Below, piece after piece: positions 1 through 64,000 of a DNA stretch of 64,000 bases. How positions within the stretch are numbered: position 1 is the first letter of the stretch; each line of letters starts with the position of its first letter. The stretch is from Prochlorococcus marinus XMU1419 (GTDB lineage Bacteria; Cyanobacteriota; Cyanobacteriia; PCC-6307; Cyanobiaceae), in NCBI RefSeq assembly GCF_017695955.1, contig NZ_JAAORO010000003.1:1-64000 (forward strand), in the 5' to 3' direction. The notes under the pieces were generated by a model, which did not search any database, had not been told where the DNA came from, and saw nothing but the letters and a program-made list of their open reading frames with translations. Made by a program: the position numbers and the translations under genes.

Positions 1-382
1 TTAGATCTAGCTCTTCAAGTGCCTGACCTACGTTTCCACCATCACCAGCATCAATTGCTACTGCAAGAGTGTCTTCACCAGTGAATGATGTTGATAGATC
101 CATCTGGAAACCGTAAGCAGTAACAACAGCTTCACTACCTGCGCCGCTGTCAACAGCACCGATTGCCATGTCTACAGAAAATGCTGCAGATGTTGTTGAT
201 GAAAATGAACCAGCCTCAAAATTGTTAAGCCTAGCTTCTAAACCGTCTACACGGCTATTTGTAACTGCAAGTTCTTCTGCAGGTGCGAAATCATTAATAG
301 TGACTTCGTTTGCTGTAGCAGACATTGGCGCTAGTAAGCCTAGTGTCGCAGGAGCTACAAGCAAGCTTTTAAAAAGCTTCAT
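1..382 (-). CDS. Porin precursor (som-like), 5' part only
   Basis: This is the first 127 codons of an outer-membrane porin that runs off the left edge. The start is ATG at 382 after a GAGGA ribosome-binding site. The protein begins MKLFKSLLVAPATLGLLAPM, a signal peptide with an AxA-type cleavage site (MSATANE). A stretch ending in LRVDGLEARL-like sequence (seen as TNSRVDGLEARL) follows, as in the coiled segment before the barrel in cyanobacterial porins. The later Gly/Asp/Thr-rich sequence fits the start of a beta-barrel. Porins of this kind carry small solutes across the outer membrane. The leader overlaps a possible Yfr1 target. The C-terminal part cannot be judged. Confidence 0.8.
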   Translation of the reverse strand, partial: MKLFKSLLVAPATLGLLAPMSATANEVTINDFAPAEELAVTNSRVDGLEARLNNFEAGSFSSTTSAAFSVDMAIGAVDSGAGSEAVVTAYGFQMDLSTSFTGEDTLAVAIDAGDGGNVGQALEELDL

Positions 383-387
383 AAATT

Positions 388-396
388 TCCTCACAC
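388..396 (-). promoter_or_regulatory. RBS overlapping predicted Yfr1 sRNA target
   Basis: The leader of the porin mRNA reads GTGTGAGGA five bases before its ATG, so the Shine-Dalgarno sequence lies inside a nonamer that is exactly complementary to TCCTCACAC. That sequence is the conserved single-stranded core of the cyanobacterial small RNA Yfr1, which is known to repress som porin mRNAs in Prochlorococcus. The complementarity is seen directly; regulation of this copy is inferred. Confidence 0.6.
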
Positions 397-525
397 GAAA
401 TTTAAAGTACACCTTAAAATATAATAACTAGTGATACTAAATCAAGTAATTATAGATACTTTTTTGATTTTGATGTGCCACTTTAATAACCTGTATATGA
501 TCTGGCTTGCTTTTTATTTAAATTG

Positions 526-702
526 TTAAGGGTTAATTTTTTTTTTGGAAATCTTAAATTCAACTTCTTTAGTTTTAAATTTTTTCTTTTTAGCAGTGCC
601 TTCTAGTGGTTCAACATACCAACCACTTGCAATCTTAGTATCAACTTCTTCGTAATCTCTTTGAATATTTAATTTTTTAAGTGATTTTTTTAAATAATCC
701 AT
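526..702 (-). CDS. Small conserved hypothetical, 58 aa
   Basis: This small gene starts at ATG (702) and encodes MDYLKKSLKKLNIQ..., a basic, charged protein with a central ASGWYVEPLEG segment and a lysine-rich tail. There is no signal peptide or membrane segment, so it is probably cytosolic. It lies alone between the porin leader and the sulfotransferase gene. I recognise no domain. Codon use resembles its neighbours, which supports a real gene. Confidence 0.5.
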   Translation of the reverse strand: MDYLKKSLKKLNIQRDYEEVDTKIASGWYVEPLEGTAKKKKFKTKEVEFKISKKKINP

Positions 703-849
703 AGATATTTCTGAATAAGATTAATTTAGCAAAAAATGTCTATTTAGAACAAAATTTATTTGATAAAGAATATTTATTAGAATTTCCAACTCGTATAATA
801 TTATTAAAACAATTTCTGAACAAACTAAAATTAAGTTAAGTATAAATAA

Positions 850-2547
850 ATGAAGGGTTTTAAAGAATCAGAAGTTAATAAAATGGATCGGGATAAAAAA
901 CAACACCCAAAAAACAATAATAAAGCTCTTTTTCAAAATGCATTAACTTTGCAAAAAAAAGGTGAGCTTGAGGAAGCCTCAAAAATTTACCATCAACTTA
1001 TAAAAAATAAATTTCTTGAAGAGAAAGTATTTTTGAACTATGCAACAATTTGCCAACAACAAAACAAATTTAATGATGCCATACTTTTGCTGAAAAATGC
1101 TATCAAAATTAACCCTAAAAATTTTATCCCTTTTTTTAAAATGGGATTTATTTTAAATAACCGGGGAAGGTTTTATGAAGCATATCCTTTTGCTAAAAAA
1201 GCAATAGATTTGAACCCAAGTCTTTGGGAAGGTTATCATAATTTAATCAAAATCTTAATAAGTTTAAATAAACCTAAGGATGCTGCGATAATTGCAGAAA
1301 AAGCAAGAAATATGTTTTCAAATAATCATTTATTTGATGGTTTGTTGGGTGATATCTATAAGGATATTGGGGATTTTGAAGAGGCAAAAAAAAATTATAA
1401 TAAAGCAATTAACAAAGCTCCTTCTGATGATGAGACTTTATATAGTTACGCAGATTTTTTAGTGGGTATTGGAAGAAAAGAAGAAAGCATAAATTACCTT
1501 AAGAAAATTTTAAATATAAATCCTAAGCATTCAATTTCTTATTATCTTTTGTCTACTATTGTAAGTCCTGAAAAAGATCAAAATTTAGTAAATATAATCT
1601 TAAATACAAAAATTACTAATTTCAATACTATTTATGATAAGTATACTATTCTTTTTTCTAAAGCAAATATTTTTCATAAGAAAAGGAATTTTGAAAAAAG
1701 TTCCGAATTATTAAAGCAAGCTAATGATTTCAAACTCTTAGATAGACCTTCGAACATAGAAAGGGTCATAAAATATTCAGAGTTAATTAAAGAAAAAACA
1801 AATTTAGATAAATCATTTGACATCCCTAAATTTAATTTTTTAAGAGATATCTTTATAGTTGGACTTCCCAGGTCAGGATCTACCTTAGTTGAATCAATAT
1901 TAGGAATGAATCAGGATGTTTATAACTTAGGAGAAAATTCTATTTTAATTAATGCTCTGAAAGAATCTGAGGAGTCAAATTACTCTAATATTGATCAACT
2001 TTATTTTAAATTTAGTCAAAATTTTTCCAAAAAAAAAATAACCACAAATAAGATGCTCGGAAACTTTATGCACATCCCGCACATTGTTTCCAAGCTAGAA
2101 CATTCCAAAATAATTTATACATTTAGAAACCCTTTAGATAATATTTTATCCATGTATAGAGCAAAGTTTACAGGTGCTGGTAATGAATATTCCTCATCAT
2201 TAATCGATACAGCTAACTATTACGTTCATCATTTTAAAATGATGAGTTTTTATAGAGAAAAATATAAAAATCATATCTATTTTTTGAATTACGATAAGCT
2301 CGTTAATGATCCTGAGACACAAATTAAAAAGATATTGGATTGGTTAGGTATTAGTTGGAGTAACAATTATTTAAATCACCATAAAAGTGAGCAAGGTTTT
2401 TTTACTGCAAGTAATGTTGAAGTAAGGTCACCAATCAATAATAAATCTGTTGGAGGATGGAAAAATTATTCAAAATTAATGAGAGAGCCATTGGAGTTTT
2501 TTCAACTAAATAATTTTGCATTGGATTCTTTCGAAAAATATTCTTGA
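850..2547 (+). CDS. TPR-sulfotransferase fusion protein
   Basis: The protein has 565 residues. About ten helices of TPR repeats fill residues 25-300 (motifs such as NPKNFIPFFKMGFILNNRG). A PAPS-dependent sulfotransferase domain follows from about residue 330. The 5'-phosphosulfate-binding loop is GLPRSGSTLVESIL, and the 3'-phosphate motif is TFRNPLDNILSMYRAKF. TPR-sulfotransferase fusions of this kind are common in picocyanobacteria and are thought to modify surface glycans or peptides; the substrate here is unknown. An alternative start is the Met at codon 12 (883). The gene is the last before the tRNA-Pro. Confidence 0.85.
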   Translation: MKGFKESEVNKMDRDKKQHPKNNNKALFQNALTLQKKGELEEASKIYHQLIKNKFLEEKVFLNYATICQQQNKFNDAILLLKNAIKINPKNFIPFFKMGFILNNRGRFYEAYPFAKKAIDLNPSLWEGYHNLIKILISLNKPKDAAIIAEKARNMFSNNHLFDGLLGDIYKDIGDFEEAKKNYNKAINKAPSDDETLYSYADFLVGIGRKEESINYLKKILNINPKHSISYYLLSTIVSPEKDQNLVNIILNTKITNFNTIYDKYTILFSKANIFHKKRNFEKSSELLKQANDFKLLDRPSNIERVIKYSELIKEKTNLDKSFDIPKFNFLRDIFIVGLPRSGSTLVESILGMNQDVYNLGENSILINALKESEESNYSNIDQLYFKFSQNFSKKKITTNKMLGNFMHIPHIVSKLEHSKIIYTFRNPLDNILSMYRAKFTGAGNEYSSSLIDTANYYVHHFKMMSFYREKYKNHIYFLNYDKLVNDPETQIKKILDWLGISWSNNYLNHHKSEQGFFTASNVEVRSPINNKSVGGWKNYSKLMREPLEFFQLNNFALDSFEKYS

Positions 2548-2708
2548 ACTAAATCTCTAGATAAATATATTGATAATAAAATTTAAATATTTAATGAGTT
2601 AAAGATTTGAAATCTATAAAAAAACAAAAGAAACTGAAAGCATCTCTCGTTTACATAAAATTGTAGTTATATTTTTGAAAAATTCATACCTGAGGAGCAC
2701 AAGGTTAA

Positions 2709-2813
2709 ATGACTCAAATCAATTTAGTGTTGAACAAATTTCCAAGAGATTTACTGGAATTCTGTTTTTTCCTAACAGTTGGAACTACCGCGGGATATCT
2801 TGGTCTTATATAA
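2709..2813 (+). CDS. Possible small membrane protein, 34 aa
   Basis: A short ORF starts MTQINLVLNKFPRDLLEF and ends in one hydrophobic segment (CFFLTVGTTAGYLGLI). A GAGGAG sequence lies about 12 bases upstream of the ATG. There are no neighbours in the same direction nearby. Support is the RBS-like sequence and the amphipathic-then-hydrophobic layout; I recognise no family and it could be spurious. Confidence 0.35.
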   Translation: MTQINLVLNKFPRDLLEFCFFLTVGTTAGYLGLI

Positions 2814-3155
2814 ATTTATACAATAGGTATTTTCTATATTTCCTAAATTAAAACATTTATTTTATTAAAAACGAAGAAAGCTTTTCTTCAATTTTTCAAA
2901 TTAAAAATCCTTTGTAAGTATTCCTTAATAAAGAAATTTTTAGAATTTTCAGTAAAATAAATTTGATAATTTCAATTTAACTAAAATTTACTCATAATTT
3001 TCTCAAAAAATAATTCTTAAAATTAATTAAAACTTTTGAAAACTAGTAAGCAATTTTTACGGATATTCCTACTTTATACCTAAAAAATATTTTTTTTTAA
3101 AATTTTGTCATTTTGGTCTTTAATAGATGTCAGTTATGAACTAAAATCTGATTGG
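2814..3155. other. Non-coding spacer before tRNA-Pro
   Basis: This AT-rich stretch of 342 bases has stops in all frames. I see no gene, repeat or clear hairpin in it. It presumably contains the tRNA promoter. Confidence 0.5.
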
Positions 3156-3229
3156 CGGGGCGTGGCGCAGCTTGGTAGCGCGGGTGCTTTGGGAGCACTA
3201 GGTCGCAGGTTCGAATCCTGTCGCCCCGA
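3156..3229 (+). tRNA. tRNA-Pro (anticodon TGG), intact integration target
   Basis: This is a full cloverleaf of 74 nt. The acceptor stem CGGGGCG pairs with CGCCCCG, followed by discriminator A. The anticodon stem GGTGC/GCACT encloses the loop TTTGGGA with anticodon TGG. The T-arm is GCAGGTTCGAATCCTGT. CCA is not encoded. The 3' half from 3184 is repeated six more times downstream, so this gene is the attachment target of an element array. A hairpin with a T-run follows directly. Confidence 0.97.
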
Positions 3230-3251
3230 CTCTTAAAAACCAAGTCATACT

Positions 3252-3279
3252 AGAGAGTTACCCAAACTCTCTTTTTTTA
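3252..3279 (+). terminator. Terminator after tRNA-Pro
   Basis: AGAGAGTT and AACTCTCT form an 8-bp stem around a short loop, followed by a run of T. Related hairpins follow the tRNA fragments at 4750, 5770, 19329 and 22645, so the terminator is duplicated together with the attachment site. Confidence 0.8.
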
Positions 3280-3302
3280 TGTTTATGTCTCAGATTGAGA
3301 AA

Positions 3303-3322
3303 GGGTAGCTAGAAGGGTAGCT
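3303..3322 (+). repeat. Element A left subterminal tandem repeat
   Basis: Two GGGTAGCT octamers lie at 3303-3310 and 3315-3322, 12 bp apart. The same pair with the same spacing sits at the other end of element A. This suggests arm-type binding sites of a tyrosine recombinase. Confidence 0.6.
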
Positions 3323-3436
3323 CGTAGGAAGTACTTTGATGTAGTTAGTGCCATTGAACGACATCCACCAGCATGGCCAAAAAGATCCTAGTAAGCGTTT
3401 TATTTAATAAATTCTTTTTCTAAAGCATTAACAAAA

Positions 3437-4462
3437 TCAGCATTTAAAGTTTCTGAAATTATCTCGAGCCCCCTCATCACCAAGTTTTTTAGCAACCTTC
3501 CAATCACTGCAAGCTTTCTTCAACTTATTATTCATCCAGCTATATACTTCACCTCTAGCTCTATAAACATCAGCAGGACTAATCAAATCAAAATCCCTAT
3601 CTAATTCCAACTTTTCAACTTCTTCTTGTGTAGGGGCTATAGAAATTGCTTTTGAATAATGCTCTAATGCTTCTTCTAAAACTTGTTTTGCTTTTGATCT
3701 TTCGTTTATATCTCTATATAAAAAATATAATTCAAAATTAGTATCTCCTAGAAGAGCTGTGGTTGTATAAGTTGCATCAAGAGTATAAGAGCTCTCCGCT
3801 AAGGGATTTTTGTATCTATCAAGGTTTATATTGGCTAGTGTTTTTTCAAAATTCTTTTTTGCATTCTCAAAAGATTTTAAAGATAAAGCTTTTTTATTTT
3901 TGGGCTTCTTATCTAGGTCAAAAGTATCTCCTCCTAGAACAGCGAAGCCATTATCAAACTGAATATCACCTGCAATAAAATTAACATGAGGGTCTTCAGG
4001 CGAAAGGTCGAGACCTGCTTGAAGGTATTTGAATGATTTAGAAAAACTCCCTCCCAAATCAAAATAAAAAACTGATGCTTTTAATGCATAAGGGTAAGCA
4101 TATGCATTATCAATATCAATAGCAATATTTATATCATCTAAAGCTTCATCAAATTTTGATAAATCATAAATGTTTATTAGTGCACTTAGTACGTATCCTT
4201 CTTTAGAGTCTGGATTTAGACCAAGAAACTTATTTGTTGATCTTATTGCTTCTAAAGAAGCACCTTCTTTAAAAAAGTTTAAAGCCTTATCAAAATCAGA
4301 ATTTTTAGACGAATTTTTATCTGTTTGACCAGACATACTTTGTACACACCCCTGAAAATCAGTCGCTTTCATACAAATCTCAGCGATTTTGGGATCTACA
4401 TTTGCATTAGCAACAGTAGGAAGAGCGAGTGCAGCTAAGAATGAAACTAAAAATCTTTTCAC
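3437..4462 (-). CDS. Secreted TPR-repeat protein
   Basis: I chose GTG at 4462 because it gives a clean signal peptide, VKRFLVSFLAALALPTVANA, cut before NVDP; an upstream TTG at 4516 would bury it. The mature part has Cys pairs near the N-terminus (AEICMKATDFQGC) and then several TPR-like helices (NFFKEGASLEAIRSTNKFL, EALDDINIAIDIDNAYAYPY). It ends in a Sel1/TPR-like tail with two more Cys. The signal peptide resembles that of the small secreted protein at 25245. It is the only cargo of element A. Export is well supported; the function is unknown. Confidence 0.7.
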   Translation of the reverse strand: MKRFLVSFLAALALPTVANANVDPKIAEICMKATDFQGCVQSMSGQTDKNSSKNSDFDKALNFFKEGASLEAIRSTNKFLGLNPDSKEGYVLSALINIYDLSKFDEALDDINIAIDIDNAYAYPYALKASVFYFDLGGSFSKSFKYLQAGLDLSPEDPHVNFIAGDIQFDNGFAVLGGDTFDLDKKPKNKKALSLKSFENAKKNFEKTLANINLDRYKNPLAESSYTLDATYTTTALLGDTNFELYFLYRDINERSKAKQVLEEALEHYSKAISIAPTQEEVEKLELDRDFDLISPADVYRARGEVYSWMNNKLKKACSDWKVAKKLGDEGARDNFRNFKC

Positions 4463-4556
4463 AAGAGAGGAGTTATTCCCTAATATTTTAAATCGACTTT
4501 CCAAAAAGACATTCAAATCTCCGACCTAGTTTACAAAAGGCACTAGGTCGCTCAGG

Positions 4557-4576
4557 GGGTAGCTGTAGGGGTAGCT
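4557..4576 (+). repeat. Element A right subterminal tandem repeat
   Basis: Two GGGTAGCT octamers at 4557-4564 and 4569-4576 mirror, in the same orientation and with the same 12-bp period, the pair just after the tRNA. Confidence 0.6.
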
Positions 4577-4703
4577 GAGCGTATGTATTTAGTATATAGT
4601 AATATGTACTTTGTGATAGATTGAGACTCAAACCCACTCGCACCACTTACCTATACCCTAGTTATAGTAAGGAAATATTGAATTTTTACGTTTGATAGAT
4701 CGA

Positions 4704-4750
4704 GTGCTTTGGGAGCACTAGGTCGCAGGTTCGAATCCTGTCGCCCCGAC
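4704..4750 (+). repeat. att copy 1: tRNA-Pro 3' half
   Basis: These 47 bases are identical to tRNA-Pro positions 3184-3230, from the anticodon loop to the end. The 5' half of the tRNA is missing, so it cannot be a working tRNA. A GACGGG/CCTGTC hairpin with a T-run follows at 4770-4796. Confidence 0.9.
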
Positions 4751-4769
4751 TCTTATAATCCAAGTCATA

Positions 4770-4796
4770 GACGGGTTTCCCAGCCTGTCTTTTTTA
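4770..4796 (+). terminator. Terminator after att copy 1
   Basis: The stem GACGGG/CCTGTC encloses an 8-base loop and is followed by a run of six or more T. The position matches the terminator after the intact tRNA, but the stem sequence has changed. Confidence 0.65.
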
Positions 4797-4820
4797 TTGC
4801 CTTAAATATGACATATTCAT

Positions 4821-4845
4821 ATTTATGTCATATTTATGTCATATG
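4821..4845 (+). repeat. Element B left subterminal repeat
   Basis: Two tandem ATTTATGTCAT units plus ATG make a 25-bp block. It is repeated without change at 5612-5636, next to the other end. A partial inverted unit (ATATGACATAT) precedes it at about 4806. Confidence 0.65.
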
Positions 4846-4915
4846 CGTAAATTTTCGATAATTTGCGAATTTCTGCGTAGTTTTTCTTGGTTTAAAAAGT
4901 TAGATTAAAAATTTT

Positions 4916-5575
4916 CTAATAATAAGTTCTCCTTGGGATTATTCTCACCCAATAGTCCCATTTTCCATTGATTCTAGAATTACATCCCTTTAAAATCTCA
5001 TTGCGACCTTCATGATTACAAATTTCCTTTTTATTTCTTACATCAAAAGACCAACTGGGATGGGTAGATAGGTTTTTAGATTTTGCAGTAATCAAATTAT
5101 TCTCATCTCCTTTACAGTCTCTATTTAAGGGTATGAAGGAATACATCTTAAACTCTTTCTTAACATCAAACAAAGCTTCTTGATTTTTATTTTTCTTTGA
5201 ACATTCTTTAACTATGGCTTTTATAGTTTCTCTTGCATCTAGAGTTTCAAGGAAGCAGTCATATTTAGAGGGAGGGTTCTTTGGATCAGCATTTTTACAT
5301 ATTCTATTAACTTCTTTTGCTCTATCAATCATATTATTCGTGAAATTACTGGCATCCTCAGAATTATTTTTTTGCATATTGCCGTAATACTCTCTATTCC
5401 GTTTTATGTAATCTTCACATTCTGAATAACCGCTAAATTCTTGTCCAGCACAATCCCTCCAATACCCTGTAGGGATAATAAGAGGCAATAAAGCTCCAGC
5501 AACTGCTAAACCAAAAAAAGTTAAAAAACACCCTAATGGGGAAATACAGCCTTTTTTATTATCACTCTTTTCCAT
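4916..5575 (-). CDS. Membrane-anchored hypothetical protein, 219 aa
   Basis: The start is ATG at 5575 (the TTG one codon upstream is less likely). A short cytosolic head with two Cys (KKGCISPLGC) leads into one membrane helix, FLTFFGLAVAGALLPLIIP. A soluble region follows with at least eight Cys, which suggests disulfides outside the cytoplasm. I recognise no domain. It is the only gene of element B, transcribed towards the tRNA. Confidence 0.65.
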   Translation of the reverse strand: MEKSDNKKGCISPLGCFLTFFGLAVAGALLPLIIPTGYWRDCAGQEFSGYSECEDYIKRNREYYGNMQKNNSEDASNFTNNMIDRAKEVNRICKNADPKNPPSKYDCFLETLDARETIKAIVKECSKKNKNQEALFDVKKEFKMYSFIPLNRDCKGDENNLITAKSKNLSTHPSWSFDVRNKKEICNHEGRNEILKGCNSRINGKWDYWVRIIPRRTYY

Positions 5576-5611
5576 CAAAATAATTTTTTATCTAACCTAA
5601 TCAAAAATCAA

Positions 5612-5636
5612 ATTTATGTCATATTTATGTCATATG
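5612..5636 (+). repeat. Element B right subterminal repeat
   Basis: This block is identical over 25 bp, in the same orientation, to 4821-4845 at the other end of element B. Confidence 0.65.
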
Positions 5637-5723
5637 AGGGTTTATTTTTCAGGACAAAACACGCATAAATCAGCAATAAATAAGTTATAGCCAATAACAC
5701 GAGTGCTCATCTAGGGGTGTCCA

Positions 5724-5770
5724 GTGCTTTGGGAGCACTAGGTCGCAGGTTCGAATCCTGTCGCCCCGAC
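5724..5770 (+). repeat. att copy 2: tRNA-Pro 3' half
   Basis: These 47 bases are identical to the 3' half of tRNA-Pro. The next 20 or more bases (TCTTAAAAACCAAGTCATAC) also match the intact locus, including a related hairpin (5793-5817). Confidence 0.9.
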
Positions 5771-5792
5771 TCTTAAAAACCAAGTCATACTA

Positions 5793-5817
5793 GCGAGTTA
5801 CCCAGACTCACTTTTTT
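5793..5817 (+). terminator. Terminator-like hairpin after att copy 2
   Basis: GCGAGT and ACTCAC flank a short loop, followed by seven T. It is an imperfect relative of the tRNA-Pro terminator. Confidence 0.5.
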
Positions 5818-5828
5818 ATTGGAAAATC

Positions 5829-5860
5829 TGACGGCAGAGAATGCCGTCAAATTGCCGTCA
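5829..5860. repeat. Element C left subterminal repeats
   Basis: One inverted (TGACGGCA, 5829-5836) and two direct TGCCGTCA octamers (5842-5849, 5853-5860) are present; the direct pair is 11 bp apart. Confidence 0.6.
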
Positions 5861-6000
5861 ACCTAGTAGTTTTGAGACTATTAATTTACTTTTTCCTTGT
5901 AGATTATGTATATAGAGGCGATCTTCAAACGAAAAAACTACAATATCTAGCTAGAAGATTTATATTAAATAGAGCTTTTAGATAAAGTTTAAAAATAATA

Positions 6001-6231
6001 ATGAGATCTAATTTTCGCCCAAACATTCGATTAGCCATAAACATACTTTTAGTAATTGGAACATTTGCTATAGCTTTAAAGCTCTCTCCAATAGCAGAGG
6101 TCTATCAAGAGAAAAATCTTTGTATTAAATACTTAAAGCATCAAGTAGACCGAGAAACACTAATCAAAAGACTAAAAATAGTTAAGCAAGCAAATCCCTC
6201 TAGTATTTGTGACTCTATTCTTAAAAGTTAA
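6001..6231 (+). CDS. Small membrane protein with two Cys, 76 aa
   Basis: One N-terminal membrane helix (LAINILLVIGTFAIALKL) is followed by a basic soluble tail with two Cys (NLCIKYL...SSICDSIL). The start is ATG at 6001. It is the first gene of a tight same-strand group with MauE-like, DUF411 and DUF3721 genes, so a role in metal or thiol chemistry at the membrane is inferred. A frameshifted homologue lies at 33422. Confidence 0.65.
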   Translation: MRSNFRPNIRLAINILLVIGTFAIALKLSPIAEVYQEKNLCIKYLKHQVDRETLIKRLKIVKQANPSSICDSILKS

Positions 6232-6235
6232 AAAA

Positions 6236-6688
6236 ATGCAATTAAAGTCTCTTAAACCATTGATTGTAGTTTTTGGTACATCATTACTTATAACTATTAC
6301 CTTGATTAAAAACTTCCAAGTTTTTATGGGAATATCAATATGTCTTTTAGCGATGCTGAAGATTATGGATATTGAAGCTTTTGGTATAAGTTTTAAAAAA
6401 TATGATTTAATTTCTTCTCGGTTTAACCAGTGGATTTATATTTATCCTTTTTGCGAATTATTAATTGGTATTAGTTTTTTACTTTCTGCACCACCCTCTT
6501 CGGTCATTTTAATTGCTTTTATTCTAGGCATTATTGGAATGGCATCAGTATTCAAGGCAGTTTACTTAGATAAATTAAAATTAAATTGTGCATGCGTAGG
6601 TGGATATGCAAAAACCCCTTTAGGAATTATTAGTTTTATTGAAAATCTTTTAATGACAATCATGAGTGGTTTGATTCTACTTCGATAG
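6236..6688 (+). CDS. MauE/DoxX-like membrane protein
   Basis: I use ATG at 6236, five bases after the previous stop, giving 150 residues. Four hydrophobic segments are visible (for example LIVVFGTSLLITITL, PFCELLIGISFLLS, ILIAFILGIIGMASVF, IENLLMTIMSGLILL). A paired-Cys loop, LNCACVGGYAKTPLG, sits before the last helix. This is the pattern of MauE/DoxX redox-associated membrane proteins, which often accompany heavy-metal and disulfide systems. The adjacent DUF411 gene supports that. The partner is unknown. Confidence 0.7.
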   Translation: MQLKSLKPLIVVFGTSLLITITLIKNFQVFMGISICLLAMLKIMDIEAFGISFKKYDLISSRFNQWIYIYPFCELLIGISFLLSAPPSSVILIAFILGIIGMASVFKAVYLDKLKLNCACVGGYAKTPLGIISFIENLLMTIMSGLILLR

Positions 6689-6742
6689 CAAATTTATAAA
6701 AAATGAATTAATTTATTTTTAAAATCATAATTTCTAAAAAAA

Positions 6743-7261
6743 ATGGAATCTAATAAATCAATTTTTAAAAGGAGTTTGCTTAACTCACTTTTATTTTCTG
6801 GTATTCTCATCGTAAATTCATTTAATCCTCAAGAAAGCGCTGCTAAAAATCAAGAAAATATAAATATCCCTAAAGTCCTTTCTTATAGATCAGAATCATG
6901 CAGTTGTTGCAAGAAATGGGTAAATCATTTACGAGATAATGGATTAGAAGTTGTTGATAACATTGTTGAAAATATCTCAGAAATTAAACAACAATATAAT
7001 GTTCCCAATAATTTAAGATCCTGCCATTCTGCAAAAATAGGCAACTACACGATTGAAGGGCATGTTCCGATTGAATCAATTAACAAACTTTTTAAAGAGA
7101 AACCAATTATCTCTGGTATAGCCGTTCCTGGTATGCCGCATGGATCTCCTGGCATGGAAACACATTCTCATGAATCACACTCTCATAATTATGAAACTTA
7201 TAAAGTAGTTTCATTTAGTAATAATGGCAATACAAAAATATTCGACCAAATTTCACCCTAG
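6743..7261 (+). CDS. DUF411 family metal-binding protein
   Basis: The protein has 172 residues with an N-terminal hydrophobic signal/anchor. DUF411 follows with the signature SCSCCKKWVNHL, the motif LRSCHSAKIGNYTIEGHVP and PGMPHGSPGME. A His-rich tail (ETHSHESHSHN) could bind metal. DUF411 proteins are periplasmic and are repeatedly found with copper-resistance genes, so copper handling is the likely role. It sits third in the element C cassette and is missing from the second cassette at 33.4 kb. Confidence 0.85.
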   Translation: MESNKSIFKRSLLNSLLFSGILIVNSFNPQESAAKNQENINIPKVLSYRSESCSCCKKWVNHLRDNGLEVVDNIVENISEIKQQYNVPNNLRSCHSAKIGNYTIEGHVPIESINKLFKEKPIISGIAVPGMPHGSPGMETHSHESHSHNYETYKVVSFSNNGNTKIFDQISP

Positions 7262-7282
7262 ATAATATTGATCAATTAAATT

Positions 7283-7504
7283 ATGACTTTTGTTTTTAAG
7301 AAAATAAAAATACTCACTTTTTTATTTTTCATATTTATAAATTTGAATTTTTCTTCTTATGCCCATATGAAAGGTACATTTTCCACGAGGAAAGAAGCCA
7401 AAAAAAAATCATTAGAACTTGGTTGCGTTGGGACACATAAAAATCAAGATAAATGGCTTCCTTGTGAGAATGAAAAAGAATTACATAGATACCTAAGAAT
7501 GTAA
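7283..7504 (+). CDS. DUF3721 secreted small protein
   Basis: The protein has 73 residues: a signal peptide (ILTFLFFIFINLNFSSYA) and a DUF3721 domain with the conserved pattern GCVGTHKNQDKWLPC. The two Cys probably act as a pair or metal ligands outside the cytoplasm. The gene ends exactly where the next one starts (7505). A close paralogue lies at 33654 in the same gene order. Confidence 0.8.
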   Translation: MTFVFKKIKILTFLFFIFINLNFSSYAHMKGTFSTRKEAKKKSLELGCVGTHKNQDKWLPCENEKELHRYLRM

Positions 7505-7765
7505 ATGCAAAGAAAGAAAATTAACAAAAGAAAAATACATAGAAAAGTAGCTTCACTCTCTGCAATCCCCTTACTAATTACTCTTATATCTGGAACTGCT
7601 TATAGTATTCTTCAGCCATTAGGAGTAGATGCTTTTTGGTTAATAAAATGGCATACTGGCAATTTTGGTATTTTTAATTTACAGCCCTTTTATTCGATAT
7701 TTCTTGGTATTTCATCAATAATCTCTGTTATATCTGGAATTAAATTATTACAAAAAAATGCTTAG
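7505..7765 (+). CDS. PepSY-associated-type two-helix membrane protein
   Basis: The protein has 86 residues with a basic head (KINKRKIHRKVASLSAIP) and two membrane helices separated by WLIKWHTGNFG. This RKxHRK...WxxxWHTG layout resembles PepSY-associated membrane proteins, which carry haem- or metal-related His; that assignment is tentative. It follows DUF3721 with no gap. A close paralogue lies at 33876. Confidence 0.6.
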   Translation: MQRKKINKRKIHRKVASLSAIPLLITLISGTAYSILQPLGVDAFWLIKWHTGNFGIFNLQPFYSIFLGISSIISVISGIKLLQKNA

Positions 7766-7778
7766 AATTTTAAAAACA

Positions 7779-7797
7779 GCCGTCAATATGCCGTCAA
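7779..7797 (+). repeat. Element C right subterminal repeats
   Basis: Two GCCGTCAA units at 7779-7786 and 7790-7797, 11 bp apart, match the pair near the left end of element C. Confidence 0.6.
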
Positions 7798-7887
7798 ATG
7801 TTTCTCATATTGTCATGTCAAATTAAGCAATACCCCGCAACTATTTAGTCATGGCTTGTAGACATAGTATCCTACTAGGGTTGTTAA

Positions 7888-7933
7888 GTGCTTTGGGAGC
7901 ACTAGGTCGCAGGTTCGAATCCTGTCGCCCCGA
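7888..7933 (+). repeat. att copy 3: tRNA-Pro 3' half
   Basis: These 46 bases are identical to tRNA-Pro from the anticodon loop to the discriminator base. The sequence then diverges at once (TTGGAG), with no duplicated terminator. Confidence 0.9.
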
Positions 7934-7962
7934 TTGGAGTCTCAGCAATTAGATATTTTCTC

Positions 7963-8014
7963 TGTGTGTGATTTGTGTGTAATCACCTGTCTCACTAAAT
8001 TATTTTTTACACAC
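7963..8014. repeat. Element D left subterminal repeats
   Basis: TGTGTGTGATT (7963-7973) with a second TGTGTG unit follows the attachment site, and TTTTTACACAC lies at 8004-8014. Both recur beside the integrase promoter region at 14871-14895. Confidence 0.6.
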
Positions 8015-8367
8015 GACCTAATGTTTCGGCATTGAAATATAAGTGCACCTTAATTACTATTAGGTTATCGAATAGCTAGCACGGAATGTGCCGTGAATTA
8101 AATGAAAAGCTGCCAAGACTCATTTCTCTTGGTTTCCCACTTCGCCTATAAAAGCTAGCGTTCACCTGCGATACATTTTGTATCCGTCTTATTCTCTAAC
8201 TGCCGTCACGAAGTCTAGTTTTAATTAACAAGCGGGGTTGACCAACTTCTTGAAAAGCGGAAAAACAGTTTAGGCAAATTTTTATTTGTGCAAGGGAAAT
8301 ACCATTGTTTTATGGGGCTTGCTGATTGGGTCAGGAAAAATTTAAACCAATTTTTCTATGGGTACTC
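8015..8367. other. Element D left leader, non-coding
   Basis: No gene is visible here. There is a short CACGG/CCGTG inverted repeat (around 8081-8096) and an isolated TGCCGTCA octamer near 8203 like those of element C. The promoter of the rightward replication operon is expected here. Confidence 0.4.
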
Positions 8368-8664
8368 ATGTCACAAAATCACACTTGGCTAGAAATTCGG
8401 GAACTTGCCGAAGCACTTTATTGTTCTGTTAAATCTGTCTATATATATAGAGATAAAAATCTATTTAAGGCGGGCACTCATTACTACTCTGTAGGTGAGG
8501 GTAAATTGCGGGGTAAACATATATATAATTTAGAGCTCTGTAGAAAGGCTCTATTAGAACGTACTGCTAAAGATAGTCGTAGTAATGAAACCTATGACAA
8601 TAAAGAAATTAATAAGTTGATGACTAGAAAATTAGACAATAAAAATCTTAGTTATAGGAAGTAA
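8368..8664 (+). CDS. HTH DNA-binding protein (excisionase/regulator-like)
   Basis: I take ATG at 8368; a TTG at 8326 lacks support. The 98-residue protein has an N-terminal winged-helix-like segment, TWLEIRELAEALYCSVKSVY, followed by YRDKNLFKAGTHYYSVGEGK. This is the layout of excisionase/MerR-type small DNA-binding proteins with a basic wing. It heads the rightward operon of element D and may control replication or excision. The neighbour follows after five bases. Confidence 0.6.
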   Translation: MSQNHTWLEIRELAEALYCSVKSVYIYRDKNLFKAGTHYYSVGEGKLRGKHIYNLELCRKALLERTAKDSRSNETYDNKEINKLMTRKLDNKNLSYRK

Positions 8665-8669
8665 AAATA

Positions 8670-8954
8670 ATGAATACCGATCAATACAGGGCACTTATAG
8701 ATAGTGTCCTTATAGATATACGCCCCTACCTAAAATCTGAAGGCGAAATGATGCTTGGCTCTTTGTTAGCTCAAGTAATGGTCAAAAGTAATCTTGTTGC
8801 TCAAGAGCATATAGAGCTTGGTAATCGTTATAAGGAACTCACTCAGGCTTATGACGAGATGAAAAATCTGGTCTTTGAACTGTCAAAAAAACAGAAGGAT
8901 TTAAACGGATATTACTCAAAAAAATTTAACAACATTCAGAAAAAATTATCATGA
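8670..8954 (+). CDS. Coiled-coil hypothetical, 94 aa
   Basis: The sequence is rich in Glu/Lys heptads in its second half (LGNRYKELTQAYDEMKNLVF), with no membrane segment. It is probably a cytosolic coiled-coil protein of the satellite operon. It overlaps the next gene by four bases (ATGA), which suggests translational coupling. I recognise no family. Confidence 0.6.
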   Translation: MNTDQYRALIDSVLIDIRPYLKSEGEMMLGSLLAQVMVKSNLVAQEHIELGNRYKELTQAYDEMKNLVFELSKKQKDLNGYYSKKFNNIQKKLS

Positions 8955-9199
8955 AAAAAGCCCTGTCATGGGAACAGGGCTCTCTTATCTATGGATCTAA
9001 ATTAATTGTAGATTACAAGCCTATAGAGAGCTACTGTCCTGAGCTAATTCCACAAAATAAGACAAGAATCATTGTCTATGTCTGGGATTGTCGTATTCAA
9101 AAAGCGAAAAAACACAAATTAAGTTGGTTCTTAGATTCAACTATCGAATCAATGATTCATATAAGAAATCGCCTTAGTGCAGGGGGTAAAAATGGATGA
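8951..9199 (+). CDS. Hypothetical satellite protein, 82 aa
   Basis: A short basic protein beginning MKKALSWEQGSLIYGSKL with a conserved-looking core (RIIVYVWDCRIQKAKKHKL). It overlaps its neighbours on both sides (4 bases upstream, 8 bases into the ATPase gene), so the three genes are translationally coupled. The function is unknown. Confidence 0.6.
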   Translation: MKKALSWEQGSLIYGSKLIVDYKPIESYCPELIPQNKTRIIVYVWDCRIQKAKKHKLSWFLDSTIESMIHIRNRLSAGGKNG

Positions 9200-10487
9200 G
9201 TTCTACTTTGATATTGATGAACAACAGAGGTTAGACAATGAAAGATATATGGCTAGTAAAAGGGCTATCCAAGAAAGCACCAATACTGATGATCCATCTA
9301 GCTTTGGTTTTTCTGATTTATTAAATAATTTACTTCTAGCTATTGAATATCAAAAGCATGATGAAGAGATGACTTTAAGATCAATTATTAAAAGTCAATT
9401 CAAACTGCAAGATTCAAAATTAGATGCAAAATTATTTAATTTATTGATTGATAAATCTATCCCTAAAACTGAAACTACAGATGATTCTGTTGATCTTGAA
9501 ACTGTAGAACCTCTTACCTATTTAATGGATGGGTGGCTTTTAGAGGGAGATATATCTCTTAGTTATGGTTCTTATGGTTCTGGTAAAACAACCCATGCTT
9601 TATATAAGGCTATTAACTTCGCTAGAGGAACAAACATTTTAGATAGAGATACACCTTGTAAAAAAGGAAAGTCTCTATTTATATGTACTGATGGCGGTGT
9701 AAATACATTTAAAAAATCAATGTTTGATTTAGCCATTCCTGAAGATAGTCCTTTATTTAAAAAAGGTAAAAATAAGAAAATATTTGTATGGGGTTATGAA
9801 CAGAAACAGGGTCAAAAACCTTGGGCAGCAAATATAAATGGAATCGTTAAATTAAAGAGGTTTATTGAAAAAAATCAAATAAATTATGTGGTTATTGATA
9901 GTGCAAAAAGTGTTAGTTCCAGAGGTGGTTGGTCTTATATAGATAATGAATCAACTAGGCTGTTTTTACAGTATTTAAGGGAAATAATTGCACAACCTAA
10001 TAAGGCTCATATAGAGATTCTTAGCCATGATGGTACTGCTAAAGGTGCTCATGCAGGGGCTAAAAGTTGGGCGGAAGAGCCGTCAATGGTAATGCACCTG
10101 AAGGCAAAAAAAGATGAAGATACAAATGAAACTATCGGTGTTACTGCTGAATTTAAAAAGGATAGAGCAGCAACAATAGACCCTAGAAGAACCATTACAT
10201 ATAAATTAGTTGATGCTGAAATGGAGCTAATAGAACAGAGAGATATAGTCGGTAGCTGTGAAGATGTAATTATCGAAATTTTGGGTGATTTTTATAAAAT
10301 GGGAATCACTAGTGTAAGTAGAAAAGAGATTATAGATACTGCTTATAGGACTGCTTCAGCTAAACGTAAAACTGTTGATAATACTCTCGGAATAATGGTC
10401 AATAAAAGAAAACTTAAAAGGCTGCAAAAAGGTAAATATGGTTTAGTTGATAGCGAGATACAAAAGATAGAGAACAGTTCCCGATAA
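9192..10487 (+). CDS. RecA-fold AAA ATPase (RepA/AAA_25-like)
   Basis: The start is ATG at 9192, inside the end of the previous gene; the protein has 431 residues. The Walker A motif is SYGSYGSGKTTHAL (about residue 118-131), and Walker B lies in INYVVIDSAKS. A motif with conserved His follows (EILSHDGTAKGAHAGAKSW), as in hexameric RepA/DnaB-type helicases of plasmids and satellites. The C-terminal part looks like a winged helix (ISVSRKEIIDTAYRTAS-like). No primase domain is visible. It is likely the replication ATPase of element D. Confidence 0.8.
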   Translation: MDEFYFDIDEQQRLDNERYMASKRAIQESTNTDDPSSFGFSDLLNNLLLAIEYQKHDEEMTLRSIIKSQFKLQDSKLDAKLFNLLIDKSIPKTETTDDSVDLETVEPLTYLMDGWLLEGDISLSYGSYGSGKTTHALYKAINFARGTNILDRDTPCKKGKSLFICTDGGVNTFKKSMFDLAIPEDSPLFKKGKNKKIFVWGYEQKQGQKPWAANINGIVKLKRFIEKNQINYVVIDSAKSVSSRGGWSYIDNESTRLFLQYLREIIAQPNKAHIEILSHDGTAKGAHAGAKSWAEEPSMVMHLKAKKDEDTNETIGVTAEFKKDRAATIDPRRTITYKLVDAEMELIEQRDIVGSCEDVIIEILGDFYKMGITSVSRKEIIDTAYRTASAKRKTVDNTLGIMVNKRKLKRLQKGKYGLVDSEIQKIENSSR

Positions 10488-10671
10488 AAAACCTCGGGAA
10501 TAGGCAGATTACAGTCATAGACTTGTTTTTCCTATTCCCACTTCCCGACAGAGAGAAAGGGGTCTAATAATTTATTTTTTAGGGGTACATCTATATCTAA
10601 TGGGAAGGAATAGGACTATATCTATTGGTATGACTAACAAAACATGACTTCCCGACCATTTCCCTCGGGAA
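10478..10671. repeat. Inverted-repeat cluster, candidate origin or operator
   Basis: TTCCCGA-N9-TCGGGAA occurs twice, at 10478-10500 (overlapping the ATPase stop) and 10649-10671, with identical 9-base spacing. A lone TTCCCGA lies between them at 10542. Two palindromes and a half-site directly after a replication ATPase look like an initiator-binding origin or a repressor operator. Which one cannot be decided from sequence. Confidence 0.55.
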
Positions 10672-10684
10672 CTAAACTATATAT

Positions 10685-10933
10685 ATGGAGAAATTCACCC
10701 TGATAAATAAAGATAGATCCAGAATCAAGGTATTTGAACCATTTGAAGATGTATCTAAACCATCCCCTTCGATAGATGCAATGATGATTTCCTACGGATG
10801 CGTTTATAAACGATCAAGTAAACCAGTAATGAAAGGTAGCAGGGTAGAAACTGTTGAAGCTGCAAGAAAAGAATATGCAGAATTATTGAAAGAAGGTTGG
10901 AAGAAAACTTCTATATTTAATAGCTATTTTTAA
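10685..10933 (+). CDS. DUF1651 family protein, 82 aa
   Basis: A small soluble protein, MEKFTLINKDRSRIKVFEPF..., ending with the family-typical ARKEYAELLKEGWKKT segment (the Trp is near the C-terminus). DUF1651 is largely restricted to marine picocyanobacteria and has no known function. A nucleotide-similar relative lies at 32083 in the island, and more distant ones at 28139 and 44279. It sits alone between two non-coding blocks of element D. Confidence 0.75.
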   Translation: MEKFTLINKDRSRIKVFEPFEDVSKPSPSIDAMMISYGCVYKRSSKPVMKGSRVETVEAARKEYAELLKEGWKKTSIFNSYF

Positions 10934-10984
10934 TAGCCGATATTGTTCTTAGGGTTAGTTATATAAATAATCAAATTTAAAACA

Positions 10985-11175
10985 AGATTTGCAGGTAAAT
11001 TTAAAGGCTTTAAAAGTAGTAAAGCCATGCCCTGAGTTACGTTAAATCCTGTTTTCTTCAAGAATCGTCAACCCCTATGTGACACTTTTTTAGAGGCATT
11101 TAAGCCAAAATAACACGCATTTTTAGAGGAATAAAGGAATCTAAGACTTACTTAAGAAGTTATAGAGAGATATAA
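10985..11175. repeat. Satellite non-coding block, copy 1
   Basis: About 190 bases upstream of the capsid gene align with 26965-27150 in the island. Exact shared words are AATCGTCAACCC, AAGCCAAAATAACACGCATT and TTACTTAAGAAGTT, in the same order and with similar spacing. Neither copy is coding. It could be a promoter, a packaging site or an origin. Confidence 0.6.
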
Positions 11176-11236
11176 GAAAAAACCTTAATTTTGGTCAAAA
11201 AAACAGGGTGTATAAAGCTAGTAGTCGCAATCACTT

Positions 11237-12862
11237 ATGAAGAAAGTACTAGACAAAAAACTAGTTCACAGATTTGTAGATTTGATTGATGAGACATCTG
11301 ACTCCCAGACCGATCAACTAACTTTTAGTTTTTCTTCTGAGACTCCTGTTAATCGAGGTCATTACTCAGAAGTATTAGACCATGACGTTAACTCTGTTGA
11401 TCTATCAAGACTTAGAAATTCTGCACCTTTCTTGTTTAACCATGATATGAACAAACCCATTGGGCGAGTTGTTAATGCGTGGATAGAAGACAGAAAAGGT
11501 CGAGCCACTATCGAGTGGGGAACTAGCGATTTAGCCCAACAACTACGCAAAGATACTGAAATCGGTGTTTTGCGAAATATCAGCGTTGGTTACACAGTTG
11601 AAAAAACTGAAGAAGACGAAGACGGAAACATGAGAGCCGTTATCTGGCAGCCTCATGAATTGTCATTAGTGACAGTTCCCGCAGATACAAACGTAGGAAT
11701 AGACAGAAGTTTATTACCGCCAACAAGTAAACCTTTAAACGAAAGAATTATGCCTGAGCATCAAATCAATTCTGCTGACTACTTATATGAGTCAAAACCT
11801 GATGAGTACGAAAGAGCAGCTAAAGACTTTTCAATAGTAAAAGCAATGCAAGCATCTGTTTCTGGTAACTGGTCAGAAGCAGGTAAAGAAAGAGAAATCC
11901 AACAGGAATTAAGCCACAGAAACGGCAGAACTTCTCAAGGTATCTTTGTTCCTCATGAGAACTGGAAAACTAGAGATTACGTCAAAGGCACAGCTTCAGC
12001 AGGTGGAAACTTAGTCGCCACTATGCAAATGCCCGATAACTTTGTAGATGTTCTTAGAGCTAAGTCAGTAGCACTTGAATTAGGTGCAACAGTTTTGCCT
12101 GGACTAATTGGTGATGTTTCTATTCCTACTAGAACAGCAGGGGCAACAGCTTATTTCGTAGCTGAATCTGGCTCGGTTACTGAATCAACAGGAACATTCG
12201 GAACTATCTCAATGTCTCCAAAAGTAATGGGTGCATATTCTAAGTTCAGTCACTTAATGAAGTTGCAAGCTACCCCAGAAATAGAAGGATTAATTAGAGA
12301 TGACTTTATTTCTACACTTGCTACAAAACTAGATTCAGTTGCACTTAATGGTGGTGGTTCTAATGAACCTGATGGCATCCTACAAACTACAGGTATCGGC
12401 TCTGTAGCTATAGGAACTAATGGTGGAGCGATCACACTTGATAAGGTTTTAGACCTTAAGCAAACAGTCGCAGTCGATAATGCTGACGTTGCTAATTGTG
12501 CTTTCGTTACTAACACCGCTGTAGAAAATGCATTGAGCAAACTTAAAGACGGCAATAGTGCATATCACTTAAATCCTTATGCGGGTGCAGTAGGTGAACA
12601 GCAACTAGCTAATAGAAGTTTTATGGTTACAAACAACGTGCCATCAAACCTAACTAAAGGCTCATCAAGTGGTGTTTGTTCTGCAATGATCTATGGAAAC
12701 TTTAGTGACTTATTAATAGGAATCTTTGGTGAAGTAGAAATCCTTGTTGATCCTTATTCAGCAATGCAAACAGGTGTTACAGCAGTAAGAATCCTACAAG
12801 CTGTAGATATAAAGGTTCGTCATGCTGAATCATTTGGAGCTATCCAAGACATAACCACATAA
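11237..12862 (+). CDS. Prohead protease-major capsid protein fusion (HK97 fold)
   Basis: The protein has 541 residues. Residues 25-160 form an HK97-type prohead protease (U35/S78): FLFNHDMNKPIGRV holds the catalytic His (69), RNISVGY the Ser (116), and WQPHELSLVTVPAD closes the domain. A linker of about 60 residues follows. The HK97 capsid domain starts near 225 (TASAGGNLVATMQMPDNFVD) and ends with DIKVRHAESFGAI. Encoding its own capsid is typical of capsid-forming satellites and some tycheposons. No portal or terminase is nearby, so assembly must rely on a helper. Confidence 0.9.
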   Translation: MKKVLDKKLVHRFVDLIDETSDSQTDQLTFSFSSETPVNRGHYSEVLDHDVNSVDLSRLRNSAPFLFNHDMNKPIGRVVNAWIEDRKGRATIEWGTSDLAQQLRKDTEIGVLRNISVGYTVEKTEEDEDGNMRAVIWQPHELSLVTVPADTNVGIDRSLLPPTSKPLNERIMPEHQINSADYLYESKPDEYERAAKDFSIVKAMQASVSGNWSEAGKEREIQQELSHRNGRTSQGIFVPHENWKTRDYVKGTASAGGNLVATMQMPDNFVDVLRAKSVALELGATVLPGLIGDVSIPTRTAGATAYFVAESGSVTESTGTFGTISMSPKVMGAYSKFSHLMKLQATPEIEGLIRDDFISTLATKLDSVALNGGGSNEPDGILQTTGIGSVAIGTNGGAITLDKVLDLKQTVAVDNADVANCAFVTNTAVENALSKLKDGNSAYHLNPYAGAVGEQQLANRSFMVTNNVPSNLTKGSSSGVCSAMIYGNFSDLLIGIFGEVEILVDPYSAMQTGVTAVRILQAVDIKVRHAESFGAIQDITT

Positions 12863-12989
12863 GTATTAGAGGGTAGTTAGTTAAGGGTATAAGTTTGGGT
12901 CGATCCTTATATCCTCTGTTGTGCGTAACACCAACACTCCATAGTTGTTTCTTTACTGACTTTCTACCCTCGACCCTATACTTATTAAT

Positions 12990-13037
12990 GATTGACAGTC
13001 GATCTACATTAGAGGGAATTAACCACCCTCTTTTTTT
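12990..13037 (+). terminator. GAGGG/CCCTC terminator, copy 1
   Basis: ATTGACAGTCGATCTACATT precedes an AGAGGG...CCCTCT hairpin and seven T. The ATG of the next gene follows the T-run directly. Related units lie at 23119 and, inverted, at 25568. Confidence 0.65.
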
Positions 13038-13295
13038 ATGGATAGATATGTAAGTGTTAAAGAAGCAGCAGAACTTTTATGTATGTCTCAATCGTTATTG
13101 TGGGAACTAAAAAACCATAAGGAATTAGTAGCAGGCGATCATTGGTTATATGTGACAGGCAAACTAAAAAGTAAAGTCCTGTTTAATGTAGATGCTATTA
13201 GACAATGGCAGATTGATAAGACAAAAGAAATTGAAAATACACCTGACGATATAGCAGCAAAAAAGATAGCAACCTATCGAGATATGACGGCATAG
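13038..13295 (+). CDS. HTH DNA-binding protein, 85 aa
   Basis: MDRYVSVKEAAELLCMSQSL is an AlpA/excisionase-type helix-turn-helix. A wing (DHWLYVTGKLKSKVLFNVDAI) and a charged tail follow. It starts immediately after a terminator-like hairpin, so its translation may be sensitive to that structure. It lies between the capsid gene and the integrase module, and could be a regulator or a small-terminase-like packaging factor; the former is more likely. Confidence 0.65.
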   Translation: MDRYVSVKEAAELLCMSQSLLWELKNHKELVAGDHWLYVTGKLKSKVLFNVDAIRQWQIDKTKEIENTPDDIAAKKIATYRDMTA

Positions 13296-13397
13296 GTTCT
13301 TTCTAGGCATACTGCTGTGGGTCGTTCATACGCTCTTTTTTTGTCTAGCGTCTGCGATATATGAACTTAGACAGCGTATAAGTCGATTTAGGCGAGA

Positions 13398-13649
13398 TTA
13401 GTGTGAATTAGCGAGTTCTATGTATTTCTTAAGGTCATAATCGTTAATCGGTATCCAGTTGTTAGAAGTCAGATTTTTTTGAATATGTTTAGCAAGAGTT
13501 ACACCCCTAATTTTTCCCATAAAAAGGTATTTTTGGTCATTTATTTGTCTTATATAAGGATCAAGTATGCCTTTATCTCTAAGTTGATATATCGAAGCTC
13601 TAGATTTAAAGCCTAAACACTTATAAGCCTCTGTAAAAGTGCAGTACAT
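13398..13649 (-). CDS. Excisionase-like HTH protein, 83 aa
   Basis: MYCTFTEAYKCLGFKSRASI reads as a MerR/excisionase helix-turn-helix, followed by a strand pair (RQINDQKYLFMGKIRGVT). It starts two bases after the integrase stop and is transcribed with it, the usual place for a recombination directionality factor. The function is inferred from size, fold pattern and position. Confidence 0.65.
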   Translation of the reverse strand: MYCTFTEAYKCLGFKSRASIYQLRDKGILDPYIRQINDQKYLFMGKIRGVTLAKHIQKNLTSNNWIPINDYDLKKYIELANSH

Positions 13650-13651
13650 AG

Positions 13652-14842
13652 TTAACTTACCTTTACTGTTTCTTGGTCAAAGTTCTTAGCAAGTTCCTTA
13701 GTCATAAATCTGGAATAAGAACTCAAGTGAACATCTAAAGAATGACCCATAGCATCAGCTATTTGTTTAGGTGCTCTATAAGTACCATCATCTTTTTGTC
13801 TGTTATGACCGACATAAGCATATCTATGTCTAAAACTGTAAGGAGTTAGCTGTTGTCTTTCATCTTCTGCTTCTTTTTTTAGTTGTTGCCATACTTTGTT
13901 ATCTCTAAGGAATCGACCTACAGCCTGACCTGCACCGCCCTTGTCATTAATCGTTGGTAATTCTTCTTTTATATGGATTTTTTTCATTAAATTCCAATTA
14001 TTTTTGCTTCCATCTATATCTTCTACAAATAAAGGAAATAACTGTCTTGGTTGTGTTGTTAAACCTTTTTTACCGCCCTGAGATTTACGATAATCAGACC
14101 ATAATTCATTACCATTATTTCTTGTATGAAGGTGTTTTAGATCGTTTGGTCTAAGTCCATAAGTAGCCATAAGTTGTAGAGCAAACTTCCATCTGGGATT
14201 CTTTACTGAATCAACTAATCTAAGAATCTGACTATCTGACAATGGATAACCTATACGCTTAGTAGTTGTAACTGCTTCATCATCTGACATTACAGGCGGT
14301 AGCCATTTAGAAGGGAAGTCCTGTCTTTGGACTACATAATTTAAAAAGCTATTTAGAGCTATTCTCATATGCCTTCTTTGAGTAGTGCCCTTAGTCCATT
14401 TAGATAAAGCAAGATTAGATAATTCTTCTGCGTTCTTTGGTTTCTTTTTTTTGTTCAATAAAGTCAATGCAATATGTAAAACAGGTAAATGCTTAGACTT
14501 CCAAGTTTTTTCAGAAACATTAGTTTTAAATGATCTATAGCTGTTTAAAGCATCAGGCCAATCAAGTTCCAGAATTGAACTAGCACTAGATGAAATTGCA
14601 TAGGCTGTTTTTAAATCAATTTTTCCTTTTGATTCTGTAAATATCTGATTAATAGTTGTAATCCTGTTTAGGGCATCTATCCAAGTATCTTCTGACCATT
14701 TATAAGCAGTAGATAAAGTTTCTTCATTTGGTCTTTTCCCAACTTGTAGCCTTACGATTCCTCTGGAGTTGTAAACAGTCCAGTTTTTACCGCATTTACT
14801 CTTTAGTGCTGTTCTAAAGTTGCTAATCCATTTTTCTGACAT
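13652..14842 (-). CDS. Tyrosine recombinase (tycheposon integrase)
   Basis: The protein has 396 residues. A core-binding helical domain (about 80-180) is followed by the catalytic domain. The key residues are Arg231 (MATYGLRPNDLKHL), Arg338-His339 (TPYSFRHRYAYVGH), His367 (MGHSLDVHL) and the nucleophile Tyr376 (SSYSRF). The first His of the usual HxxR box is Tyr here. It reads from the right end of element D inward, with a paired excisionase-like gene. It is the only recombinase in the window. Confidence 0.9.
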   Translation of the reverse strand: MSEKWISNFRTALKSKCGKNWTVYNSRGIVRLQVGKRPNEETLSTAYKWSEDTWIDALNRITTINQIFTESKGKIDLKTAYAISSSASSILELDWPDALNSYRSFKTNVSEKTWKSKHLPVLHIALTLLNKKKKPKNAEELSNLALSKWTKGTTQRRHMRIALNSFLNYVVQRQDFPSKWLPPVMSDDEAVTTTKRIGYPLSDSQILRLVDSVKNPRWKFALQLMATYGLRPNDLKHLHTRNNGNELWSDYRKSQGGKKGLTTQPRQLFPLFVEDIDGSKNNWNLMKKIHIKEELPTINDKGGAGQAVGRFLRDNKVWQQLKKEAEDERQQLTPYSFRHRYAYVGHNRQKDDGTYRAPKQIADAMGHSLDVHLSSYSRFMTKELAKNFDQETVKVS

Positions 14843-14870
14843 AAGACACTAGTGCTATATATGACTTAAA

Positions 14871-14895
14871 TTTTTACACACAAATGTGTGTGATT
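14871..14895. repeat. Element D right subterminal repeats
   Basis: TTTTTACACAC (14871-14881) and TGTGTGTGATT (14885-14895) match the two repeats at the left end of element D. They lie upstream of the integrase start, so they may also control its promoter. Confidence 0.6.
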
Positions 14896-14996
14896 CAATT
14901 ACGAACCATTCTCTTACGTACATCTACAGAGTCTCATATTCAATCTATAGCTTCAGTTATAGCTTAAATCCCTTAGTCTCACTAACTACACACTAT

Positions 14997-15041
14997 TGCT
15001 TTGGGAGCACTAGGTCGTAGGTTCGAATCCTGTCGCCCCGA
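14997..15041 (+). repeat. att copy 4: tRNA-Pro 3' half, one mismatch
   Basis: 45 bases match the tRNA except GTAGG in place of GCAGG in the T-stem. It marks the border between the satellite (D) and the transporter element (E). Confidence 0.88.
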
Positions 15042-15071
15042 TTAACTTCTCACCATTCTTAAATACTCTCT

Positions 15072-15110
15072 GGGCGATCATTTGCTATACCTTGCTGCAT
15101 TTTGCGTTTT
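15072..15110 (+). repeat. Element E left subterminal repeat
   Basis: GGGCGATCATT followed by TTGCT and a T-rich stretch matches 19150-19188 imperfectly in the same orientation; the first 11 bases are identical. Confidence 0.5.
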
Positions 15111-15229
15111 GGCTCACTCTTGATGGAGATTAAATTTGCACAGCAAATCTGTAATAAATGGCTACTAGCTCTATTTTCATAAAAAACACCTCTGCTTATT
15201 TAAATTTAAATAGTTTTTTTATAAATGGA

Positions 15230-15970
15230 TCAGTTGATTTGATTTAGAAACTTTCTACTCCTTTCATGTCTAGCGTTTGAAAAGAAAATTTCTGGAGAAG
15301 AGATTTCTAAAATCTTTCCTGAATCTATAAATAAAACCTGATCGCTTACTTCCTTAGCAAATTTAATTTCATGTGTTACCACAATCATAGTCATACCTTG
15401 ATCAGCTAGCCTTCTCATTGCATCAAGCACTTCATTAATACGCTCTGGATCCAATGCACTAGTGGGTTCATCAAATAATAATAATTCAGGTTTTAAGGCT
15501 AAAGATCGTGCAATAGCAACTCGTTGTTGTTCTCCACCACTAAGTTGACCAGGGTACTTTTTTGCATGAGATTCTATTCCCATTTGACAAAGTAAATACA
15601 TCCCATACTCTTCTGCTTCTTGTTTATTACGTTTTTGAACCTGAATCGGAGCAAGTGTTATATTTTCTAAAATTGATAAATGGGGAAACAAATTAAATTG
15701 CTGGAAAACCATCCCAACTCTACGTCTAATTTTTTGAATTTTTCTTTCGTCTGAATCTGCCCTAATTTTTATACCTAAAACATTTAATTCACCTTTATCA
15801 AAAGTTTCAAGACCATTAATGGTCCTAATAAGTGTGCTCTTCCCTGATCCCGATGGACCCATAATTACGAGAACCTTGCCTTGATCCAGGGTAAATGAAA
15901 CTTTATTAAGAGCAAGAATACCTTTAGCATATGATTTGGTGAGATTTTTAGCGGTAAGTATTGGCTTCAT
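15230..15970 (-). CDS. aapP: Polar amino-acid ABC transporter ATPase
   Basis: The protein has 246 residues, the normal length for a PAAT-family ATPase. Walker A is GPSGSGKST (about residue 38), the Q-loop lies in VFQQFNLFPHL, the signature is LSGGEQQRVAIARSLA and Walker B is LLLFDEPTSALDP, followed by VVTHEI. It powers import of amino acids through the two permeases just upstream. It is the last gene of the aapJQMP-type operon, ten bases after aapM. The symbol is by homology to the general L-amino-acid system; NatH/GlnQ-type names would also fit. Confidence 0.88.
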   Translation of the reverse strand: MKPILTAKNLTKSYAKGILALNKVSFTLDQGKVLVIMGPSGSGKSTLIRTINGLETFDKGELNVLGIKIRADSDERKIQKIRRRVGMVFQQFNLFPHLSILENITLAPIQVQKRNKQEAEEYGMYLLCQMGIESHAKKYPGQLSGGEQQRVAIARSLALKPELLLFDEPTSALDPERINEVLDAMRRLADQGMTMIVVTHEIKFAKEVSDQVLFIDSGKILEISSPEIFFSNARHERSRKFLNQIN

Positions 15971-15980
15971 AGATATAAGA

Positions 15981-17024
15981 TTAATATCCTTTATTAATTG
16001 TCATTTTTTGCTCAAGTTTTTTTGAAACAAAAGCCATAATTGTGCAAAAAAGCCAATAGACGGAAGCTAACCAAATATATACTTCAATATATTGTCCTAT
16101 GAATTCTGGATTGGCAAGAATACTCCTACTTACACCAAGTAATTCCATTAAACCTAAGATAGACATTAAAGATGTATTTTGAAAAAGCCCAATTAACTGG
16201 TTTGTAATAGCTGGCAATGCAACTCTTAAGGCTTGTGGAATAAGAATGTATATATTTATTTGATATTTGTTTAAGCCAAGACTTTTAGCAGCTTCTATCT
16301 GATTTTTAGGTATCGACTGTAATCCTCCTTTAATATCTTCAGCTATATATGCTGAGACAAAAAAAGTAAAAGCTATTACAGCCCTCCAGACACGATCTAT
16401 TTCTAAACCGACAGGTAAAAATAAAGGTATTAACAATTGTCCAAAAAAAAGTACAGAGATAAGAGGAACAGCTCTCATTACATCAATATAAAAAGAACTT
16501 GACTTCTGAATTAAAAATATTGAACTTCTTCTGCAAAGAGCTAATAAAATACCAATTGGTAAAGAGAAAAGAATACTACAAGAAGTTATAAGAATTGTTA
16601 GGGTTAATCCACCCCAATGACGTGTCATTACTGGATTTAAACCCAAACCCCCATAAAGCAAATAAATTCCTAATGGTACTGTTCCAATCCATCCAAAAAT
16701 TAAATTTTTACGAATCCAATTCCATTTAGGCCCATAAATTGTAATAAATGTAATAGATAAAAGAATGAAGAACCAAAGAATAGGTCTCCATTGCTGATCG
16801 ATTGGAAAGCTCCCAAATACATATAAATTAAGATTTGATGTTACGACTTCCCAATTAAAATTTATAAATATCGAAGTTAAAATTTTAAAAATTAAAAAAA
16901 TTGAAATCAGAAAAAATATAAAATTGCAGAAATTATATTTTGATTTTGCTAATAAAGAATTTTTAATTTTTTTAAATAAATTTGGATTTAAATTTGGATT
17001 TAAATTTGGATTTATATTATTCAT
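15981..17024 (-). CDS. aapM: Amino-acid ABC permease (AapM-like)
   Basis: The protein has 347 residues, with about eight hydrophobic segments. The binding-protein-dependent permease EAA motif reads IEAAKSLGLNKYQINIYILIPQALR. The long N-terminal extension before the permease domain is typical of the AapM/NatH branch. The N-terminus carries three tandem NPNL units encoded by a perfect 12-base repeat (about 16980-17015). It forms the channel with AapQ in the inner membrane. Confidence 0.85.
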   Translation of the reverse strand: MNNINPNLNPNLNPNLFKKIKNSLLAKSKYNFCNFIFFLISIFLIFKILTSIFINFNWEVVTSNLNLYVFGSFPIDQQWRPILWFFILLSITFITIYGPKWNWIRKNLIFGWIGTVPLGIYLLYGGLGLNPVMTRHWGGLTLTILITSCSILFSLPIGILLALCRRSSIFLIQKSSSFYIDVMRAVPLISVLFFGQLLIPLFLPVGLEIDRVWRAVIAFTFFVSAYIAEDIKGGLQSIPKNQIEAAKSLGLNKYQINIYILIPQALRVALPAITNQLIGLFQNTSLMSILGLMELLGVSRSILANPEFIGQYIEVYIWLASVYWLFCTIMAFVSKKLEQKMTINKGY

Positions 17025-17031
17025 TAATAAG

Positions 17032-17925
17032 TTATATCCTTGTTTTCATTATTGATTTATCGATGAATCCCATTATTTTTGTTATTACTAAATTAAGGAT
17101 TAAAAAACTGCAAAGTAAAATTATAAAACACTCTACAGCTCTTCCCGTTTGGTTGATGATCGTGTCATTTATTGCATAAATATCTGCATAGCCTATAGCT
17201 ATTGCAAGTGTGCTATTTTTTGCAAGATTTAGATATTGACTCGTAAGTCCTGGAATAAAAGCTGGTAATGCTTGAGGTATTATTATTTTAATAAATCCTT
17301 GTTTTTCGGAAATACCTAAACTTCGAAAAGCTTCCCATTGACCTATGGGAACAGACTGAATTCCACCTCGAATTACTTCTGCAATAAATGCGCTTGAAAA
17401 TATACTTAAACCAAATAATAATGCTGAAAACTCTGAAGATAAATTAAGTCCAAATAACTCTATCCCTTTATTGGAAATGTTAATTCTATTACTTAAATTC
17501 AAAAAAGAATTATTTCTTATACTCAGAAATCCAACAAAATACCAACACATAAGTTGAATTAAAAGTGGAGTCTGCCTAATAAATGTGATATATCCAGCCG
17601 TAATAATTCTAAAAAATGAATTTTTACCTACTCTCAAAAAACCTATTAACGTTCCAATACAAGATGCTAAAACAAGAGATGAAATAATAACTTTCAAGCT
17701 ATTCATCCATCCCATAAAAAGGGCCCAAGCATAACTGTCCGAAGGACTATAGGGCAAGGGATGTTCTGCCAAAGAAAAGCTTGCAGGCTTTGTTAACCAA
17801 TTAAAATTGAATCCTATGCCTGTTCTTGTAAGATTCATTATTAAATTATTAGTTAATATCCCTAAAAAACCAAGAACGGCCAACATCAAAAGAATCTGAA
17901 AAAATATTTTTTTATTTTTACTCAT
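17032..17925 (-). CDS. aapQ: Amino-acid ABC permease (AapQ-like)
   Basis: The protein has 297 residues. It begins with one helix (FFQILLMLAVLGFLGILTNNL) and a periplasmic loop, then the permease core with the EAA loop WEAFRSLGISEKQGFIKIIIPQALP. It is the heterodimer partner of the next gene (7 bases apart). It is shorter than many AapQ proteins, but both the loop and the helices are complete. Confidence 0.85.
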   Translation of the reverse strand: MSKNKKIFFQILLMLAVLGFLGILTNNLIMNLTRTGIGFNFNWLTKPASFSLAEHPLPYSPSDSYAWALFMGWMNSLKVIISSLVLASCIGTLIGFLRVGKNSFFRIITAGYITFIRQTPLLIQLMCWYFVGFLSIRNNSFLNLSNRINISNKGIELFGLNLSSEFSALLFGLSIFSSAFIAEVIRGGIQSVPIGQWEAFRSLGISEKQGFIKIIIPQALPAFIPGLTSQYLNLAKNSTLAIAIGYADIYAINDTIINQTGRAVECFIILLCSFLILNLVITKIMGFIDKSIMKTRI

Positions 17926-17951
17926 TCTTAAATATAATTTATAATTTGCAA

Positions 17952-19001
17952 TTAATTAAATGGTGGAGAGATATGTAAACCACCTTTACTGTAAATTTCG
18001 TTCAATCCTCTTGGGATAGGGACATCACTATCTATCCCAAGATTTCTATCATAAATTTCACCATAATTTCCAGTAGCTTTTATAACATTAACAACGAAAT
18101 CATTTCTTAATCCGATTTTTTCTCCTAAACCTCCATCAACTCCAAGAAATCTTCTTAATGATTTTAATTGTGGATTATTTTCTGCAAGTTGAACCTTATC
18201 AGCAATATTTGATTGAGTTATACCTTGCTCCTCAGCAGCCATCAAAGCAAAAACTGTCCATCTCATAGCATCGGCAAGTTTCTGTTCAGACCCATCTGAT
18301 GCAGGTGCTAAAGGCTCCTTACTTAAAACATCATCAAGAATAATATGATCTTTTGCATTCTTAAAACCTGATCTAGCTGCTGCCAATTGAGATCGATCAG
18401 AGGTCATCGCTTGACATCTACCTTGTAGATATCCTGCGACTACCTGGTTAAGATCTTGATATTTAATTGGGATATAGGGAAGCGAAAGACTTTCAAAAGT
18501 GTCATTAATATTTTGCTCAGTAGTTGTTCCTGAACCTACACATATAGACTTATTAGCGAGATCTTGAATACTTTCAATACCGCTATTTTTTTTAACCATT
18601 AACCCTTGCCCATCATGAAAAACTACAGGGGCGAAAGTTAACCCGTTCCCTCCAAAAGAATCTCTACTAAGAGTTAAAGTAGTGTTCCTTGACAACAAAT
18701 CAATATCTCCTGTTTTAATAGCTAAAAATCTTTCAGCAGCAGTTAGAGGTCTAAACTGAATTTTTTCTGAATCTCCTATTATTGCTGCAGCAAAGGCTTT
18801 ACATATATCTACGTCTAATCCTTTATAACTACCGTCTCCTTCAATAAAGCTAAAACCTGGGATTTTTCCGCTTACCCCGCAAATTAATTCATCTCTTTTT
18901 TGTATAAGGGATAGCCTAGAAATATTATCGTTTTGATTGCTAGCACAACCAGTTAAAAGAAGACCAAAAGCAGCAATTCCAAAGAATAATCTTTTCATCA
19001 T
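17952..19001 (-). CDS. aapJ: General amino-acid ABC substrate-binding lipoprotein
   Basis: The protein has 349 residues. It begins with a lipoprotein signal (MMKRLFFGIAAFGLLLTGC, lipobox LLTGC). The solute-binding fold is recognisable from PGFSFIEGDGSYKGLDVDIC and FRPLTAAERFLAIKTGDIDLL. NTTLTLSRD and GTTTEQNINDTF are close to AapJ/NatF proteins. It captures amino acids in the periplasm. It is the first gene of the operon; the promoter lies in 19002-19150. Confidence 0.88.
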   Translation of the reverse strand: MMKRLFFGIAAFGLLLTGCASNQNDNISRLSLIQKRDELICGVSGKIPGFSFIEGDGSYKGLDVDICKAFAAAIIGDSEKIQFRPLTAAERFLAIKTGDIDLLSRNTTLTLSRDSFGGNGLTFAPVVFHDGQGLMVKKNSGIESIQDLANKSICVGSGTTTEQNINDTFESLSLPYIPIKYQDLNQVVAGYLQGRCQAMTSDRSQLAAARSGFKNAKDHIILDDVLSKEPLAPASDGSEQKLADAMRWTVFALMAAEEQGITQSNIADKVQLAENNPQLKSLRRFLGVDGGLGEKIGLRNDFVVNVIKATGNYGEIYDRNLGIDSDVPIPRGLNEIYSKGGLHISPPFN

Positions 19002-19149
19002 ATTTTTTTAAAACTTAATCAGTAATTTCTTTAATTTTAATGCGCAAGTCAATTAATAAACAAAATTTAAATATTCTCCCCCGATTGTCATAGAAACAAT
19101 AAAACACTAGCCAATCAGCTTCTCTTTTTGTCTTGAGCGAACAATCCTC

Positions 19150-19188
19150 GGGCGATCATTCGCATAACTTTGCTATTTCATACTGTAT
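19150..19188 (+). repeat. Element E right subterminal repeat
   Basis: GGGCGATCATT and the following TTTGCT/TGTATTT resemble 15072-15110. A degenerate GCGAACAAT unit sits about 15 bases upstream. The 458 bases between the aapJ start and 19460 contain only this, att copy 5 and its terminator. Confidence 0.5.
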
Positions 19189-19287
19189 TTGAGAGGAATA
19201 TTGAGACTCATTTCTATAAGTCTTTCCTAAGAAAGAAGTTTTACTAGCACTTATTTATTTGATCTACTGCACAATCTGCTGATGGAC

Positions 19288-19329
19288 TGCTTTGGGAGCA
19301 CTAGGTCGCAGGTTCGAATCCTGTCGCCC
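19288..19329 (+). repeat. att copy 5: tRNA-Pro 3' part, end altered
   Basis: It matches the tRNA from TGCTTTGGG to CTGTCGCCC and then diverges in the acceptor stem (T in place of C). It is followed by a GCGAGT/ACTCGC hairpin. Confidence 0.85.
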
Positions 19330-19356
19330 TTACTCAATCAAAACAAATTCATTCTG

Positions 19357-19381
19357 GCGAGTTATGCTGACTCGCTTTTTT
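19357..19381 (+). terminator. Terminator after att copy 5
   Basis: GCGAGT...ACTCGC stem with a T-run. The sequence from the attachment site to the T-run resembles that after att copy 6 (CAATCAAA, TTCAT, GCGAGTTA). Confidence 0.7.
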
Positions 19382-19459
19382 AATAGATAAATTTGTCCAC
19401 GCCTAAAGTGGACAGATAGCGGGCATATTTATTGAAAATCAATCTTTTACAAGTATCAA

Positions 19460-19774
19460 TTAGCTTCTTCTCACCCAATCAGGAGACCCACTAAACCAAT
19501 CAGCAATATCATCATTTTTAGGATCAAAATGACTTTCAGTTTCCAAACCATCAAGTCCAAGTGATTGTATCAATCCATTTATTCCATCTGAATTTTGTTT
19601 TCCATATCTTCTTAAGCTGTTTGCTTTCTTTAACCATGTCCATATGGTTGAATTATGTTTTGCAAACTTTTCCACATAAATCCTTTCCTCCAATGAAACT
19701 GGTTCATCTATTGAAATCCTCTTAACGATATCCTTAATTTTTAAACGAGTCTTGTTTGTTAGAAACATAATCAT
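19460..19774 (-). CDS. Hypothetical protein, 104 aa
   Basis: A soluble, mostly helical protein (MIMFLTNKTRLKIKDIVKRI...) with a helical core (FAKHNSTIWTWLKKANSLRRYG). The acidic C-terminus is DPKNDDIADWFSGSPDWVRR. There is no signal or membrane segment. I recognise no domain. The start could also be the second ATG two codons in. It is the first gene inside element F, reading towards the att site. Confidence 0.55.
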   Translation of the reverse strand: MIMFLTNKTRLKIKDIVKRISIDEPVSLEERIYVEKFAKHNSTIWTWLKKANSLRRYGKQNSDGINGLIQSLGLDGLETESHFDPKNDDIADWFSGSPDWVRRS

Positions 19775-20082
19775 AAAAGAAGTTAATGTTTTATAGAAGT
19801 TTTTTTTATAAATGTCTTGTCAATCTTTATTTCAAGAAAAAGTTTGTTTTAGGGTGTTTTCGTAGGCAAAAATATTCATTTCAAAATACACAAACCTATT
19901 TGGTAATATCTGCTACTTAAGATGATTTGAATAACTTATGTAGTGTCATGATCTATATAAGGTTATCTAACAAATTTAGGATTTTTTAAAGATTCAAGAA
20001 AATTAACTTTTCTTGGTTTACTTAACAGGCCTTACTTATTACTCCTTTGATAAAAAATAGTCAAATAGTAGGCAAAAAATGC
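19775..20082. other. Non-coding spacer
   Basis: This stretch of 308 AT-rich bases has no open frame or clear hairpin that I can support. It lies upstream of the gene at 19460 and downstream of that at 20083. Confidence 0.4.
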
Positions 20083-20496
20083 TTAATTGAAGGGAAAAGT
20101 ATTCTTAGTGGGAGATATGAAAAGCACCTCAAAAACAATTCCAGTCAAAGCAATAGGCAATACCCAAATAGCGATAAACCTATGATCAAAAAATCTTAAA
20201 TGGTCTTCTCCTTTAAAAACACCTTTTAAAGAAGTGTACAAAGTTTCTGGTTTTTTATAAGAAGGGCCATACTTAATTGGAGAATATGGTTTTATAAATG
20301 CAAAGGAAGCTGCTAATTTTGCAATTTTTTCAATTAAATAAATAGGTAATACCCAGAGGGCTACATATCTTCCACCTAACCACTGTCTCGCATTAGGAAG
20401 AGCATAGTCTTTAATTGATTTATTATCTGGCATGCCAGATTCCAAATTCTTGTAGATATTTTCTAATGAGGATACTTTTTGTGATTTATTGTTCAT
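20083..20496 (-). CDS. Membrane protein with duplicated RxxAxWVLPI segment
   Basis: The protein has 137 residues. Two membrane segments share a motif: GGRYVALWVLPIYLIEKIAK (about 41-60) and DHRFIAIWVLPIALTGIVFE (about 104-123), which points to an internal duplication. The parts between are charged and soluble. I do not recognise the family. A decayed copy of its 3' end, about 80% identical, lies at 27959-28075. Its place beside PsbY/PsbF-like genes hints at a thylakoid role, which is inference. Confidence 0.65.
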   Translation of the reverse strand: MNNKSQKVSSLENIYKNLESGMPDNKSIKDYALPNARQWLGGRYVALWVLPIYLIEKIAKLAASFAFIKPYSPIKYGPSYKKPETLYTSLKGVFKGEDHLRFFDHRFIAIWVLPIALTGIVFEVLFISPTKNTFPFN

Positions 20497-20615
20497 TTGT
20501 TCTTAAGAAAAAATTAACCTTAAAATAAAAATATTCCTAACTACTAAAATAACTAAAACGTAGTTAAGAATATTTTCGTTGGCTAGGTTCATAAAGACGG
20601 AATCTATACCGTTGC

Positions 20616-20866
20616 AGATTCGCCAAATATCTACATATTCTTTATAAATAAAAAAATCTTTTTTAAAAAGTAAATAATATACATAATCATGAATTAAATT
20701 TAATGAACGGATTTATATAGAAAATTTACTTTAATATTCCTGAATATTAAAAAATATTTAAACCTCATTTTCTAAGATTGCGAAAAAGAAAATGAGGTCA
20801 AAGGGAGGTTCTCATTACGAACCGCTTTATCAAAGCTAGCGGTTAGTAGATTGCCCTAATATCTAC
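20616..20866. ncRNA. Structured non-coding region with paired repeats
   Basis: The 453 bases from 20497 to 20949 have no gene. They contain a 12-bp perfect inverted repeat (ACCTCATTTTCT, 20762-20773, with its partner at 20787-20798) and an AACCGCT/AGCGGTT hairpin (20820-20844). An imperfect 19-bp direct repeat, AGATTCGCCAAATATCTAC, lies at 20616 and 20848. A structured RNA or leader is possible; the strand is unknown. Confidence 0.35.
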
Positions 20867-20949
20867 TTATACATTTATACAATGAGTTTTAAGATACAGG
20901 AAGATTTATTTTATACAAATAAGTGTTTAATATTTTATGTATTTATTGC

Positions 20950-21048
20950 TTAGGAAAAACTAATTAATGTACTTACTATAATTATTGAAAGATGAAAAAA
21001 TCCATAAAGAGAAACTGCAAAAAACAAATACTGTTCTATTGGAATCAT
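20950..21048 (-). CDS. Possible single-helix membrane protein, 32 aa
   Basis: MIPIEQYLFFAVSLYGFFHL leads into one long hydrophobic segment (SIIIVSTLIS). It reads in the same direction as the two PsbY-like genes just upstream and may be the third gene of their operon. The size and layout resemble small photosystem or cytochrome b6f subunits, but I cannot assign one. Confidence 0.45.
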   Translation of the reverse strand: MIPIEQYLFFAVSLYGFFHLSIIIVSTLISFS

Positions 21049-21083
21049 GACAAGGTATTAATTTAAACGTAAGAAAAATTTGA

Positions 21084-21269
21084 TTAATTTTTTGTTAGAA
21101 AGATATTCTCTAAATTATAACTTTGTTGTATTGATTCATCTTTAACATAAGTATTTTTTGGCAAATTATTATTCGTAGAATTAAAAGCACCCCATTTTTT
21201 TAGCCAAAATAAGGTATAAAAAAATGCAACTAAAAATGGTGCTCCAACAATTAAAAATCTAATGTCCAT
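21084..21269 (-). CDS. PsbY-like small membrane protein, 61 aa
   Basis: MDIRFLIVGAPFLVAFFYTL resembles the MDxRxxxVxxP start of PsbY and of the neighbouring 98-residue protein. One membrane helix is followed by a polar tail without the PsbF-like part. It lies 15 bases after the fusion gene, so the two look like paralogues in one operon. A thylakoid location is likely; binding to photosystem II is inferred. Confidence 0.6.
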   Translation of the reverse strand: MDIRFLIVGAPFLVAFFYTLFWLKKWGAFNSTNNNLPKNTYVKDESIQQSYNLENIFLTKN

Positions 21270-21284
21270 AAAATTCCCTATTAA

Positions 21285-21581
21285 TTAATAAGATTTAAAC
21301 TGCATTGCCAATATTGCTCCAAGGAAGAAAACGGTTGGAATCCCTAGGGCATTTACTGCTGCTGTTCTTACAGTAAATACTGGATAACCCTCTGTTGGTC
21401 TGCCAGTATCAGGAATTAATGCTGAATCTTCCCACACTTGATAATTTTTAAAAGGAGCTACTCCTCTCTTTGGTAATCCTAGTGGTGTTAATCTAAATAC
21501 ATCCCACCTACCTAACCAAAAGACTGTAAATATCCATGAGAATATTATTGGTGTAATAACAAGTAAAATCCTGAAATCCAT
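21285..21581 (-). CDS. PsbY-like/PsbF-like fusion lacking the haem His
   Basis: The protein has 98 residues and two helices. The first half ([20 protein letters not shown]) resembles PsbY. The second ([20 protein letters not shown], then [10 protein letters not shown]) aligns closely with cytochrome b559 beta, PsbF (YPIFTVRWLAVHxLAxPxVFF). The haem-ligating His is replaced by Asn and the conserved Trp by Thr. Without the His it should not bind b559 haem. It may instead replace or mimic a subunit in photosystem II. Family relation is well supported; function is inferred. Confidence 0.7.
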
Positions 21582-21804
21582 TTCTAAAAAAAGTAATAAT
21601 AAATTTGATTATTATTTTGTCTTTTTTAGTTAAATAAATGATTTAATCATTAACTTATATTTAAAGAAAAACCCCTATTAACATTGTTTCTAATCATTAG
21701 TAACATCATGAAATGATTAATTGATTTATTTAAAGTATATTTTTTTGGATTGCGATATTTAGATAATTTTTTTGTTGTAGATTTTAGTTACTTAAAATAA
21801 AAAT

Positions 21805-22173
21805 ATGGAAACCTTTAGATTCTTACTTTTTGGTTTTGCAGGAGTTAGCTTAGTTTTCTGGGTGGCAATAATAGCTTTATGGCATGCATACATGTTTCCA
21901 AGATTCTTCAATGAAGATAAAGGTTTAAATTCTGTTATCAATCAAGAAATAAGCGTTTCTTCAGATCCAATTTTAGGCAGTTTGGTTAACAGCAATAATT
22001 TCAGAAATAGAAATAAATATTCAATGAAAAGTTTTGTTATTGCAGACTTTTCATCTACAAGAAATAATTTCAAACTAAATAAACTCTACACAACAGTAAT
22101 GCTAGGAGTTACTTTTGCAAGTTTTATTTTTCTCACTTATGGATTAAGCAGTTCAATAACAACGGTAAGTTAA
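21805..22173 (+). CDS. Two-helix membrane protein, 122 aa
   Basis: METFRFLLFGFAGVSLVFWV begins an N-terminal helix with His and Trp near its end (ALWHAYMFP). A polar middle and a second helix (TVMLGVTFASFIFLTYGL) follow. It is divergent from the PsbY-like operon, with the promoter region between. I recognise no family. Its helices resemble those of small photosynthetic subunits only in general character. The next small ORF starts right after its stop. Confidence 0.6.
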   Translation: METFRFLLFGFAGVSLVFWVAIIALWHAYMFPRFFNEDKGLNSVINQEISVSSDPILGSLVNSNNFRNRNKYSMKSFVIADFSSTRNNFKLNKLYTTVMLGVTFASFIFLTYGLSSSITTVS

Positions 22174-22257
22174 ATGGAATCAATATATGTAATTGTTTTT
22201 ATTACTTGCTTTGTTTATTTAATTTTTGACTCATTCAAAAATATAAATATTAAATAG
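22174..22257 (+). CDS. Possible micropeptide, 27 aa, membrane
   Basis: MESIYVIVFITCFVYLIFDS is a single hydrophobic helix with a polar tail. The ATG is directly after the stop of the previous gene, so translational coupling is possible. Length and position are the only support. Confidence 0.35.
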   Translation: MESIYVIVFITCFVYLIFDSFKNINIK

Positions 22258-22261
22258 ATTA

Positions 22262-22387
22262 CTAATGTTTTTTGCCAGCTAATAAAAATTTTCTTCTTAT
22301 ATAAAAGAATACAAGTGTAGTAATTATCATTGCAGGTGGATGAAATGATATTGAATTTAGATATTCGAAGTAATCAAATGATTCCAA
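22262..22387 (-). CDS. Possible small membrane protein, 41 aa (TTG start)
   Basis: The reading frame starts at TTG (22387) and gives MESFDYFEYLNSISFHPPAM, then one hydrophobic helix (IITTLVFFYI) and a basic end. There is no ATG in frame except an internal one at codon 21. It lies convergent with the previous micropeptide. Support is moderate at best. Confidence 0.35.
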   Translation of the reverse strand: MESFDYFEYLNSISFHPPAMIITTLVFFYIRRKFLLAGKKH

Positions 22388-22598
22388 AATTTTTGCTCAT
22401 AATTTCTTAAAACTATATTCCATCTCAAAAATTTTTATTGATTTAAATAGATCAATATCTTGTATAAAATGCTATTCACATTTTTCCTAACTAATATTTT
22501 GCGGTCAAATATTACTTTATTTGTCACGAAAAACTTCGTAGAAACAATCAACTAATTAGATATATCTAGAAAACCTAGTGCTGAGCTATGGCTCTTAA
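22388..22598. other. Non-coding stretch before att copy 6
   Basis: I see no gene and no copy of the left-arm repeat GTCCAC here, unlike the right ends of elements A, B, C, D and E. Confidence 0.4.
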
Positions 22599-22645
22599 GT
22601 GCTTTGGGAGAAATAGATCGCAGGTTTTAATTCTTTCGCTCCGAC
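22599..22645 (+). repeat. att copy 6: degenerate tRNA-Pro 3' half
   Basis: 47 bases align with tRNA-Pro positions 3184-3230 with about eleven mismatches, clustered in the variable region and T-arm; GTGCTTTGGGAG and the final CCGAC are kept. It is the most decayed copy and the farthest from the intact gene. A GCGAGT/ACTCGC hairpin with T-run follows (22669-22692). Confidence 0.8.
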
Positions 22646-22668
22646 CCAATCAAAGCTAATTCATACTA

Positions 22669-22692
22669 GCGAGTTACCCAGACTCGCTTTTT
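22669..22692 (+). terminator. Terminator after att copy 6
   Basis: GCGAGT, TACCCAG loop, ACTCGC and a T-run; the best match is the terminator after att copy 5. Confidence 0.7.
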
Positions 22693-22839
22693 TATTGGAA
22701 AAATTTTTCCATCTCACAAGTAGACAAATAGTGGGTAAATTAATTTAAAGTCGATCAAAAAAAGAGGCGTAATTAAAATTATTTATTTTCAGAAATTATT
22801 TTTTTTGCTAGTAATAGAAAGCCAATAATAATTAAAAAA

Positions 22840-23112
22840 ATGCTTTATGTTCAGCATTGGTCATTTAAGGCCGGATATCATCAAAAAGGTGCAGAAAAAT
22901 TTCTTGGTGGGGGGGGAGATTATCCTGGAGTTGAAATGATTGGAAGGTATCATGCACCTGGTTCTTTAGAGGGTTGGATAGTTTTAAAGACTGATGATCC
23001 AAAGGCAATATATCAACATGCCGCTGAATGGGGTGAATTTCTAAATTGGGAAACCACACCTGTATTTACTGATGAAGAAGCTGGTCCAATAGTTGCCAAA
23101 GTCTACTCATAG
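22840..23112 (+). CDS. DUF3303 family protein, 90 aa
   Basis: MLYVQHWSFKAGYHQKGAEK... belongs to DUF3303, small soluble proteins with a ferredoxin-like (dimeric alpha-beta barrel) pattern. Typical features are the WxF/WSF start, GRYHAPGSLEGWIVLKTDD and the WGEFLNWETTPVFTDEE end. The function is unknown; these proteins are frequent in picocyanobacterial islands. A second member lies at 31475. A GAGGG/CCCTC terminator follows at once. Confidence 0.85.
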   Translation: MLYVQHWSFKAGYHQKGAEKFLGGGGDYPGVEMIGRYHAPGSLEGWIVLKTDDPKAIYQHAAEWGEFLNWETTPVFTDEEAGPIVAKVYS

Positions 23113-23118
23113 AAAGAG

Positions 23119-23164
23119 ATTGATAGTCGATCTATCATAGAGGGATAAAACCCTCTTTTTTTAT
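23119..23164 (+). terminator. GAGGG/CCCTC terminator, copy 2
   Basis: ATTGATAGTCGATCTATCAT, then AGAGGG...CCCTC and seven T, ending the DUF3303 transcript. It is closely related to 12990-13037 in element D, including the AGTCGATCTA word upstream of the stem. Confidence 0.8.
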
Positions 23165-23212
23165 GAGAAAATTTCTTCGCAAGAAATAGAAAGTCAATAC
23201 AATTTGATCAAA

Positions 23213-23323
23213 ATGATTTTAACTGAACCCGAAAAGTATAAAGATGCCATTGAGGCAATTAAAAAAGATATTAAACAACATATTTTAAAAAACCTTTTTA
23301 GTATGTTTAGGATTCAAATTTAA
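23213..23323 (+). CDS. Possible micropeptide, 36 aa
   Basis: MILTEPEKYKDAIEAIKKDI... is a charged, helical short protein that ends five bases before the Hli gene. Codon use is plausible but no family is recognised. It may be the leader gene of the hli unit. Confidence 0.4.
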   Translation: MILTEPEKYKDAIEAIKKDIKQHILKNLFSMFRIQI

Positions 23324-23327
23324 CAAA

Positions 23328-23582
23328 ATGAATAAATTTAAAGATAATTTTTCAAGCGAAAGCTTCTACCCAGATAGTAATTATTATCTCGAACAGGAAA
23401 ATATCACTAAAGAGACTCCAATTTTGGAAGATCAAATATCCAATATGGGGAGGAATTTTGAATGGCCTAATAGCTATTGGTTTATTGCAGAAAGGACCAA
23501 TGGTCGACTCGCAATGATTGGATTTATGGCTGTGATTATTAACTACACCTTATTTGGTTGGATAGCATATCCTTTCCTATAA
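23328..23582 (+). CDS. hli: High-light-inducible protein (Hli)
   Basis: The protein has 84 residues. A long polar N-terminus precedes one chlorophyll-binding-type helix with the Hli signature AERTNGRLAMIGFMAVIINY (the E and N/R are pigment-helix residues), ending LFGWIAYPFL. Hli proteins sit in the thylakoid and protect against excess light by binding chlorophyll and carotenoid. The C-terminus resembles the 42-residue Hli at 45230. The following gene starts at its stop. Confidence 0.9.
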   Translation: MNKFKDNFSSESFYPDSNYYLEQENITKETPILEDQISNMGRNFEWPNSYWFIAERTNGRLAMIGFMAVIINYTLFGWIAYPFL

Positions 23583-23810
23583 ATGAGTAATTTAAATTTT
23601 GATAAAAATGGAGTTGATAATTCGGGAGTCCATTGGCTTCAATATACTGCGTTTATTGTAACTGCATTTGCTATTTATTTTTGTTGGGCTTTTTTTAATG
23701 ATGCTAACTTTCACCACTTTTCTATCAAAATATTCAAGTTCTGGAATTGCAATGGATATAACCCGTTAAATTATTGCGCAATGCGTTGGAAAGTAGATTT
23801 TTATCCTTAA
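23583..23810 (+). CDS. Hypothetical protein next to hli, 75 aa
   Basis: The ATG directly follows the hli stop, which suggests coupling. One hydrophobic helix (WLQYTAFIVTAFAIYFCWAFF) is followed by an aromatic, Cys-containing tail that looks unlike a folded domain (FHHFSIKIFKFWNCNGYN). The tail may result from a frameshift. I do not recognise a family. Confidence 0.5.
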   Translation: MSNLNFDKNGVDNSGVHWLQYTAFIVTAFAIYFCWAFFNDANFHHFSIKIFKFWNCNGYNPLNYCAMRWKVDFYP

Positions 23811-23840
23811 AAACAACTTTTAAATAAGCATTTCATCTTC

Positions 23841-24101
23841 CTATTTAATACCCAAATATCTTTCGCAATAATAATTAGCTAATTCGCGATTGTTATAGTT
23901 TTTTATTTCCTTTAAATTAAGCGCCTTTATCGCTTCATCCCCTTTAATTTGGTAACTTGAATTTAATTTCGCGCAGGTATCCTTTATTTTTGCTTCCTTA
24001 TCAAAAGGGGTTCTGAGATAAAAAGCAAAAAAGAATAGGAACAAACCAAAAGTTACAAGTTTTCTATGATTTTTCCACCACTGATAAAACTTACTTTCCA
24101 T
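23841..24101 (-). CDS. Small membrane protein, 86 aa
   Basis: I take ATG at 24101 (a TTG lies two codons upstream). A basic head (MESKFYQWWKNHRK) leads into one helix (LVTFGLFLFFFAFYL). A soluble C-terminal domain with two Cys follows (KDTCAKLNSSYQ...ANYYCERYLGIK). N-terminal anchor and Cys pair recall other small proteins of this island (6001, 26658). The function is unknown. Confidence 0.55.
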   Translation of the reverse strand: MESKFYQWWKNHRKLVTFGLFLFFFAFYLRTPFDKEAKIKDTCAKLNSSYQIKGDEAIKALNLKEIKNYNNRELANYYCERYLGIK

Positions 24102-24220
24102 AATCAAAAAGGGGTTATTACTTTAATTTTAAATCTAATGTCAATCAATTTACCTTAAATTGTTCTCTTATTTACTTCAGAAAATAATCCAAAAAAGATC
24201 TATAGGAATAAGTTTCTCAT

Positions 24221-24859
24221 TTAAAACAAACTCATTTGATCAGTCTTATTTCTCTTTAAATTTTCTACCACCCATCCATCAGGTGACCAACCCATCATAA
24301 TTGGAAGCAAACCTTTTAATTCATCAATATCTTTAACTTGCTCTGTCCATTGTTCTTCATATCCCTCAGGCACAACCACGGGCATGCGGTGATGTATAGG
24401 TTGAACTAATGCATTTGGTTCGGTTGTTAAAACACAGCAACTTTCAATTTCGGCACCATCAGGTGAGTACCACCTGCTCCAGATTCCTCCTAACCAAAAA
24501 GTCTCATAATTCTTCTTGCGGATACGATATTTTTTTTCAAAAAAACCACTTGCTGGTATTAAGCACCTTTTATGTTTCCAACTTCCGCTAAATAATTTTT
24601 TTTCTTCCACAGTTTCTGATCGTGCATTAAATGGTCTAGGTCTTTCTTTATCAAATGGGTGTTTGGTCCAAGGAGAAATAAAGCCCCATGACATAAAAGT
24701 AGTTTTAATTCTTCCCTCGTTCTTAATAACAAGAATTGGGTCGATAGGTCTTATTAAATTTTGAGTCTGATATTTTTTATCAAGTCCGATAGGATAGTCT
24801 CGTTTTAAAATCTTTGGTAGGTTTACAAATTTAGTTTTCAGTTCAAAACTTCCACACAT
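24221..24859 (-). CDS. yedK: SRAP protein (YedK/HMCES), abasic-site DNA crosslinker
   Basis: The protein has 212 residues, the usual family length. The catalytic Cys2 follows Met (MCGSFELK). Other motifs are PFNARSETVEEKKLF, RCLIPASGFFE (Glu) and IHHRMPVVVPE (His). SRAP proteins bind single-stranded DNA and form a thiazolidine crosslink with abasic sites, shielding them during replication. All catalytic residues are present. It is a single-gene unit in the island. Confidence 0.92.
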   Translation of the reverse strand: MCGSFELKTKFVNLPKILKRDYPIGLDKKYQTQNLIRPIDPILVIKNEGRIKTTFMSWGFISPWTKHPFDKERPRPFNARSETVEEKKLFSGSWKHKRCLIPASGFFEKKYRIRKKNYETFWLGGIWSRWYSPDGAEIESCCVLTTEPNALVQPIHHRMPVVVPEGYEEQWTEQVKDIDELKGLLPIMMGWSPDGWVVENLKRNKTDQMSLF

Positions 24860-25032
24860 TTAATTTAAAAAATTACTTGAACATTCATTCTAAAAATGAA
24901 ATAAATCATTTTGTTTTAGATCGACTTTAAATATTCTCAGAGGAAATAATACCAACTTAATCATAAAGACCTTTCCATTTAATAATAAAGTGATTATTTA
25001 GGTATTATAAAGTTTCCTCAAATTAAAATTGA

Positions 25033-25184
25033 ATGTTTGAAGATGATGAAGTGTTAGACCCGATACTCTATTTATCTATTTTTTTGGATTTGGAATACTA
25101 TTCGTATTAATCTCTTCTTTCATAACGACGACGACAATAACGATGGAAGAAAGTATATTTTCAGTGCCGAATACACTAAATTAG
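25033..25184 (+). pseudogene. Possible frameshifted small membrane-protein gene
   Basis: An ATG opens MFEDDEVLDPILYL... and stops after 25 codons. The overlapping second frame reads LFIYFFGFGILFVLISSFIT, then a TTTTITMEES tail and stop at 25184, without its own start. Joining the frames near 25055 would give an ordinary one-helix protein. It could equally be chance. It is the only gene-like feature in 24860-25244. Confidence 0.3.
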
Positions 25185-25244
25185 CTTAGTAGATGCTTAG
25201 TTGTGAAAACGTAGTTGAAATCAGTTGAGGTAAAAAAGGTTTGA

Positions 25245-25487
25245 TTAAAAACTTAAATTACATTTATTGGCATATGTTTTCACTTCCTTTTTCAGATTAT
25301 CTGATACTTCACCAAAAGCCTCTGGAGTTGTTGCAACTTTAACTGCCATTGTCACCATAATGCAACCATCAGAACCTAATTCAAATAATTTATCAGCATT
25401 ATTTAATGCATCTTTGACCATACTATTTGCATTAACAGCAGTAGGTAAAGCCAGAAAAGCTAGTAGTGGGATAATTGAGAATTTCAT
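25245..25487 (-). CDS. Small secreted protein, 80 aa
   Basis: A signal peptide (MKFSIIPLLAFLALPTAVNA) precedes a helical mature part with two Cys (GSDGCIMVTMAVKV...YANKCNLSF). The signal peptide is almost the same as that of the TPR protein in element A. The mature domain is not recognised. It is probably periplasmic. Confidence 0.65.
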   Translation of the reverse strand: MKFSIIPLLAFLALPTAVNANSMVKDALNNADKLFELGSDGCIMVTMAVKVATTPEAFGEVSDNLKKEVKTYANKCNLSF

Positions 25488-25567
25488 TTTCTTCTGTTTT
25501 TAATATTTAAGAATAGGTTTGTGTAGTTCGCAATAACCAATAACAGCAATAGAAAAGTATTTATATT

Positions 25568-25618
25568 CATTAAAAAAGAGGGTTGCTATACCCTCTAATG
25601 TATATGTAATGTCAATTG
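25568..25618 (-). terminator. GAGGG/CCCTC terminator, copy 3
   Basis: Read on the minus strand, CAATTGACATTACATATACA precedes TTAGAGGG, a short loop, CCCTC and six T. It is a third, more divergent member of the 12990/23119 family. The gene it once served is not evident. Confidence 0.55.
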
Positions 25619-25897
25619 AGCCTAATTCTAAACCATATTTTTCAATCAAAAATAAGGTATATAAGGAACTTCTGTTTTCATTGAGTCGCCATAATAACTT
25701 TCGGCCGACTTTACTAATATCCAATAGATGAAGTTTAGGAATGATTTTTCCATAGGAATATCTATAACTTTCCTAATTCAAATCAGAATTTCAAATTAAA
25801 ACAACGTAGAAAATACTTATTTAAAGTTCCGATTCAATTCCGTAATTATCATCAACATTTTTGTATTCAATAAAATAATTGCGTTTTAAATAGTTTA

Positions 25898-26605
25898 TTA
25901 ACATAAATTATTTAAGAGCTTAATTGCTACTCCCTCGACTTTTGAATATGTAAAAGCCTCACGCTCTAAATTCATAACCTCCTCTGATTTATTGCTATAC
26001 AAATTATGAGACAAATTTAAATTTAAATTTGTTGAGTACTCCAGTGGTAGACCAATCCTTTTAGGGAATTTGTTTCTAGATCCGCTAAAACAGCTTTGCG
26101 CTACATGAATAGCCTCATGACTTAATACATTAAGAAAAGTTGGAGAGCCCATCTCGACCACTCGATAATCGATAACAATGGTATCTTTACTAGGAATCCA
26201 AAGACCTAATGCTCCACTTTTAATAGAATCTAATTTGTTATTTATTTTTAATTCATTAATCTTTCTTAAGAGGTTAATTATATCTTCTCTATCTTTTTTA
26301 TAGAAATCAGGTCCTAGTAAAACTCTTTCCTTTAACTCTTCTAATGAGATTTCACCTTCACCAGGCTTTTTAGTGTATCTATAAAATGATGATCCGTCAT
26401 TATTGTAAATAATCTTAGGTGTTAATTTTTTATCGGCTTTATAAAGATTTATTCTTAAATTATTTATATTTATTAATTCATTATTAAGACGCTCACTCGA
26501 AAAAGGTTTAGATGGATTTTTCCTTATTTGAGCTGAACAAGAAATCAGTAGAGGTAATAGAAAAAAAATTATAAAAAAATATTTTTTTTTAATTAATAAA
26601 AACAT
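25898..26605 (-). CDS. Lipoprotein with zinc-metallopeptidase motif
   Basis: The protein has 235 residues. A lipoprotein signal ends in LLPLLISCSAQ (lipobox LISC). The central zincin motif is HEAIH in NVLSHEAIHVAQSCFSG. A possible third ligand Glu lies downstream in NLEREAFTYS. Export and a zinc-peptidase fold are supported by these motifs; the family is not known to me and the substrate is unknown. A peptidase acting on peptidoglycan or envelope proteins is one option. Confidence 0.6.
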   Translation of the reverse strand: MFLLIKKKYFFIIFFLLPLLISCSAQIRKNPSKPFSSERLNNELININNLRINLYKADKKLTPKIIYNNDGSSFYRYTKKPGEGEISLEELKERVLLGPDFYKKDREDIINLLRKINELKINNKLDSIKSGALGLWIPSKDTIVIDYRVVEMGSPTFLNVLSHEAIHVAQSCFSGSRNKFPKRIGLPLEYSTNLNLNLSHNLYSNKSEEVMNLEREAFTYSKVEGVAIKLLNNLC

Positions 26606-26657
26606 TTTTTCTCTTTTGCTAAATAAATATTTTACGAAAACCCTTAAAGTTATTTAT

Positions 26658-26915
26658 TCAGAAAAGATTTTGCTGAGTTAATTTTTTACAATATTCTCCA
26701 ACGAACTTGACCTCGACCTCAGTTGTTAAGGCTGCCTCCTCGGCATATAACTTTGATGATTCTTTATCATTAATAAAGGCTTTCAGTTTGGCGCAAGCTC
26801 TTAAATCAGAATCATATTTTGCCGATTCTTTTAAACTGCTAGAAATACTAAACAAAAAATATGAAATTATAGTTAACAGAGCAATTGTAATGTTCTTCTC
26901 AAGAAATTTAGTCAT
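26658..26915 (-). CDS. Small anchored protein, 85 aa
   Basis: One N-terminal helix (ITIALLTIISYFLFSIS) and a soluble domain with two Cys (LRACAKLKAF...GEYCKKLTQ). The layout matches 23841 and 6001. It reads in the same direction as, and just upstream of, the lipoprotein gene, with a gap of 52 bases. The function is unknown. Confidence 0.55.
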   Translation of the reverse strand: MTKFLEKNITIALLTIISYFLFSISSSLKESAKYDSDLRACAKLKAFINDKESSKLYAEEAALTTEVEVKFVGEYCKKLTQQNLF

Positions 26916-26964
26916 ATAAGAATTTTTTTAGTGTTCATTATAAAAATAATTAGATAAAAAAAGG

Positions 26965-27150
26965 GTTGCAGGTAATTTCAAAAGGCTTCAAGAGTAGAAA
27001 ACCATTTATTGAGCTAAGTTAACACTTTTGTTTCCCAAAAATCGTCAACCCATTTTCAAAAATTTTTTATTCCAATTTAAGCCAAAATAACACGCATTTT
27101 CAGGCAAACAAACTAATCTAAGAGTTACTTAAGAAGTTTTAGAAAAAAAA
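26965..27150. repeat. Satellite non-coding block, copy 2
   Basis: It aligns with 10985-11175 of element D over nearly its whole length, with AATCGTCAACCC, AAGCCAAAATAACACGCATT and TTACTTAAGAAGTT kept. No capsid gene follows here; rluF occupies the next position on the other strand. It is either a remnant of an older satellite or a conserved functional site. Confidence 0.6.
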
Positions 27151-27190
27151 GAAACTTACTATTTTTTTTGAAAATCTAAGATTACTATAG

Positions 27191-27913
27191 TTAGTCAAAT
27201 TTTTTTGAGGAGTTTACAAGCAATTTTTTTAATTCTAAGAGTTCCGCATTGGTAAATTCACGATATACTCCTGTCGGTACATCTAACTTTATATTCATAA
27301 TTCTTATGCGCTTTAATGATTTTACTCGGTAGCCTAAGGATTCACACATTCTCCTAATCTGCCGGTTAAGACCTTGAGTAAGTATGATTTTAAATTTTTT
27401 TGGCCCCAATTGTTCTACCAAACATTTCTTAGTTTTGGTTTCTAATATTTCAACACCATTACTCATACTATGAATAAAATCTCTATTAATTGGACGATTA
27501 ACACTTACAACATATTCTTTTTCATGATTATTTCTTGCTCGGAGTATTTTATTTACTATGTCTCCATCGTCAGTTAAAAATATCAACCCCTCGCTCTTTT
27601 TGTCTAATCTTCCAATAGGAAAGATTCTTGTAGGGTATTTGATGAAATCTATAATATTGTCGCGCTCTACTTTTACATCCGTTGTACAAACAATTCCAAC
27701 AGGTTTATTAAAAATTAAATAAACATTTTTTTGTTTCTTTAGTTTTCCTACTATTTGACCATCAACTTCCACATGATCGCCATCCTTTATCTTGGTACCC
27801 ATTTCCGGGATCTTTCCATTAATGGTCACTTTCCCTTCTTCAATTAGTTTATCTGCTCCTCTTCTAGAACAGTAACCGACTTCACTTAAATATTTGTTTA
27901 TTCTGGTAGCCAT
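27191..27913 (-). CDS. rluF: 23S rRNA pseudouridine synthase, RluF/RsuA family
   Basis: The protein has 240 residues. An S4 RNA-binding domain (residues 3-50, RINKYLSEVGYCSRRGADKL) precedes the catalytic domain with RIFPIGRLDKKSEGLIFLTD, containing the catalytic Asp. GLNRQIRRMCESLGY is a further family motif. RluF-type enzymes modify U2604 of 23S rRNA; RsuA-type act on 16S. The match is closer to RluF, but the exact target is not certain. An rRNA-modifying gene is unusual company for this island. Confidence 0.85.
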   Translation of the reverse strand: MATRINKYLSEVGYCSRRGADKLIEEGKVTINGKIPEMGTKIKDGDHVEVDGQIVGKLKKQKNVYLIFNKPVGIVCTTDVKVERDNIIDFIKYPTRIFPIGRLDKKSEGLIFLTDDGDIVNKILRARNNHEKEYVVSVNRPINRDFIHSMSNGVEILETKTKKCLVEQLGPKKFKIILTQGLNRQIRRMCESLGYRVKSLKRIRIMNIKLDVPTGVYREFTNAELLELKKLLVNSSKKFD

Positions 27914-27958
27914 TTAATCAAAAATACCTCTTATTTATTTTAGATATGTCTAAAAAAG

Positions 27959-28075
27959 ATGCTTAATTGAAAGGTAAAGTATCCTTAGTAGGAGATAAAA
28001 AAAGCGCTTCAAAAACAATTCTAGCCACAGTTAATAAGCAATACCCAAAGAGCTAAATATCATCTCCTATTTCTA
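27959..28075 (-). pseudogene. Fragment of the element F 137-aa membrane protein gene
   Basis: On the plus strand this stretch matches 20079-20190, the 3' end of the gene at 20083, at roughly 80% identity (shared CTTCAAAAACAATT-like words and GCAATACCCAAA). The reading frame is interrupted and the upstream part is lost. It shows that element F cargo once existed elsewhere in the island. Confidence 0.6.
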
Positions 28076-28138
28076 AAAATTTAATTAGGAAGTGGACTTT
28101 AATCATGAAATCTAGTGCTACTAAAGAACTTAAAATCT

Positions 28139-28402
28139 TTAGCCCAAGGAATCTTTTTTGAGCCAAACTTCTTCAGTTATCCTCCATCCTTGAGAAAGTA
28201 ACCTTCCATAAATTTCTCTAGCTAAATCTATTTCTACAGAAACTGTGGATTTTATAACAGGTGGATTTTTTCCAAGAACGCCATCAATCTCTCCAGAGTC
28301 AATAAACATATACTCGAAGACTCCATCAATGCTCTTATCATTTTTTATAAACCTTCTAACCTCTGATCTTTTTGAATTAATTAACCAATATGATTTAGCC
28401 AT
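28139..28402 (-). CDS. DUF1651 family protein, 87 aa
   Basis: MAKSYWLINSKRSEVRRFIK starts a small soluble protein of the DUF1651 type, with AREIYGRLLSQGWRITEEVW near the end (Gly-Trp motif). It is distant from the copies at 10685 and 32083. The function is unknown. It is a single gene. Confidence 0.7.
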   Translation of the reverse strand: MAKSYWLINSKRSEVRRFIKNDKSIDGVFEYMFIDSGEIDGVLGKNPPVIKSTVSVEIDLAREIYGRLLSQGWRITEEVWLKKDSLG

Positions 28403-28447
28403 TTATATAGAGTAAAGAGTGAGTGTTTAATTTATTCTTCAGCATCT

Positions 28448-28660
28448 TCAAGTTGTTTCAGCAAACGAAAAGTTTAGGAAATAAAAGAAACGATCCATAC
28501 AAACAAGCCCAATAATGTTATCAACGCGATAAGAAAACCTAAAAATTGCTAAAAATCCACCTATTACATTACCTTTATTTAGGCGATCAAGGCCAATTGG
28601 AGCACCACTACCCAAAAGGAAGAGTCTTGTTAAAGTTTGTTTGTCTTTTTTTCTCAACAT
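28448..28660 (-). CDS. TM2-like small membrane protein
   Basis: I use ATG at 28660 (70 aa); an upstream TTG at 28732 gives 94 aa. LFLLGSGAPIGLDRLNKGNV resembles a TM2 domain (first helix, GxxGxxRF-like turn, second helix), though with fewer conserved aromatic residues. It ends with FFYFLNFSFAETT. Membrane location is likely; the function is unknown. Confidence 0.45.
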   Translation of the reverse strand: MLRKKDKQTLTRLFLLGSGAPIGLDRLNKGNVIGGFLAIFRFSYRVDNIIGLVCMDRFFYFLNFSFAETT

Positions 28661-29023
28661 AAAAATTAATGTAAGGTTGTATAAATCTAAGTTTAGTTCT
28701 CCTTTAGAATGCTTTTTATTGATTATTTTCAAAAGAAGGTATCTCTCTTAATTAGAACCATAAAAGGAGCTGCTTTTTAAAACGCTTCTTAATTTCCTAA
28801 GTGTTATCAATGGCAAGTCTTAAACTATTTACTCCATAAAGCTCAAATTCTTTTTTATTAATAGAATCAAAAGAAAATCTGTTCCAAACAAACTATTTTC
28901 ATATAAAACTCAGGCAAGAAGAAAAATACTAAGATTAAAAATTTTTTATAAATTAGTTAACTCTTATAAATTTCAAATATTCATACCTTGAGTTTCTCCC
29001 TCAATATTTATTATATAAATAGA

Positions 29024-29284
29024 TTACATATCATCAATAATCTCATAAATCATAAGATCATTGATTTCATTAATATCAACCAAGCTTCTTGATGTCACAA
29101 TTGGAGGAATGAAAACGCAAAAAATAACTAATGAGGCAAAAGTTACTCCGTAAATATTTGGCTTAGGTATTATGCCTTTAAGCCTTTTTAAAAAAGAATT
29201 AGATCTACGTTTATTCACCTCTTGTTTATAAGAAAGTGCATGCTCAATCATTTGATTAAGACGTTCTTTTTTTAATTTAGACAT
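29024..29284 (-). CDS. Probable membrane anti-sigma factor
   Basis: The protein has 86 residues. A cytosolic basic helical part of about 50 residues (KKERLNQMIEHALSYKQEVN) is followed by one helix (VTFASLVIFCVFIPPIVTS) and a short acidic outer tail. The gene overlaps the ECF sigma gene by eight bases, which is the usual sigma/anti-sigma arrangement. The role is inferred from order and topology. Confidence 0.65.
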   Translation of the reverse strand: MSKLKKERLNQMIEHALSYKQEVNKRRSNSFLKRLKGIIPKPNIYGVTFASLVIFCVFIPPIVTSRSLVDINEINDLMIYEIIDDM

Positions 29285-29831
29285 GTAAAAATTCCTCCAA
29301 AATGTCTTTTGGTAAAATTGTTTTTAACTTTTTGCGAGCGCGAATAATAAGGCTTTCTGTTGCCTTTTCGCTTTTTTTTAAAATATTAGAAACTTCCTTT
29401 TGTTTATATCCAGAAAAATAATGAAGCAAAATAGCTTCTTGTTGTTCTTTGGAAAGTTTTTGAATTTTTTTTAAAAGCATTTTTCTTAATTCATTAGTAT
29501 TGTTAATGTTATCTAAAATCTCTAGGTTGAAATAATTATCTTTAAATTCTTCAGCATTCTTGTATTTTCTAATAAAATCCATACATGTGGAAAAAACAAT
29601 TTTATAAATATATCCTTCAACACTGCCTTTGTTTTTCCAGCGAGGAGCTGTCTGCCACACTTTAATTAAGGAAATCTGTACTACATCATCTGCATCTTCA
29701 AAATGTGATGAGCCCAAAATCTTAATTGCTGTTCTATGCATTTTGTATCCTAAGGCATTTGCAATAAATCTAAAAGATTCCTTATCACCCTTTGCCATTT
29801 TAAGCATGTAAGAGCTGAGATCCTTAGTCAT
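29277..29831 (-). CDS. ECF-family RNA polymerase sigma factor
   Basis: The protein has 184 residues. Region 2 is visible in DADDVVQISLIKVWQTAPRW, and region 4 in LSKEQQEAILLHYFSGYKQKEVSNIL with the helix-turn-helix. No region 3 is present, as expected for the ECF group. GGAGTAAAGA before the ATG is a good ribosome-binding site. It lies between an EF-hand protein gene (3-base gap) and the anti-sigma gene. ECF factors are few in Prochlorococcus, so its place in the island is notable. The regulon is unknown. Confidence 0.88.
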   Translation of the reverse strand: MTKDLSSYMLKMAKGDKESFRFIANALGYKMHRTAIKILGSSHFEDADDVVQISLIKVWQTAPRWKNKGSVEGYIYKIVFSTCMDFIRKYKNAEEFKDNYFNLEILDNINNTNELRKMLLKKIQKLSKEQQEAILLHYFSGYKQKEVSNILKKSEKATESLIIRARKKLKTILPKDILEEFLHV

Positions 29832-29834
29832 TCT

Positions 29835-30137
29835 TTACTCCTTTTCACTCCTTACTTTATCAATCCTTTTTTTCATTTCTTGCTTTACTGCGCGTAATTC
29901 TTTTTTTGATAATTTTTTATCACCATTCTTATCAAATTTCAAAAATAGTTTTTCTATGCGATCACGGTGAGCTTCTAACATTTCATCTTTAGAAAGAAGT
30001 CCATCACTATTTTTATCGATCTTTTCAAAACGCTTTCGCATTTTCATGAAATTATTCCTCTCATTGGTTGGATTGGGATAAGAAGGTAGTCCAAGAAAGA
30101 AGGTTAGTAAAAGAATTAAAAATGAGAAGTTTTTCAT
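29835..30137 (-). CDS. Secreted EF-hand protein, 100 aa
   Basis: I start at ATG 30137 because it gives a signal peptide (MKNFSFLILLLTFFLGLPSY). Two EF-hand loops follow: DKNSDGLLSKDE and DKNGDKKLSKKE, with canonical 1,3,5,12 ligands. It probably binds calcium or another divalent ion outside the cytoplasm. As first gene of the sigma operon it may be the sensor; EF-hand proteins adjacent to ECF sigma genes are seen in proteobacteria. Confidence 0.75.
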   Translation of the reverse strand: MKNFSFLILLLTFFLGLPSYPNPTNERNNFMKMRKRFEKIDKNSDGLLSKDEMLEAHRDRIEKLFLKFDKNGDKKLSKKELRAVKQEMKKRIDKVRSEKE

Positions 30138-30378
30138 AAAAATATTTATGGTGTACATTTTATTAACGCAGAAATTTATTAAAATCCTTCTTAAAAAATA
30201 TAAAAGTCCTTTAATCAAAATCCTCTAATTCATATCAAGTAAATTTAAGACAGTTTATCTTTTTTTATATTTAACTGTTGGTCCTCTATCCGTATATGTT
30301 TGTACACCAAACCGTACATATTTATTAGTCGTTATCTCAATTTACTTAGTTAGAACATAGTAGTGTATATAAATCTAA

Positions 30379-30531
30379 ATGCCATCCACACTAATCAAGT
30401 CTTGCAAAAAATGTGTATTGAGTTGCAAAGATCCTCAAGTTTAGTTCAAGGCATGTGATGCCCATGAATGTTTGATACTTGCAAGGCAAATTAACTCTTA
30501 CGTAAATGAAATTCCAGGTTCTGTAATCTGA
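30379..30531 (+). pseudogene. Cys-rich small gene with internal TAG
   Basis: One frame runs from ATG at 30379 to TGA at 30531 with a single TAG at 30442. It reads MPSTLIKSCKKCVLSCKDPQ V, stop, FKACDAHECLILARQINSYV and NEIPGSVI. The spaced Cys and the coherent text on both sides suggest a CAG-to-TAG change in a real gene. A truncated 21-residue product is the alternative. Confidence 0.45.
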
Positions 30532-30557
30532 ATTAAAAAATTTTGAGGTAATCATCA

Positions 30558-30722
30558 ATGAATTTAAAAAAATCACCTTTTGCAATTCAAGATAAGCATA
30601 AAAGCGATCTTGATCCTGCAAAAGAATATCCAACTATTACTGATTTAATGAGAGAACAGAATGCCTCAAACAATGAGGCCAGCACAGTTCACCATAGAAG
30701 AGATTTAGATTCTCTAGGTTAG
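30558..30722 (+). CDS. Small hypothetical protein, 54 aa
   Basis: A GAGG ribosome-binding site nine bases before ATG (30558) supports this gene. It encodes MNLKKSPFAIQDKHKSDLDP..., hydrophilic and helical, ending HHRRDLDSLG. It is probably cytosolic. I recognise no family. Confidence 0.55.
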   Translation: MNLKKSPFAIQDKHKSDLDPAKEYPTITDLMREQNASNNEASTVHHRRDLDSLG

Positions 30723-30983
30723 TAGTTTTTACGAATAGTTAGTTATTAGTTTTAAAAAATCACTACTTTCAATTCATAATCAGTAAAAAAAGAATTAGAT
30801 TAAACTTAGATTGTCTGTCAGAGAAGCCTTCAAGGCGAAATTCAATCTTATAAAGAGTCCTAAGATGTCGATATAAGAGATAAAAACGTAAGATCAATAT
30901 TTATTAATGCTCGAAAGTAAATCGATTTAGCAATCAACAATTTATTTCAACATTATTCATCTGTTAATTTATTAATAATTTTT

Positions 30984-31412
30984 TTATTTATTAATAGTTG
31001 TAGGCAATCCAACCGCAGAGGCAGCAACTACATAAAGAATTGCAGGTTCATTCCCAACATTTTCAACGAAATGTTCATCACCATTATTACTCTCTATTAA
31101 TGATTGCTTTGATGAAAAGTAATTAATAACATCACCTCTTATATGTTTTAATTTACCCTTGGCAAGATAAACAACCATCGGTGCAGGATGAGTGTGAATT
31201 GGCGTTTTTGCCCCAATAGGTATGACAACCTTAAAGAATCTAAGTTCTGCTTGCTTCCATCTAGGGTAAGAAATCTTCTTACCTCCAAGACCTTTTGTAC
31301 TTTGAATAAGTGGTATTACTTCAATTTTTTCTTGTGCTTTGACAATTTCTAAGGGCATAAAAATTGATGCGATTGTTATTGATGAGATTAATAAGTTTCC
31401 AATTTTTTGCAT
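30984..31412 (-). CDS. Secreted cupin-domain protein, 142 aa
   Basis: A signal peptide (MQKIGNLLISSITIASIFMP, cut near KAQ) precedes a cupin barrel. The metal site is formed by PIHTHPAPMVVYLAKGKLKH (His, His, and the Glu position replaced), with a second His in NNGDEHFVENVGNEP. It is probably a periplasmic metal-binding protein or small enzyme. The substrate is unknown. It is followed at some distance by DUF3303 on the same strand. Confidence 0.75.
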   Translation of the reverse strand: MQKIGNLLISSITIASIFMPLEIVKAQEKIEVIPLIQSTKGLGGKKISYPRWKQAELRFFKVVIPIGAKTPIHTHPAPMVVYLAKGKLKHIRGDVINYFSSKQSLIESNNGDEHFVENVGNEPAILYVVAASAVGLPTTINK

Positions 31413-31474
31413 AAACGAATGTGTGACTTAAATATTATTTTAGATCAAGTTTCAAGCTTCTAATCGTTATACTT

Positions 31475-31786
31475 CTAATTCGATGCTTCCGCAATTTCTT
31501 TATGGACTGTTAAAAATTCTCGGTCAGTTAAAACTGGTGTTACTTCAATTTCTACGCCAAAGTTATCAACCCAGATACTGCTCCATTTCCAAATATTCTG
31601 ATGATTTGAAGATTCAACAATTGCCCAACCATTAGCTCCCTCAGGATTTACTACTCGATTAACAACCTTAAAACCATCAAATTCATCGCCTTCACATCCT
31701 CCTTCTACAAAACCAGCAAAAGCTTCTGTCCCTTGCATATGACTTTCTTGATCTGGGAATTGCCAATGAACAATGTATGTTTGCAT
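31475..31786 (-). CDS. DUF3303 family protein, 103 aa
   Basis: MQTYIVHWQFPDQESHMQGT... has the DUF3303 pattern (HWQFP, NGWAIVESSNHQNIWKWSSI, VEVTPVLTDRE-like end). It has about 13 residues more in the middle than the member at 22840. Cytosolic; function unknown. Confidence 0.85.
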   Translation of the reverse strand: MQTYIVHWQFPDQESHMQGTEAFAGFVEGGCEGDEFDGFKVVNRVVNPEGANGWAIVESSNHQNIWKWSSIWVDNFGVEIEVTPVLTDREFLTVHKEIAEASN

Positions 31787-32082
31787 AACTAAAATATTTT
31801 TTTTATTATTATTTATCGAATCTCTAAATTAAACAAAAAATCTTTAAATACAAATTTAAAAAACTATCAACATAAGATCTAAAAAAAAACAAAAAAAAGA
31901 CTCTTGCGAGCCTAGGTGATGGGGACTCCTATCATGACAAATTAAACAGAAACAAACAACCCCATCAATAGGTAATTTTTATTACTTACAAACACCATAT
32001 GTAGTGCTAGGATTTTATAAAGGCTGGGTGATGGGGATTATCCCGCTTTTTGATTGGGGCGAAGCTAACGCCCTTTTTTTTT
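31787..32082. other. Non-coding region with repeat and terminator
   Basis: GGTGATGGGGA occurs at 31915 and 32027 in the same orientation. GGGCG-AAGCTAA-CGCCC followed by ten or more T (about 32055-32082) is a strong hairpin that ends directly at the TTG start of the next gene. A small RNA ending at this terminator is possible. Confidence 0.4.
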
Positions 32083-32083
32083 T
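32056..32083 (+). terminator. GGGCG/CGCCC terminator
   Basis: A five-bp GC stem with a seven-base loop and a T-run of about twelve. It lies at the boundary to the DUF1651 relative, which may therefore be poorly expressed. Confidence 0.65.
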
Positions 32084-32313
32084 TGGAAAAATTCACTTTA
32101 ATCAATAAAAACAGGTCGGGGATTAAAGTATTTGAACCTTTTGAAGATAGTTCAAAGCCCTCTTCCATTATCAATACAATTTTGATTTCTTATGGTCATG
32201 TTTATAAAAGGTTAAGCAAGTCATTCATAAAGTGTTCTAGATTTGAGTCTATCGAAGAAGCTAGAAAAGAATATAAAAAACAATTTAGAAGAAGGATAAG
32301 AAAAAACTTATAA
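32083..32313 (+). CDS. DUF1651 relative, TTG start, 76 aa
   Basis: From TTG at 32083 the text EKFTLINKNRSGIKVFEPFE matches the satellite protein at 10685 almost residue by residue. Nucleotide identity is also high. The C-terminus diverges (KKQFRRRIRKNL) and lacks the GW motif, and the gene starts on the T-run of a terminator. It may be a decaying copy of the element D gene. Confidence 0.5.
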   Translation: MEKFTLINKNRSGIKVFEPFEDSSKPSSIINTILISYGHVYKRLSKSFIKCSRFESIEEARKEYKKQFRRRIRKNL

Positions 32314-32503
32314 ATTCAATAGTTTTTTTAAAAAAATTGTAAGTAGGTACTTTACCTGAAATTTGACACTATTCAAAAATAATTGCTAGAAAAGCCTCAG
32401 AATCGAAGGTTGACCATGAAAAAAACATTTAGAACCAAACAATCTCTATTACCCTTTAAATTTTTCATAATCAAAACTTATTGATAATTGTTATATTTCA
32501 TAA

Positions 32504-32617
32504 ATGTTATTTCCACCTCCTCAAGTTATTTTTGGTCTATTGCTTTTATCTATAGCAGTAGTTCTCATTTGGGATATTAGATACAATCCTTTTGGAGAAG
32601 ACGAAGACGGTATTTAA
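32504..32617 (+). CDS. Single-helix membrane protein, 37 aa
   Basis: MLFPPPQVIFGLLLLSIAVV continues into LIWDIRYNPFGEDEDGI: one helix and an acidic tail. Start and stop are clear and the layout is that of a small membrane subunit. Family not recognised. Confidence 0.5.
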   Translation: MLFPPPQVIFGLLLLSIAVVLIWDIRYNPFGEDEDGI

Positions 32618-32620
32618 TCT

Positions 32621-32737
32621 TTAGCCAGGAAGCTGGTTTGTTGGTGGTGCGTGAAATCGCCTTTTCTTTCTTTTGAGTCTTTTGTAGGCGACTAAAGAGC
32701 CTAAAAATAACAATGTAATAGCTATTGAGTTAATCAT
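32621..32737 (-). CDS. Single-helix membrane protein, 38 aa
   Basis: MINSIAITLLFLGSLVAYKR is one helix followed by a strongly basic tail (KRKKRRFHAPPTN). It is convergent with the previous gene, with stops three bases apart. Family not recognised. Confidence 0.45.
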   Translation of the reverse strand: MINSIAITLLFLGSLVAYKRLKRKKRRFHAPPTNQLPG

Positions 32738-32915
32738 ATCAAGTAGTTTTATATATATAAAAACAAATATGTTCTAAATATCAATGATTTAGTTATTTTT
32801 TCAAAAAGTGACTAATTATGAACTAATTTTTAATTCAAACTTTAACAATAGGTACCCTAAATAACCAAGAAAAAGCTTATCTGAGCAAAAGTAACTTCTA
32901 CGCAATAAGAATAAA

Positions 32916-33020
32916 TCACTTTTTCTTATTTCTCGTTTGATATTGCAGAGCAGCTTTTAGGTGTTGTACTTCTTTTTCTAAAGTCTCAATTCTTTTTTCT
33001 AGTTCTTCATTAGTTGCCAT
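32916..33020 (-). CDS. Coiled-coil micropeptide, 34 aa
   Basis: MATNEELEKRIETLEKEVQH... has leucines in heptad spacing and forms an obvious short coiled coil (SlyX-like). It could mediate oligomerisation. Support is the regular heptads and the clear start. Confidence 0.5.
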   Translation of the reverse strand: MATNEELEKRIETLEKEVQHLKAALQYQTRNKKK

Positions 33021-33165
33021 ATTTTTAAAAGATAAATTCCTTGATATTTATAATATTAAATAAGTGACTTGTTACCCATGGCAACCTTCAAATGAGTATT
33101 AGAGCCTATTGATGGGCATAATTTCTCTAGATAAATTATGCAGAGTATAAATTTAGGGGAAATTT

Positions 33166-33309
33166 ATGAGTGGAGATTATGAGACACTAGAAATCAATCA
33201 ACCCAAAATTACATATTTTCAGAAAAGATCCGAAAATAATACAGAATGGTTAGATGAATTAATCAACCAAATTGAAAATATGAAAAACAATATATCCAAA
33301 TCTGCTTAA
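33166..33309 (+). CDS. Small hypothetical protein, 47 aa
   Basis: AGGGGAAATTT before ATG (33166) is a good ribosome-binding site. The product MSGDYETLEINQPKITYFQK... is soluble and helical at the end. Its TAA shares a base with the next ATG, so the two genes are coupled. Confidence 0.55.
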   Translation: MSGDYETLEINQPKITYFQKRSENNTEWLDELINQIENMKNNISKSA

Positions 33310-33425
33310 TGACAGAAAAAGAGTTGAAGGAATTAGAGAAATTTGCGAAAGAAAATGGATACAATGACGAGTTAAAAGATATATATTTAAGGGAAGTTAT
33401 TGACAGAAATAAAGAATACGAATGA
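33309..33425 (+). CDS. Small hypothetical protein, 38 aa
   Basis: MTEKELKELEKFAKENGYND... is highly charged and helical. It begins in the TAATG overlap with the previous gene and ends overlapping the start of the pseudogene at 33422. The tight packing suggests one transcript. Confidence 0.5.
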   Translation: MTEKELKELEKFAKENGYNDELKDIYLREVIDRNKEYE

Positions 33426-33651
33426 GATCTAATTTTCGACCAAATATTCGACTTGCTACAAACATTCTTTTAGTTGTTGGTACTTTTGCAATTGCTTTAA
33501 AGATTACTCCAATAGCCAAGGTATTTAAGGAAAAAATTTATGTATTAAATATTTAAAACATCAAATAGATCGAGACAAACTTATCAAAAGACTAAAAATA
33601 GTTAAACAAGCAAACCCATCTAGTATTTGTGACACTATCCTCAAAAGTTAA
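33422..33651 (+). pseudogene. Frameshifted copy of the 76-aa element C gene
   Basis: The text MRSNFRPNIRLATNILLVVG matches the protein at 6001. One base is missing near 33535 (GAAAAAATTTATG against GAGAAAAATCTTTG), after which the frame stops at TAA. The matching C-terminal part continues in another frame to 33651. It stands directly before DUF3721, where the intact cassette has MauE-like and DUF411 genes. Confidence 0.8.
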
Positions 33652-33653
33652 AA

Positions 33654-33875
33654 ATGCGTATTATTCATAGAAATTTTAAATTTTTTATTTTTTTATTTTT
33701 CTTATCTCTAAATTTCAATAATTATTCTCTTGCACATATGAGGGGTACATTTCTTTCTGAGGAGAAAGCTGAAAAAAGGGCTTTAGAACTTGGTTGCGAA
33801 GGAATACATAAGAATCAAGATAAATGGATGCCATGCAAAAACGAAAAAGAATTACACATATATTTGATGAAATAG
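33654..33875 (+). CDS. DUF3721 secreted small protein, island copy
   Basis: The protein has 73 residues with a signal peptide (FFIFLFFLSLNFNNYSLA) and the family motif LGCEGIHKNQDKWMPC. It is close to the element C copy at 7283, in the same order relative to its neighbours. It appears intact. Confidence 0.8.
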   Translation: MRIIHRNFKFFIFLFFLSLNFNNYSLAHMRGTFLSEEKAEKRALELGCEGIHKNQDKWMPCKNEKELHIYLMK

Positions 33876-34130
33876 ATGGAAAAATTAAAAACAAATCAAA
33901 GAAAAATTCACAGAAAAATAACCGCAATTTCAGCAATCCCCTTACTAATTACTATTGTATCTGGGACTATTTATAGTATTCTTCAACCATTAGGAGTAGA
34001 TGCTTTTTGGTTAATAAAATGGCATACGGGTAATTTTGGCATTATTAATTTGCAACCTTTTTACTCGATATTTCTTGGTATAGCTTCAATAATCTCAATA
34101 CTATCAGGCGTTAAACTATTACAAAAATAA
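33876..34130 (+). CDS. PepSY-associated-type membrane protein, island copy
   Basis: The protein has 84 residues, nearly identical in pattern to the protein at 7505 (KIHRKITAISAIPLLITIVS, FWLIKWHTGNFG). It follows DUF3721 with no gap, as in element C. It appears intact. Confidence 0.6.
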   Translation: MEKLKTNQRKIHRKITAISAIPLLITIVSGTIYSILQPLGVDAFWLIKWHTGNFGIINLQPFYSIFLGIASIISILSGVKLLQK

Positions 34131-34164
34131 TCTTAGATATATTCTAAGCCAAGCCAAAATCTAA

Positions 34165-34362
34165 CTAATTAATACTATTTGCGCCCCCACTTACTAAGAA
34201 AATTATCGCTCCTAGTGCCATTGTTGCTACACCCATATAAGGATATTTCTTAATTCTTGATTTAGTAATTGGAAGCCATGAAAGGTATCTATCAGATTTA
34301 TTTAATTCATTTTTTTGTCTAGGTGGCAATCCTAATTCTTCTCTTCTTTTAGCTTCGCCCAT
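34165..34362 (-). CDS. DUF2839 family protein, 65 aa
   Basis: The sequence starts MGEAKRREELGLPPRQKN, the DUF2839 signature, and ends with one helix (MGVATMALGAIIFLVSGG). This family is restricted to cyanobacteria; the function is unknown. A second member lies at 36564. Confidence 0.85.
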   Translation of the reverse strand: MGEAKRREELGLPPRQKNELNKSDRYLSWLPITKSRIKKYPYMGVATMALGAIIFLVSGGANSIN

Positions 34363-34468
34363 AATCTTGAATTTGTTTATGTATCAATATTAAAAATTAT
34401 GTTCTACACCTGCGAGTTAACTTTATTAAAAACAGAGGTCCTTTGTAGATAAACAAATTATTTAAAAT

Positions 34469-34615
34469 TTATTTAGCCTTCTTTAAATATAGATTCTTTG
34501 TATTTGCCTGATCTGATGTAAATAATAAAATTAAGATAGTTCCAACTAGAAATGAAAAAATCATTGTCAAACCAACAACTTCAACCATTTCACTAGGCAG
34601 ATAATTTAGAAACAT
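34469..34615 (-). CDS. Single-helix membrane protein, 48 aa
   Basis: MFLNYLPSEMVEVVGLTMIF leads through one helix (SFLVGTILILLFTS) to a basic tail (KNLYLKKAK). The layout resembles small thylakoid proteins. Family not recognised. Confidence 0.5.
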   Translation of the reverse strand: MFLNYLPSEMVEVVGLTMIFSFLVGTILILLFTSDQANTKNLYLKKAK

Positions 34616-34800
34616 TAATGAATAGATCTCTTATCTTAAACTTAGCAATTGTATTTTTTATGTAAAGTAAGTATTCCTCCTTAAATTTCGAAAAGAAATT
34701 TCAGAGACTTTTTAATCTTTATTTATTTTTATTTGATTTATTTTTATTTGATTTATTTTTATTTGCGGTATAAATTTAGTTCTAGCCGATCACAATTTTC

Positions 34801-35091
34801 TTACTTAGCAATTCCTATTTTCTTAAGCAATTTCAGGTAAGGCAAGGCCCAATTACCAAAGGTAAAAGAGATTGTCGTATTTTTTGTAGTTGGAAATAAT
34901 GTTTTAGAACATGTAGAGGCTAATTTAGAAAATATCTTAGTAATTTCTACTTCTAGATTATCCATATACATTTTTTTTTGAACTCCTCGATCTTTCTTTT
35001 GGGGGAAATAATTTTCTATAAACCATAAAACTTGTTCTAAATTTGATTTATTGGGTGCGGTTTTAATTTTTTTATTTTTCTTTTTAAACAT
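34801..35091 (-). CDS. Hypothetical protein, 96 aa
   Basis: A basic soluble protein (MFKKKNKKIKTAPNKSNLEQ...) with a helical N-terminal half and a C-terminal TFGNWALPYLKLLKKIG segment. There is no signal peptide. Function and family are unknown. Confidence 0.5.
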   Translation of the reverse strand: MFKKKNKKIKTAPNKSNLEQVLWFIENYFPQKKDRGVQKKMYMDNLEVEITKIFSKLASTCSKTLFPTTKNTTISFTFGNWALPYLKLLKKIGIAK

Positions 35092-35275
35092 ATTTACCTC
35101 TTAATTACTGAATTAAATTTGCCATTTATATAATTTAAATCAATAGCAAAAGCATCAAAATTATGTTCTTTTTAGTAATCGATAATCGAAAAAATTAATA
35201 ATTACATTATTTTTATAAAAATAAAAAAAGAGAGGGATAAACCCCCCTCTCAATTAATCAGCTTCAAAAAAGAAT

Positions 35276-35446
35276 TTAATTTTTTGAGTCTTTCAATTTC
35301 ATTTCTTTTTGTGTTTTTCTGATTCTTTCTTCAAAGACGGATCTTCTGTATGGAGTAACTTCTCCACTTTTAGTAGCCAAAAGTTGGGCTTCATATAGCC
35401 TATTGGCTCTTTTGATTTTTTCTCTTATTTGTAAGAGGTTATTCAT
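35276..35446 (-). CDS. Small hypothetical protein, 56 aa
   Basis: MNNLLQIREKIKRANRLYEA... is helical and charged, with a TPYRRSVFEERIRKTQKEMK end. It is cytosolic. A clean start and strongly protein-like text support it. Confidence 0.55.
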   Translation of the reverse strand: MNNLLQIREKIKRANRLYEAQLLATKSGEVTPYRRSVFEERIRKTQKEMKLKDSKN

Positions 35447-35635
35447 GATCTTTTGCAGTTAATGAGAATCCCGTTCCCTACTCCCATTTCATGCGTCCAG
35501 AGATATAAACTTGGATGAACGTAAGTGAACAATAACATCTTTAAAAAAATTCTGCGAGAGTAATTTTTACTAAATTTTTCTCAAAAAAATAAATATTGAA
35601 TAGATAGTATAAACAAGGATTTAATATTTCCTAAA

Positions 35636-35914
35636 TTAGGATAAGAAAATTGTTTGCGACCCATCATTATTATCCTGAATCACTATTTTTTTATTAGGGA
35701 AAATGTCTGATAATATTCTTTTCAAATTTGAATTATCTGAAGGAATTATATTACTTATGTTTTTTGAATTAATTTTCCAATTTTCATCTACAAATAGTTC
35801 TTTATCATCACTATTTTTTTTTACGATAGAGGTCTTATTTAGAATCTTAAGTAATAATTCAGAATCACAATCTCTAAATTCTTTAAGACTTTCTTTGTAA
35901 TATTCAATCATCAT
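35636..35914 (-). CDS. Hypothetical protein, 92 aa
   Basis: An acidic soluble protein (MMIEYYKESLKEFRDCDSEL...) with a short strand-rich end (NKKIVIQDNNDGSQTIFLS). No signal or membrane segment. Family not recognised. Confidence 0.5.
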   Translation of the reverse strand: MMIEYYKESLKEFRDCDSELLLKILNKTSIVKKNSDDKELFVDENWKINSKNISNIIPSDNSNLKRILSDIFPNKKIVIQDNNDGSQTIFLS

Positions 35915-36136
35915 TTAGAAATCTAATATTTCAAAATTTTGCTAAAAAAATTCGAGAAATACAAGGTATTAATTACCTAAAATTTCGTTTAGAACAAAAA
36001 TTTTATGATGAAATTAAATTTATTTTTCTGTATAAAACTTAATTGCAAATAGCTAAAAAATAATATTTAAAAAGATGAATTAATCATTTACACCATTTAT
36101 TTTCTTGATAAGTTGCGAAAAAGAGATTAAGGGAAA

Positions 36137-36268
36137 ATGCCAAGAGTAATTAACAAAAAAATTAGACTTTTAAGGTGGTTAAACTCAGGCATGATAATAC
36201 CATTTATTTTTATGGCTGCATCATCATCTATCATTCTTTACGGTGTTTTATTTTTTTTAATAAAATAG
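36137..36268 (+). CDS. Single-helix membrane protein, 43 aa
   Basis: A basic head (MPRVINKKIRLLRWLNSG) and one long helix (MIIPFIFMAASSSIILYGVL). AGGG lies six bases before ATG. Family not recognised. Confidence 0.5.
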   Translation: MPRVINKKIRLLRWLNSGMIIPFIFMAASSSIILYGVLFFLIK

Positions 36269-36277
36269 TATTCTAAT

Positions 36278-36412
36278 CTAAGCCGCTAAGTTTTCCTCGG
36301 ATTTAGACATAATTATTGCAGCTTTTTTTAATAAACTAACGACTTCTTTTCTTCCAATTGCATTATCAGCTTGACGCATAATTTCAACATATTTTTTATT
36401 TATTTTTTTCAT
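36278..36412 (-). CDS. Small hypothetical protein, 44 aa
   Basis: MKKINKKYVEIMRQADNAIG... is basic and helical, ending SKSEENLAA. It is convergent with the previous gene, with stops nine bases apart. Soluble; family not recognised. Confidence 0.5.
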   Translation of the reverse strand: MKKINKKYVEIMRQADNAIGRKEVVSLLKKAAIIMSKSEENLAA

Positions 36413-36563
36413 GAAAAGTATTAATTTAATCCAAAATTACAACATTACGAGATGGTGTCAATCTTATAAAAGTAACTTATATTTGCTCGATAATTAATTG
36501 AAAAAAATAAAGTAATTCATTTTGAAGTCCTTTAAGTATTTTTAAATTGGATAATCTTCATAA

Positions 36564-36779
36564 TCAGCCAATATTAAAGGATTTAAAAACAAAAAATAAT
36601 CCTCCTATAAGTATCAATATTGCAGCTCCATAAAAGAGAAAAGGTATTATAGGGTATTTATATAATGTGGATCTAACTTTTTGTTGTATAGCTTTTTTAT
36701 CAAGTGCAGGCAACTTTATATCTTCGGTTTTTTCTCTAGGCGGAAGACCTAAATTTTTTCTTCTCTTTGCTTCTCCCAT
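36564..36779 (-). CDS. DUF2839 family protein, 71 aa
   Basis: I start at ATG 36779, which restores the family N-terminus MGEAKRRKNLGLPPREK; the longer frame adds nine residues. One helix near the end (FLFYGAAILILIGGLFFVF). It follows the gene at 36788 on the same strand, eight bases after its stop. Confidence 0.8.
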   Translation of the reverse strand: MGEAKRRKNLGLPPREKTEDIKLPALDKKAIQQKVRSTLYKYPIIPFLFYGAAILILIGGLFFVFKSFNIG

Positions 36780-36787
36780 AATTAATA

Positions 36788-37012
36788 CTAAGGTATTTTC
36801 ATACATTTTAAATAATTATTATCAGCTATATCTAAAATTTTACCCCATTCTTCGGAAGATGTTTCCAAAGGATTTTTAAAATCCTTTTTAAATTTAAGCG
36901 TACATCTTTTCTCTATATTTTCGGGAGAATTAAAATTTCTTAAAAAAGTAATACTCAAAAACGATAATGATGAAAAAACTATTATTAATTTAGCAAGTCT
37001 AAAACTATTCAT
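36788..37012 (-). CDS. Small anchored/secreted protein, 74 aa
   Basis: AGGA precedes ATG (37012). One N-terminal helix (LAKLIIVFSSLSFLSITFL) and a soluble part with two Cys (EKRCTLKFKK...NYLKCMKIP). This is the same anchor-plus-Cys-pair layout as 23841 and 26658. It forms a pair with the DUF2839 gene. Confidence 0.55.
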   Translation of the reverse strand: MNSFRLAKLIIVFSSLSFLSITFLRNFNSPENIEKRCTLKFKKDFKNPLETSSEEWGKILDIADNNYLKCMKIP

Positions 37013-37094
37013 TCCTTAGATGTTATTTCCTTATAAATAAATAAGTTACTTTTTGGTTTTATAATTAATCTAATCTATTAAAATTAATTATCAA

Positions 37095-37292
37095 ATGATA
37101 AATTCTGTAAATTTAAAACATTTGCCTATTCAGGATTTGGTTGTTTCAGGCTTAATAATAATTATTATGTCGACAATTATTGCCAATATTTATGACCCAT
37201 TTTTAGCAATACTTTATGCATTTGGAAATATACTTACTCTAACTTTTTTGAGTTGGTTATACCAAGAAACTTGGAGTGATCCAAAGAAATAA
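37095..37292 (+). CDS. Small membrane protein, 65 aa
   Basis: Two hydrophobic segments, LVVSGLIIIIMSTIIANIYD and FLAILYAFGNILTLTFLSWL, and a short polar end. It probably spans the membrane twice. Family not recognised. Confidence 0.55.
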   Translation: MINSVNLKHLPIQDLVVSGLIIIIMSTIIANIYDPFLAILYAFGNILTLTFLSWLYQETWSDPKK

Positions 37293-37321
37293 ATCAAATT
37301 CGGAAAAAGATAAATAAAAAA

Positions 37322-37435
37322 CTACTTCTGTATTTTTAACTTTGAAGAATACTTTAAATTAACAATATAAGTAGCAACTAGAGATAGTATCAAAAAAAAT
37401 AATAAGCTTTCCAAGGTAGATTGAGGCATAACCAT
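37322..37435 (-). CDS. Possible single-helix protein, 37 aa
   Basis: MVMPQSTLESLLFFLILSLV continues into ATYIVNLKYSSKLKIQK: one helix and a basic tail. It is the only gene-like frame in the spacer 37293-37515. Confidence 0.4.
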   Translation of the reverse strand: MVMPQSTLESLLFFLILSLVATYIVNLKYSSKLKIQK

Positions 37436-37515
37436 GTGTAGTACCAAAAATGATATATCTTTAGAGAAACGAATTCTGAAGAAAAATCAACCCTTAATTA
37501 TTTTTTTTTTTCAAA

Positions 37516-38820
37516 TTAATAATTCCCAATCCCAAAAAATGAATTTGCAATAAACAATAAACTAAACAATATTAAGAAAATTAATCCTATCCAACTTATC
37601 GTTTTTAGAAATAATCCATATCTATTTTTAATTGGTACTAATTTGCTATTTATAGTATCCATTGCCATCCATGCAAATAAAGGGGCGGTTAGGAAACTTC
37701 CAGTCATTGCAGTAAATACAAAATCTTTTACCCCTACACCTCCAGACCTTGCAATCAGCAATGCTATTAACGATGCAAAGATATGTACAATCATCCAAAG
37801 TTGAAATCTATTTCGCTCTGCCTTGGAATCCATATGTCCAAAATCAGTTCCTCTCAATAAACCTTGAATAGCAGAAATACTTCTTGGATATGCATCCAGA
37901 CAAGTAATTGTGGTACTAAACATTGCGGCAAATGCTGCAGGTATAATGATCCATTTAGACCAATTGCCAATGGATTTAGTGTAAAGGAGTATTAATTTTT
38001 GAGCAAAGGAGACTCCACTGCCAGAAAGCATTCCATCGCCGGTACCATACATTGTTATGGCTCCAAGAGTGAGGAAGAAAATAGCAGTAACAACAGTTAT
38101 TACGTAACCGAGATTAAAATCAAATTCTGCTTCACTAATATTTGGATTATAGTTTGTATCTTTTGCTCTAGAAAACATCCATAAAGAAGGCCAAACACAT
38201 AACTCTACTGGGCAAGGCATCCATCCCATTAGAGGGATCAAAAAAGCTAAATTTGTTAACTTCCATGGGCTGATTTCTGGTTCAAAAAAACTCATATTTA
38301 GAGACTCATTTATTGAACCTTTAAGTAAAAGCGATAAAACTGCAAATAATGTTAAAAAAGTTAGAAGAGATACTAAAAATTTTGAAATCCTATCAAGGGC
38401 TTTATATTTACCAAGAATTAATATCATTCCAGAAACAACAAGGATCCCTATAGACAAATCCATGGCTGGATAAGCTGAGAAAAAGGGGATATTAGTTAAA
38501 AGGACACCTGAGACAAAACTTACAGCCGCTATTGTGAAAGTACCTGTAATTAGGCTAACTATTAGAAATAAAGGGAGATATGAAGAATTCCGCTCTTTGA
38601 AACCTTCTAATAATGATTTACCAGTAGATGCTGTAAATCTAGTCCCAACCAACAAGAATGGATATTTTAAAAGATTAGTAAGAAGGATTAGGCCAACTAA
38701 AGAAAATCCAAACCTTGCACCAGCAGTAGTTGATGACAATAAATGAGAACCCCCAATAGCCGCCCCAGCCAACAAGATGCCTGGACCTAAACTTTTTTGT
38801 ATTCCTTTTGTTAAATTCAT
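37516..38820 (-). CDS. NRAMP-related membrane transporter
   Basis: I take ATG at 38820; a TTG four codons upstream is possible. The protein has 434 residues and about eleven helices. The N-terminus (LGPGILLAGAAIGGSHLLSS) and the later ACDPAGF-like region place it in the NRAMP superfamily. The metal-binding DPGN of helix 1 is replaced by AIGGSH, and the MPH of helix 6 by WMPCPVELC. True Mn/Fe transport is therefore doubtful; it belongs to a divergent branch with unknown substrate. It is a single-gene unit. Confidence 0.75.
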   Translation of the reverse strand: MNLTKGIQKSLGPGILLAGAAIGGSHLLSSTTAGARFGFSLVGLILLTNLLKYPFLLVGTRFTASTGKSLLEGFKERNSSYLPLFLIVSLITGTFTIAAVSFVSGVLLTNIPFFSAYPAMDLSIGILVVSGMILILGKYKALDRISKFLVSLLTFLTLFAVLSLLLKGSINESLNMSFFEPEISPWKLTNLAFLIPLMGWMPCPVELCVWPSLWMFSRAKDTNYNPNISEAEFDFNLGYVITVVTAIFFLTLGAITMYGTGDGMLSGSGVSFAQKLILLYTKSIGNWSKWIIIPAAFAAMFSTTITCLDAYPRSISAIQGLLRGTDFGHMDSKAERNRFQLWMIVHIFASLIALLIARSGGVGVKDFVFTAMTGSFLTAPLFAWMAMDTINSKLVPIKNRYGLFLKTISWIGLIFLILFSLLFIANSFFGIGNY

Positions 38821-38842
38821 GTCATTAATCAAATGATTTAAT

Positions 38843-38959
38843 TTAATTCAATCTTTGAGCCCTTCTAAATTTATTTTTTAATACTCTTTTTTTAAACGCA
38901 AAATTAGATAATGAGTAAAAAATAAAAAGTATAACTATTAATCCTATTCGGACTTTCAT
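38843..38959 (-). CDS. Possible micropeptide, 38 aa, one helix
   Basis: GGAGATATCTT before ATG (38959) is a good ribosome-binding site. MKVRIGLIVILFIFYSLSNF is one helix with a basic tail (KKRVLKNKFRRAQRLN). Family not recognised. Confidence 0.45.
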   Translation of the reverse strand: MKVRIGLIVILFIFYSLSNFAFKKRVLKNKFRRAQRLN

Positions 38960-38986
38960 AAGATATCTCCTTCAAATATGCTTTTA

Positions 38987-39103
38987 TCAGAAATTTATTT
39001 TGTATTCAACCTCTTTTCTCCATAAGATCCTCAAAAACCTATCTAAAACATCTAAATCCTTTTTTTCAAAACTTTTTATTTTCTTTTTATTTTGTTTTTG
39101 CAT
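38987..39103 (-). CDS. Possible small basic protein, 38 aa
   Basis: MQKQNKKKIKSFEKKDLDVL... is lysine-rich and helical, ending LRILWRKEVEYKINF. It lies 27 bases upstream of the previous micropeptide on the same strand. Weak support. Confidence 0.35.
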   Translation of the reverse strand: MQKQNKKKIKSFEKKDLDVLDRFLRILWRKEVEYKINF

Positions 39104-39194
39104 AAATTATTACTCACGTACTATAACTTTAAACTGAGCTAAAAAAAACACAATAAGCAAAACTTCTTAAAACTCAACGTAGTTTGGATTGATT

Positions 39195-39551
39195 TTAATT
39201 TGATATATATTTTTCTGCCCTTCTTAATGCTTTTATTGCACCTCTATAATCAAGATTTTTTAATTTTTCCTCACTTTTACTTTCCAACATTTTCACTATT
39301 TCATTTATCTTTATTTCATCAATTTTAAGTTTATGATCAAATATAAGATCAAATTTTGAGGAATACAAACTAGATAATTCTTTTCTGTATTTTTGAATCA
39401 TTTTTTCATCACAAGATTTAGATTTCAATATTTCATTAGCCTTAATTTTATCTTCTAAAGCGCCCTTAAAATTTCCTCGTTTAAATTTATTTTCACTTGA
39501 TCTAGTTAGCTTAATAAGATTTTCCAATAAGAATCGCCCAGAATCTTCCAT
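39195..39551 (-). CDS. TPR-like helical protein, 118 aa
   Basis: ATG at 39551 is preferred; a TTG at 39617 adds 22 residues. Two similar helix pairs are visible: NKFKRGNFKGALEDKIKANE and EKLKNLDYRGAIKALRRAEK, each like a TPR hairpin. It is soluble and may be an adaptor. The gene at 39630 lies upstream on the same strand. Confidence 0.5.
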   Translation of the reverse strand: MEDSGRFLLENLIKLTRSSENKFKRGNFKGALEDKIKANEILKSKSCDEKMIQKYRKELSSLYSSKFDLIFDHKLKIDEIKINEIVKMLESKSEEKLKNLDYRGAIKALRRAEKYISN

Positions 39552-39629
39552 TTTTTTTTCTGACTTAAAATCAATCCTATCAGCAAAAGAAAGAAAGAAT
39601 TCATTTTTAATAATCAAATAAATAATTAA

Positions 39630-39929
39630 TTAGCCAATAACAAGTCCTTTTTCTAGAAGCAAATCGAAAACCTCCACACTTTTCGTTTTCCCGAATTGGG
39701 GGGGCTTATGTAAATCTAGTATTTCCGCAAGACACATTATCCAATAAGTATCTTTTTTTAAATTAAGACCTTCGCAAATATGAGAGGGAGCAGATTTTAA
39801 ACAGCCAAGTTCTATTGATATATTAATGTTAATGACTTGAGTTTCAAGTTCCAGACTTAAGAGTTCTATTTCTTGCTCAGAAAGGGTTGACCCAAAAGAA
39901 TATGATTCAATTAAAAGTTGATAATTCAT
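39630..39929 (-). CDS. Hypothetical protein, 99 aa
   Basis: A soluble, acidic protein (MNYQLLIESYSFGSTLSEQE...) with two Cys pairs in the middle (GCLKSAPSHICEGL, WIMCLAEIL). It ends KSVEVFDLLLEKGLVIG. Family not recognised. It is flanked by same-strand genes. Confidence 0.55.
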   Translation of the reverse strand: MNYQLLIESYSFGSTLSEQEIELLSLELETQVININISIELGCLKSAPSHICEGLNLKKDTYWIMCLAEILDLHKPPQFGKTKSVEVFDLLLEKGLVIG

Positions 39930-39944
39930 ATAAGATTTATTTTT

Positions 39945-40160
39945 TCAAGAAATCCAGCGAGTTATTTTTGTCCCCGTATAAATATGTCCTGAAGCTTCAA
40001 CTATAGGTTTTGTTTCAGGATTCCTAAAAATATCATATAAAACATTTTCTGGTCCTTGAAAAATTACAGTCGCCCTATGAGGATCATCTAATGATTTGCC
40101 AATATAAAATATTTTTACTCCCATTTCTTTAAACATCATTTGCTGTTCTTTTGCATTCAT
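39945..40160 (-). CDS. Small alpha/beta protein, 71 aa (DUF3764-like?)
   Basis: MNAKEQQMMFKEMGVKIFYI, followed by SLDDPHRATVIFQGPENVLY and a final strand (GHIYTGTKITRWIS). The pattern resembles small ferredoxin-like proteins of picocyanobacteria such as DUF3764, but I am not certain. Cytosolic. Confidence 0.5.
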   Translation of the reverse strand: MNAKEQQMMFKEMGVKIFYIGKSLDDPHRATVIFQGPENVLYDIFRNPETKPIVEASGHIYTGTKITRWIS

Positions 40161-40357
40161 ATGTGATTCATACTCCTAAGTATTACTTAGTTGAAAATCT
40201 AGAATAGTCGTTTCAATAGTCATAAGAATAATTAAAGTTTTTTAATTCTAAATCTTTATCAAAAAAATTAATCTAAAAAAATTAGTTTTTATTAAGCAAA
40301 GTGTTAACTAATTTTCATTTATGAGTTATAAATCAACTATAAAAAACGATTTTAATT

Positions 40358-41701
40358 TTGGACTCAAAAATTTCTCAGAGAGAACAATGGACTAGTAAGC
40401 TAGGATTCATTCTCGCGGCTGCTGGCAGTGCAGTAGGTCTAGGAAACCTTTGGGGTTTTGCTTACAGAGCATCTCAAGGTGGAGGAGCGGCGTTTGTACT
40501 TTTATATATGTTGATCGTTTTAATTGTATGTCTTCCGGTATTTGTTGCTGAAATGGCTCTAGGGAGAAACGCAATGGCAAGCACATTGCTTGCTCCTGTT
40601 AAGCTGGCTGGTAAGAATTGGTATCCATTAGGAATTCTTTTCTTCATAGCTCCCCTAGGAATAGCATCATATTATTCAGTGATAATGGGATGGACTGCAG
40701 ATACCTTGTTCCATTCTTTATTTTTTGGATTACCGAAAAATTTAACTGAAGCAGAAACCTTCTTTGGTTCGATTAGTAGTGGCAGCAGTGTTTTGTTGGG
40801 CCACCTATTAAGTCTTGTACTTACAGCAATAATAGTTACATCAGGTATAAAAAAAGGTATAGAAAAGGTTACTAGATATTTCATGCCAATCCTTTTCATA
40901 ATTATTGTGATTCTTGCTATTTGGGCTACTTCACTTTCAGGTGCATGGGAAGGATATAAAACATTTCTACTTAAGTTTGATTTTAATGAATTGAGAAATC
41001 CTCAAACAATAAGAAACGCTTTTACACAAGCATTCTTTTCATTAAGCTTGGGGATTGGAATTATGGTTACCTACGCATCCTATTTAAATAAAAAAAGTAA
41101 TCTTCCAAAACTAAGTATTGGAGTTGCATCATTAGATACTTTGGTTGGACTAATGGCTGGATTTATAACTTTCCCAATAGTTTTAACATTCGGATTAAGT
41201 GACGCTATTTCTGAATCCACTGTTGGTGCTTTATTCATCTCAATTCCAACAGGTCTAGGTTCATATGGTGCTGCAGGAAGAATTGTAGCTGTTGCATTTT
41301 TTGCACTAGCTTATATAGCAGCCATAACTTCATCTGTTTCATTATTAGAAGTTCCAGTTTCCTCTTTAATGGATAAATTCGGCTTTAAAAGAGAAAAATC
41401 TGTTTGGTTGATAACCCTTTTCCTATTCTTAGCAGGCATCCCTTCTGCATTAAATTTAAATATTCTTGGAACAGTTGATTCGATTTTTGGTGGTGTATTA
41501 CTAATCTTTGGTGGATTTTTGGTTACTTTCTTTATGGGATGGGTAGTCCCTGGAAAATTTAATGAAGAACTTAGTGGTTCAAAAGTTGGAATCAAAACGA
41601 CACGTTATTTAAAATTCATGACACGATGGGTTGCTCCACCAATTATTGGTTTTGGACTATTTATTAGTGTGTTTGATTTGCTGAAAAGCTGGGTAAGTTA
41701 G
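40358..41701 (+). CDS. Sodium-dependent symporter, NSS/SNF family
   Basis: The protein has 447 residues and about eleven helices. The family N-terminus REQWTSKLGFILAAAGSAVG and helix-1 LGNLWGFAYRASQGGGAAF carry the LeuT-type sodium and substrate site. Helix 6 has FFSLSLGIGIMVTYASYL. The start is TTG (40358), as no ATG precedes the conserved part. NSS proteins import amino acids with sodium; the substrate is unknown. An 11-helix form is usual in bacteria. Confidence 0.88.
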   Translation: MDSKISQREQWTSKLGFILAAAGSAVGLGNLWGFAYRASQGGGAAFVLLYMLIVLIVCLPVFVAEMALGRNAMASTLLAPVKLAGKNWYPLGILFFIAPLGIASYYSVIMGWTADTLFHSLFFGLPKNLTEAETFFGSISSGSSVLLGHLLSLVLTAIIVTSGIKKGIEKVTRYFMPILFIIIVILAIWATSLSGAWEGYKTFLLKFDFNELRNPQTIRNAFTQAFFSLSLGIGIMVTYASYLNKKSNLPKLSIGVASLDTLVGLMAGFITFPIVLTFGLSDAISESTVGALFISIPTGLGSYGAAGRIVAVAFFALAYIAAITSSVSLLEVPVSSLMDKFGFKREKSVWLITLFLFLAGIPSALNLNILGTVDSIFGGVLLIFGGFLVTFFMGWVVPGKFNEELSGSKVGIKTTRYLKFMTRWVAPPIIGFGLFISVFDLLKSWVS

Positions 41702-41900
41702 AAAATTATTACGAGTAATATGGTGCAGGGAAAAGGGGTTTATAAGTCGATAAATAATTTAAATTTTTGAACTTTTTCATATTATTTTAAAACAAACTTA
41801 AAAAATACACTTCAAATAAATTTTTATCTGCAAAGGGTTAATTTTTTGAACAATTAATAAGTTTGAGAAGTTCTTTTTTGCTTTTTAAAAGTCCAAAAAT

Positions 41901-41931
41901 TTTTCCCAAAAGAAAGTTTCTTTTGGGAAAA
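41901..41931. terminator. Long inverted-repeat terminator
   Basis: TTTTCCCAAAAGAAA and its exact complement are separated by one base (41901-41931), with T/A-rich flanks. The long perfect stem could end transcripts from either side. The rest of 41702-42072 holds no gene that I can see. Confidence 0.6.
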
Positions 41932-42072
41932 TCTATTTAAAATATTAAATTTTAACTTCTATTTAATCTCAAACGTAACGCCAAAAACAATCCTTAATAG
42001 AATCTATATAAAATAGAATTATGTGTTTAATTTTAAGAAATTACGACACCCACAAGAATAGATAAATTTTTA

Positions 42073-43776
42073 ATGTCAACTAAATCTGATTTATTAACAG
42101 AAAAGCTTACAGAAAATTTTTCTGAATTTTCTGAATTATCTGACTATTCTTTTATGAATTCTCTTAGAGCAGATCCTCAATCAACAAAAGATGGAAATGA
42201 TCATAAACCGCGTTCAGTATATTCAGGTCATTACGTACCAGTTGTTCCAACTGCTATTCCAGAACCAGAATATATTTCCCATAGCAACAAACTTTTTAAA
42301 GAACTAAGGCTAAGCTCAGATCTTACTAAAGATAAGAATTTTTGTCGTTTTTTCTCAGGTGATATTTCTGTTGCTAATTATCCAATGAGTCCTGTTGGTT
42401 GGGCAACAGGTTATGCATTATCAATTTACGGGACTGAATATACCCAACAATGTCCCTTTGGCACTGGCAATGGTTATGGCGATGGAAGAGCAATTTCTGT
42501 ATTTGAAGGTTTATTCAATGGGAAAAGAATGGAGATGCAACTTAAAGGAGGAGGTCCAACTCCCTACTGTCGTGGAGCAGATGGTAGGGCTGTCTTAAGG
42601 TCTAGCGTTAGAGAATTTCTTGCACAGGAATTAATGGATGCTTTTGGAATTCCTACCTCAAGATCTTTAACACTTTTTGTCTCAAAATCAGAAAAAGTTA
42701 GGAGGCCATGGTATTCCAAAGGCTCTAGGTATTTTGAACCTGACATCATGATTGATAATCAAGCTGCAATTACTACAAGAGTCGCTCCATCTTTTTTAAG
42801 AGTTGGACAGCTTGAACTTTTTGCAAGACGAGTTCGCAATAATGCTCATGATGAAGCTCTTAATGAACTAAAGATGATAGTTCAACATCTTATTGATAGA
42901 AATTATAAAGATGAAATTGAATATGAGATTTCACTTGAAAGTAAGGTACTAAAACTAGCTTGTTCATATAGATCGAGACTTATTTCTCTAGTAACTAACT
43001 GGATACGGGTTGGTTATTGTCAAGGTAATTTTAATAGTGATAATTGTGCTGCTGGTGGCTACACCTTGGACTATGGACCCTTTGGATTCTGCGAATTATT
43101 TGATCCAAGATTTCAACCATGGACAGGTGGAGGTGAACACTTCTCGTTTTTTAACCAACCCTCTGCAGCGGAGATCAACTTTAAAACATTTTGTTCGTCT
43201 CTTAGTCCGTTACTATCAAAAAGTGAACAAGACCTTGAAAAATTAAAACAAATCGAAAATGATTTTTCAAAATTAATGAACAAAGAGTTGATGAAAATGT
43301 GGGCAAACAAGCTTGGTTTAGATCATTACAAAGAAAATATTATTAATGAGTTTTTTAATCTTATGGCCATTTCAAAAGCAGACTTCACAATTTTATTCCG
43401 TAAACTTTCTGATATACCCAATAACATAGATTTTTTAAAAGACAGTTTCTATTTGCCAATTAATAATGAGCTTATTAAAAAGTGGGAAGTCTGGCTTGAA
43501 AACTGGCAATCAATCCTAAAGAAAGAGGGAAATATTAAAGAAAAATCTGAATCAATGAAATCTTTTAACCCAATTTATACTTGGCGCGAATGGATGGTCG
43601 TCCCTGCATATGAAGAGGCTGAGAAAGGTAATTACGACAAAATTAAGGAGTTGCAAACTGTTTTTAGCAATCCATACAAAAAACGACCTCCAGAGATAGA
43701 TCAAAAATATAATCGACTTAAGCCAAGCAAGTATTTAAACTATGGAGGAGTATCCCACTACAGCTGTTCTTCGTAA
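42073..43776 (+). CDS. selO: SelO, protein adenylyltransferase (UPF0061/YdiU)
   Basis: The protein has 567 residues, near the family length. Motifs of the pseudokinase fold are GWATGYALSIYG, QLKGGGPTPYCRGADGRAVL, SSVREFLAQELMDAFGIPTS and GNFNSDNC. SelO transfers AMP to Ser/Thr/Tyr of proteins, including redox enzymes. The C-terminus ends SHYSCSS, a Cys-containing tail like that used for redox control in the family. It is a single gene in the island, complete. Confidence 0.92.
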   Translation: MSTKSDLLTEKLTENFSEFSELSDYSFMNSLRADPQSTKDGNDHKPRSVYSGHYVPVVPTAIPEPEYISHSNKLFKELRLSSDLTKDKNFCRFFSGDISVANYPMSPVGWATGYALSIYGTEYTQQCPFGTGNGYGDGRAISVFEGLFNGKRMEMQLKGGGPTPYCRGADGRAVLRSSVREFLAQELMDAFGIPTSRSLTLFVSKSEKVRRPWYSKGSRYFEPDIMIDNQAAITTRVAPSFLRVGQLELFARRVRNNAHDEALNELKMIVQHLIDRNYKDEIEYEISLESKVLKLACSYRSRLISLVTNWIRVGYCQGNFNSDNCAAGGYTLDYGPFGFCELFDPRFQPWTGGGEHFSFFNQPSAAEINFKTFCSSLSPLLSKSEQDLEKLKQIENDFSKLMNKELMKMWANKLGLDHYKENIINEFFNLMAISKADFTILFRKLSDIPNNIDFLKDSFYLPINNELIKKWEVWLENWQSILKKEGNIKEKSESMKSFNPIYTWREWMVVPAYEEAEKGNYDKIKELQTVFSNPYKKRPPEIDQKYNRLKPSKYLNYGGVSHYSCSS

Positions 43777-43884
43777 AATCTAATTTTCAAAAATAAATAT
43801 GCAATCACAATACTAAATTTTTAAGAAATATTCTTTTCTCACAAAAGAACTGGTAGTTTTAAAAAAATGAAGTTGAGAAATAAT

Positions 43885-44046
43885 TTATTTTTTATATAAT
43901 TTTTCAAGTTGCTTAATTTCCTCTCTTAAATTATTACCTCTTTTATTTAGTTTATTGTTTTTAATTATAACTGGGATAATCCACCAAGCTTGAAGACCTA
44001 AAAAGATAAATACTAGAATCAATAATTCAAAAGTACCAGGCCGCAT
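43885..44046 (-). CDS. Single-helix membrane protein, 53 aa
   Basis: MRPGTFELLILVFIFLGLQA WWIIP is one helix, followed by a basic coiled tail (KRGNNLREEIKQLEKLYKK). Family not recognised; the layout is similar to small phage-shock-like or phospholipid-associated proteins. Confidence 0.55.
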   Translation of the reverse strand: MRPGTFELLILVFIFLGLQAWWIIPVIIKNNKLNKRGNNLREEIKQLEKLYKK

Positions 44047-44278
44047 TTGATAAAATTTTTTTTATTAATAGTATTATCTTAAAAGTTTTTAGAAGTTTAT
44101 GAAATGTTTAAAGATTAGTTGGCTGTCCCAATTCGATATTCGATATTTTCGCTTTGAAATAATCGCTACTTTAAAGTAAAAAACAAATTGATTTTTAAAT
44201 AAACAAGTAATCCACCTAAAAAGTATTTGACAACAAGATATAAAAGAATAAAATATAGTACAATTGTATTGTTTGGCA

Positions 44279-44569
44279 ATGAGTTCTGAAGGCGGCAGCA
44301 GGAGAAATAATTACGCTTTTGGTTGTAGCACAAGGAAGCCAAATGGCTGCTTACTTAATCCCGAAGGAAGCAGATTGATTTTTTTTGAGGAGAGCAAAAA
44401 ATCTCATCAAAATCAATCAAAAATCGATATCCATATTTTCTACACGAATCATCTTGCAGAACCTGCGGGTTATAAATCCTCTGAAAAACTTAACATCGAA
44501 TCAGCCTGGGAAAAGTGGCACCAACTTCACCAAAAAGGATGGACAGAGGTCTTCCACGAATACGGATAA
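44279..44569 (+). CDS. DUF1651-like protein, 96 aa
   Basis: ATG at 44279 is preferred over a TTG at 44264. The core, CLLNPEGSRLIFFEESKKSH, and the end, AWEKWHQLHQKGWTEVFHEY, show the DUF1651 layout with the Gly-Trp near the C-terminus. The N-terminus has an extra Ser/Gly/Asn-rich stretch. It precedes the Hli group on the same strand. Confidence 0.6.
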   Translation: MSSEGGSRRNNYAFGCSTRKPNGCLLNPEGSRLIFFEESKKSHQNQSKIDIHIFYTNHLAEPAGYKSSEKLNIESAWEKWHQLHQKGWTEVFHEYG

Positions 44570-44729
44570 GGATTCCGCTGAAAGTTTTCAGAACTATAAC
44601 CATTTAGCTCACATTGTAACGTTTCTGTTACAGATTCGTAGTATTTATATTGAAAATAACTTATTTTAGGTGAAATACTTTACATTATTTAATAGTAGTG
44701 TTACATTATTTAACAATTACATAATTTAA

Positions 44730-44936
44730 ATGTCTAATTCAAACGTTACTACCGAATCAGGTGGCAGGCAAAATATGTTTCCTACTGAGACACGTCCTTA
44801 CATAGATGAGTCTGTTTCTTACGACAGTTATCCACAAAACGCAGAAAAAGTTAATGGTCGTTGGGCAATGATCGGACTTGTTGCATTAGTTGGTGCTTAC
44901 GTTTCAACTGGACAGATCATTCCTGGCATTTTTTAA
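44730..44936 (+). CDS. hli: High-light-inducible protein (Hli), 68 aa
   Basis: A polar N-terminus is followed by the Hli helix NAEKVNGRWAMIGLVALVGA and the end YVSTGQIIPGIF. It binds chlorophyll/carotenoid in the thylakoid and protects under excess light. The stop overlaps the next Hli start by one base (TAATG). This is the first of three consecutive hli genes. Confidence 0.93.
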   Translation: MSNSNVTTESGGRQNMFPTETRPYIDESVSYDSYPQNAEKVNGRWAMIGLVALVGAYVSTGQIIPGIF

Positions 44937-45196
44937 TGAGTCCTCTTTCATCTTTTCTAGCAGTAATTGTATTATTTACAGCTATCCTAGTAGCTTATTT
45001 AACAAAGCAATTTCAAAAAGAAAATTTAAACTATTTATCTTCTAATCAAATGAAAACCACTAACAAAAAAGTTAAAACAATCGAGAAAGAAAAAGTTGTT
45101 GCAGAAACACTTAATGGCAGATTTGCAATGATTGGGTTAATTGCTGCTGTTGGAGCATATTTAACAACAGGTCAAATAATACCTGGCTTCGTTTAA
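44936..45196 (+). CDS. hli: Hli protein with extra N-terminal helix, 86 aa
   Basis: ATG overlaps the previous stop. An N-terminal helix (FLAVIVLFTAILVAYLTKQF) and a lysine-rich linker precede the Hli helix (AETLNGRFAMIGLIAAVGAY) and LTTGQIIPGFV. Two helices make it resemble a two-helix Lhc-like protein, although only the second has the pigment motif. It is translationally coupled to the hli before it. Confidence 0.9.
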   Translation: MSPLSSFLAVIVLFTAILVAYLTKQFQKENLNYLSSNQMKTTNKKVKTIEKEKVVAETLNGRFAMIGLIAAVGAYLTTGQIIPGFV

Positions 45197-45229
45197 ACAT
45201 TTTAATTAAACAAACAACAATTAAACAAA

Positions 45230-45358
45230 ATGGAAAATTCAAAACCTACTTATTGGCAAAATGCTGAAAGAACTAATGGAAGAATGGCAATGATGGGCTT
45301 ATTCGCATTAGTTGTAAATTACGGCTTATTCGGCTGGATAATCCCTGGGATCTTTTAA
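45230..45358 (+). CDS. hli: Short Hli protein, 42 aa
   Basis: MENSKPTYWQNAERTNGRMA, then MMGLFALVVNYGLFGWIIPG: almost only the Hli helix. NAERTNGRMAM is the conserved pigment motif. It is the third gene of the hli group. Short hli of this kind are common in Prochlorococcus and their phages. Confidence 0.9.
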   Translation: MENSKPTYWQNAERTNGRMAMMGLFALVVNYGLFGWIIPGIF

Positions 45359-45360
45359 AA

Positions 45361-45540
45361 ATGAATTTAGGATTACTTTTTCTAAAGGTAAATACTTTAG
45401 GAGTAATAACTCTTTCAGAGCTAGATTGGATAACTAACCATCAATCTCAATTTTCTAGGTTAGATATGGCTTTGGTTATTAAAATTGGTCGTCTTATGGA
45501 TTCTGGTGATATTGAAATTGATAATAGATTACCTGTTTAA
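45361..45540 (+). CDS. Hypothetical protein following hli, 59 aa
   Basis: The ATG follows the last hli stop by two bases. MNLGLLFLKVNTLGVITLSE... is soluble and helical (LDWITNHQSQFSRLDMALVI), ending DSGDIEIDNRLPV. It is likely part of the hli transcript, before the terminator at 45565. Function unknown. Confidence 0.6.
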   Translation: MNLGLLFLKVNTLGVITLSELDWITNHQSQFSRLDMALVIKIGRLMDSGDIEIDNRLPV

Positions 45541-45564
45541 TTTATAAGTAACTAGATCGTCATG

Positions 45565-45602
45565 AGTGTTTGTCAATAGGGATACTGACAAGCACTTTTT
45601 TA
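45565..45602 (+). terminator. Terminator of the hli operon
   Basis: GTGTTTGTCA and TGACAAGCAC pair around an ATAGGGATAC-type loop, followed by six T. It closes the rightward transcript from 44279 or 44730. Confidence 0.8.
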
Positions 45603-45615
45603 CAGTAAAAATTAT

Positions 45616-45655
45616 ATAAAAAAAGAGATTGTTTCTTAGCTAAAAACAATCTCAA
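45616..45655 (-). terminator. Terminator of the leftward small-gene group
   Basis: GAGATTGTTT and AAACAATCTC form the stem; on the minus strand the stem is followed by seven T. It would end transcripts coming from 45747-46625. Confidence 0.75.
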
Positions 45656-45746
45656 ATCACCTAATTCTTACATGAAAATTTCAAGTAAGCTTACAGATTC
45701 TAGCTGATTTTTTTTTATAGTAAATACGTTAAATTGCTTTCGTTAT

Positions 45747-45962
45747 TTATCTTTTTAAACCCCCTCTTTTTATCCATAGAAACCATGTCACCCATATAGG
45801 AGGTAGGAATCTAATTAAAAAAGAAATTTTATATATATAAAATGGGGCATTATTACTCTGAAATAAATTCGTCACATAGGTAGATATAGTTATCCAGAGT
45901 AAAATTATGAATATATTCGCGCCTAATAATGCGAACTTATTTTGTTTAAATATTTTTGGCAT
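45747..45962 (-). CDS. Two-helix membrane protein, 71 aa
   Basis: A basic head (MPKIFKQNKF) and two helices (ALLGANIFIILLWITISTYV, FLIRFLPPIWVTWFLWI) end in KRGGLKR. Family not recognised. Terminated at 45616-45655. Confidence 0.55.
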   Translation of the reverse strand: MPKIFKQNKFALLGANIFIILLWITISTYVTNLFQSNNAPFYIYKISFLIRFLPPIWVTWFLWIKRGGLKR

Positions 45963-46020
45963 AAGATAAATTATTTATTTTCTTAATTTTAAATAACCTT
46001 AGTAAATTAAATAAACTTTT

Positions 46021-46272
46021 TCAAAAAAACTTCAAATTTAAGATCCATATCCAAATAAAAAAAATACTGAATTTTATCCCCTCTCTAAATAAGATTCCAA
46101 AAATAATTGGAGGTAAAAATATAAAAAATATAATAGATAATAAACTCAATAAAGCAAAGGATCCTCTAAGTATAAAATTTTTTCTTTTTTTTCTTTTTAA
46201 ATTTTTTAAGATATTCCATTCCCATTCGATAATCCTGTAGAATTTTTCTGATAATAAAAATAAATACTTCAT
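46021..46272 (-). CDS. Membrane protein, 83 aa
   Basis: A soluble basic start (MKYLFLLSEKFYRIIEWEWN...KKRKKRK) and two helices (FALLSLLSIIFFIFLPPIIF, FSIFFIWIWILNL). Family not recognised. Confidence 0.5.
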   Translation of the reverse strand: MKYLFLLSEKFYRIIEWEWNILKNLKRKKRKNFILRGSFALLSLLSIIFFIFLPPIIFGILFREGIKFSIFFIWIWILNLKFF

Positions 46273-46325
46273 TAGTATTATAAGTTTCTATCTTCTTTTC
46301 CTATTTATAAAATTAATTTTACTGG

Positions 46326-46625
46326 TTAGCAATAAACCTTAGCTCCTTTTTCTGAAAGATAATAAATTCTATTTTCTGAACTTAGAAAGAAATTTAATTC
46401 CTTATACTTAGATCTTCTAAATTTTTCTAGTCTTATTTTATGTAAATCCCAATCATCTGTACTCATATCAGGATTAAATTCTTCCTCTTTTAAGGAAGGT
46501 TTAGATGCAGGAATAATTATTTTTTTTCTTAATGCCCTTTTATTTCGCTTTGAATAAAAAAAAGAAAAAAATAAAACTATTAAATAAAAAACAAGAAAAA
46601 GAATAATTAAAACTAATTTAGTCAT
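46326..46625 (-). CDS. Anchored small protein, 99 aa
   Basis: One N-terminal helix (LVLIILFLVFYLIVLFFSFF) and a basic soluble domain (STDDWDLHKIRLEKFRRSKY) ending RIYYLSEKGAKVYC. The soluble part lies inside if the basic residues follow the usual rule. Family not recognised. Confidence 0.5.
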   Translation of the reverse strand: MTKLVLIILFLVFYLIVLFFSFFYSKRNKRALRKKIIIPASKPSLKEEEFNPDMSTDDWDLHKIRLEKFRRSKYKELNFFLSSENRIYYLSEKGAKVYC

Positions 46626-46789
46626 TTTGGTTATCTTTAATTTATTAAAAATTTATTTAGTGTAATCAAGAAAATTTCGCCATAATTTTTTTTAAGTAAG
46701 TAGAAAATCCTATTTTTATATTCTTGTATTTTTTAATACTTATCAAGGGGCTATTTAAATTAGATGATTAGTTTATTTTCAATTTCGAT

Positions 46790-46933
46790 ATGACTCAAAA
46801 TTCAATGAATACACCATATGCAAAAAGAGTAGCTGAAAAATTTAGAGAAGCTCAAAATTATCTAAAGGCAAATGGCTTTAGTAGATCAACTAAGCATTTA
46901 TTAGAGGATATTGAAAATACAGTTGAGAAATAA
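46790..46933 (+). CDS. Small hypothetical protein, 47 aa
   Basis: MTQNSMNTPYAKRVAEKFRE... is helical and soluble, ending HLLEDIENTVEK. The text is protein-like and start and stop are clear. Family not recognised. Confidence 0.5.
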   Translation: MTQNSMNTPYAKRVAEKFREAQNYLKANGFSRSTKHLLEDIENTVEK

Positions 46934-47002
46934 CGATAATTTCATAGAATGTCTTTTTTAAGAATGGCTATTTATTAAAAACCATCTGAGATTTTCGTTG
47001 GA

Positions 47003-47602
47003 TTAATAGCCTTGATAAGAAAACTTTTGTCCACCAATACTTGCTTCATACATTAATCCACCCTTAGAAAATGTAAAAACTGCCGCCCCATTACTATAAT
47101 CTGCAGAAGCATTTGCGCCTTCTGTAATCAATGCTGCGCTGGCTGATGCATCAAATTCAAAATTACCTTCAGTAAACCTATCAAGATCTTTTTTATTTTG
47201 AAAAAATATTATTTGGCTAAAAGCTTGAGCACCCAACTGAAACCCAACTGACAGTTGAGTCACAGTGGCAGAACCAATAACCTTATGATCTTCAAAAACT
47301 TCCCCATTCCCGCGTGCCCCTCCAATTCCAATACCTAATTTACCCACATTAGGGAAAACAACATACCCCACAGCTTCTTTAAAATATATTTTTAATCTTT
47401 GTATTTTCTTCAATTTTTTTAAAACATCTATTGTTTTAAAATTTGCTCTTTTTTCTAAATTTGAATTTTTTTGGGTTTCCCATCCTATTAACAATTCACT
47501 TTTATTAGAAAGATATGATTTGGAGTTAGCATTAATAGGTTGATAAGAAAAACAAAAAATAGAAGTAAACAATATTATTACAAATTTATTTAGTATTTTC
47601 AT
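47003..47602 (-). CDS. SYLF/YSC84 lipid-binding domain protein
   Basis: The protein has 199 residues: a signal peptide (FVIILFTSIFCFSYQPINA) and a SYLF (DUF500/YSC84) domain. Its core is AVGYVVFPNVGKLGIGIGGA, with RGNGEVFEDHKVIGSATVTQ and a C-terminal SADYSNGAAVFTFSKGGLMY. Such domains bind phosphoinositides in eukaryotes; bacterial ones are periplasmic with unknown role. Complete. Confidence 0.85.
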   Translation of the reverse strand: MKILNKFVIILFTSIFCFSYQPINANSKSYLSNKSELLIGWETQKNSNLEKRANFKTIDVLKKLKKIQRLKIYFKEAVGYVVFPNVGKLGIGIGGARGNGEVFEDHKVIGSATVTQLSVGFQLGAQAFSQIIFFQNKKDLDRFTEGNFEFDASASAALITEGANASADYSNGAAVFTFSKGGLMYEASIGGQKFSYQGY

Positions 47603-47606
47603 AAAT

Positions 47607-47786
47607 TTAAGCAGCTATTTCTTTTTCATTATCAAGATCAATGCTTTTTATCATTCCTTGAGCATCCAATCCATCAACAATTTTTTTTGACACATAATCT
47701 ATATCATCGGAACCTGATGGATCAAAAATATCAGCCAAAATTGTGGCTACAAGAAATTCATCAAAACTAGATGACTTTTTAAGCAT
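47607..47786 (-). CDS. Small hypothetical protein, 59 aa
   Basis: MLKKSSSFDEFLVATILADI... is acidic and helical (DDIDYVSKKIVDGLDAQG), ending NEKEIAA. It is soluble. It lies just upstream of the SYLF gene on the same strand. Family not recognised. Confidence 0.55.
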   Translation of the reverse strand: MLKKSSSFDEFLVATILADIFDPSGSDDIDYVSKKIVDGLDAQGMIKSIDLDNEKEIAA

Positions 47787-47909
47787 TAAGTATAGAAAAA
47801 ATTATCAACCCCCTTTTATCTTATTTTTAAAGAATAAGAAAGAGTTATATTAAAAAATCCATCAAATAGGTCAAATAACTTTATAAATACAGATTTGATA
47901 AATAAAAAA

Positions 47910-48143
47910 TTATTTATCATCAATTGGATCTATATCTTCTAAACCCTTTTTTAAATCTTGTAGTAATTTTGATTTACCTACAGCAATTAACTTTAATGTG
48001 TCTTGGTACATTTTAGTTTGTAAGTCTGCAGCGTTTATGCCTGCAACTAATTGTTTAATTGGTTCAGGCAATGAATCCATATAATATTCTGAACCTTCAA
48101 ATTTTAATTTTCTCTTTTGTTCAGTCGATCCAGAATCAGTCAT
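47910..48143 (-). CDS. DUF6447-like protein, 77 aa
   Basis: MTDSGSTEQKRKLKFEGSEY, then YMDSLPEPIKQLVAGINAAD, and a helix (MYQDTLKLIAVGKSKLLQDL). This matches the DUF6447 type (small soluble proteins with a conserved LPxxIK stretch). Function unknown. Its opening MTDS resembles the start inferred for the giant protein at 54111, probably by chance. Confidence 0.6.
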   Translation of the reverse strand: MTDSGSTEQKRKLKFEGSEYYMDSLPEPIKQLVAGINAADLQTKMYQDTLKLIAVGKSKLLQDLKKGLEDIDPIDDK

Positions 48144-48247
48144 TACTAAATTATTATTTTCTAAAGATTATTATAACTAGTTTGAATTCAGATAATATTG
48201 TCATTAAATCTACAAATTTCTATATAAAGTAAAAGAACTTTTAATAA

Positions 48248-48697
48248 ATGCATTTTCATGAATTAGAAAAAAATAATGGTTTCACATTAATAGAGCTCGC
48301 AATTGTTATTGGCGTATTAGGAATACTTTCAATAATTGCCATACCATCATTTTTAACTGTTATTGAAAAGAGTGCAGATAGAGTCGTCAGAACGAGTCTT
48401 TTGCAATCATTTAAAGAATGTCAAATAGGTATCATTAGTGATGAAGAAATTCCAACTTTTCAATTAGATATGGGAACTATCAGAAGAAATGGTTTTTATA
48501 GGTTTTATCAACAATATGATTACATTCCAAGAAAAGATGGCTCAATACCACCAACTATACTTGGGAATTGCTTAGGACCTTTAGGCCCTCATAGATTAGG
48601 AGTAATAAAAATAAAAGGAAAAAATAAGAATGGAGAGCTTTGGATAAACTTAAGTACTGGAGAAAAAACTAATAAAGGGCGATTAATGTGGGATTAA
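48248..48697 (+). CDS. Type IV pilin-like protein
   Basis: The protein has 149 residues. The class III signal is HELEKNNG cut before FTLIELAIVIGVLGILSIIA, with Gly at -1 and Glu at +5. A globular domain with two Cys follows (FKECQIGI...LGNCLGPLG). It is processed by prepilin peptidase and assembled into a pilus or pseudopilus. No assembly genes are nearby. It is convergent with the giant secreted protein gene. Confidence 0.85.
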   Translation: MHFHELEKNNGFTLIELAIVIGVLGILSIIAIPSFLTVIEKSADRVVRTSLLQSFKECQIGIISDEEIPTFQLDMGTIRRNGFYRFYQQYDYIPRKDGSIPPTILGNCLGPLGPHRLGVIKIKGKNKNGELWINLSTGEKTNKGRLMWD

Positions 48698-48744
48698 ATA
48701 AAAAAACACAAGTTGCCAATTATTTTTAAATATATAATTTGGCA

Positions 48745-51700
48745 TTAGATAGAAACTTTTTCTTGTTCTTGAGTATTTAAAGCGGGTTCTTCATTAAGAG
48801 AGGCTAATAAGTTATTGTTTAAATCTTCAAATAAAGGTAGTTGATCATGATTAATATCACTACTTCCTAAGGCATCCAAATTATTAAGCTCATATCCAGA
48901 GTCTAAAGAAATTCTCTCAAAAGATTCGAATGAATTATTTCCTAAAATTAATTGGTCTTCAAAGAATAAACTATCTTCTTGAATATTTTCCAAATCTTCT
49001 GAAGTGAAAATTGCCTGAACAAATTCTCTTGTTACTCCATCAGTATCTATATAAGACCCTTTTGCATTAATAGTATTACCCTCTATCTCATCTTCCATAA
49101 TTTCAGCTAACAGTGATATTGATTCGATTCCAACTTCATTTAAAGTTGAAAGTTCTCCACTGCTTGAAATTCCATCAGAGTTAAGATCTTGCCATATCAT
49201 TACTTGTTCAAATAACTCATCTTGATAATTAATTAAGTCATCATTGTTAGAGTCAATACTATTTAATGAATCTAATGAGGAGTTAAATGAACCAGAATTA
49301 AAGTGTTCTGAAAATACCTCTGACATATCATTTATTATTCCATCATCATTTAAATCCATCACAAGTAATCCATCATCAGGAGCAGTCCATCCTGTAATTT
49401 CTAAATCACCATCAACATCTACATCAAATAAAACTTTTTCTCTTGTACTTAATAGTTCAATTCCGTCGTTATCAAGGTCAAATATTAGCGGGTCATTACC
49501 ATCGCAATTATTCTCATACCAAGCGATAGTATCGTCGTTATATGAAGCTGAAACAATATCTAAATCACCATCATTATCTAAATCCGCAAGGACTACTGAA
49601 TCTGCACCATCAGCACTTGTTGCAATATCGGTTGCGGAAAATGTAGGATCTGCTGCTCCATTATTTACATACCAGGCAATAGTATCGTCATTGAATGAGG
49701 CGGATACAATATCCATATCTCCATCATTATCAAGGTCACCAGCCACAAGATCTCTTGCTCCGTCTGCAGAAGTTGCCACTGTATGAGTAGTCCATGTCAT
49801 ATTCCAGGTCGCACCACTACTTTCATACCATGCAATAGTGTCATCGTTAAAGGAAGCTGACAATACATCTAAATCTCCATCATTGTCCATATCAGCAATA
49901 AATACATCTTCAGGACCATTTGGGAAATTAGAGGATACAGCTCCAGAAGCTACACTCCATACCTCCCCTGAAGGTCCGGCATTTTTGATCCAGTTAATGG
50001 TGTTATAAGGTGAATCAGCTCCAGAGACTCCGTTAATATCAGTAAAATTTGCCGACACCCAATCTAATCTACCGTTGCCAGTAATATCTGCCGCATAAAC
50101 AGACCGAGCTCCATCTGCGCTTCCATTTATATGTCCTCCATTTAGTAAGGAAAAACTTGGATTTGCTGCTCCGTCATTTATATGAACCTCATTTGTACCC
50201 TTAAATCCATTAAGAGGAACCTCTTTTTCTGACGAAGCGGTAATAATATCTAAATGTCCATCCCTATTGATATCTGCTACAAATAATCCGTGTGCTCCTG
50301 TAAGGTTTGTATTTATATCAGCAGCAGTAAATGATGGGTTTGCTGCTCCATTATTTTCATACCAAGCAAGAGTATTATCCTCTGATGAAACCGAAAGAAT
50401 ATCTAAATCTCCATCACCATCAATGTCAGCTATAGCGACTTCCTTAGCTCCATCTGCACTTGTAGCAATATCAGCAGCAGTAAAAGTTGGATTAGTCGCT
50501 CCATCATTTTCATACCAGGCAATAGTATCATCAAGTTCTGACGCGGATATGATATCTAAATCTCCATCACCATCTAAATCTGCGACTTTCACATCTTTTG
50601 CTCCATCTGCACTTGTAGCAATATCAGCGGCAGTAAAACTTAAAGCATCATCATCAGTGATCGTTAATGTAGCTGTTGTTATGTAATTATTGGATTCTAT
50701 TAATCCATCAGTTGGAGAGACAAAGGCGTTCGAAGGTCTAGTAAATTTTACAGTTACGACTTCATCCGCCTCTGGAGTGGAATCAGCAAGAATTGGAATG
50801 GTAAATGTTCCTGATGTGGCGCCTGCAGAAATTTCTAGAGTGCCAGATGTTGATGTGTAATCAGATCCTGATGTAGCTGTTTGACCAACGGTAAGTAAAG
50901 CAATTTTATGATCATTATGAGAACTTGAAACAACATCTAGATCACCATCATTATCAACATCTCCTATTGCAATGTTGTGAGGTTTATCAAATTGATCTGC
51001 GAAAAGATTTTGACCACCCCATGTTGGATCTGCTGCTCCATTATTAAGCCAGTAAGATATAGAATCAGCATCTTGAGCTGTCACCATGACATCTAAATCG
51101 CCATCTTTATCTATATCGAGAACCTCAACATCCCTTGCTCCATCAATCGATGTTGCAATATTTGCAGCAGACCATGTTGGATCTGCTTCTCCATTGTTCT
51201 CATACCAGCGAACAGTATCATCAGTAAATGATGCGACAACAATATCCATATCTCCATCAGCATCCATGTCATCAACCTGGATTCCATGAGCACCGGATAC
51301 GTTGGTTGCGATATTAGCTGCTGCAAAAGATGGATCTGCTGCTCCGTTATTTTCATACCAGGCAACTGTACTGTCGTTTACTGATGTTGAGATAATATCT
51401 AAATCGCCATCAGCATCCATATCAGCAATAAATACTTCATGAGGATTATCTGCACTTGTTGCTATAACGGTTGTCGCAAATGTTGGATCTGCTGCTCCAT
51501 TATTTTCAAACCAGGTGATTTCATCATCATTACCAGAAGCAGAAATAATATCTAAATCTCCATCTCCATCTATATCTCCAACATGAACATCATTTAATCC
51601 ATCTGTACCTGTACTAATAGTTGTTTTAGTGAATGAAGGATTTGCCGCGCCGTTATTTTCATACCAAGCAACGCTGTCTCCGTAGAATGCCCCCCCGACA

Positions 51701-54111
51701 AAATCTAAATCTCCATCTCCATCTATATCAGCAATATGGATAGCCTTTGCTCCGTCAGCTGAGGTATCAATACTTGACTGAGTCCAAGAACTTCCATTAT
51801 TTTCTAACCATCCAAAAGTATCACTAGTTAAAGCTGCATAAACGATATCTAGATCTCCATCGCCATCCATATCTCCAAGTTCTACTCCTTCTGCATTAGT
51901 TACATTGCTTACAAGTGTTTCACCTGTAAATGTTGGGTATTGAGTATTGATAGTTTCATAATTTAGGGTTATATCTCTAGACGATGCATTAGATAGATTC
52001 ACTGTAAATGTTGCATTAGCAGCATTTTCATTTGAAGTGGTTACATCTGCAATTGATAGAACATGATTTTGTGCGGCACCAAGATTTTCATACCAAACAA
52101 TAGTATCGTCATTATGAGATGCTGAAGCTGCATCGGTATCTCCATCTCCATCAATATCTGCAAAAAATATATTTTCTGCTCCATTCGGAAGAGTTGTTGT
52201 TTTATCTATTAATGTCCAAGTTGGATTTGCTGCTCCATCACTCGCATACCAGGCAGCAATATCAGTTGAACTATTACTGTTAAGTCCATCACTACCAACA
52301 ATTCCAATATCTAAATCTCCATCAAAGTCAACATCTGCAACGTCTAATCCAATTGGGGTATCAAAGCCGGTAATAATATCAGAAGCAGTAAATGTAGGAT
52401 CTGCTGCTCCATTGTTTTTAAATAAAACAACCTTATCTCCAATGGAAGCAGAAGCAAGAATATCTATATCTCCATCAGCATCCATATCCTTTGCATAGAC
52501 ATGATATGCACCATCAATATTGGTGGCTATATCTGCTGCTGTAAATGTTGGATTCGCTGCTCCATTATTTTCGTACCAGGCAATAGTATCGTCGTTGTAA
52601 GAAGAAGAAAGAATATCTATATCTCCGTCACTATCTAAGTCAACTAAGAAAACAGAATTTGCTCCATCAGCACTTGTGGCTATGTCAGCTGCTGTCCATG
52701 TTGGATTTGCAGCTCCATCATTTTCATACCAGGCAATTGTGTCATCTAAAGAAGAAGCAGAAACTATATCTAAATCTCCATCTCCATCTAAATCTGCAAC
52801 CTGGACATCATTTGCATTATCAGCACTTGTAGCGATAACAGCTTTAGTAAAGGTAGGATCTGCTTGGCCATTATTTTCATACCATGCAATAGTGTCATCA
52901 TTCTCAGAGGCAGAAAGTATATCTAAATCTCCATCATTATCCATATCTGCTACAGTTATTTCTCTTACAGAATCTGCATTAGTGGCAATAGTAGATGCAG
53001 TAAATGTAGGGTTTATATTGCCGTTGTTTTCAAACCATCTAATGGTGTCATCATGAATAGAACTGGCGACGATATCCATATCACCATCACTATCCATATC
53101 TGCTACATGTACGTCATAGGCTCCGTCTGCAGACAGATAAATATATTCCCCTACAAAATTTAAAACCTCATTGCTGGTTGCATATTCAACAGTAACCTTG
53201 TTTGTTGTTGCTTCAGTAAGTGAAACTGTTAAGGCAAGATTCCCATCACTTTCTGAAACTACTACATCTTTTATTGATATACCCGGAATAATAGGAGTCT
53301 TTACTGGATCCTTGGGAAGATAAACAAAGGTTTCTTTTTTTGAAGTCTCAAAAGATTCATCAATTGATATATCTATTGAACTTGAGAAAAATGTATTCTC
53401 GGAAAAAAATCCAGTATCTGGATTGAAGACTAAACTATAAAGACTTCTCTCTGAATAAGAGAGATCAATATCCCTATCAAAAGATAGATTTTCATCTTTT
53501 GAGTAAAATGAATCAGCTTCATCGCTGCTAATAAATAAGCTTTCTTGTAAAGATAAATCTAGAGATTCTGAGAGTGATATATCGAAATTAACGTCATAAA
53601 GAAATGTTTGTGTGTAATATCCTGTAATTGCGTCATATGAAAAATTCTCAAAATAAACATCACTAAAAGAAATATCTAAATCTCTTTCAAAAGATAATGA
53701 AGATTGAGAATTAAATAATGTATTTGTAAAACCGGGTTCACCTGTAAAAATATCTTCAGTACCTTGCGAACTAAATATTGTCGTTTCTGAATTAATATCA
53801 AGAGTTTCTGAAAAATTAAAATCAATATCTAGGGTTGAAAAGTTAGTCTGAGAAAATGAACCAGTAAAAGGCGAAAAATATGATTGATTAGTTTCTAAAA
53901 ACTCAAAATTTAAATCAAATGAAGAAGAATATTGATAATCAAAATTTGATTCAATAAAAATTGATCCTTCACTATCAATTATATTTGGCTGTTGAATTTT
54001 ATTTTTGTTATTTTCTATATCTTTGTCATTGTTGTTCCACGGTAAAATATTCTGAATCCTCTCAAGGAACCCAGGATTAGAATTTAATGGTTTACCTGCT
54101 GAATCTGTAAT
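48745..54111 (-). CDS. Giant FG-GAP/Calx-beta secreted protein, likely ATT start
   Basis: The frame is open from 54111 to the stop at 48745 (1,788 codons), but has no ATG, GTG or TTG before 53097. AGGAG stands seven bases before ATT at 54111, giving TDSAGKPLNSNPGFLERIQ. The order is an N-terminal Ser/Phe/Asp-rich region (about 340), a Calx-beta segment, about thirty FG-GAP/VCBS repeats (DMDNDGDLDI) with two more Calx-beta inserts, and a calcium-binding-like C-terminus (FDLDNDGIELL). The type I secretion genes just upstream point to export as a surface or released adhesin. Confidence 0.8.
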   Translation of the reverse strand: MTDSAGKPLNSNPGFLERIQNILPWNNNDKDIENNKNKIQQPNIIDSEGSIFIESNFDYQYSSSFDLNFEFLETNQSYFSPFTGSFSQTNFSTLDIDFNFSETLDINSETTIFSSQGTEDIFTGEPGFTNTLFNSQSSLSFERDLDISFSDVYFENFSYDAITGYYTQTFLYDVNFDISLSESLDLSLQESLFISSDEADSFYSKDENLSFDRDIDLSYSERSLYSLVFNPDTGFFSENTFFSSSIDISIDESFETSKKETFVYLPKDPVKTPIIPGISIKDVVVSESDGNLALTVSLTEATTNKVTVEYATSNEVLNFVGEYIYLSADGAYDVHVADMDSDGDMDIVASSIHDDTIRWFENNGNINPTFTASTIATNADSVREITVADMDNDGDLDILSASENDDTIAWYENNGQADPTFTKAVIATSADNANDVQVADLDGDGDLDIVSASSLDDTIAWYENDGAANPTWTAADIATSADGANSVFLVDLDSDGDIDILSSSYNDDTIAWYENNGAANPTFTAADIATNIDGAYHVYAKDMDADGDIDILASASIGDKVVLFKNNGAADPTFTASDIITGFDTPIGLDVADVDFDGDLDIGIVGSDGLNSNSSTDIAAWYASDGAANPTWTLIDKTTTLPNGAENIFFADIDGDGDTDAASASHNDDTIVWYENLGAAQNHVLSIADVTTSNENAANATFTVNLSNASSRDITLNYETINTQYPTFTGETLVSNVTNAEGVELGDMDGDGDLDIVYAALTSDTFGWLENNGSSWTQSSIDTSADGAKAIHIADIDGDGDLDFVGGAFYGDSVAWYENNGAANPSFTKTTISTGTDGLNDVHVGDIDGDGDLDIISASGNDDEITWFENNGAADPTFATTVIATSADNPHEVFIADMDADGDLDIISTSVNDSTVAWYENNGAADPSFAAANIATNVSGAHGIQVDDMDADGDMDIVVASFTDDTVRWYENNGEADPTWSAANIATSIDGARDVEVLDIDKDGDLDVMVTAQDADSISYWLNNGAADPTWGGQNLFADQFDKPHNIAIGDVDNDGDLDVVSSSHNDHKIALLTVGQTATSGSDYTSTSGTLEISAGATSGTFTIPILADSTPEADEVVTVKFTRPSNAFVSPTDGLIESNNYITTATLTITDDDALSFTAADIATSADGAKDVKVADLDGDGDLDIISASELDDTIAWYENDGATNPTFTAADIATSADGAKEVAIADIDGDGDLDILSVSSEDNTLAWYENNGAANPSFTAADINTNLTGAHGLFVADINRDGHLDIITASSEKEVPLNGFKGTNEVHINDGAANPSFSLLNGGHINGSADGARSVYAADITGNGRLDWVSANFTDINGVSGADSPYNTINWIKNAGPSGEVWSVASGAVSSNFPNGPEDVFIADMDNDGDLDVLSASFNDDTIAWYESSGATWNMTWTTHTVATSADGARDLVAGDLDNDGDMDIVSASFNDDTIAWYVNNGAADPTFSATDIATSADGADSVVLADLDNDGDLDIVSASYNDDTIAWYENNCDGNDPLIFDLDNDGIELLSTREKVLFDVDVDGDLEITGWTAPDDGLLVMDLNDDGIINDMSEVFSEHFNSGSFNSSLDSLNSIDSNNDDLINYQDELFEQVMIWQDLNSDGISSSGELSTLNEVGIESISLLAEIMEDEIEGNTINAKGSYIDTDGVTREFVQAIFTSEDLENIQEDSLFFEDQLILGNNSFESFERISLDSGYELNNLDALGSSDINHDQLPLFEDLNNNLLASLNEEPALNTQEQEKVSI

Positions 54112-54222
54112 GAATAAGCTCCTTTTTAGAACTTAATAAGTTAATTATATTTTATTCGGTTTTCTTAAAATGATGTAAAAATTACTGAAACAATAATATA
54201 AAACTTTATTTTTAATTTCTTC

Positions 54223-55215
54223 TTAATTTTTAATACCTTTTAGAGAATCTAATGCCCTATCAATTGAATCAGTAAGAAGACTAATAACAGGCTTATCTCT
54301 TACTTTAAGATTAACTGATACGCTTTGACCAGATCTTACTTTGTAAATATTTCCATTTTTAGTCAAATATTGCTCAGAAAGACTTATATAGGCAGGAAAT
54401 CGTGGCTCTGGGTTCTGGTAATCAGATGGGAGTACTTCATCACCCACAAATTTCAAGTTCCCTTGAATAGATCCAAATTGAGTGAAAGGATAAGCATCTA
54501 CCCTAATATCTGCTTCCATTTGATTTTTAACAAACCCAACATCATTATTTGATAAGAAAACTTTTGCCTCAACATCACCATCAGGAACTATATTCAACAA
54601 ATTCTCTCCTAGAGTAGAAGTATATCCAATACTTTGAGGGATTAAATTAAAAACTTTACCTTTAACTGGCGATAAAATTATAGTCTTTTTTTTATCAAAA
54701 TTTATCTCTTTAATTTTTGCCTGAATTTGTTTAACCTCAAAATTTACTTGGTTAACTTTTTTTTCCTGTTGTAAATATTGAATCATCTGAATTCCACCTA
54801 TTTCAGCTAAAGTTGAAACTTCTTTAAGAATATCTTCTTCTAACTTCTTAGAGATTATTAATTCTTCAAGTTTTGCCTTCAAGCTCTCCTCTCTCGCAAA
54901 CAAAACGTTTGAGTCAAATTCAATAAGTTTATCCCCAGCATTTACACTTTTCCCTTCACTTACATAAATTTTGCTAATAATTCCTGAAATTGGAGATTTA
55001 ATTGGTCTTTCTGCACCAATTGCTTGCAGTTCTCCTCTAGCAATGACAACCTCATCAATTCTTGAAATGCATGAAAAAACGAGCCCAAAGCCAAAACTAC
55101 TTGCTATTGACCAAATTAGAGCTTTTGTCCATTTTGGAGGTTGTTTGTAAACTAAATCTTGTCCAGTAGAATTTAAAAAATAATCATCAGAATTAACATT
55201 CATATTTTCGGTCAT
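54223..55215 (-). CDS. hlyD: HlyD-family membrane fusion protein of type I secretion
   Basis: The protein has 330 residues. One helix (ALIWSIASSFGFGLVFSCIS) is followed by a lipoyl half (PIKSPISGIISKIYVSEGKS), a short coiled coil (about 110-170), the second lipoyl half (ILSPVKGKVFNLIP) and a beta-barrel end (VNLKVRDKPVI). It links the inner ABC exporter to TolC. It lies five bases after the exporter gene and 110 bases before the giant protein gene. Its coiled coil is shorter than in E. coli HlyD. Confidence 0.88.
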   Translation of the reverse strand: MTENMNVNSDDYFLNSTGQDLVYKQPPKWTKALIWSIASSFGFGLVFSCISRIDEVVIARGELQAIGAERPIKSPISGIISKIYVSEGKSVNAGDKLIEFDSNVLFAREESLKAKLEELIISKKLEEDILKEVSTLAEIGGIQMIQYLQQEKKVNQVNFEVKQIQAKIKEINFDKKKTIILSPVKGKVFNLIPQSIGYTSTLGENLLNIVPDGDVEAKVFLSNNDVGFVKNQMEADIRVDAYPFTQFGSIQGNLKFVGDEVLPSDYQNPEPRFPAYISLSEQYLTKNGNIYKVRSGQSVSVNLKVRDKPVISLLTDSIDRALDSLKGIKN

Positions 55216-55220
55216 ATTAT

Positions 55221-58139
55221 CTAATTTTCTCTTTCATGAAAAAGTGCTTTATAACGGCCCGCTAAAGACATAAGTTCATTATGTGAACCGTTTTCGACTA
55301 TGGTTCCATTATATAGATAAAAGATTTGATCGGCTTCAATAAAGTTATTTAATCTATGACTAATAAAAATTACCGTTTTTTTATCTGATATATTTAATAA
55401 ATTTTGTAGAATTTTTTTCTCTGATTTTACATCTAGAGAGCTTGTAGCTTCGTCTAATAGTAATAATTTTGGACTTTGCAAAAACATTCTTGCCATTGCA
55501 ATTCTCTGACGCTGTCCACCAGATAAATTTGCACCTCTTTCTCCTACTTCAGTACTATAACCAGAAGATAATTTCTGAATAAAGTCATGAGCGTCGGCCA
55601 ACTTTGCAGCTTTAGATATCTCATCAAAATTAGCTTCTGGCTTTGCTAAAGCTATGTTTTGTTGTACGGTACCTTTAAACAAAATACTATCTTGAGGGAC
55701 AACTCCAATCTGCGATCTATATGAGTATAAGTTTACTTTTGAGATATCAAAATCATCAATTCTAATAATTCCATTTGTTGGAATTAGAATCTGATTTATA
55801 AGCTTGAGTAAAGTACTCTTTCCTGAACCGCTCTCACCAACAACACCAATAAAACTTCCAGATGGAATCTGGAAATTAATATTTTTTAAAATCAATTTGC
55901 TTGTATCAGAAAATTTAAAATTTACATTTTCAAATTCAATCTTTCCATTTATTGGAGGCATTGGAGGAAGATCTTTGCCAATGATCTCTATCTCCTGAGG
56001 GTTATCAATAATATCTGAAATTCTCTCAAGAGATAAAGCTGTCTCTTGAAAGTTTTGTGACATCGTGGTTAATCTCAAAATTGGACCTGTTACATATCCA
56101 GATAAAATTCTAAATGCAATTAATTGCCCAATTGTTAATCTTCCTTGTAAAACAAGAATGGCTCCTGCCCAAATAACTAAAAGCCCTGAAAGTTGAGAAA
56201 GAAAATTGCTTGCTGATCCAGAAATAGATTTAGTTAAAGTATTTCTGAATCCCGCCTTCATCTGCTTACCATATAGTTGCCCCCATTTCCATTCGCTAGG
56301 AACCTCAATACCTTGGCCTTTAATTGTATCCAAGCTTGAAATAGTCTCAACCATATGACTTTGCAAATTAGCATTAGCTATATTTTTTTCTCTGATTTGA
56401 CGCCTAATGATTGGGGATATAGATAAAGTTAATAATACAAAAAATGGAATAACAGCTAAAGCTATAAAAGTAAGTTGTATTGAATAAATCATCATTACAG
56501 CAATGTAAATTATTGAAAAAACAACATCTAAGATAAGAGTCAGAGCTGTACCTGTAAGGAATTCCCTGATTTTTTCAAGTTCACTTATTCTGCTACTGGT
56601 TTCTCCTACTGTTCGTTTTGAAAAATAAGCTGAGGGTAGTCTAAGTAAATGATTAATAATTTTCCCCCCAAGGGATAAATCTATCCTATTTGAAGTGTCA
56701 GAGAATAAATATGTCCTTAAAGAAGATAACAAAGCTTGAGCTAAAGCCATTGCGATAAGAAGAGTACCTAAAACATTGAGACTTGAAATATTGCCTTGAT
56801 TTATTACAGCATCAATTATTTGCTGAATTAAAAGAGGATTAAAAAGTGCTAATAGCTGAACAAAAAAGCTCGCTATAACTACTTGTAATAAAGTAACTTT
56901 ATGTCGCTTTATTGATGGTAAAAACCAGGAGAATCCAAATCTATTTTTAGGAGAACTTGGAGTCTTTTCTAAATAAAGAAACTTTAAGTCATTTTTAACG
57001 ATAATATTTTCTAATTTATCAACCTCTATCCAGTATGGCTTGACAGATGGATCCCCAACATAAAATTGATTATTTTTAAATTCCCAAAGAATTATAGGTT
57101 TATTCTCATATATAAAAACAGAAGGTAATGGAATTCTTTTTATTAAACTTTTAGAATCTGGCTTCAAGGGGGTAGTTCTTAAACCAAGAAAGTTTATTAA
57201 AGCTGCTAATTTGGAAATATTTATTTGTTCATTATCAGAAAAATTATTTTGATCATCAATTATTCTTTTTAAAATGTCTTTCCTAAAAGGTAAATCAAAA
57301 AATCTTGATAACATTCTCAAACAAGCTATTGTACTTCTACTAACTCCCACCCCACTGAAATGCGGAAAGCCATCTTGATAGTTTATGGAACCAAACATAT
57401 CAGAAAGAGCTTCTCTTTTGTCATTTAAATTATTCTTATTTGAGAAACCAACTTTCTCCTCTATATCCTCTCCATATGATATTTGTTTCTTATTTGACAA
57501 TATGGAAAGTTTTGAAGTTTCAATCATTCTCGCAGGTAAATTTCCAATCACTTCGAACTTATCTCCATTACTTACAACATCACCTTCAATATGATTTTTG
57601 ATATTATTTGAAGTTATTAGAAATTTCTTTAAATTAGATCTAAGAATATGTTTACCAGGCTTAAATAATTTAATTTTGTTTTCTGGATTTTCATTAAAGT
57701 TTTTAAGGTTTTCAATAAAGTCAATATTTTTAATTTTTAATTTATTTTCTAATTTAATCAAAATATTCAAAAACTCATATTTAGTAAAATTATCAAAGAA
57801 ATTAAATTTAGTTTCATATTGTGCCAAAAAACTTAGAAAATAATCTTTTAAAAGATAATTAGCTTCAATTTTACTCGAAGCTCTTAAAGAAGTACCTTTT
57901 ATTCCGCAAAGTATTTGTTCTAAACCAACAATATCACCAGTTTTATATATTTTTATAGTTGATAGTTCATTACTTTTATCTTTATAAATTAATCTCAATT
58001 CTCCTTTCATAATATGCAAAATCCCCTCTGGAATAGAATCAAAATCGCAAAAAACCTGACCTACTGAAAATTCAATTTTCTCCGATTTTTTCTTAAATAA
58101 TTCTCGAAGTTCTTCTGGTATTTGATCAAATCTTTTCAT
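55221..58139 (-). CDS. Type I secretion ABC exporter with CNMP and C39-like domains
   Basis: The protein has 972 residues. A cyclic-nucleotide-binding-like domain fills about 1-130 (FSVGQVFCDFDSIPEGILHI). A C39-like domain lies at about 255-395 (VSRSTIACLRMLSRFFDLPF); the catalytic Cys motif is not in place, so it probably binds substrate without cutting. The ABC membrane domain follows (410-690), then the ATPase: Walker A GVVGESGSGKSTLLKL, signature LSGGQRQRIAMAR, Walker B LLLLDEATSSLD. CNMP-C39-ABC exporters of this kind are known in cyanobacteria. Confidence 0.88.
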   Translation of the reverse strand: MKRFDQIPEELRELFKKKSEKIEFSVGQVFCDFDSIPEGILHIMKGELRLIYKDKSNELSTIKIYKTGDIVGLEQILCGIKGTSLRASSKIEANYLLKDYFLSFLAQYETKFNFFDNFTKYEFLNILIKLENKLKIKNIDFIENLKNFNENPENKIKLFKPGKHILRSNLKKFLITSNNIKNHIEGDVVSNGDKFEVIGNLPARMIETSKLSILSNKKQISYGEDIEEKVGFSNKNNLNDKREALSDMFGSINYQDGFPHFSGVGVSRSTIACLRMLSRFFDLPFRKDILKRIIDDQNNFSDNEQINISKLAALINFLGLRTTPLKPDSKSLIKRIPLPSVFIYENKPIILWEFKNNQFYVGDPSVKPYWIEVDKLENIIVKNDLKFLYLEKTPSSPKNRFGFSWFLPSIKRHKVTLLQVVIASFFVQLLALFNPLLIQQIIDAVINQGNISSLNVLGTLLIAMALAQALLSSLRTYLFSDTSNRIDLSLGGKIINHLLRLPSAYFSKRTVGETSSRISELEKIREFLTGTALTLILDVVFSIIYIAVMMIYSIQLTFIALAVIPFFVLLTLSISPIIRRQIREKNIANANLQSHMVETISSLDTIKGQGIEVPSEWKWGQLYGKQMKAGFRNTLTKSISGSASNFLSQLSGLLVIWAGAILVLQGRLTIGQLIAFRILSGYVTGPILRLTTMSQNFQETALSLERISDIIDNPQEIEIIGKDLPPMPPINGKIEFENVNFKFSDTSKLILKNINFQIPSGSFIGVVGESGSGKSTLLKLINQILIPTNGIIRIDDFDISKVNLYSYRSQIGVVPQDSILFKGTVQQNIALAKPEANFDEISKAAKLADAHDFIQKLSSGYSTEVGERGANLSGGQRQRIAMARMFLQSPKLLLLDEATSSLDVKSEKKILQNLLNISDKKTVIFISHRLNNFIEADQIFYLYNGTIVENGSHNELMSLAGRYKALFHEREN

Positions 58140-58148
58140 AAAAAATTT

Positions 58149-60041
58149 TTATTTTTTGTAGAGATTAAATTTCTTACCATCCCAACAATAAATTTTATTT
58201 TGTTCAATAATAAAATTTTTGCAATTAATACCAGATGTTATTTGCTTGATTTGCTCTTCAGAATATATATTCAAATCTTGATTATCTTTTTTGAATTCAG
58301 CTTCATCTTCAGCTTTAACTTCTTCTAATTCTTCTTCAACTTCTGCTTTAACTTCTTCTAATTCTTCTTCAACTTCTGCTTTAGCTTCTTCTAATTCTTC
58401 TTCAACTTCTGCTTTAGCTTCTTCTAATTCTTCTTCAACTTCTGCTTTAACTTCTTCTAATTCTTCTTCAACTTCTGCTTTAGCTTCAGACTCTTCTAAT
58501 TTGTTCTCTTCATAATTAATCGAACTCATTTCAAATTTATTAAACTCTTGAAAGTCAATATCACATGGATCATATTGGATATCTGAAACTATGTCTAAAT
58601 TAGATACGTCTCTTAATTGATCAATATTATTACTACATGGAGTTATTTCTAAATCTCCAGATAATCTTTTAAGAGAAAAAAGATTATTATTATAAAAAGA
58701 TACCGCATCTATAAAAGAGTTTCTTGCAAAAAGAAGATCCCTTTGATTATTAATAATTTCTCTTTGATTAGTAACTCCTGCTTTAAATCTTTTATCAGAT
58801 ATATCTAATATTTCTTTTTGTTTGATTACTTGAATATAAGAATTTAAGATATTTTTTTTTGCAGAAACTAATTGAGTGAATGAGTTTTCTAAACGTTCTT
58901 TTATCCTATTATTCTCTTTATTATATTTTGCCTTAAATTCCTTTTTTCTACTAATGTTCTTTTGTTTTAATTCTTTGGATCTCCCTGCATCAAATATTCT
59001 CCATTCTGAAGTTAAGGCTATAGTATTATTCATATTTTTCCTGTAGTCATTATTCTGTATTGGTGGAGATACTTCTTCTTGTCCTAACTTATAAGAACCA
59101 GAGAGAGTATTGATGATGCTAAATTTCGGTTTAATGAGGGCATTAGATTTCTTAATTCGCTTATCAGCTAACCTTATTTCCAAATTAAGTTCCTTAAGTT
59201 TTTGATTATAAAGAATTGCATTTTTTTTAGTATTTTCTAATGAGTTATTCCAAAGACCTTTAATACTGATTTGATCATTAGTAATTGCTAAAAAATTATC
59301 ACTTAGACCAAGCGTATTGGAGAGTTTTCTAATTGATTCAGCTTCATCTCTATAAAAATTATTAAGCAAAACTTTATCTCTCAATAATTGGGTTTCTGCT
59401 TCAAAAACTTCTAAACGAGGAGCTAACAAGGCTTTATTTTTTGCGATAGTTGCCTCAAGGCTTTTTTTAGAAGAATTAACCATTATTTTAGATGTATTAA
59501 TTTTTGCCCTTACAGTTTGAAGTTGATAATATTGACTTTGAGCTCTTAAAGTTAAGTCCTCAATTATTGTTTTTAAAGCATTTTTAGCTTTATCTACATT
59601 CAATCTTTTAATGGCAATTTCAGGCTTCCTTTCTGGATCAATTATGTCCCATTTTATTACAGTTGAGAGTGATGCTTCTAGTTGATTAGTTTCAAAATCA
59701 GTTGATGAATTAAATTCAGGATTCCTATATTCATCTCCTACTAAATAGGATGGTAATCCATTAGACTGAAGATCAATTGTTGGATATCTTAGTTTTAAAG
59801 TTGCCTTCAAGTCATATGTTGCTTGATTTAACCTCTGAAGTGCAGCTGAATATTCTTGATTATTTCTAACTAATATATCTCTTAAATTTTCGAAGCTAAT
59901 TTCCTCTAATTCCTTAGATTTAGACAAATATGGATTTCCATTTATAGCATTCGGTTTAATTAGTGTAGGTTTTTGTTCTGACCTAACATTAATAAAAAAA
60001 CAACTTAATATTATTAATTTTATAAAAATAAAAAATTTCAT
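58149..60041 (-). CDS. tolC: TolC-like outer-membrane factor with Glu-rich repeat tail
   Basis: The protein has 630 residues. After a signal peptide (FFIFIKLIILSCFFINVRS), two long helical halves of the OEP fold follow (YSAALQRLNQATYDLKATLK; RFKAGVTNQREIINNQRDLL). From about 520 an 11-residue unit, KAEVEEELEEA/V, is repeated about six times, with perfect 33-base tandem DNA repeats (58318-58485). A short basic domain with two Cys ends the protein. The barrel channel completes the secretion system; the tail is an added feature. Confidence 0.85.
   Translation of the reverse strand: MKFFIFIKLIILSCFFINVRSEQKPTLIKPNAINGNPYLSKSKELEEISFENLRDILVRNNQEYSAALQRLNQATYDLKATLKLRYPTIDLQSNGLPSYLVGDEYRNPEFNSSTDFETNQLEASLSTVIKWDIIDPERKPEIAIKRLNVDKAKNALKTIIEDLTLRAQSQYYQLQTVRAKINTSKIMVNSSKKSLEATIAKNKALLAPRLEVFEAETQLLRDKVLLNNFYRDEAESIRKLSNTLGLSDNFLAITNDQISIKGLWNNSLENTKKNAILYNQKLKELNLEIRLADKRIKKSNALIKPKFSIINTLSGSYKLGQEEVSPPIQNNDYRKNMNNTIALTSEWRIFDAGRSKELKQKNISRKKEFKAKYNKENNRIKERLENSFTQLVSAKKNILNSYIQVIKQKEILDISDKRFKAGVTNQREIINNQRDLLFARNSFIDAVSFYNNNLFSLKRLSGDLEITPCSNNIDQLRDVSNLDIVSDIQYDPCDIDFQEFNKFEMSSINYEENKLEESEAKAEVEEELEEVKAEVEEELEEAKAEVEEELEEAKAEVEEELEEVKAEVEEELEEVKAEDEAEFKKDNQDLNIYSEEQIKQITSGINCKNFIIEQNKIYCWDGKKFNLYKK
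58318..58485 (-). repeat. 33-bp tandem repeat in the tolC-like gene
   Basis: About five copies of a 33-base unit, in frame, encode KAEVEEELEEA/V. Copies differ at a single position (GCT/GTT), so the number of copies probably varies between strains. Confidence 0.8.
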
Positions 60042-60175
60042 TGAATCAATCTAATTAACATTGCTAATTTGAAAATATATTCATTAATTCAAGTTTTATA
60101 AATACTATTAAACAATGAAGATTTAACTTTATCAAGTTTATGTTTTAATTTTAAAAAATCAAAAACTTATATAAT

Positions 60176-60883
60176 ATGAATTTCGAATTAAACTTTGACA
60201 GTAAAGAGTTAGCAAAACTTGGAATTTTAGAAACTTTTTTTAAAAGAAAATTAAAACACTACCTTACAAAAAAGGTACAAAAATCATTAAACACTGAACA
60301 ACAATTAAAAATAATCAATGATTGGAAAAAGAAGAATTCAATAAAATCAAATTCAGAGCTTGAGGAATGGTTACATCTTTATGAATTAAATATGGACGAA
60401 TGGATTAATTTAATAAATTCTGATTATCAGTGGTCTTACTGGTGTATGAATAAATACAAAGATGAATTAAGTCAATACTTTATTAAGAGAAAAGATTATC
60501 TAGATCTTTATTACTACACAATAATTAAAGTGAAAAACAAAGATTTAGCAGATGAAATTTATATAAGAATTAAAGAGGAAGAATCAACATTTGAGGAAAT
60601 AGTAAATAACTTTTCAAATGATAATGAAATTTTTTATGCTGAAAAAATAGGTCCTATTTCTTTAAATAATATAGAGGATCCAATAGCTTCTCTAATCAAA
60701 ATAGGGGATTTAAACCAACTATTCCAACCAAAATCATTAAATGAATTTTGGTTTATCTTAAGAAAGGATAATGTTTTGAAGGCAGAATTTAATAACCAAC
60801 AAAAAATTAAATTATCTTTAGAGTTAGGGGAAAAATTTCTTCACAATAGATTTATTGAAAATCAAAAACAAAGGAATATATAA
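60176..60883 (+). CDS. PpiC/SurA-like foldase near the secretion operon
   Basis: The protein has 235 residues with no clear signal peptide. A SurA/NifM-like helical N-terminal part (QQLKIINDWKKKNSIKSNSE) precedes a degenerate parvulin domain (YYYTIIKVKNKDLADEIYIR, ESTFEEIVNNFSNDNEIFYA, EKIGPISL). It is divergent from tolC, with 134 bases between starts. Parvulin-like proteins often accompany type I secretion loci in cyanobacteria. A role in secretion of the giant protein is inferred. Confidence 0.65.
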   Translation: MNFELNFDSKELAKLGILETFFKRKLKHYLTKKVQKSLNTEQQLKIINDWKKKNSIKSNSELEEWLHLYELNMDEWINLINSDYQWSYWCMNKYKDELSQYFIKRKDYLDLYYYTIIKVKNKDLADEIYIRIKEEESTFEEIVNNFSNDNEIFYAEKIGPISLNNIEDPIASLIKIGDLNQLFQPKSLNEFWFILRKDNVLKAEFNNQQKIKLSLELGEKFLHNRFIENQKQRNI

Positions 60884-60968
60884 AGTTTCTCAAATTCAAA
60901 ATTTGGTTGATTAAAATAACCTTTTTTTTTTTTATGAGATGAAATAGAAAAATTCTTCATTAAAAGAT

Positions 60969-62060
60969 TTAAACATTAAATAAAAATTCCATAACATCTC
61001 CTTCATTAACTATATATTCTTTACCTTCACTTCTAAGTAACCCTTTTGTTTTTGCATTTGCAATCGAACCTGAATCAATTAAGTTTTGATATGAAATAGT
61101 TTGGGCCCTAATAAATCCTTTTTCAAAATCAGTATGAATAACGCCTGCCGCTTGTGGAGCAGTCATCCCATCTTTAATCGTCCAAGCCTTCGTCTCCTTT
61201 TCTCCAGTAGTGAAATAAGTTTTTAATCCCAATAATTTATATGTTGATCTAATTAAAGAACTTAATCCTCCCTCCTCAACTCCTAAACCCATAAGGTAGT
61301 CTTTTTTATCTTCGATTTCCAACTCTATTAATTCTGATTCAACTTGAGCAGATATTTTTATACATTCTGTATTTTCACTACTTGCAAAACTCTGAACTTT
61401 GGATGAGAAATGATTACCTTCAGCTAAATCATTTTCATTTAAATTTGTTGCGTAAATAATAGGTTTTGCAGTAAGGAAGCCTAATTGCTTAATTATTAAA
61501 TTTTCTTCTTCGCTAAGAGATATTGATCTAACTGAAAGGCCTTTCTCTAGCTCTTCTTCAATTTTTTCTAGTAAGATATCTTCTTTTGCTGCCTCTTTAC
61601 TAGTTCTAACCTGTTTTTTAATTCTTTCTCTTCTTTTATGGAGTTGAGATAAATCAGCTAAATTCAATTCCAGATTAATTATCTCAATGTCATCCAAGGG
61701 ATCTACCTTTCCAGAGACATGAATTACATCACTATCTTCAAAGCACCTTACAACATGAACTATTGCATCAACCTCCCTAATATTTGATAAAAATTTATTT
61801 CCCAAACCTTCGCCTTTACTAGCTCCCTTTACTAGTCCTGCGATATCTACAAATTCAATTTTTGTAGGGATAATATTTTGGCTAGAACTTAAATTACCTA
61901 ATTCTTGCAACCTTTGATCTGGAACTGAAACTATGCCCTTATTAGGTTCTATAGTGCAAAAAGGAAAATTAGCCGCTTGGGCCTTAGCATTTTCTACAAG
62001 TGCATTAAATAGAGTTGATTTTCCAACATTTGGTAATCCAATAATACCTGCTTTTAACAT
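60969..62060 (-). CDS. ychF: YchF/Obg-like ATPase
   Basis: The protein has 363 residues, the family length. G1 is GLPNVGKSTLFNAL, followed by FPFCTIEPNKGIVSVPD, FVDIAGLVKGASKGEGLGNK (G3) and NLNENDLAE in the NxxE variant that prefers ATP. The TGS domain ends the protein (TWTIKDG-like, TGLLRSEGKEYIVNEGDVME). YchF binds ribosomes and takes part in stress responses. Core gene, with a chromosome-typical neighbourhood. Confidence 0.95.
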   Translation of the reverse strand: MLKAGIIGLPNVGKSTLFNALVENAKAQAANFPFCTIEPNKGIVSVPDQRLQELGNLSSSQNIIPTKIEFVDIAGLVKGASKGEGLGNKFLSNIREVDAIVHVVRCFEDSDVIHVSGKVDPLDDIEIINLELNLADLSQLHKRRERIKKQVRTSKEAAKEDILLEKIEEELEKGLSVRSISLSEEENLIIKQLGFLTAKPIIYATNLNENDLAEGNHFSSKVQSFASSENTECIKISAQVESELIELEIEDKKDYLMGLGVEEGGLSSLIRSTYKLLGLKTYFTTGEKETKAWTIKDGMTAPQAAGVIHTDFEKGFIRAQTISYQNLIDSGSIANAKTKGLLRSEGKEYIVNEGDVMEFLFNV

Positions 62061-62204
62061 TTGAAAAAACTTATGAAAAAATTATCAAGAAAACATCTTC
62101 TAGTAATATAGTATTTACTTAACCAATCTTGGATAAGTTAATTATAATCGTCTTGATTATTTATCTAGTTCCTAAATATTCTCTACTTCTGCTTTTTAAA
62201 AGAA

Positions 62205-63266
62205 ATGTTTGATTTAATAAAAAAAAATATAAATCTAAGAAGTGGAATTATATTGCTTTCCCTAGCTATATTTTTCGTTTTTATAACCAATTCCTTCAAG
62301 AAAAATAAGTCAAAAGATATTTCTGATTTTGTAGTTCAAGTGGAAAAAGGAATCCTTTCAGATTCAATAAATACTAGTGGTGAAGTAAAAGCAATAAGGA
62401 CAAGCAATATTGGGCCTCGGAAGCAAGGTCTAATAAAAGAAATCAAAGTAGATGAGGGCGATCTTGTAAAAAAAGATCAGGTTCTAGCTTCTCTTGATGA
62501 TGAAGACTTTATCTATAAAATTGAAGAACTTGAATTAAATGTAGCAAAACAAAAATCTGAATTTTTAAGAAGGGAATATTTATATCAAGAAGGTGCGGTA
62601 AGTAAAGAAGACTATGAAAGTTATAAAAATAAATACAACATTAGTAGTGCCAAACTTAATGATGCAAAAGCTGAAAAAAGTTTCTATCTAATTAAAGCTC
62701 CTTATGGAGGAAAGATAACTGCAAAATATGCGGAGATAGGGTCTTATGTCACACCAAGTACAAACTTAAGTTCAGACTCTAAAACCAAAAACTTTATTTT
62801 TGAACTATCTCAGGGTCTTGAAATTGTTGCCAAAGTTCCTGAGAGTGACATTGGCAGAATAAAAATAGGTCAAGAAGCTTCTGTAAGAATTGAGGCTTAT
62901 CCGTCAAAAAAATATAGTGCCATAGTTAAAAAAATAGCTACAAGAGCTGTAAAAGATAATAATGTAATCTCATTTGAAGTAACTCTAAATTTTAAAGATA
63001 TTTCTGAAGAAATTAAAATTGGAATGACTGCTGATCTTGAATTTAGAGTTGAGGATAATGAAGAAAAAATCCTTGTACCAACAGTTTCTATTGTCACTGA
63101 AAAAGGTGAAAAAGGAATTTTGAAAGTCGATAAAAACAATTCTCCCAAATTTGAAAAAATTGAAATTGGTATTAGTAGTGGAAACAAAACTTCAGTTATT
63201 AATGGATTGCAACCAGGAGAGCAAATATTTATTGATATTCCACCTTGGGCAAAGAAGAGAAAATGA
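62205..63266 (+). CDS. Membrane fusion protein, HlyD/RND type
   Basis: The protein has 353 residues. One N-terminal helix (SGIILLSLAIFFVFITNSF) is followed by a lipoyl domain (TSNIGPRKQGLIKEIKVDEG), a short coiled coil, PYGGKITAKYAEIGSYVTPS, a beta-barrel and a C-terminal proximal domain. It links an inner-membrane pump (MacB or RND type, not in the window) to TolC. Its TGA overlaps the ATG of polA by two bases, so the two genes are coupled. Confidence 0.85.
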   Translation: MFDLIKKNINLRSGIILLSLAIFFVFITNSFKKNKSKDISDFVVQVEKGILSDSINTSGEVKAIRTSNIGPRKQGLIKEIKVDEGDLVKKDQVLASLDDEDFIYKIEELELNVAKQKSEFLRREYLYQEGAVSKEDYESYKNKYNISSAKLNDAKAEKSFYLIKAPYGGKITAKYAEIGSYVTPSTNLSSDSKTKNFIFELSQGLEIVAKVPESDIGRIKIGQEASVRIEAYPSKKYSAIVKKIATRAVKDNNVISFEVTLNFKDISEEIKIGMTADLEFRVEDNEEKILVPTVSIVTEKGEKGILKVDKNNSPKFEKIEIGISSGNKTSVINGLQPGEQIFIDIPPWAKKRK

Positions 63267-64000
63267 GTTTAAAATCTGAAAACTCTAAAAAACCAATTTT
63301 ACTTTTAGTCGATGGTCATTCACTTGCTTTTAGAAGCTTCTATGCATTTAGCAAAGGGATAGATGGAGGTTTAACAACCAAAGAAGGATTCCCAACAAGT
63401 GTGACTTATGGATTTCTAAAAAGCCTTCTTGATAATTGCAAAAATATTAGTCCTGAGGGTGTTTGTATTACTTTTGATACCGAAAAACCTACTTTCAGAC
63501 ATGAATTAGATCCGAATTATAAGGCTAATAGAGATGTAGCACCAGATGTTTTTTTTCAGGATATTGAACAACTAGAAATCATTTTAGGGGAAAGCCTTAA
63601 TTTACCAATTTTTAAATCTCCTGGTTACGAAGCAGATGATATTCTAGGCACAATTGCAAATGATGCTTCTTCTAAAGGATGGTGCGTGAATATACTTTCT
63701 GGGGATCGGGACTTATTTCAATTAGTAGATGATCAAAAAGATATTTATGTACTTTATATGGGTGGTGGTCCATATGCAAAAAGCGGTAATCCAACTCTTA
63801 TGAATGAAAATGGAGTAAAAGAAAAATTAGGTGTTGCGCCAGAAAGAGTAGTTGATCTTAAAGCTCTAACTGGTGATAGTTCTGATAATATTCCTGGTAT
63901 TAAGGGGGTAGGTCCAAAAACTGCAATTAATCTACTAAAAGAAAACGATACACTTGATGGGATTTATAAGGCTTTGGACAAGATTCAGCAGAACAATGAT
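63263..64000 (+). CDS. polA: DNA polymerase I, N-terminal part
   Basis: The first 246 codons are inside the window. The 5'-3' exonuclease domain is clear: LLLVDGHSLAFRSFYAFSKG, ITFDTEKPTFRHELDPNYKA, PGYEADDILGTIA and SGDRDLFQLVDD, with the metal-binding Asp residues in place. The helix-hairpin-helix segment DNIPGIKGVGPKTAINLLKE follows. It fills gaps and removes RNA primers. The start ATG (63263) overlaps the stop of the membrane fusion protein gene. The 3' part lies beyond the window. Confidence 0.95.
   Translation, partial: MSLKSENSKKPILLLVDGHSLAFRSFYAFSKGIDGGLTTKEGFPTSVTYGFLKSLLDNCKNISPEGVCITFDTEKPTFRHELDPNYKANRDVAPDVFFQDIEQLEIILGESLNLPIFKSPGYEADDILGTIANDASSKGWCVNILSGDRDLFQLVDDQKDIYVLYMGGGPYAKSGNPTLMNENGVKEKLGVAPERVVDLKALTGDSSDNIPGIKGVGPKTAINLLKENDTLDGIYKALDKIQQNND

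Follow-up and report, generated by a model that had tools for sequence, protein, structure and literature searches.

How could an integrated element that encodes its own capsid, with no recognised genes for filling it, be packaged? The question is raised by element D, a 7.1-kb element at positions 7889–15041 of the 64,000-nucleotide stretch of Prochlorococcus marinus XMU1419 analysed here (the window). The 45-bp 3′ part of tRNA-Pro is repeated in tandem downstream of the intact gene, and two of its copies border element D. Ten ORFs of the element were scanned with Pfam and PHROG. Besides HTH-like genes, the element encodes a long-helix protein, an AAA_25 ATPase, a single fused S78 protease–HK97 capsid protein and a tyrosine recombinase. 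There were no matches to terminase, portal, tail or lysis families among the scanned ORFs, nor any Pfam or PHROG match to head–tail connectors, which were looked for in element D only. A tblastn search of the whole window with TerS, TerL, gp02 and portal of S-CBS3/S-LBS1 gave a best E of 0.15, outside element D, and the capsid protein was matched in the same search at E = 2e-50; such searches could miss a highly diverged portal or terminase. Thus, the original prediction of an ATPase, a protease–capsid fusion, regulators and an integrase at a tRNA, with no portal, terminase, tail or lysis genes, agrees with these results in both coordinates and content. Since the same layout is conserved in other Prochlorococcus genomes, it is more than chance.

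Table 1. Features of element D and its target tRNA gene (window positions).
Feature	Position	Strand	Evidence
Intact tRNA-Pro (TGG), target site of the tandem array	3156–3230	+	ARAGORN; Rfam tRNA
Left tRNA-Pro 3′ repeat (attL-like)	7889–7933	+	
43-nt block with near-identical copies in three other satellites	8284–8326	+	
HTH-like regulator; TTG start, ATG at 8368 possible instead	8326–8664	+	Weak HTH_17, E 0.065, under curated cut-off
Long-helix protein, family found across satellites, terminal SKR.EKLE-like motif	8670–8954	+	Predicted structure pLDDT 92, helices 3–20, 24–93
Small protein common to a subset of satellites	8951–9199	+	Predicted structure pLDDT 68
AAA_25 ATPase; ATG start at 9192 likely	9177–10487	+	Pfam E 4.9e-11
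DUF1651-like gene	10685–10933	+	E 0.0012, under cut-off
Fused S78 protease–HK97 capsid gene, 541 aa, without phage linker module	11237–12862	+	Pfam, PHROG
HTHa, excisionase/regulator-like HTH; first gene in most relatives	13038–13295	+	Weak HTH_17 under curated cut-off
HTHb, small HTH protein; family resembles TerS DNA-binding part	13398–13649	−	Weak HTH_17 under curated cut-off
Tyrosine recombinase (integrase)	13652–14842	−	No Pfam match; weak PHROG integrase match, E 0.0047
Right tRNA-Pro 3′ repeat (attR-like)	14997–15041	+	

Tycheposons of Prochlorococcus were reportedly published by Hackl et al. (Cell, 2023), some of them described as viral satellites. In the available part of a second-hand account, they are described as having a Prochlorococcus host, a tRNA border, a tyrosine recombinase and a size over 4 kb (PMC10872708). 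Element D likewise lies at a tRNA gene in Prochlorococcus, has a tyrosine recombinase and exceeds 4 kb. Residues R231, R338, H367 and Y376 of the recombinase, which we take to be catalytic, are invariant in all 10 aligned sequences, element D included. The ATPase is probably a replication helicase; no relatives of it appeared in the IMG/VR scan. The DUF1651-like gene is probably cargo, and a 93% identical copy sits in a neighbouring element of locus L084. The 43-nt block, which may be a control or packaging site and is a candidate only, is present in 4 of 266 genus genomes, and its 33-base core has no exact match in IMG/VR.

The capsid gene was assigned by matches to Peptidase_S78 (8.3e-7), Phage_capsid (1.3e-41) and the PHROG major head protein (3.1e-108). 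The satellite gene is under purifying selection, with dN/dS of 0.08–0.25, the protease part being less constrained in one pair (E86–E87, 0.41). Three motifs with presumed protease roles are present in each of the 27 rows long enough to include them. Identity to the best-matching known phage capsids is only about 30–34%.

The satellite gene differs from the phage genes between its two domains. A conserved module, at a position where an HK97-type scaffold is expected, was detected by profile (E < 1e-3) in 55 of 56 phage rows and in none of 30 satellite rows; the satellite rows L090, L113 and L114 are truncated, and the phage-group row L096 is without the protease part. The phage rows form 14 groups at 90% identity and take in three cyanobacterial chromosome loci (L092, L093 and L096). 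The first profile was built with 13 of the phage rows. A profile built from other lineages only found the module in 48 of 49 held-out phage rows and in 0 of 30 satellite rows at the same threshold, and in 2 of 30 satellite rows at E < 0.05 (best 0.018). The distance from protease to capsid is 86–97 aa in 26 satellite rows (19 distinct) and 155–222 aa in 55 phage rows; it is 135 aa in L111 and 88 aa in L117.

L111 and L117 are early-branching relatives, one of them from Synechococcus, in which a full TerS adjoins the capsid gene; these TerS proteins are related to that of S-LBS1. Neither TerL nor portal was matched in L111 or L117, and TerS, TerL, gp02 and portal of S-CBS3/S-LBS1 had no match in any of the 26 related satellite loci. 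A PHROG scan of 20 ORFs from six relatives' loci, together with the HTH and TerS sets, gave no head, tail or lysis matches, the exceptions being TerS in L111, L117 and S-LBS1 and weak terminase-small matches (E 0.036–0.45) for the HTHb of L086. Another relative, L116, is a contig of 8725 bp whose ends carry an exact repeat of 99 bp; it has one tRNA-Pro piece adjoining its integrase, and no TerS. L116 and L117 are IMG/VR contigs, and presence in IMG/VR is no proof of encapsidation.

Which protein might redirect packaging in the forms that lack TerS? The original prediction had named the products of 8670, 8951 and 13038. Searches with the predicted structures of 8670 against BFVD and PDB, and of 8951 against PDB, gave no match (best E 1.4, 3.4 and 3.9). 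Nothing was found for 8670 as a TerS, and as a linker module supplied in trans it was rejected, with an hhalign probability of 0.2 and a hmmsearch E of about 8. The product of 13038 resembles an excisionase/regulator HTH more closely than it does a TerS (hhalign 34.7 vs 84.6 for the 13398 family), and HTHb is the better TerS-like candidate. The best match of the HTHb profile outside its own family is the TerS of L111, at E 1.2e-5 over 54 residues, and HTHb is found in 15 of 18 full-length TerS-less satellites (missing in E83, L112 and L099b). Element D's own HTHb is not among the weak TerS-profile matches; that of L086 also matches excisionase/regulator families (phrog_66, E 1.7e-4), and HTHb against HTHa gives an hhalign value of 79.6.

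The helper was sought among phages and in resident prophages. The only DNA common to element D and 50,697 phage records is the tRNA-Pro, and therefore no cos site was found, although the true helper may be unsampled. The Pfam portal search for a resident helper prophage was positive in 0 of 266 genus genomes and in 4 of 14 control genomes; the search with the TerL of S-CBS3, which was run without a positive control, also gave 0 of 266.

The capsid gene can be compared with those of several known systems. The cf-PICIs, as defined in the accessible part of one source, carry capsid, maturation protease, portal, connectors, TerS, TerL and HNH genes and need only tails (PMC10690885). By that quoted definition, it is correct that capsid-forming satellites usually keep their packaging genes. 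Element D resembles them in its HK97-type capsid and head maturation protease, but it is without recognised portal, connectors, TerS or TerL, and in its relatives only TerS (L111 and L117) is recognised, TerL in none. MulchRoom and MiniFlayer, Streptomyces phage satellites with virulent helpers, also encode capsids, but are described in the portion available as carrying both terminase subunits, a portal and a scaffold, with no obvious replicase (PMC10690885). The protease–capsid fusion family is shared with cyanosiphophages S-CBS1, S-CBS3 and S-LBS1 and Roseobacter phages CRP-406 and CRP-823, which, unlike element D, are complete phages and encode terminase, portal and tail.

We lean slightly towards the view that element D is a helper-dependent satellite with its own self-maturing shell, for which an S-CBS-like siphovirus provides portal, TerL and tail; the helper, the particle and the packaging site we infer. 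The results support the original prediction that a helper's motor and portal would have to serve a satellite shell. The element's own tyrosine recombinase would insert it at tRNA-Pro. Upon infection by an S-CBS/S-LBS1-like siphovirus, it would excise, replicate via its own ATPase and make its own shell, which the fused protease would mature. With the scaffold-like module missing and element length kept within a narrow range (mean 7.7 kb), a shell of lesser size than that of the helper would be favoured, at T=3 to T=4 if simply scaled. Portal, TerL and tail would come from the helper. In the Synechococcus-type forms, TerS would direct packaging to satellite DNA; in the Prochlorococcus forms, this would fall to the small TerS-like DNA-binding HTHb or to a cos site common with the helper.

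The capsid protein might instead build no shell alone but join that of the helper, making it smaller or different, as Ccm does in the cos-type satellite SaPIbov5. There, according to the available part of the report, a satellite capsid homologue is used with the helper's portal and tail, mixes with the helper capsid protein and acts at pentamers of the phi12 shell (PMC8569155). A single capsid gene with no portal or TerL, as in element D, and the helper use proposed for it fit this precedent. However, the satellite gene keeps its own constrained protease part with the three motifs, whereas the helper protease was assumed by those authors, in the part available, to cleave Ccm (PMC8569155). Element D's gene also has no linker module and is far removed from the phage capsids known so far, among which the true helper may not be represented; we consider such remodelling rather unlikely. 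Concatemer packaging into ordinary helper heads, with the capsid gene acting at a different step, is quite improbable. PICMI of Vibrio, a small marine satellite that carries genes for integration, regulation and replication, is described in the accessible text as packing 8 copies per normal helper head with no capsid remodelling gene (PMC10803314), and four to five copies of 7–8 kb would fill a 30–35-kb head, but this leaves a dedicated, constrained capsid gene with a missing linker module unexplained.

Capsid-based interference with phages is known in general, and the capsid protein could poison the assembly of infecting phages and protect the host, the element being transferred via vesicles or ordinary transduction. 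The absence of packaging genes and of a resident helper among the genus genomes would be in keeping with this, but the narrow size, the kept fused protease and the TerS adjoining the capsid gene in L111 and L117 suggest that the element has its own DNA packaged, making interference improbable. Could the capsid gene be the leftover of a degraded prophage, with phages of the same gene order, as the refuting case for the original prediction would have it? The gene is of phage descent, and decayed copies with stop codons occur in some genomes. But the nearest named phages have the order TerL, one or two small genes, portal and capsid, which differs from that of element D, and in a tree of 41 rows, from which duplicate loci and near-identical phage contigs had been removed, a branch with support 100/98 separates twenty satellite capsids from phages with the TerL–portal–capsid order. 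The capsid gene occurs in 25 of 266 genus genomes, the window's own counted (16 full-length, 3 partial or broken, 6 short fragments), and 12 distinct tRNA-bounded capsid elements, including element D, span 6829–8703 bp (mean 7708, CV 8%). The many genomes with one satellite layout, the narrow size, the purifying selection and the 26 loci blank for phage packaging genes make a prophage relic most improbable.

If element D is indeed a satellite with its own self-maturing shell, what does the family mean? The satellites compared, as far as the available parts of the cited papers describe them, either use the head of the helper or encode head and packaging functions in full. Tentatively, and with less assurance than for element D itself, we suggest a ‘shell-only’ satellite class in marine picocyanobacteria, in which one gene, having lost the scaffold module, makes and matures a dedicated small shell, siphovirus portal, motor and tail are used, and a TerS reduced to its DNA-binding domain redirects the motor. 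The cultured Prochlorococcus marinus MIT 9302 carries the family member L102, and the question is therefore open to bench testing. That the family consistently lacks the module joining protease and capsid in the phages provides a natural experiment on head-size setting in HK97-type phages. If the proposal is true, the series from L111 (TerS, 135 aa) through L117 (TerS, 88 aa) to L116 and the Prochlorococcus forms (no TerS, 86–97 aa) would be the record of a capsid-forming satellite shedding its packaging genes, and the family would show that a shell is separable from portal and motor, in a highly abundant photosynthetic organism.

Ten ORFs of element D, the tRNA-Pro-bounded capsid element, were scanned against Pfam and PHROG. 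They encode an AAA_25 ATPase, a single product in which Peptidase_S78 is followed by Phage_capsid, and a DUF1651-like protein; the ORFs at 8326, 13038 (HTHa) and 13398 (HTHb) gave weak HTH matches. The ORF at 13652-14842 showed a weak integrase match only, and its identity as a recombinase is clearer from the family alignment, in which R231, R338, H367 and Y376, presumably part of the catalytic set, are invariant in 10 aligned sequences. The original prediction of a capsid-encoding element with an ATPase, a protease-capsid fusion, regulators and an integrase was right. As it had also stated, no portal, terminase, tail or lysis family was matched among the ten ORFs, and a tblastn search of the window with the packaging proteins of S-CBS3 and S-LBS1 gave a best E of 0.15, outside D.

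The window, from a genome of 1.64 Mb in three contigs, carries the common core of the tRNA-Pro 3' end at 4721, 5741, 7905 and 15013, with an imperfect copy at 19304, which shows several elements stacked in tandem. The small intervals ahead of D might be moved by its recombinase. The 43-nt block is near-identical in the satellites L086, L087 and L088, whose capsids share about 50% identity with that of D, and it recurs in an element (L165) of G057, a genome that gave no capsid match.

Features of element D and its surroundings (window positions)
Feature	Position	Remarks
Intact tRNA-Pro	3156-3230	Target of the tandem array
Intervals ahead of D	3231-7888	Three smaller tRNA-repeat-bounded intervals in tandem (1.5, 1.0, 2.2 kb) without integrase-like ORF; TPR-like gene, 220-aa gene, cargo set including CSCC-motif protein (by eye)
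Bounding tRNA-Pro copies of D	7889-7933 and 14997-15041	
43-nt block	8284-8326	Upstream of first gene
Interval after D	15042-19304	4.3 kb, ending in imperfect sixth tRNA repeat; amino-acid ABC transporter-like genes (by eye)

The capsid gene occurs in 14/197 related genomes, a count that includes the window's own genome and some distant cyanobacteria with phage-like loci, and in 25/266 genomes of the genus (16 full-length, three partial or broken, six short fragments). Among the named carriers are Prochlorococcus marinus MIT 9302 and numerous single-cell genomes. Most elements have the order HTH, long-helix protein, one or two small proteins, ATPase, capsid, HTH, cargo, integrase; D departs from it in that HTHa follows the capsid gene, an inverted capsid gene and additional cargo mark E83 and L112, and L101 and L097 have a different helicase. 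The 12 distinct tRNA-bounded capsid elements, D among them, span 6829-8703 bp (mean 7708, CV 8%), and the remaining tRNA-bounded intervals of the same loci span 0.8-5.7 kb. The capsid gene has dN/dS of 0.08-0.25 in unsaturated pairs; split by part over ten pairs, the range is 0.06-0.41 in the protease, 0.05-0.38 in the linker and 0.08-0.13 in the capsid. Such comparison of layout, narrow size and selection gives the satellite reading good support.

Two capsid elements lie in tandem in AG-388-A01 (L099). A serine-recombinase version is found in MIT 9302 and AG-347-B23; in L085 and L102 (MIT 9302) a large serine recombinase replaces the tyrosine recombinase beside the satellite core, so the integration module has been swapped. 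Capsid gene fragments, mostly with stop codons, were seen at L091 (genome G018) and as short hits in six genomes, which suggests that satellites also decay in place. In the satellite locus L084, the ATPase (7805-9097) matches a phage family of unknown function, phrog_30286 (E 1.4e-67), which means that some deposited virus carries a close relative. A 250-aa protein beside the integrase (L084:11882-12637), with relatives in E85, E86, E88, E89 and L112, resembles NAD-dependent DNA ligase in the adenylation domain only (Pfam E 8.5e-24; PHROG ligase 2.3e-33).

Could the capsid gene be the relic of a prophage? The conserved family makes this very unlikely, and the phages have another gene order. 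The closest named phages have about 30-34% capsid identity, and S-CBS1, S-CBS3, S-LBS1, CRP-406, CRP-823 and R4C show TerL, one or two small genes, portal, capsid. The Persinger region has portal then capsid; in VP882 only TerL is named among the genes at corresponding places. A tblastn search with proteins of S-CBS3 and S-LBS1 found TerL or portal in 53/64 IMG/VR loci recruited through the capsid gene, most of the remaining 11 being short or distant, and in 0/26 Prochlorococcus-type loci, which include L116 and seven second copies of loci in the same set. In a 41-row tree, a branch supported at 100/98 and present in 100% of 200 bootstrap trees separates the 20 satellite capsids from the other rows. 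L111 (Synechococcus sp. CCY 9618) branches off before L117 (IMG/VR, 60% GC), followed by L116 together with the Prochlorococcus forms. Because several phage rows are long branches, the sister group is uncertain.

The satellite gene also lacks a module. Measured from the conserved Glu motif of the protease to the first conserved capsid block, the linker has 86-97 residues in satellites (26 rows, 19 distinct), 135 in L111 and 155-222 in phages (55 rows). Part of the phage linker is conserved, reading roughly ERxRVxxIxxLC ... LAxxLIxxGxSxxEAxxxVL, and this stretch looks helical by eye. Its profile matched 55/56 phage rows and 0/30 satellite rows at E <1e-3, with no match beyond chance in all other ORFs of the satellite loci. 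A held-out profile, built from seven rows of other lineages, matched 48/49 and 0/30 at 1e-3; E was around 1e-11 in six phage rows inspected, and two satellite rows fell below 0.05 (best 0.018). In HK97-type heads, according to PMC8569155, the capsid protein's N-terminal (delta) part serves as the scaffold, so a scaffold is expected at the missing stretch. We infer that its loss may make satellite shells smaller; volume scaling from 30-35-kb phages, with T=7 assumed, puts a T=3 shell at 8.5-9.7 kb and a T=4 shell at 13-15 kb.

L111 and L117 are the only satellites in which a profile grown from S-LBS1 finds a full TerS; it adjoins the capsid gene in both and is labelled terminase small subunit by PHROGs. 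The family is thereby linked to an S-LBS1-type packaging motor on evidence separate from the capsid. HTHb proteins account for 13 rows, from eight distinct loci, of the 19 weak hits of the profile (E 0.006-10), but the HTHb of D is not one of them. In the reverse direction, the best match of the HTHb profile outside its own family is the L111 TerS (E 1.2e-5, 54 residues), other HTH proteins trailing at 0.003 and above. HTHb is present in 15/18 full-length TerS-less satellites (absent from E83, L112 and the satellite L099b) and in two partial loci. The original prediction had named the small proteins 8670 and 13038 among its candidates: in hhalign against TerS the long-helix protein 8670 gave nothing, and HTHa (13038) scored 34.7, below the 84.6 of HTHb. 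A TerS origin of HTHb is only suggested by these similarities, because HTHb also scores 79.6 against HTHa and is matched by excisionase families. The L111 cluster (L111:3708-12673) is satellite-like, with Prim-Pol/D5 primase, HTH, TerS, protease-capsid and serine recombinase, and gave no TerL or portal match.

L116, an IMG/VR contig of 8725 bp, has a 99-bp exact terminal repeat and a tRNA-Pro piece adjoining the integrase, a pattern that fits an excised circle or copies joined head to tail; this is no proof of encapsidation. Pfam portal was matched in 0/266 genus genomes (4/14 control genomes were positive), and S-CBS3-type TerL in 0/266 by a search without control, so a resident helper is unlikely and an infecting phage more likely. 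Apart from tRNA-Pro, D has no DNA in common with 50,697 phage records.

Hackl 2023 reportedly describes some tycheposons as viral satellites, so the class to which D belongs may well have been reported already, and we claim only a variant. Among the titles and abstract openings compared, which do not include Hackl 2023 and Eppley 2022, none describes capsid-only Prochlorococcus satellites. The best fit to the sequence comparisons is a satellite that would make its own shell, borrow portal, motor and tail, and redirect packaging in a TerS-like manner.
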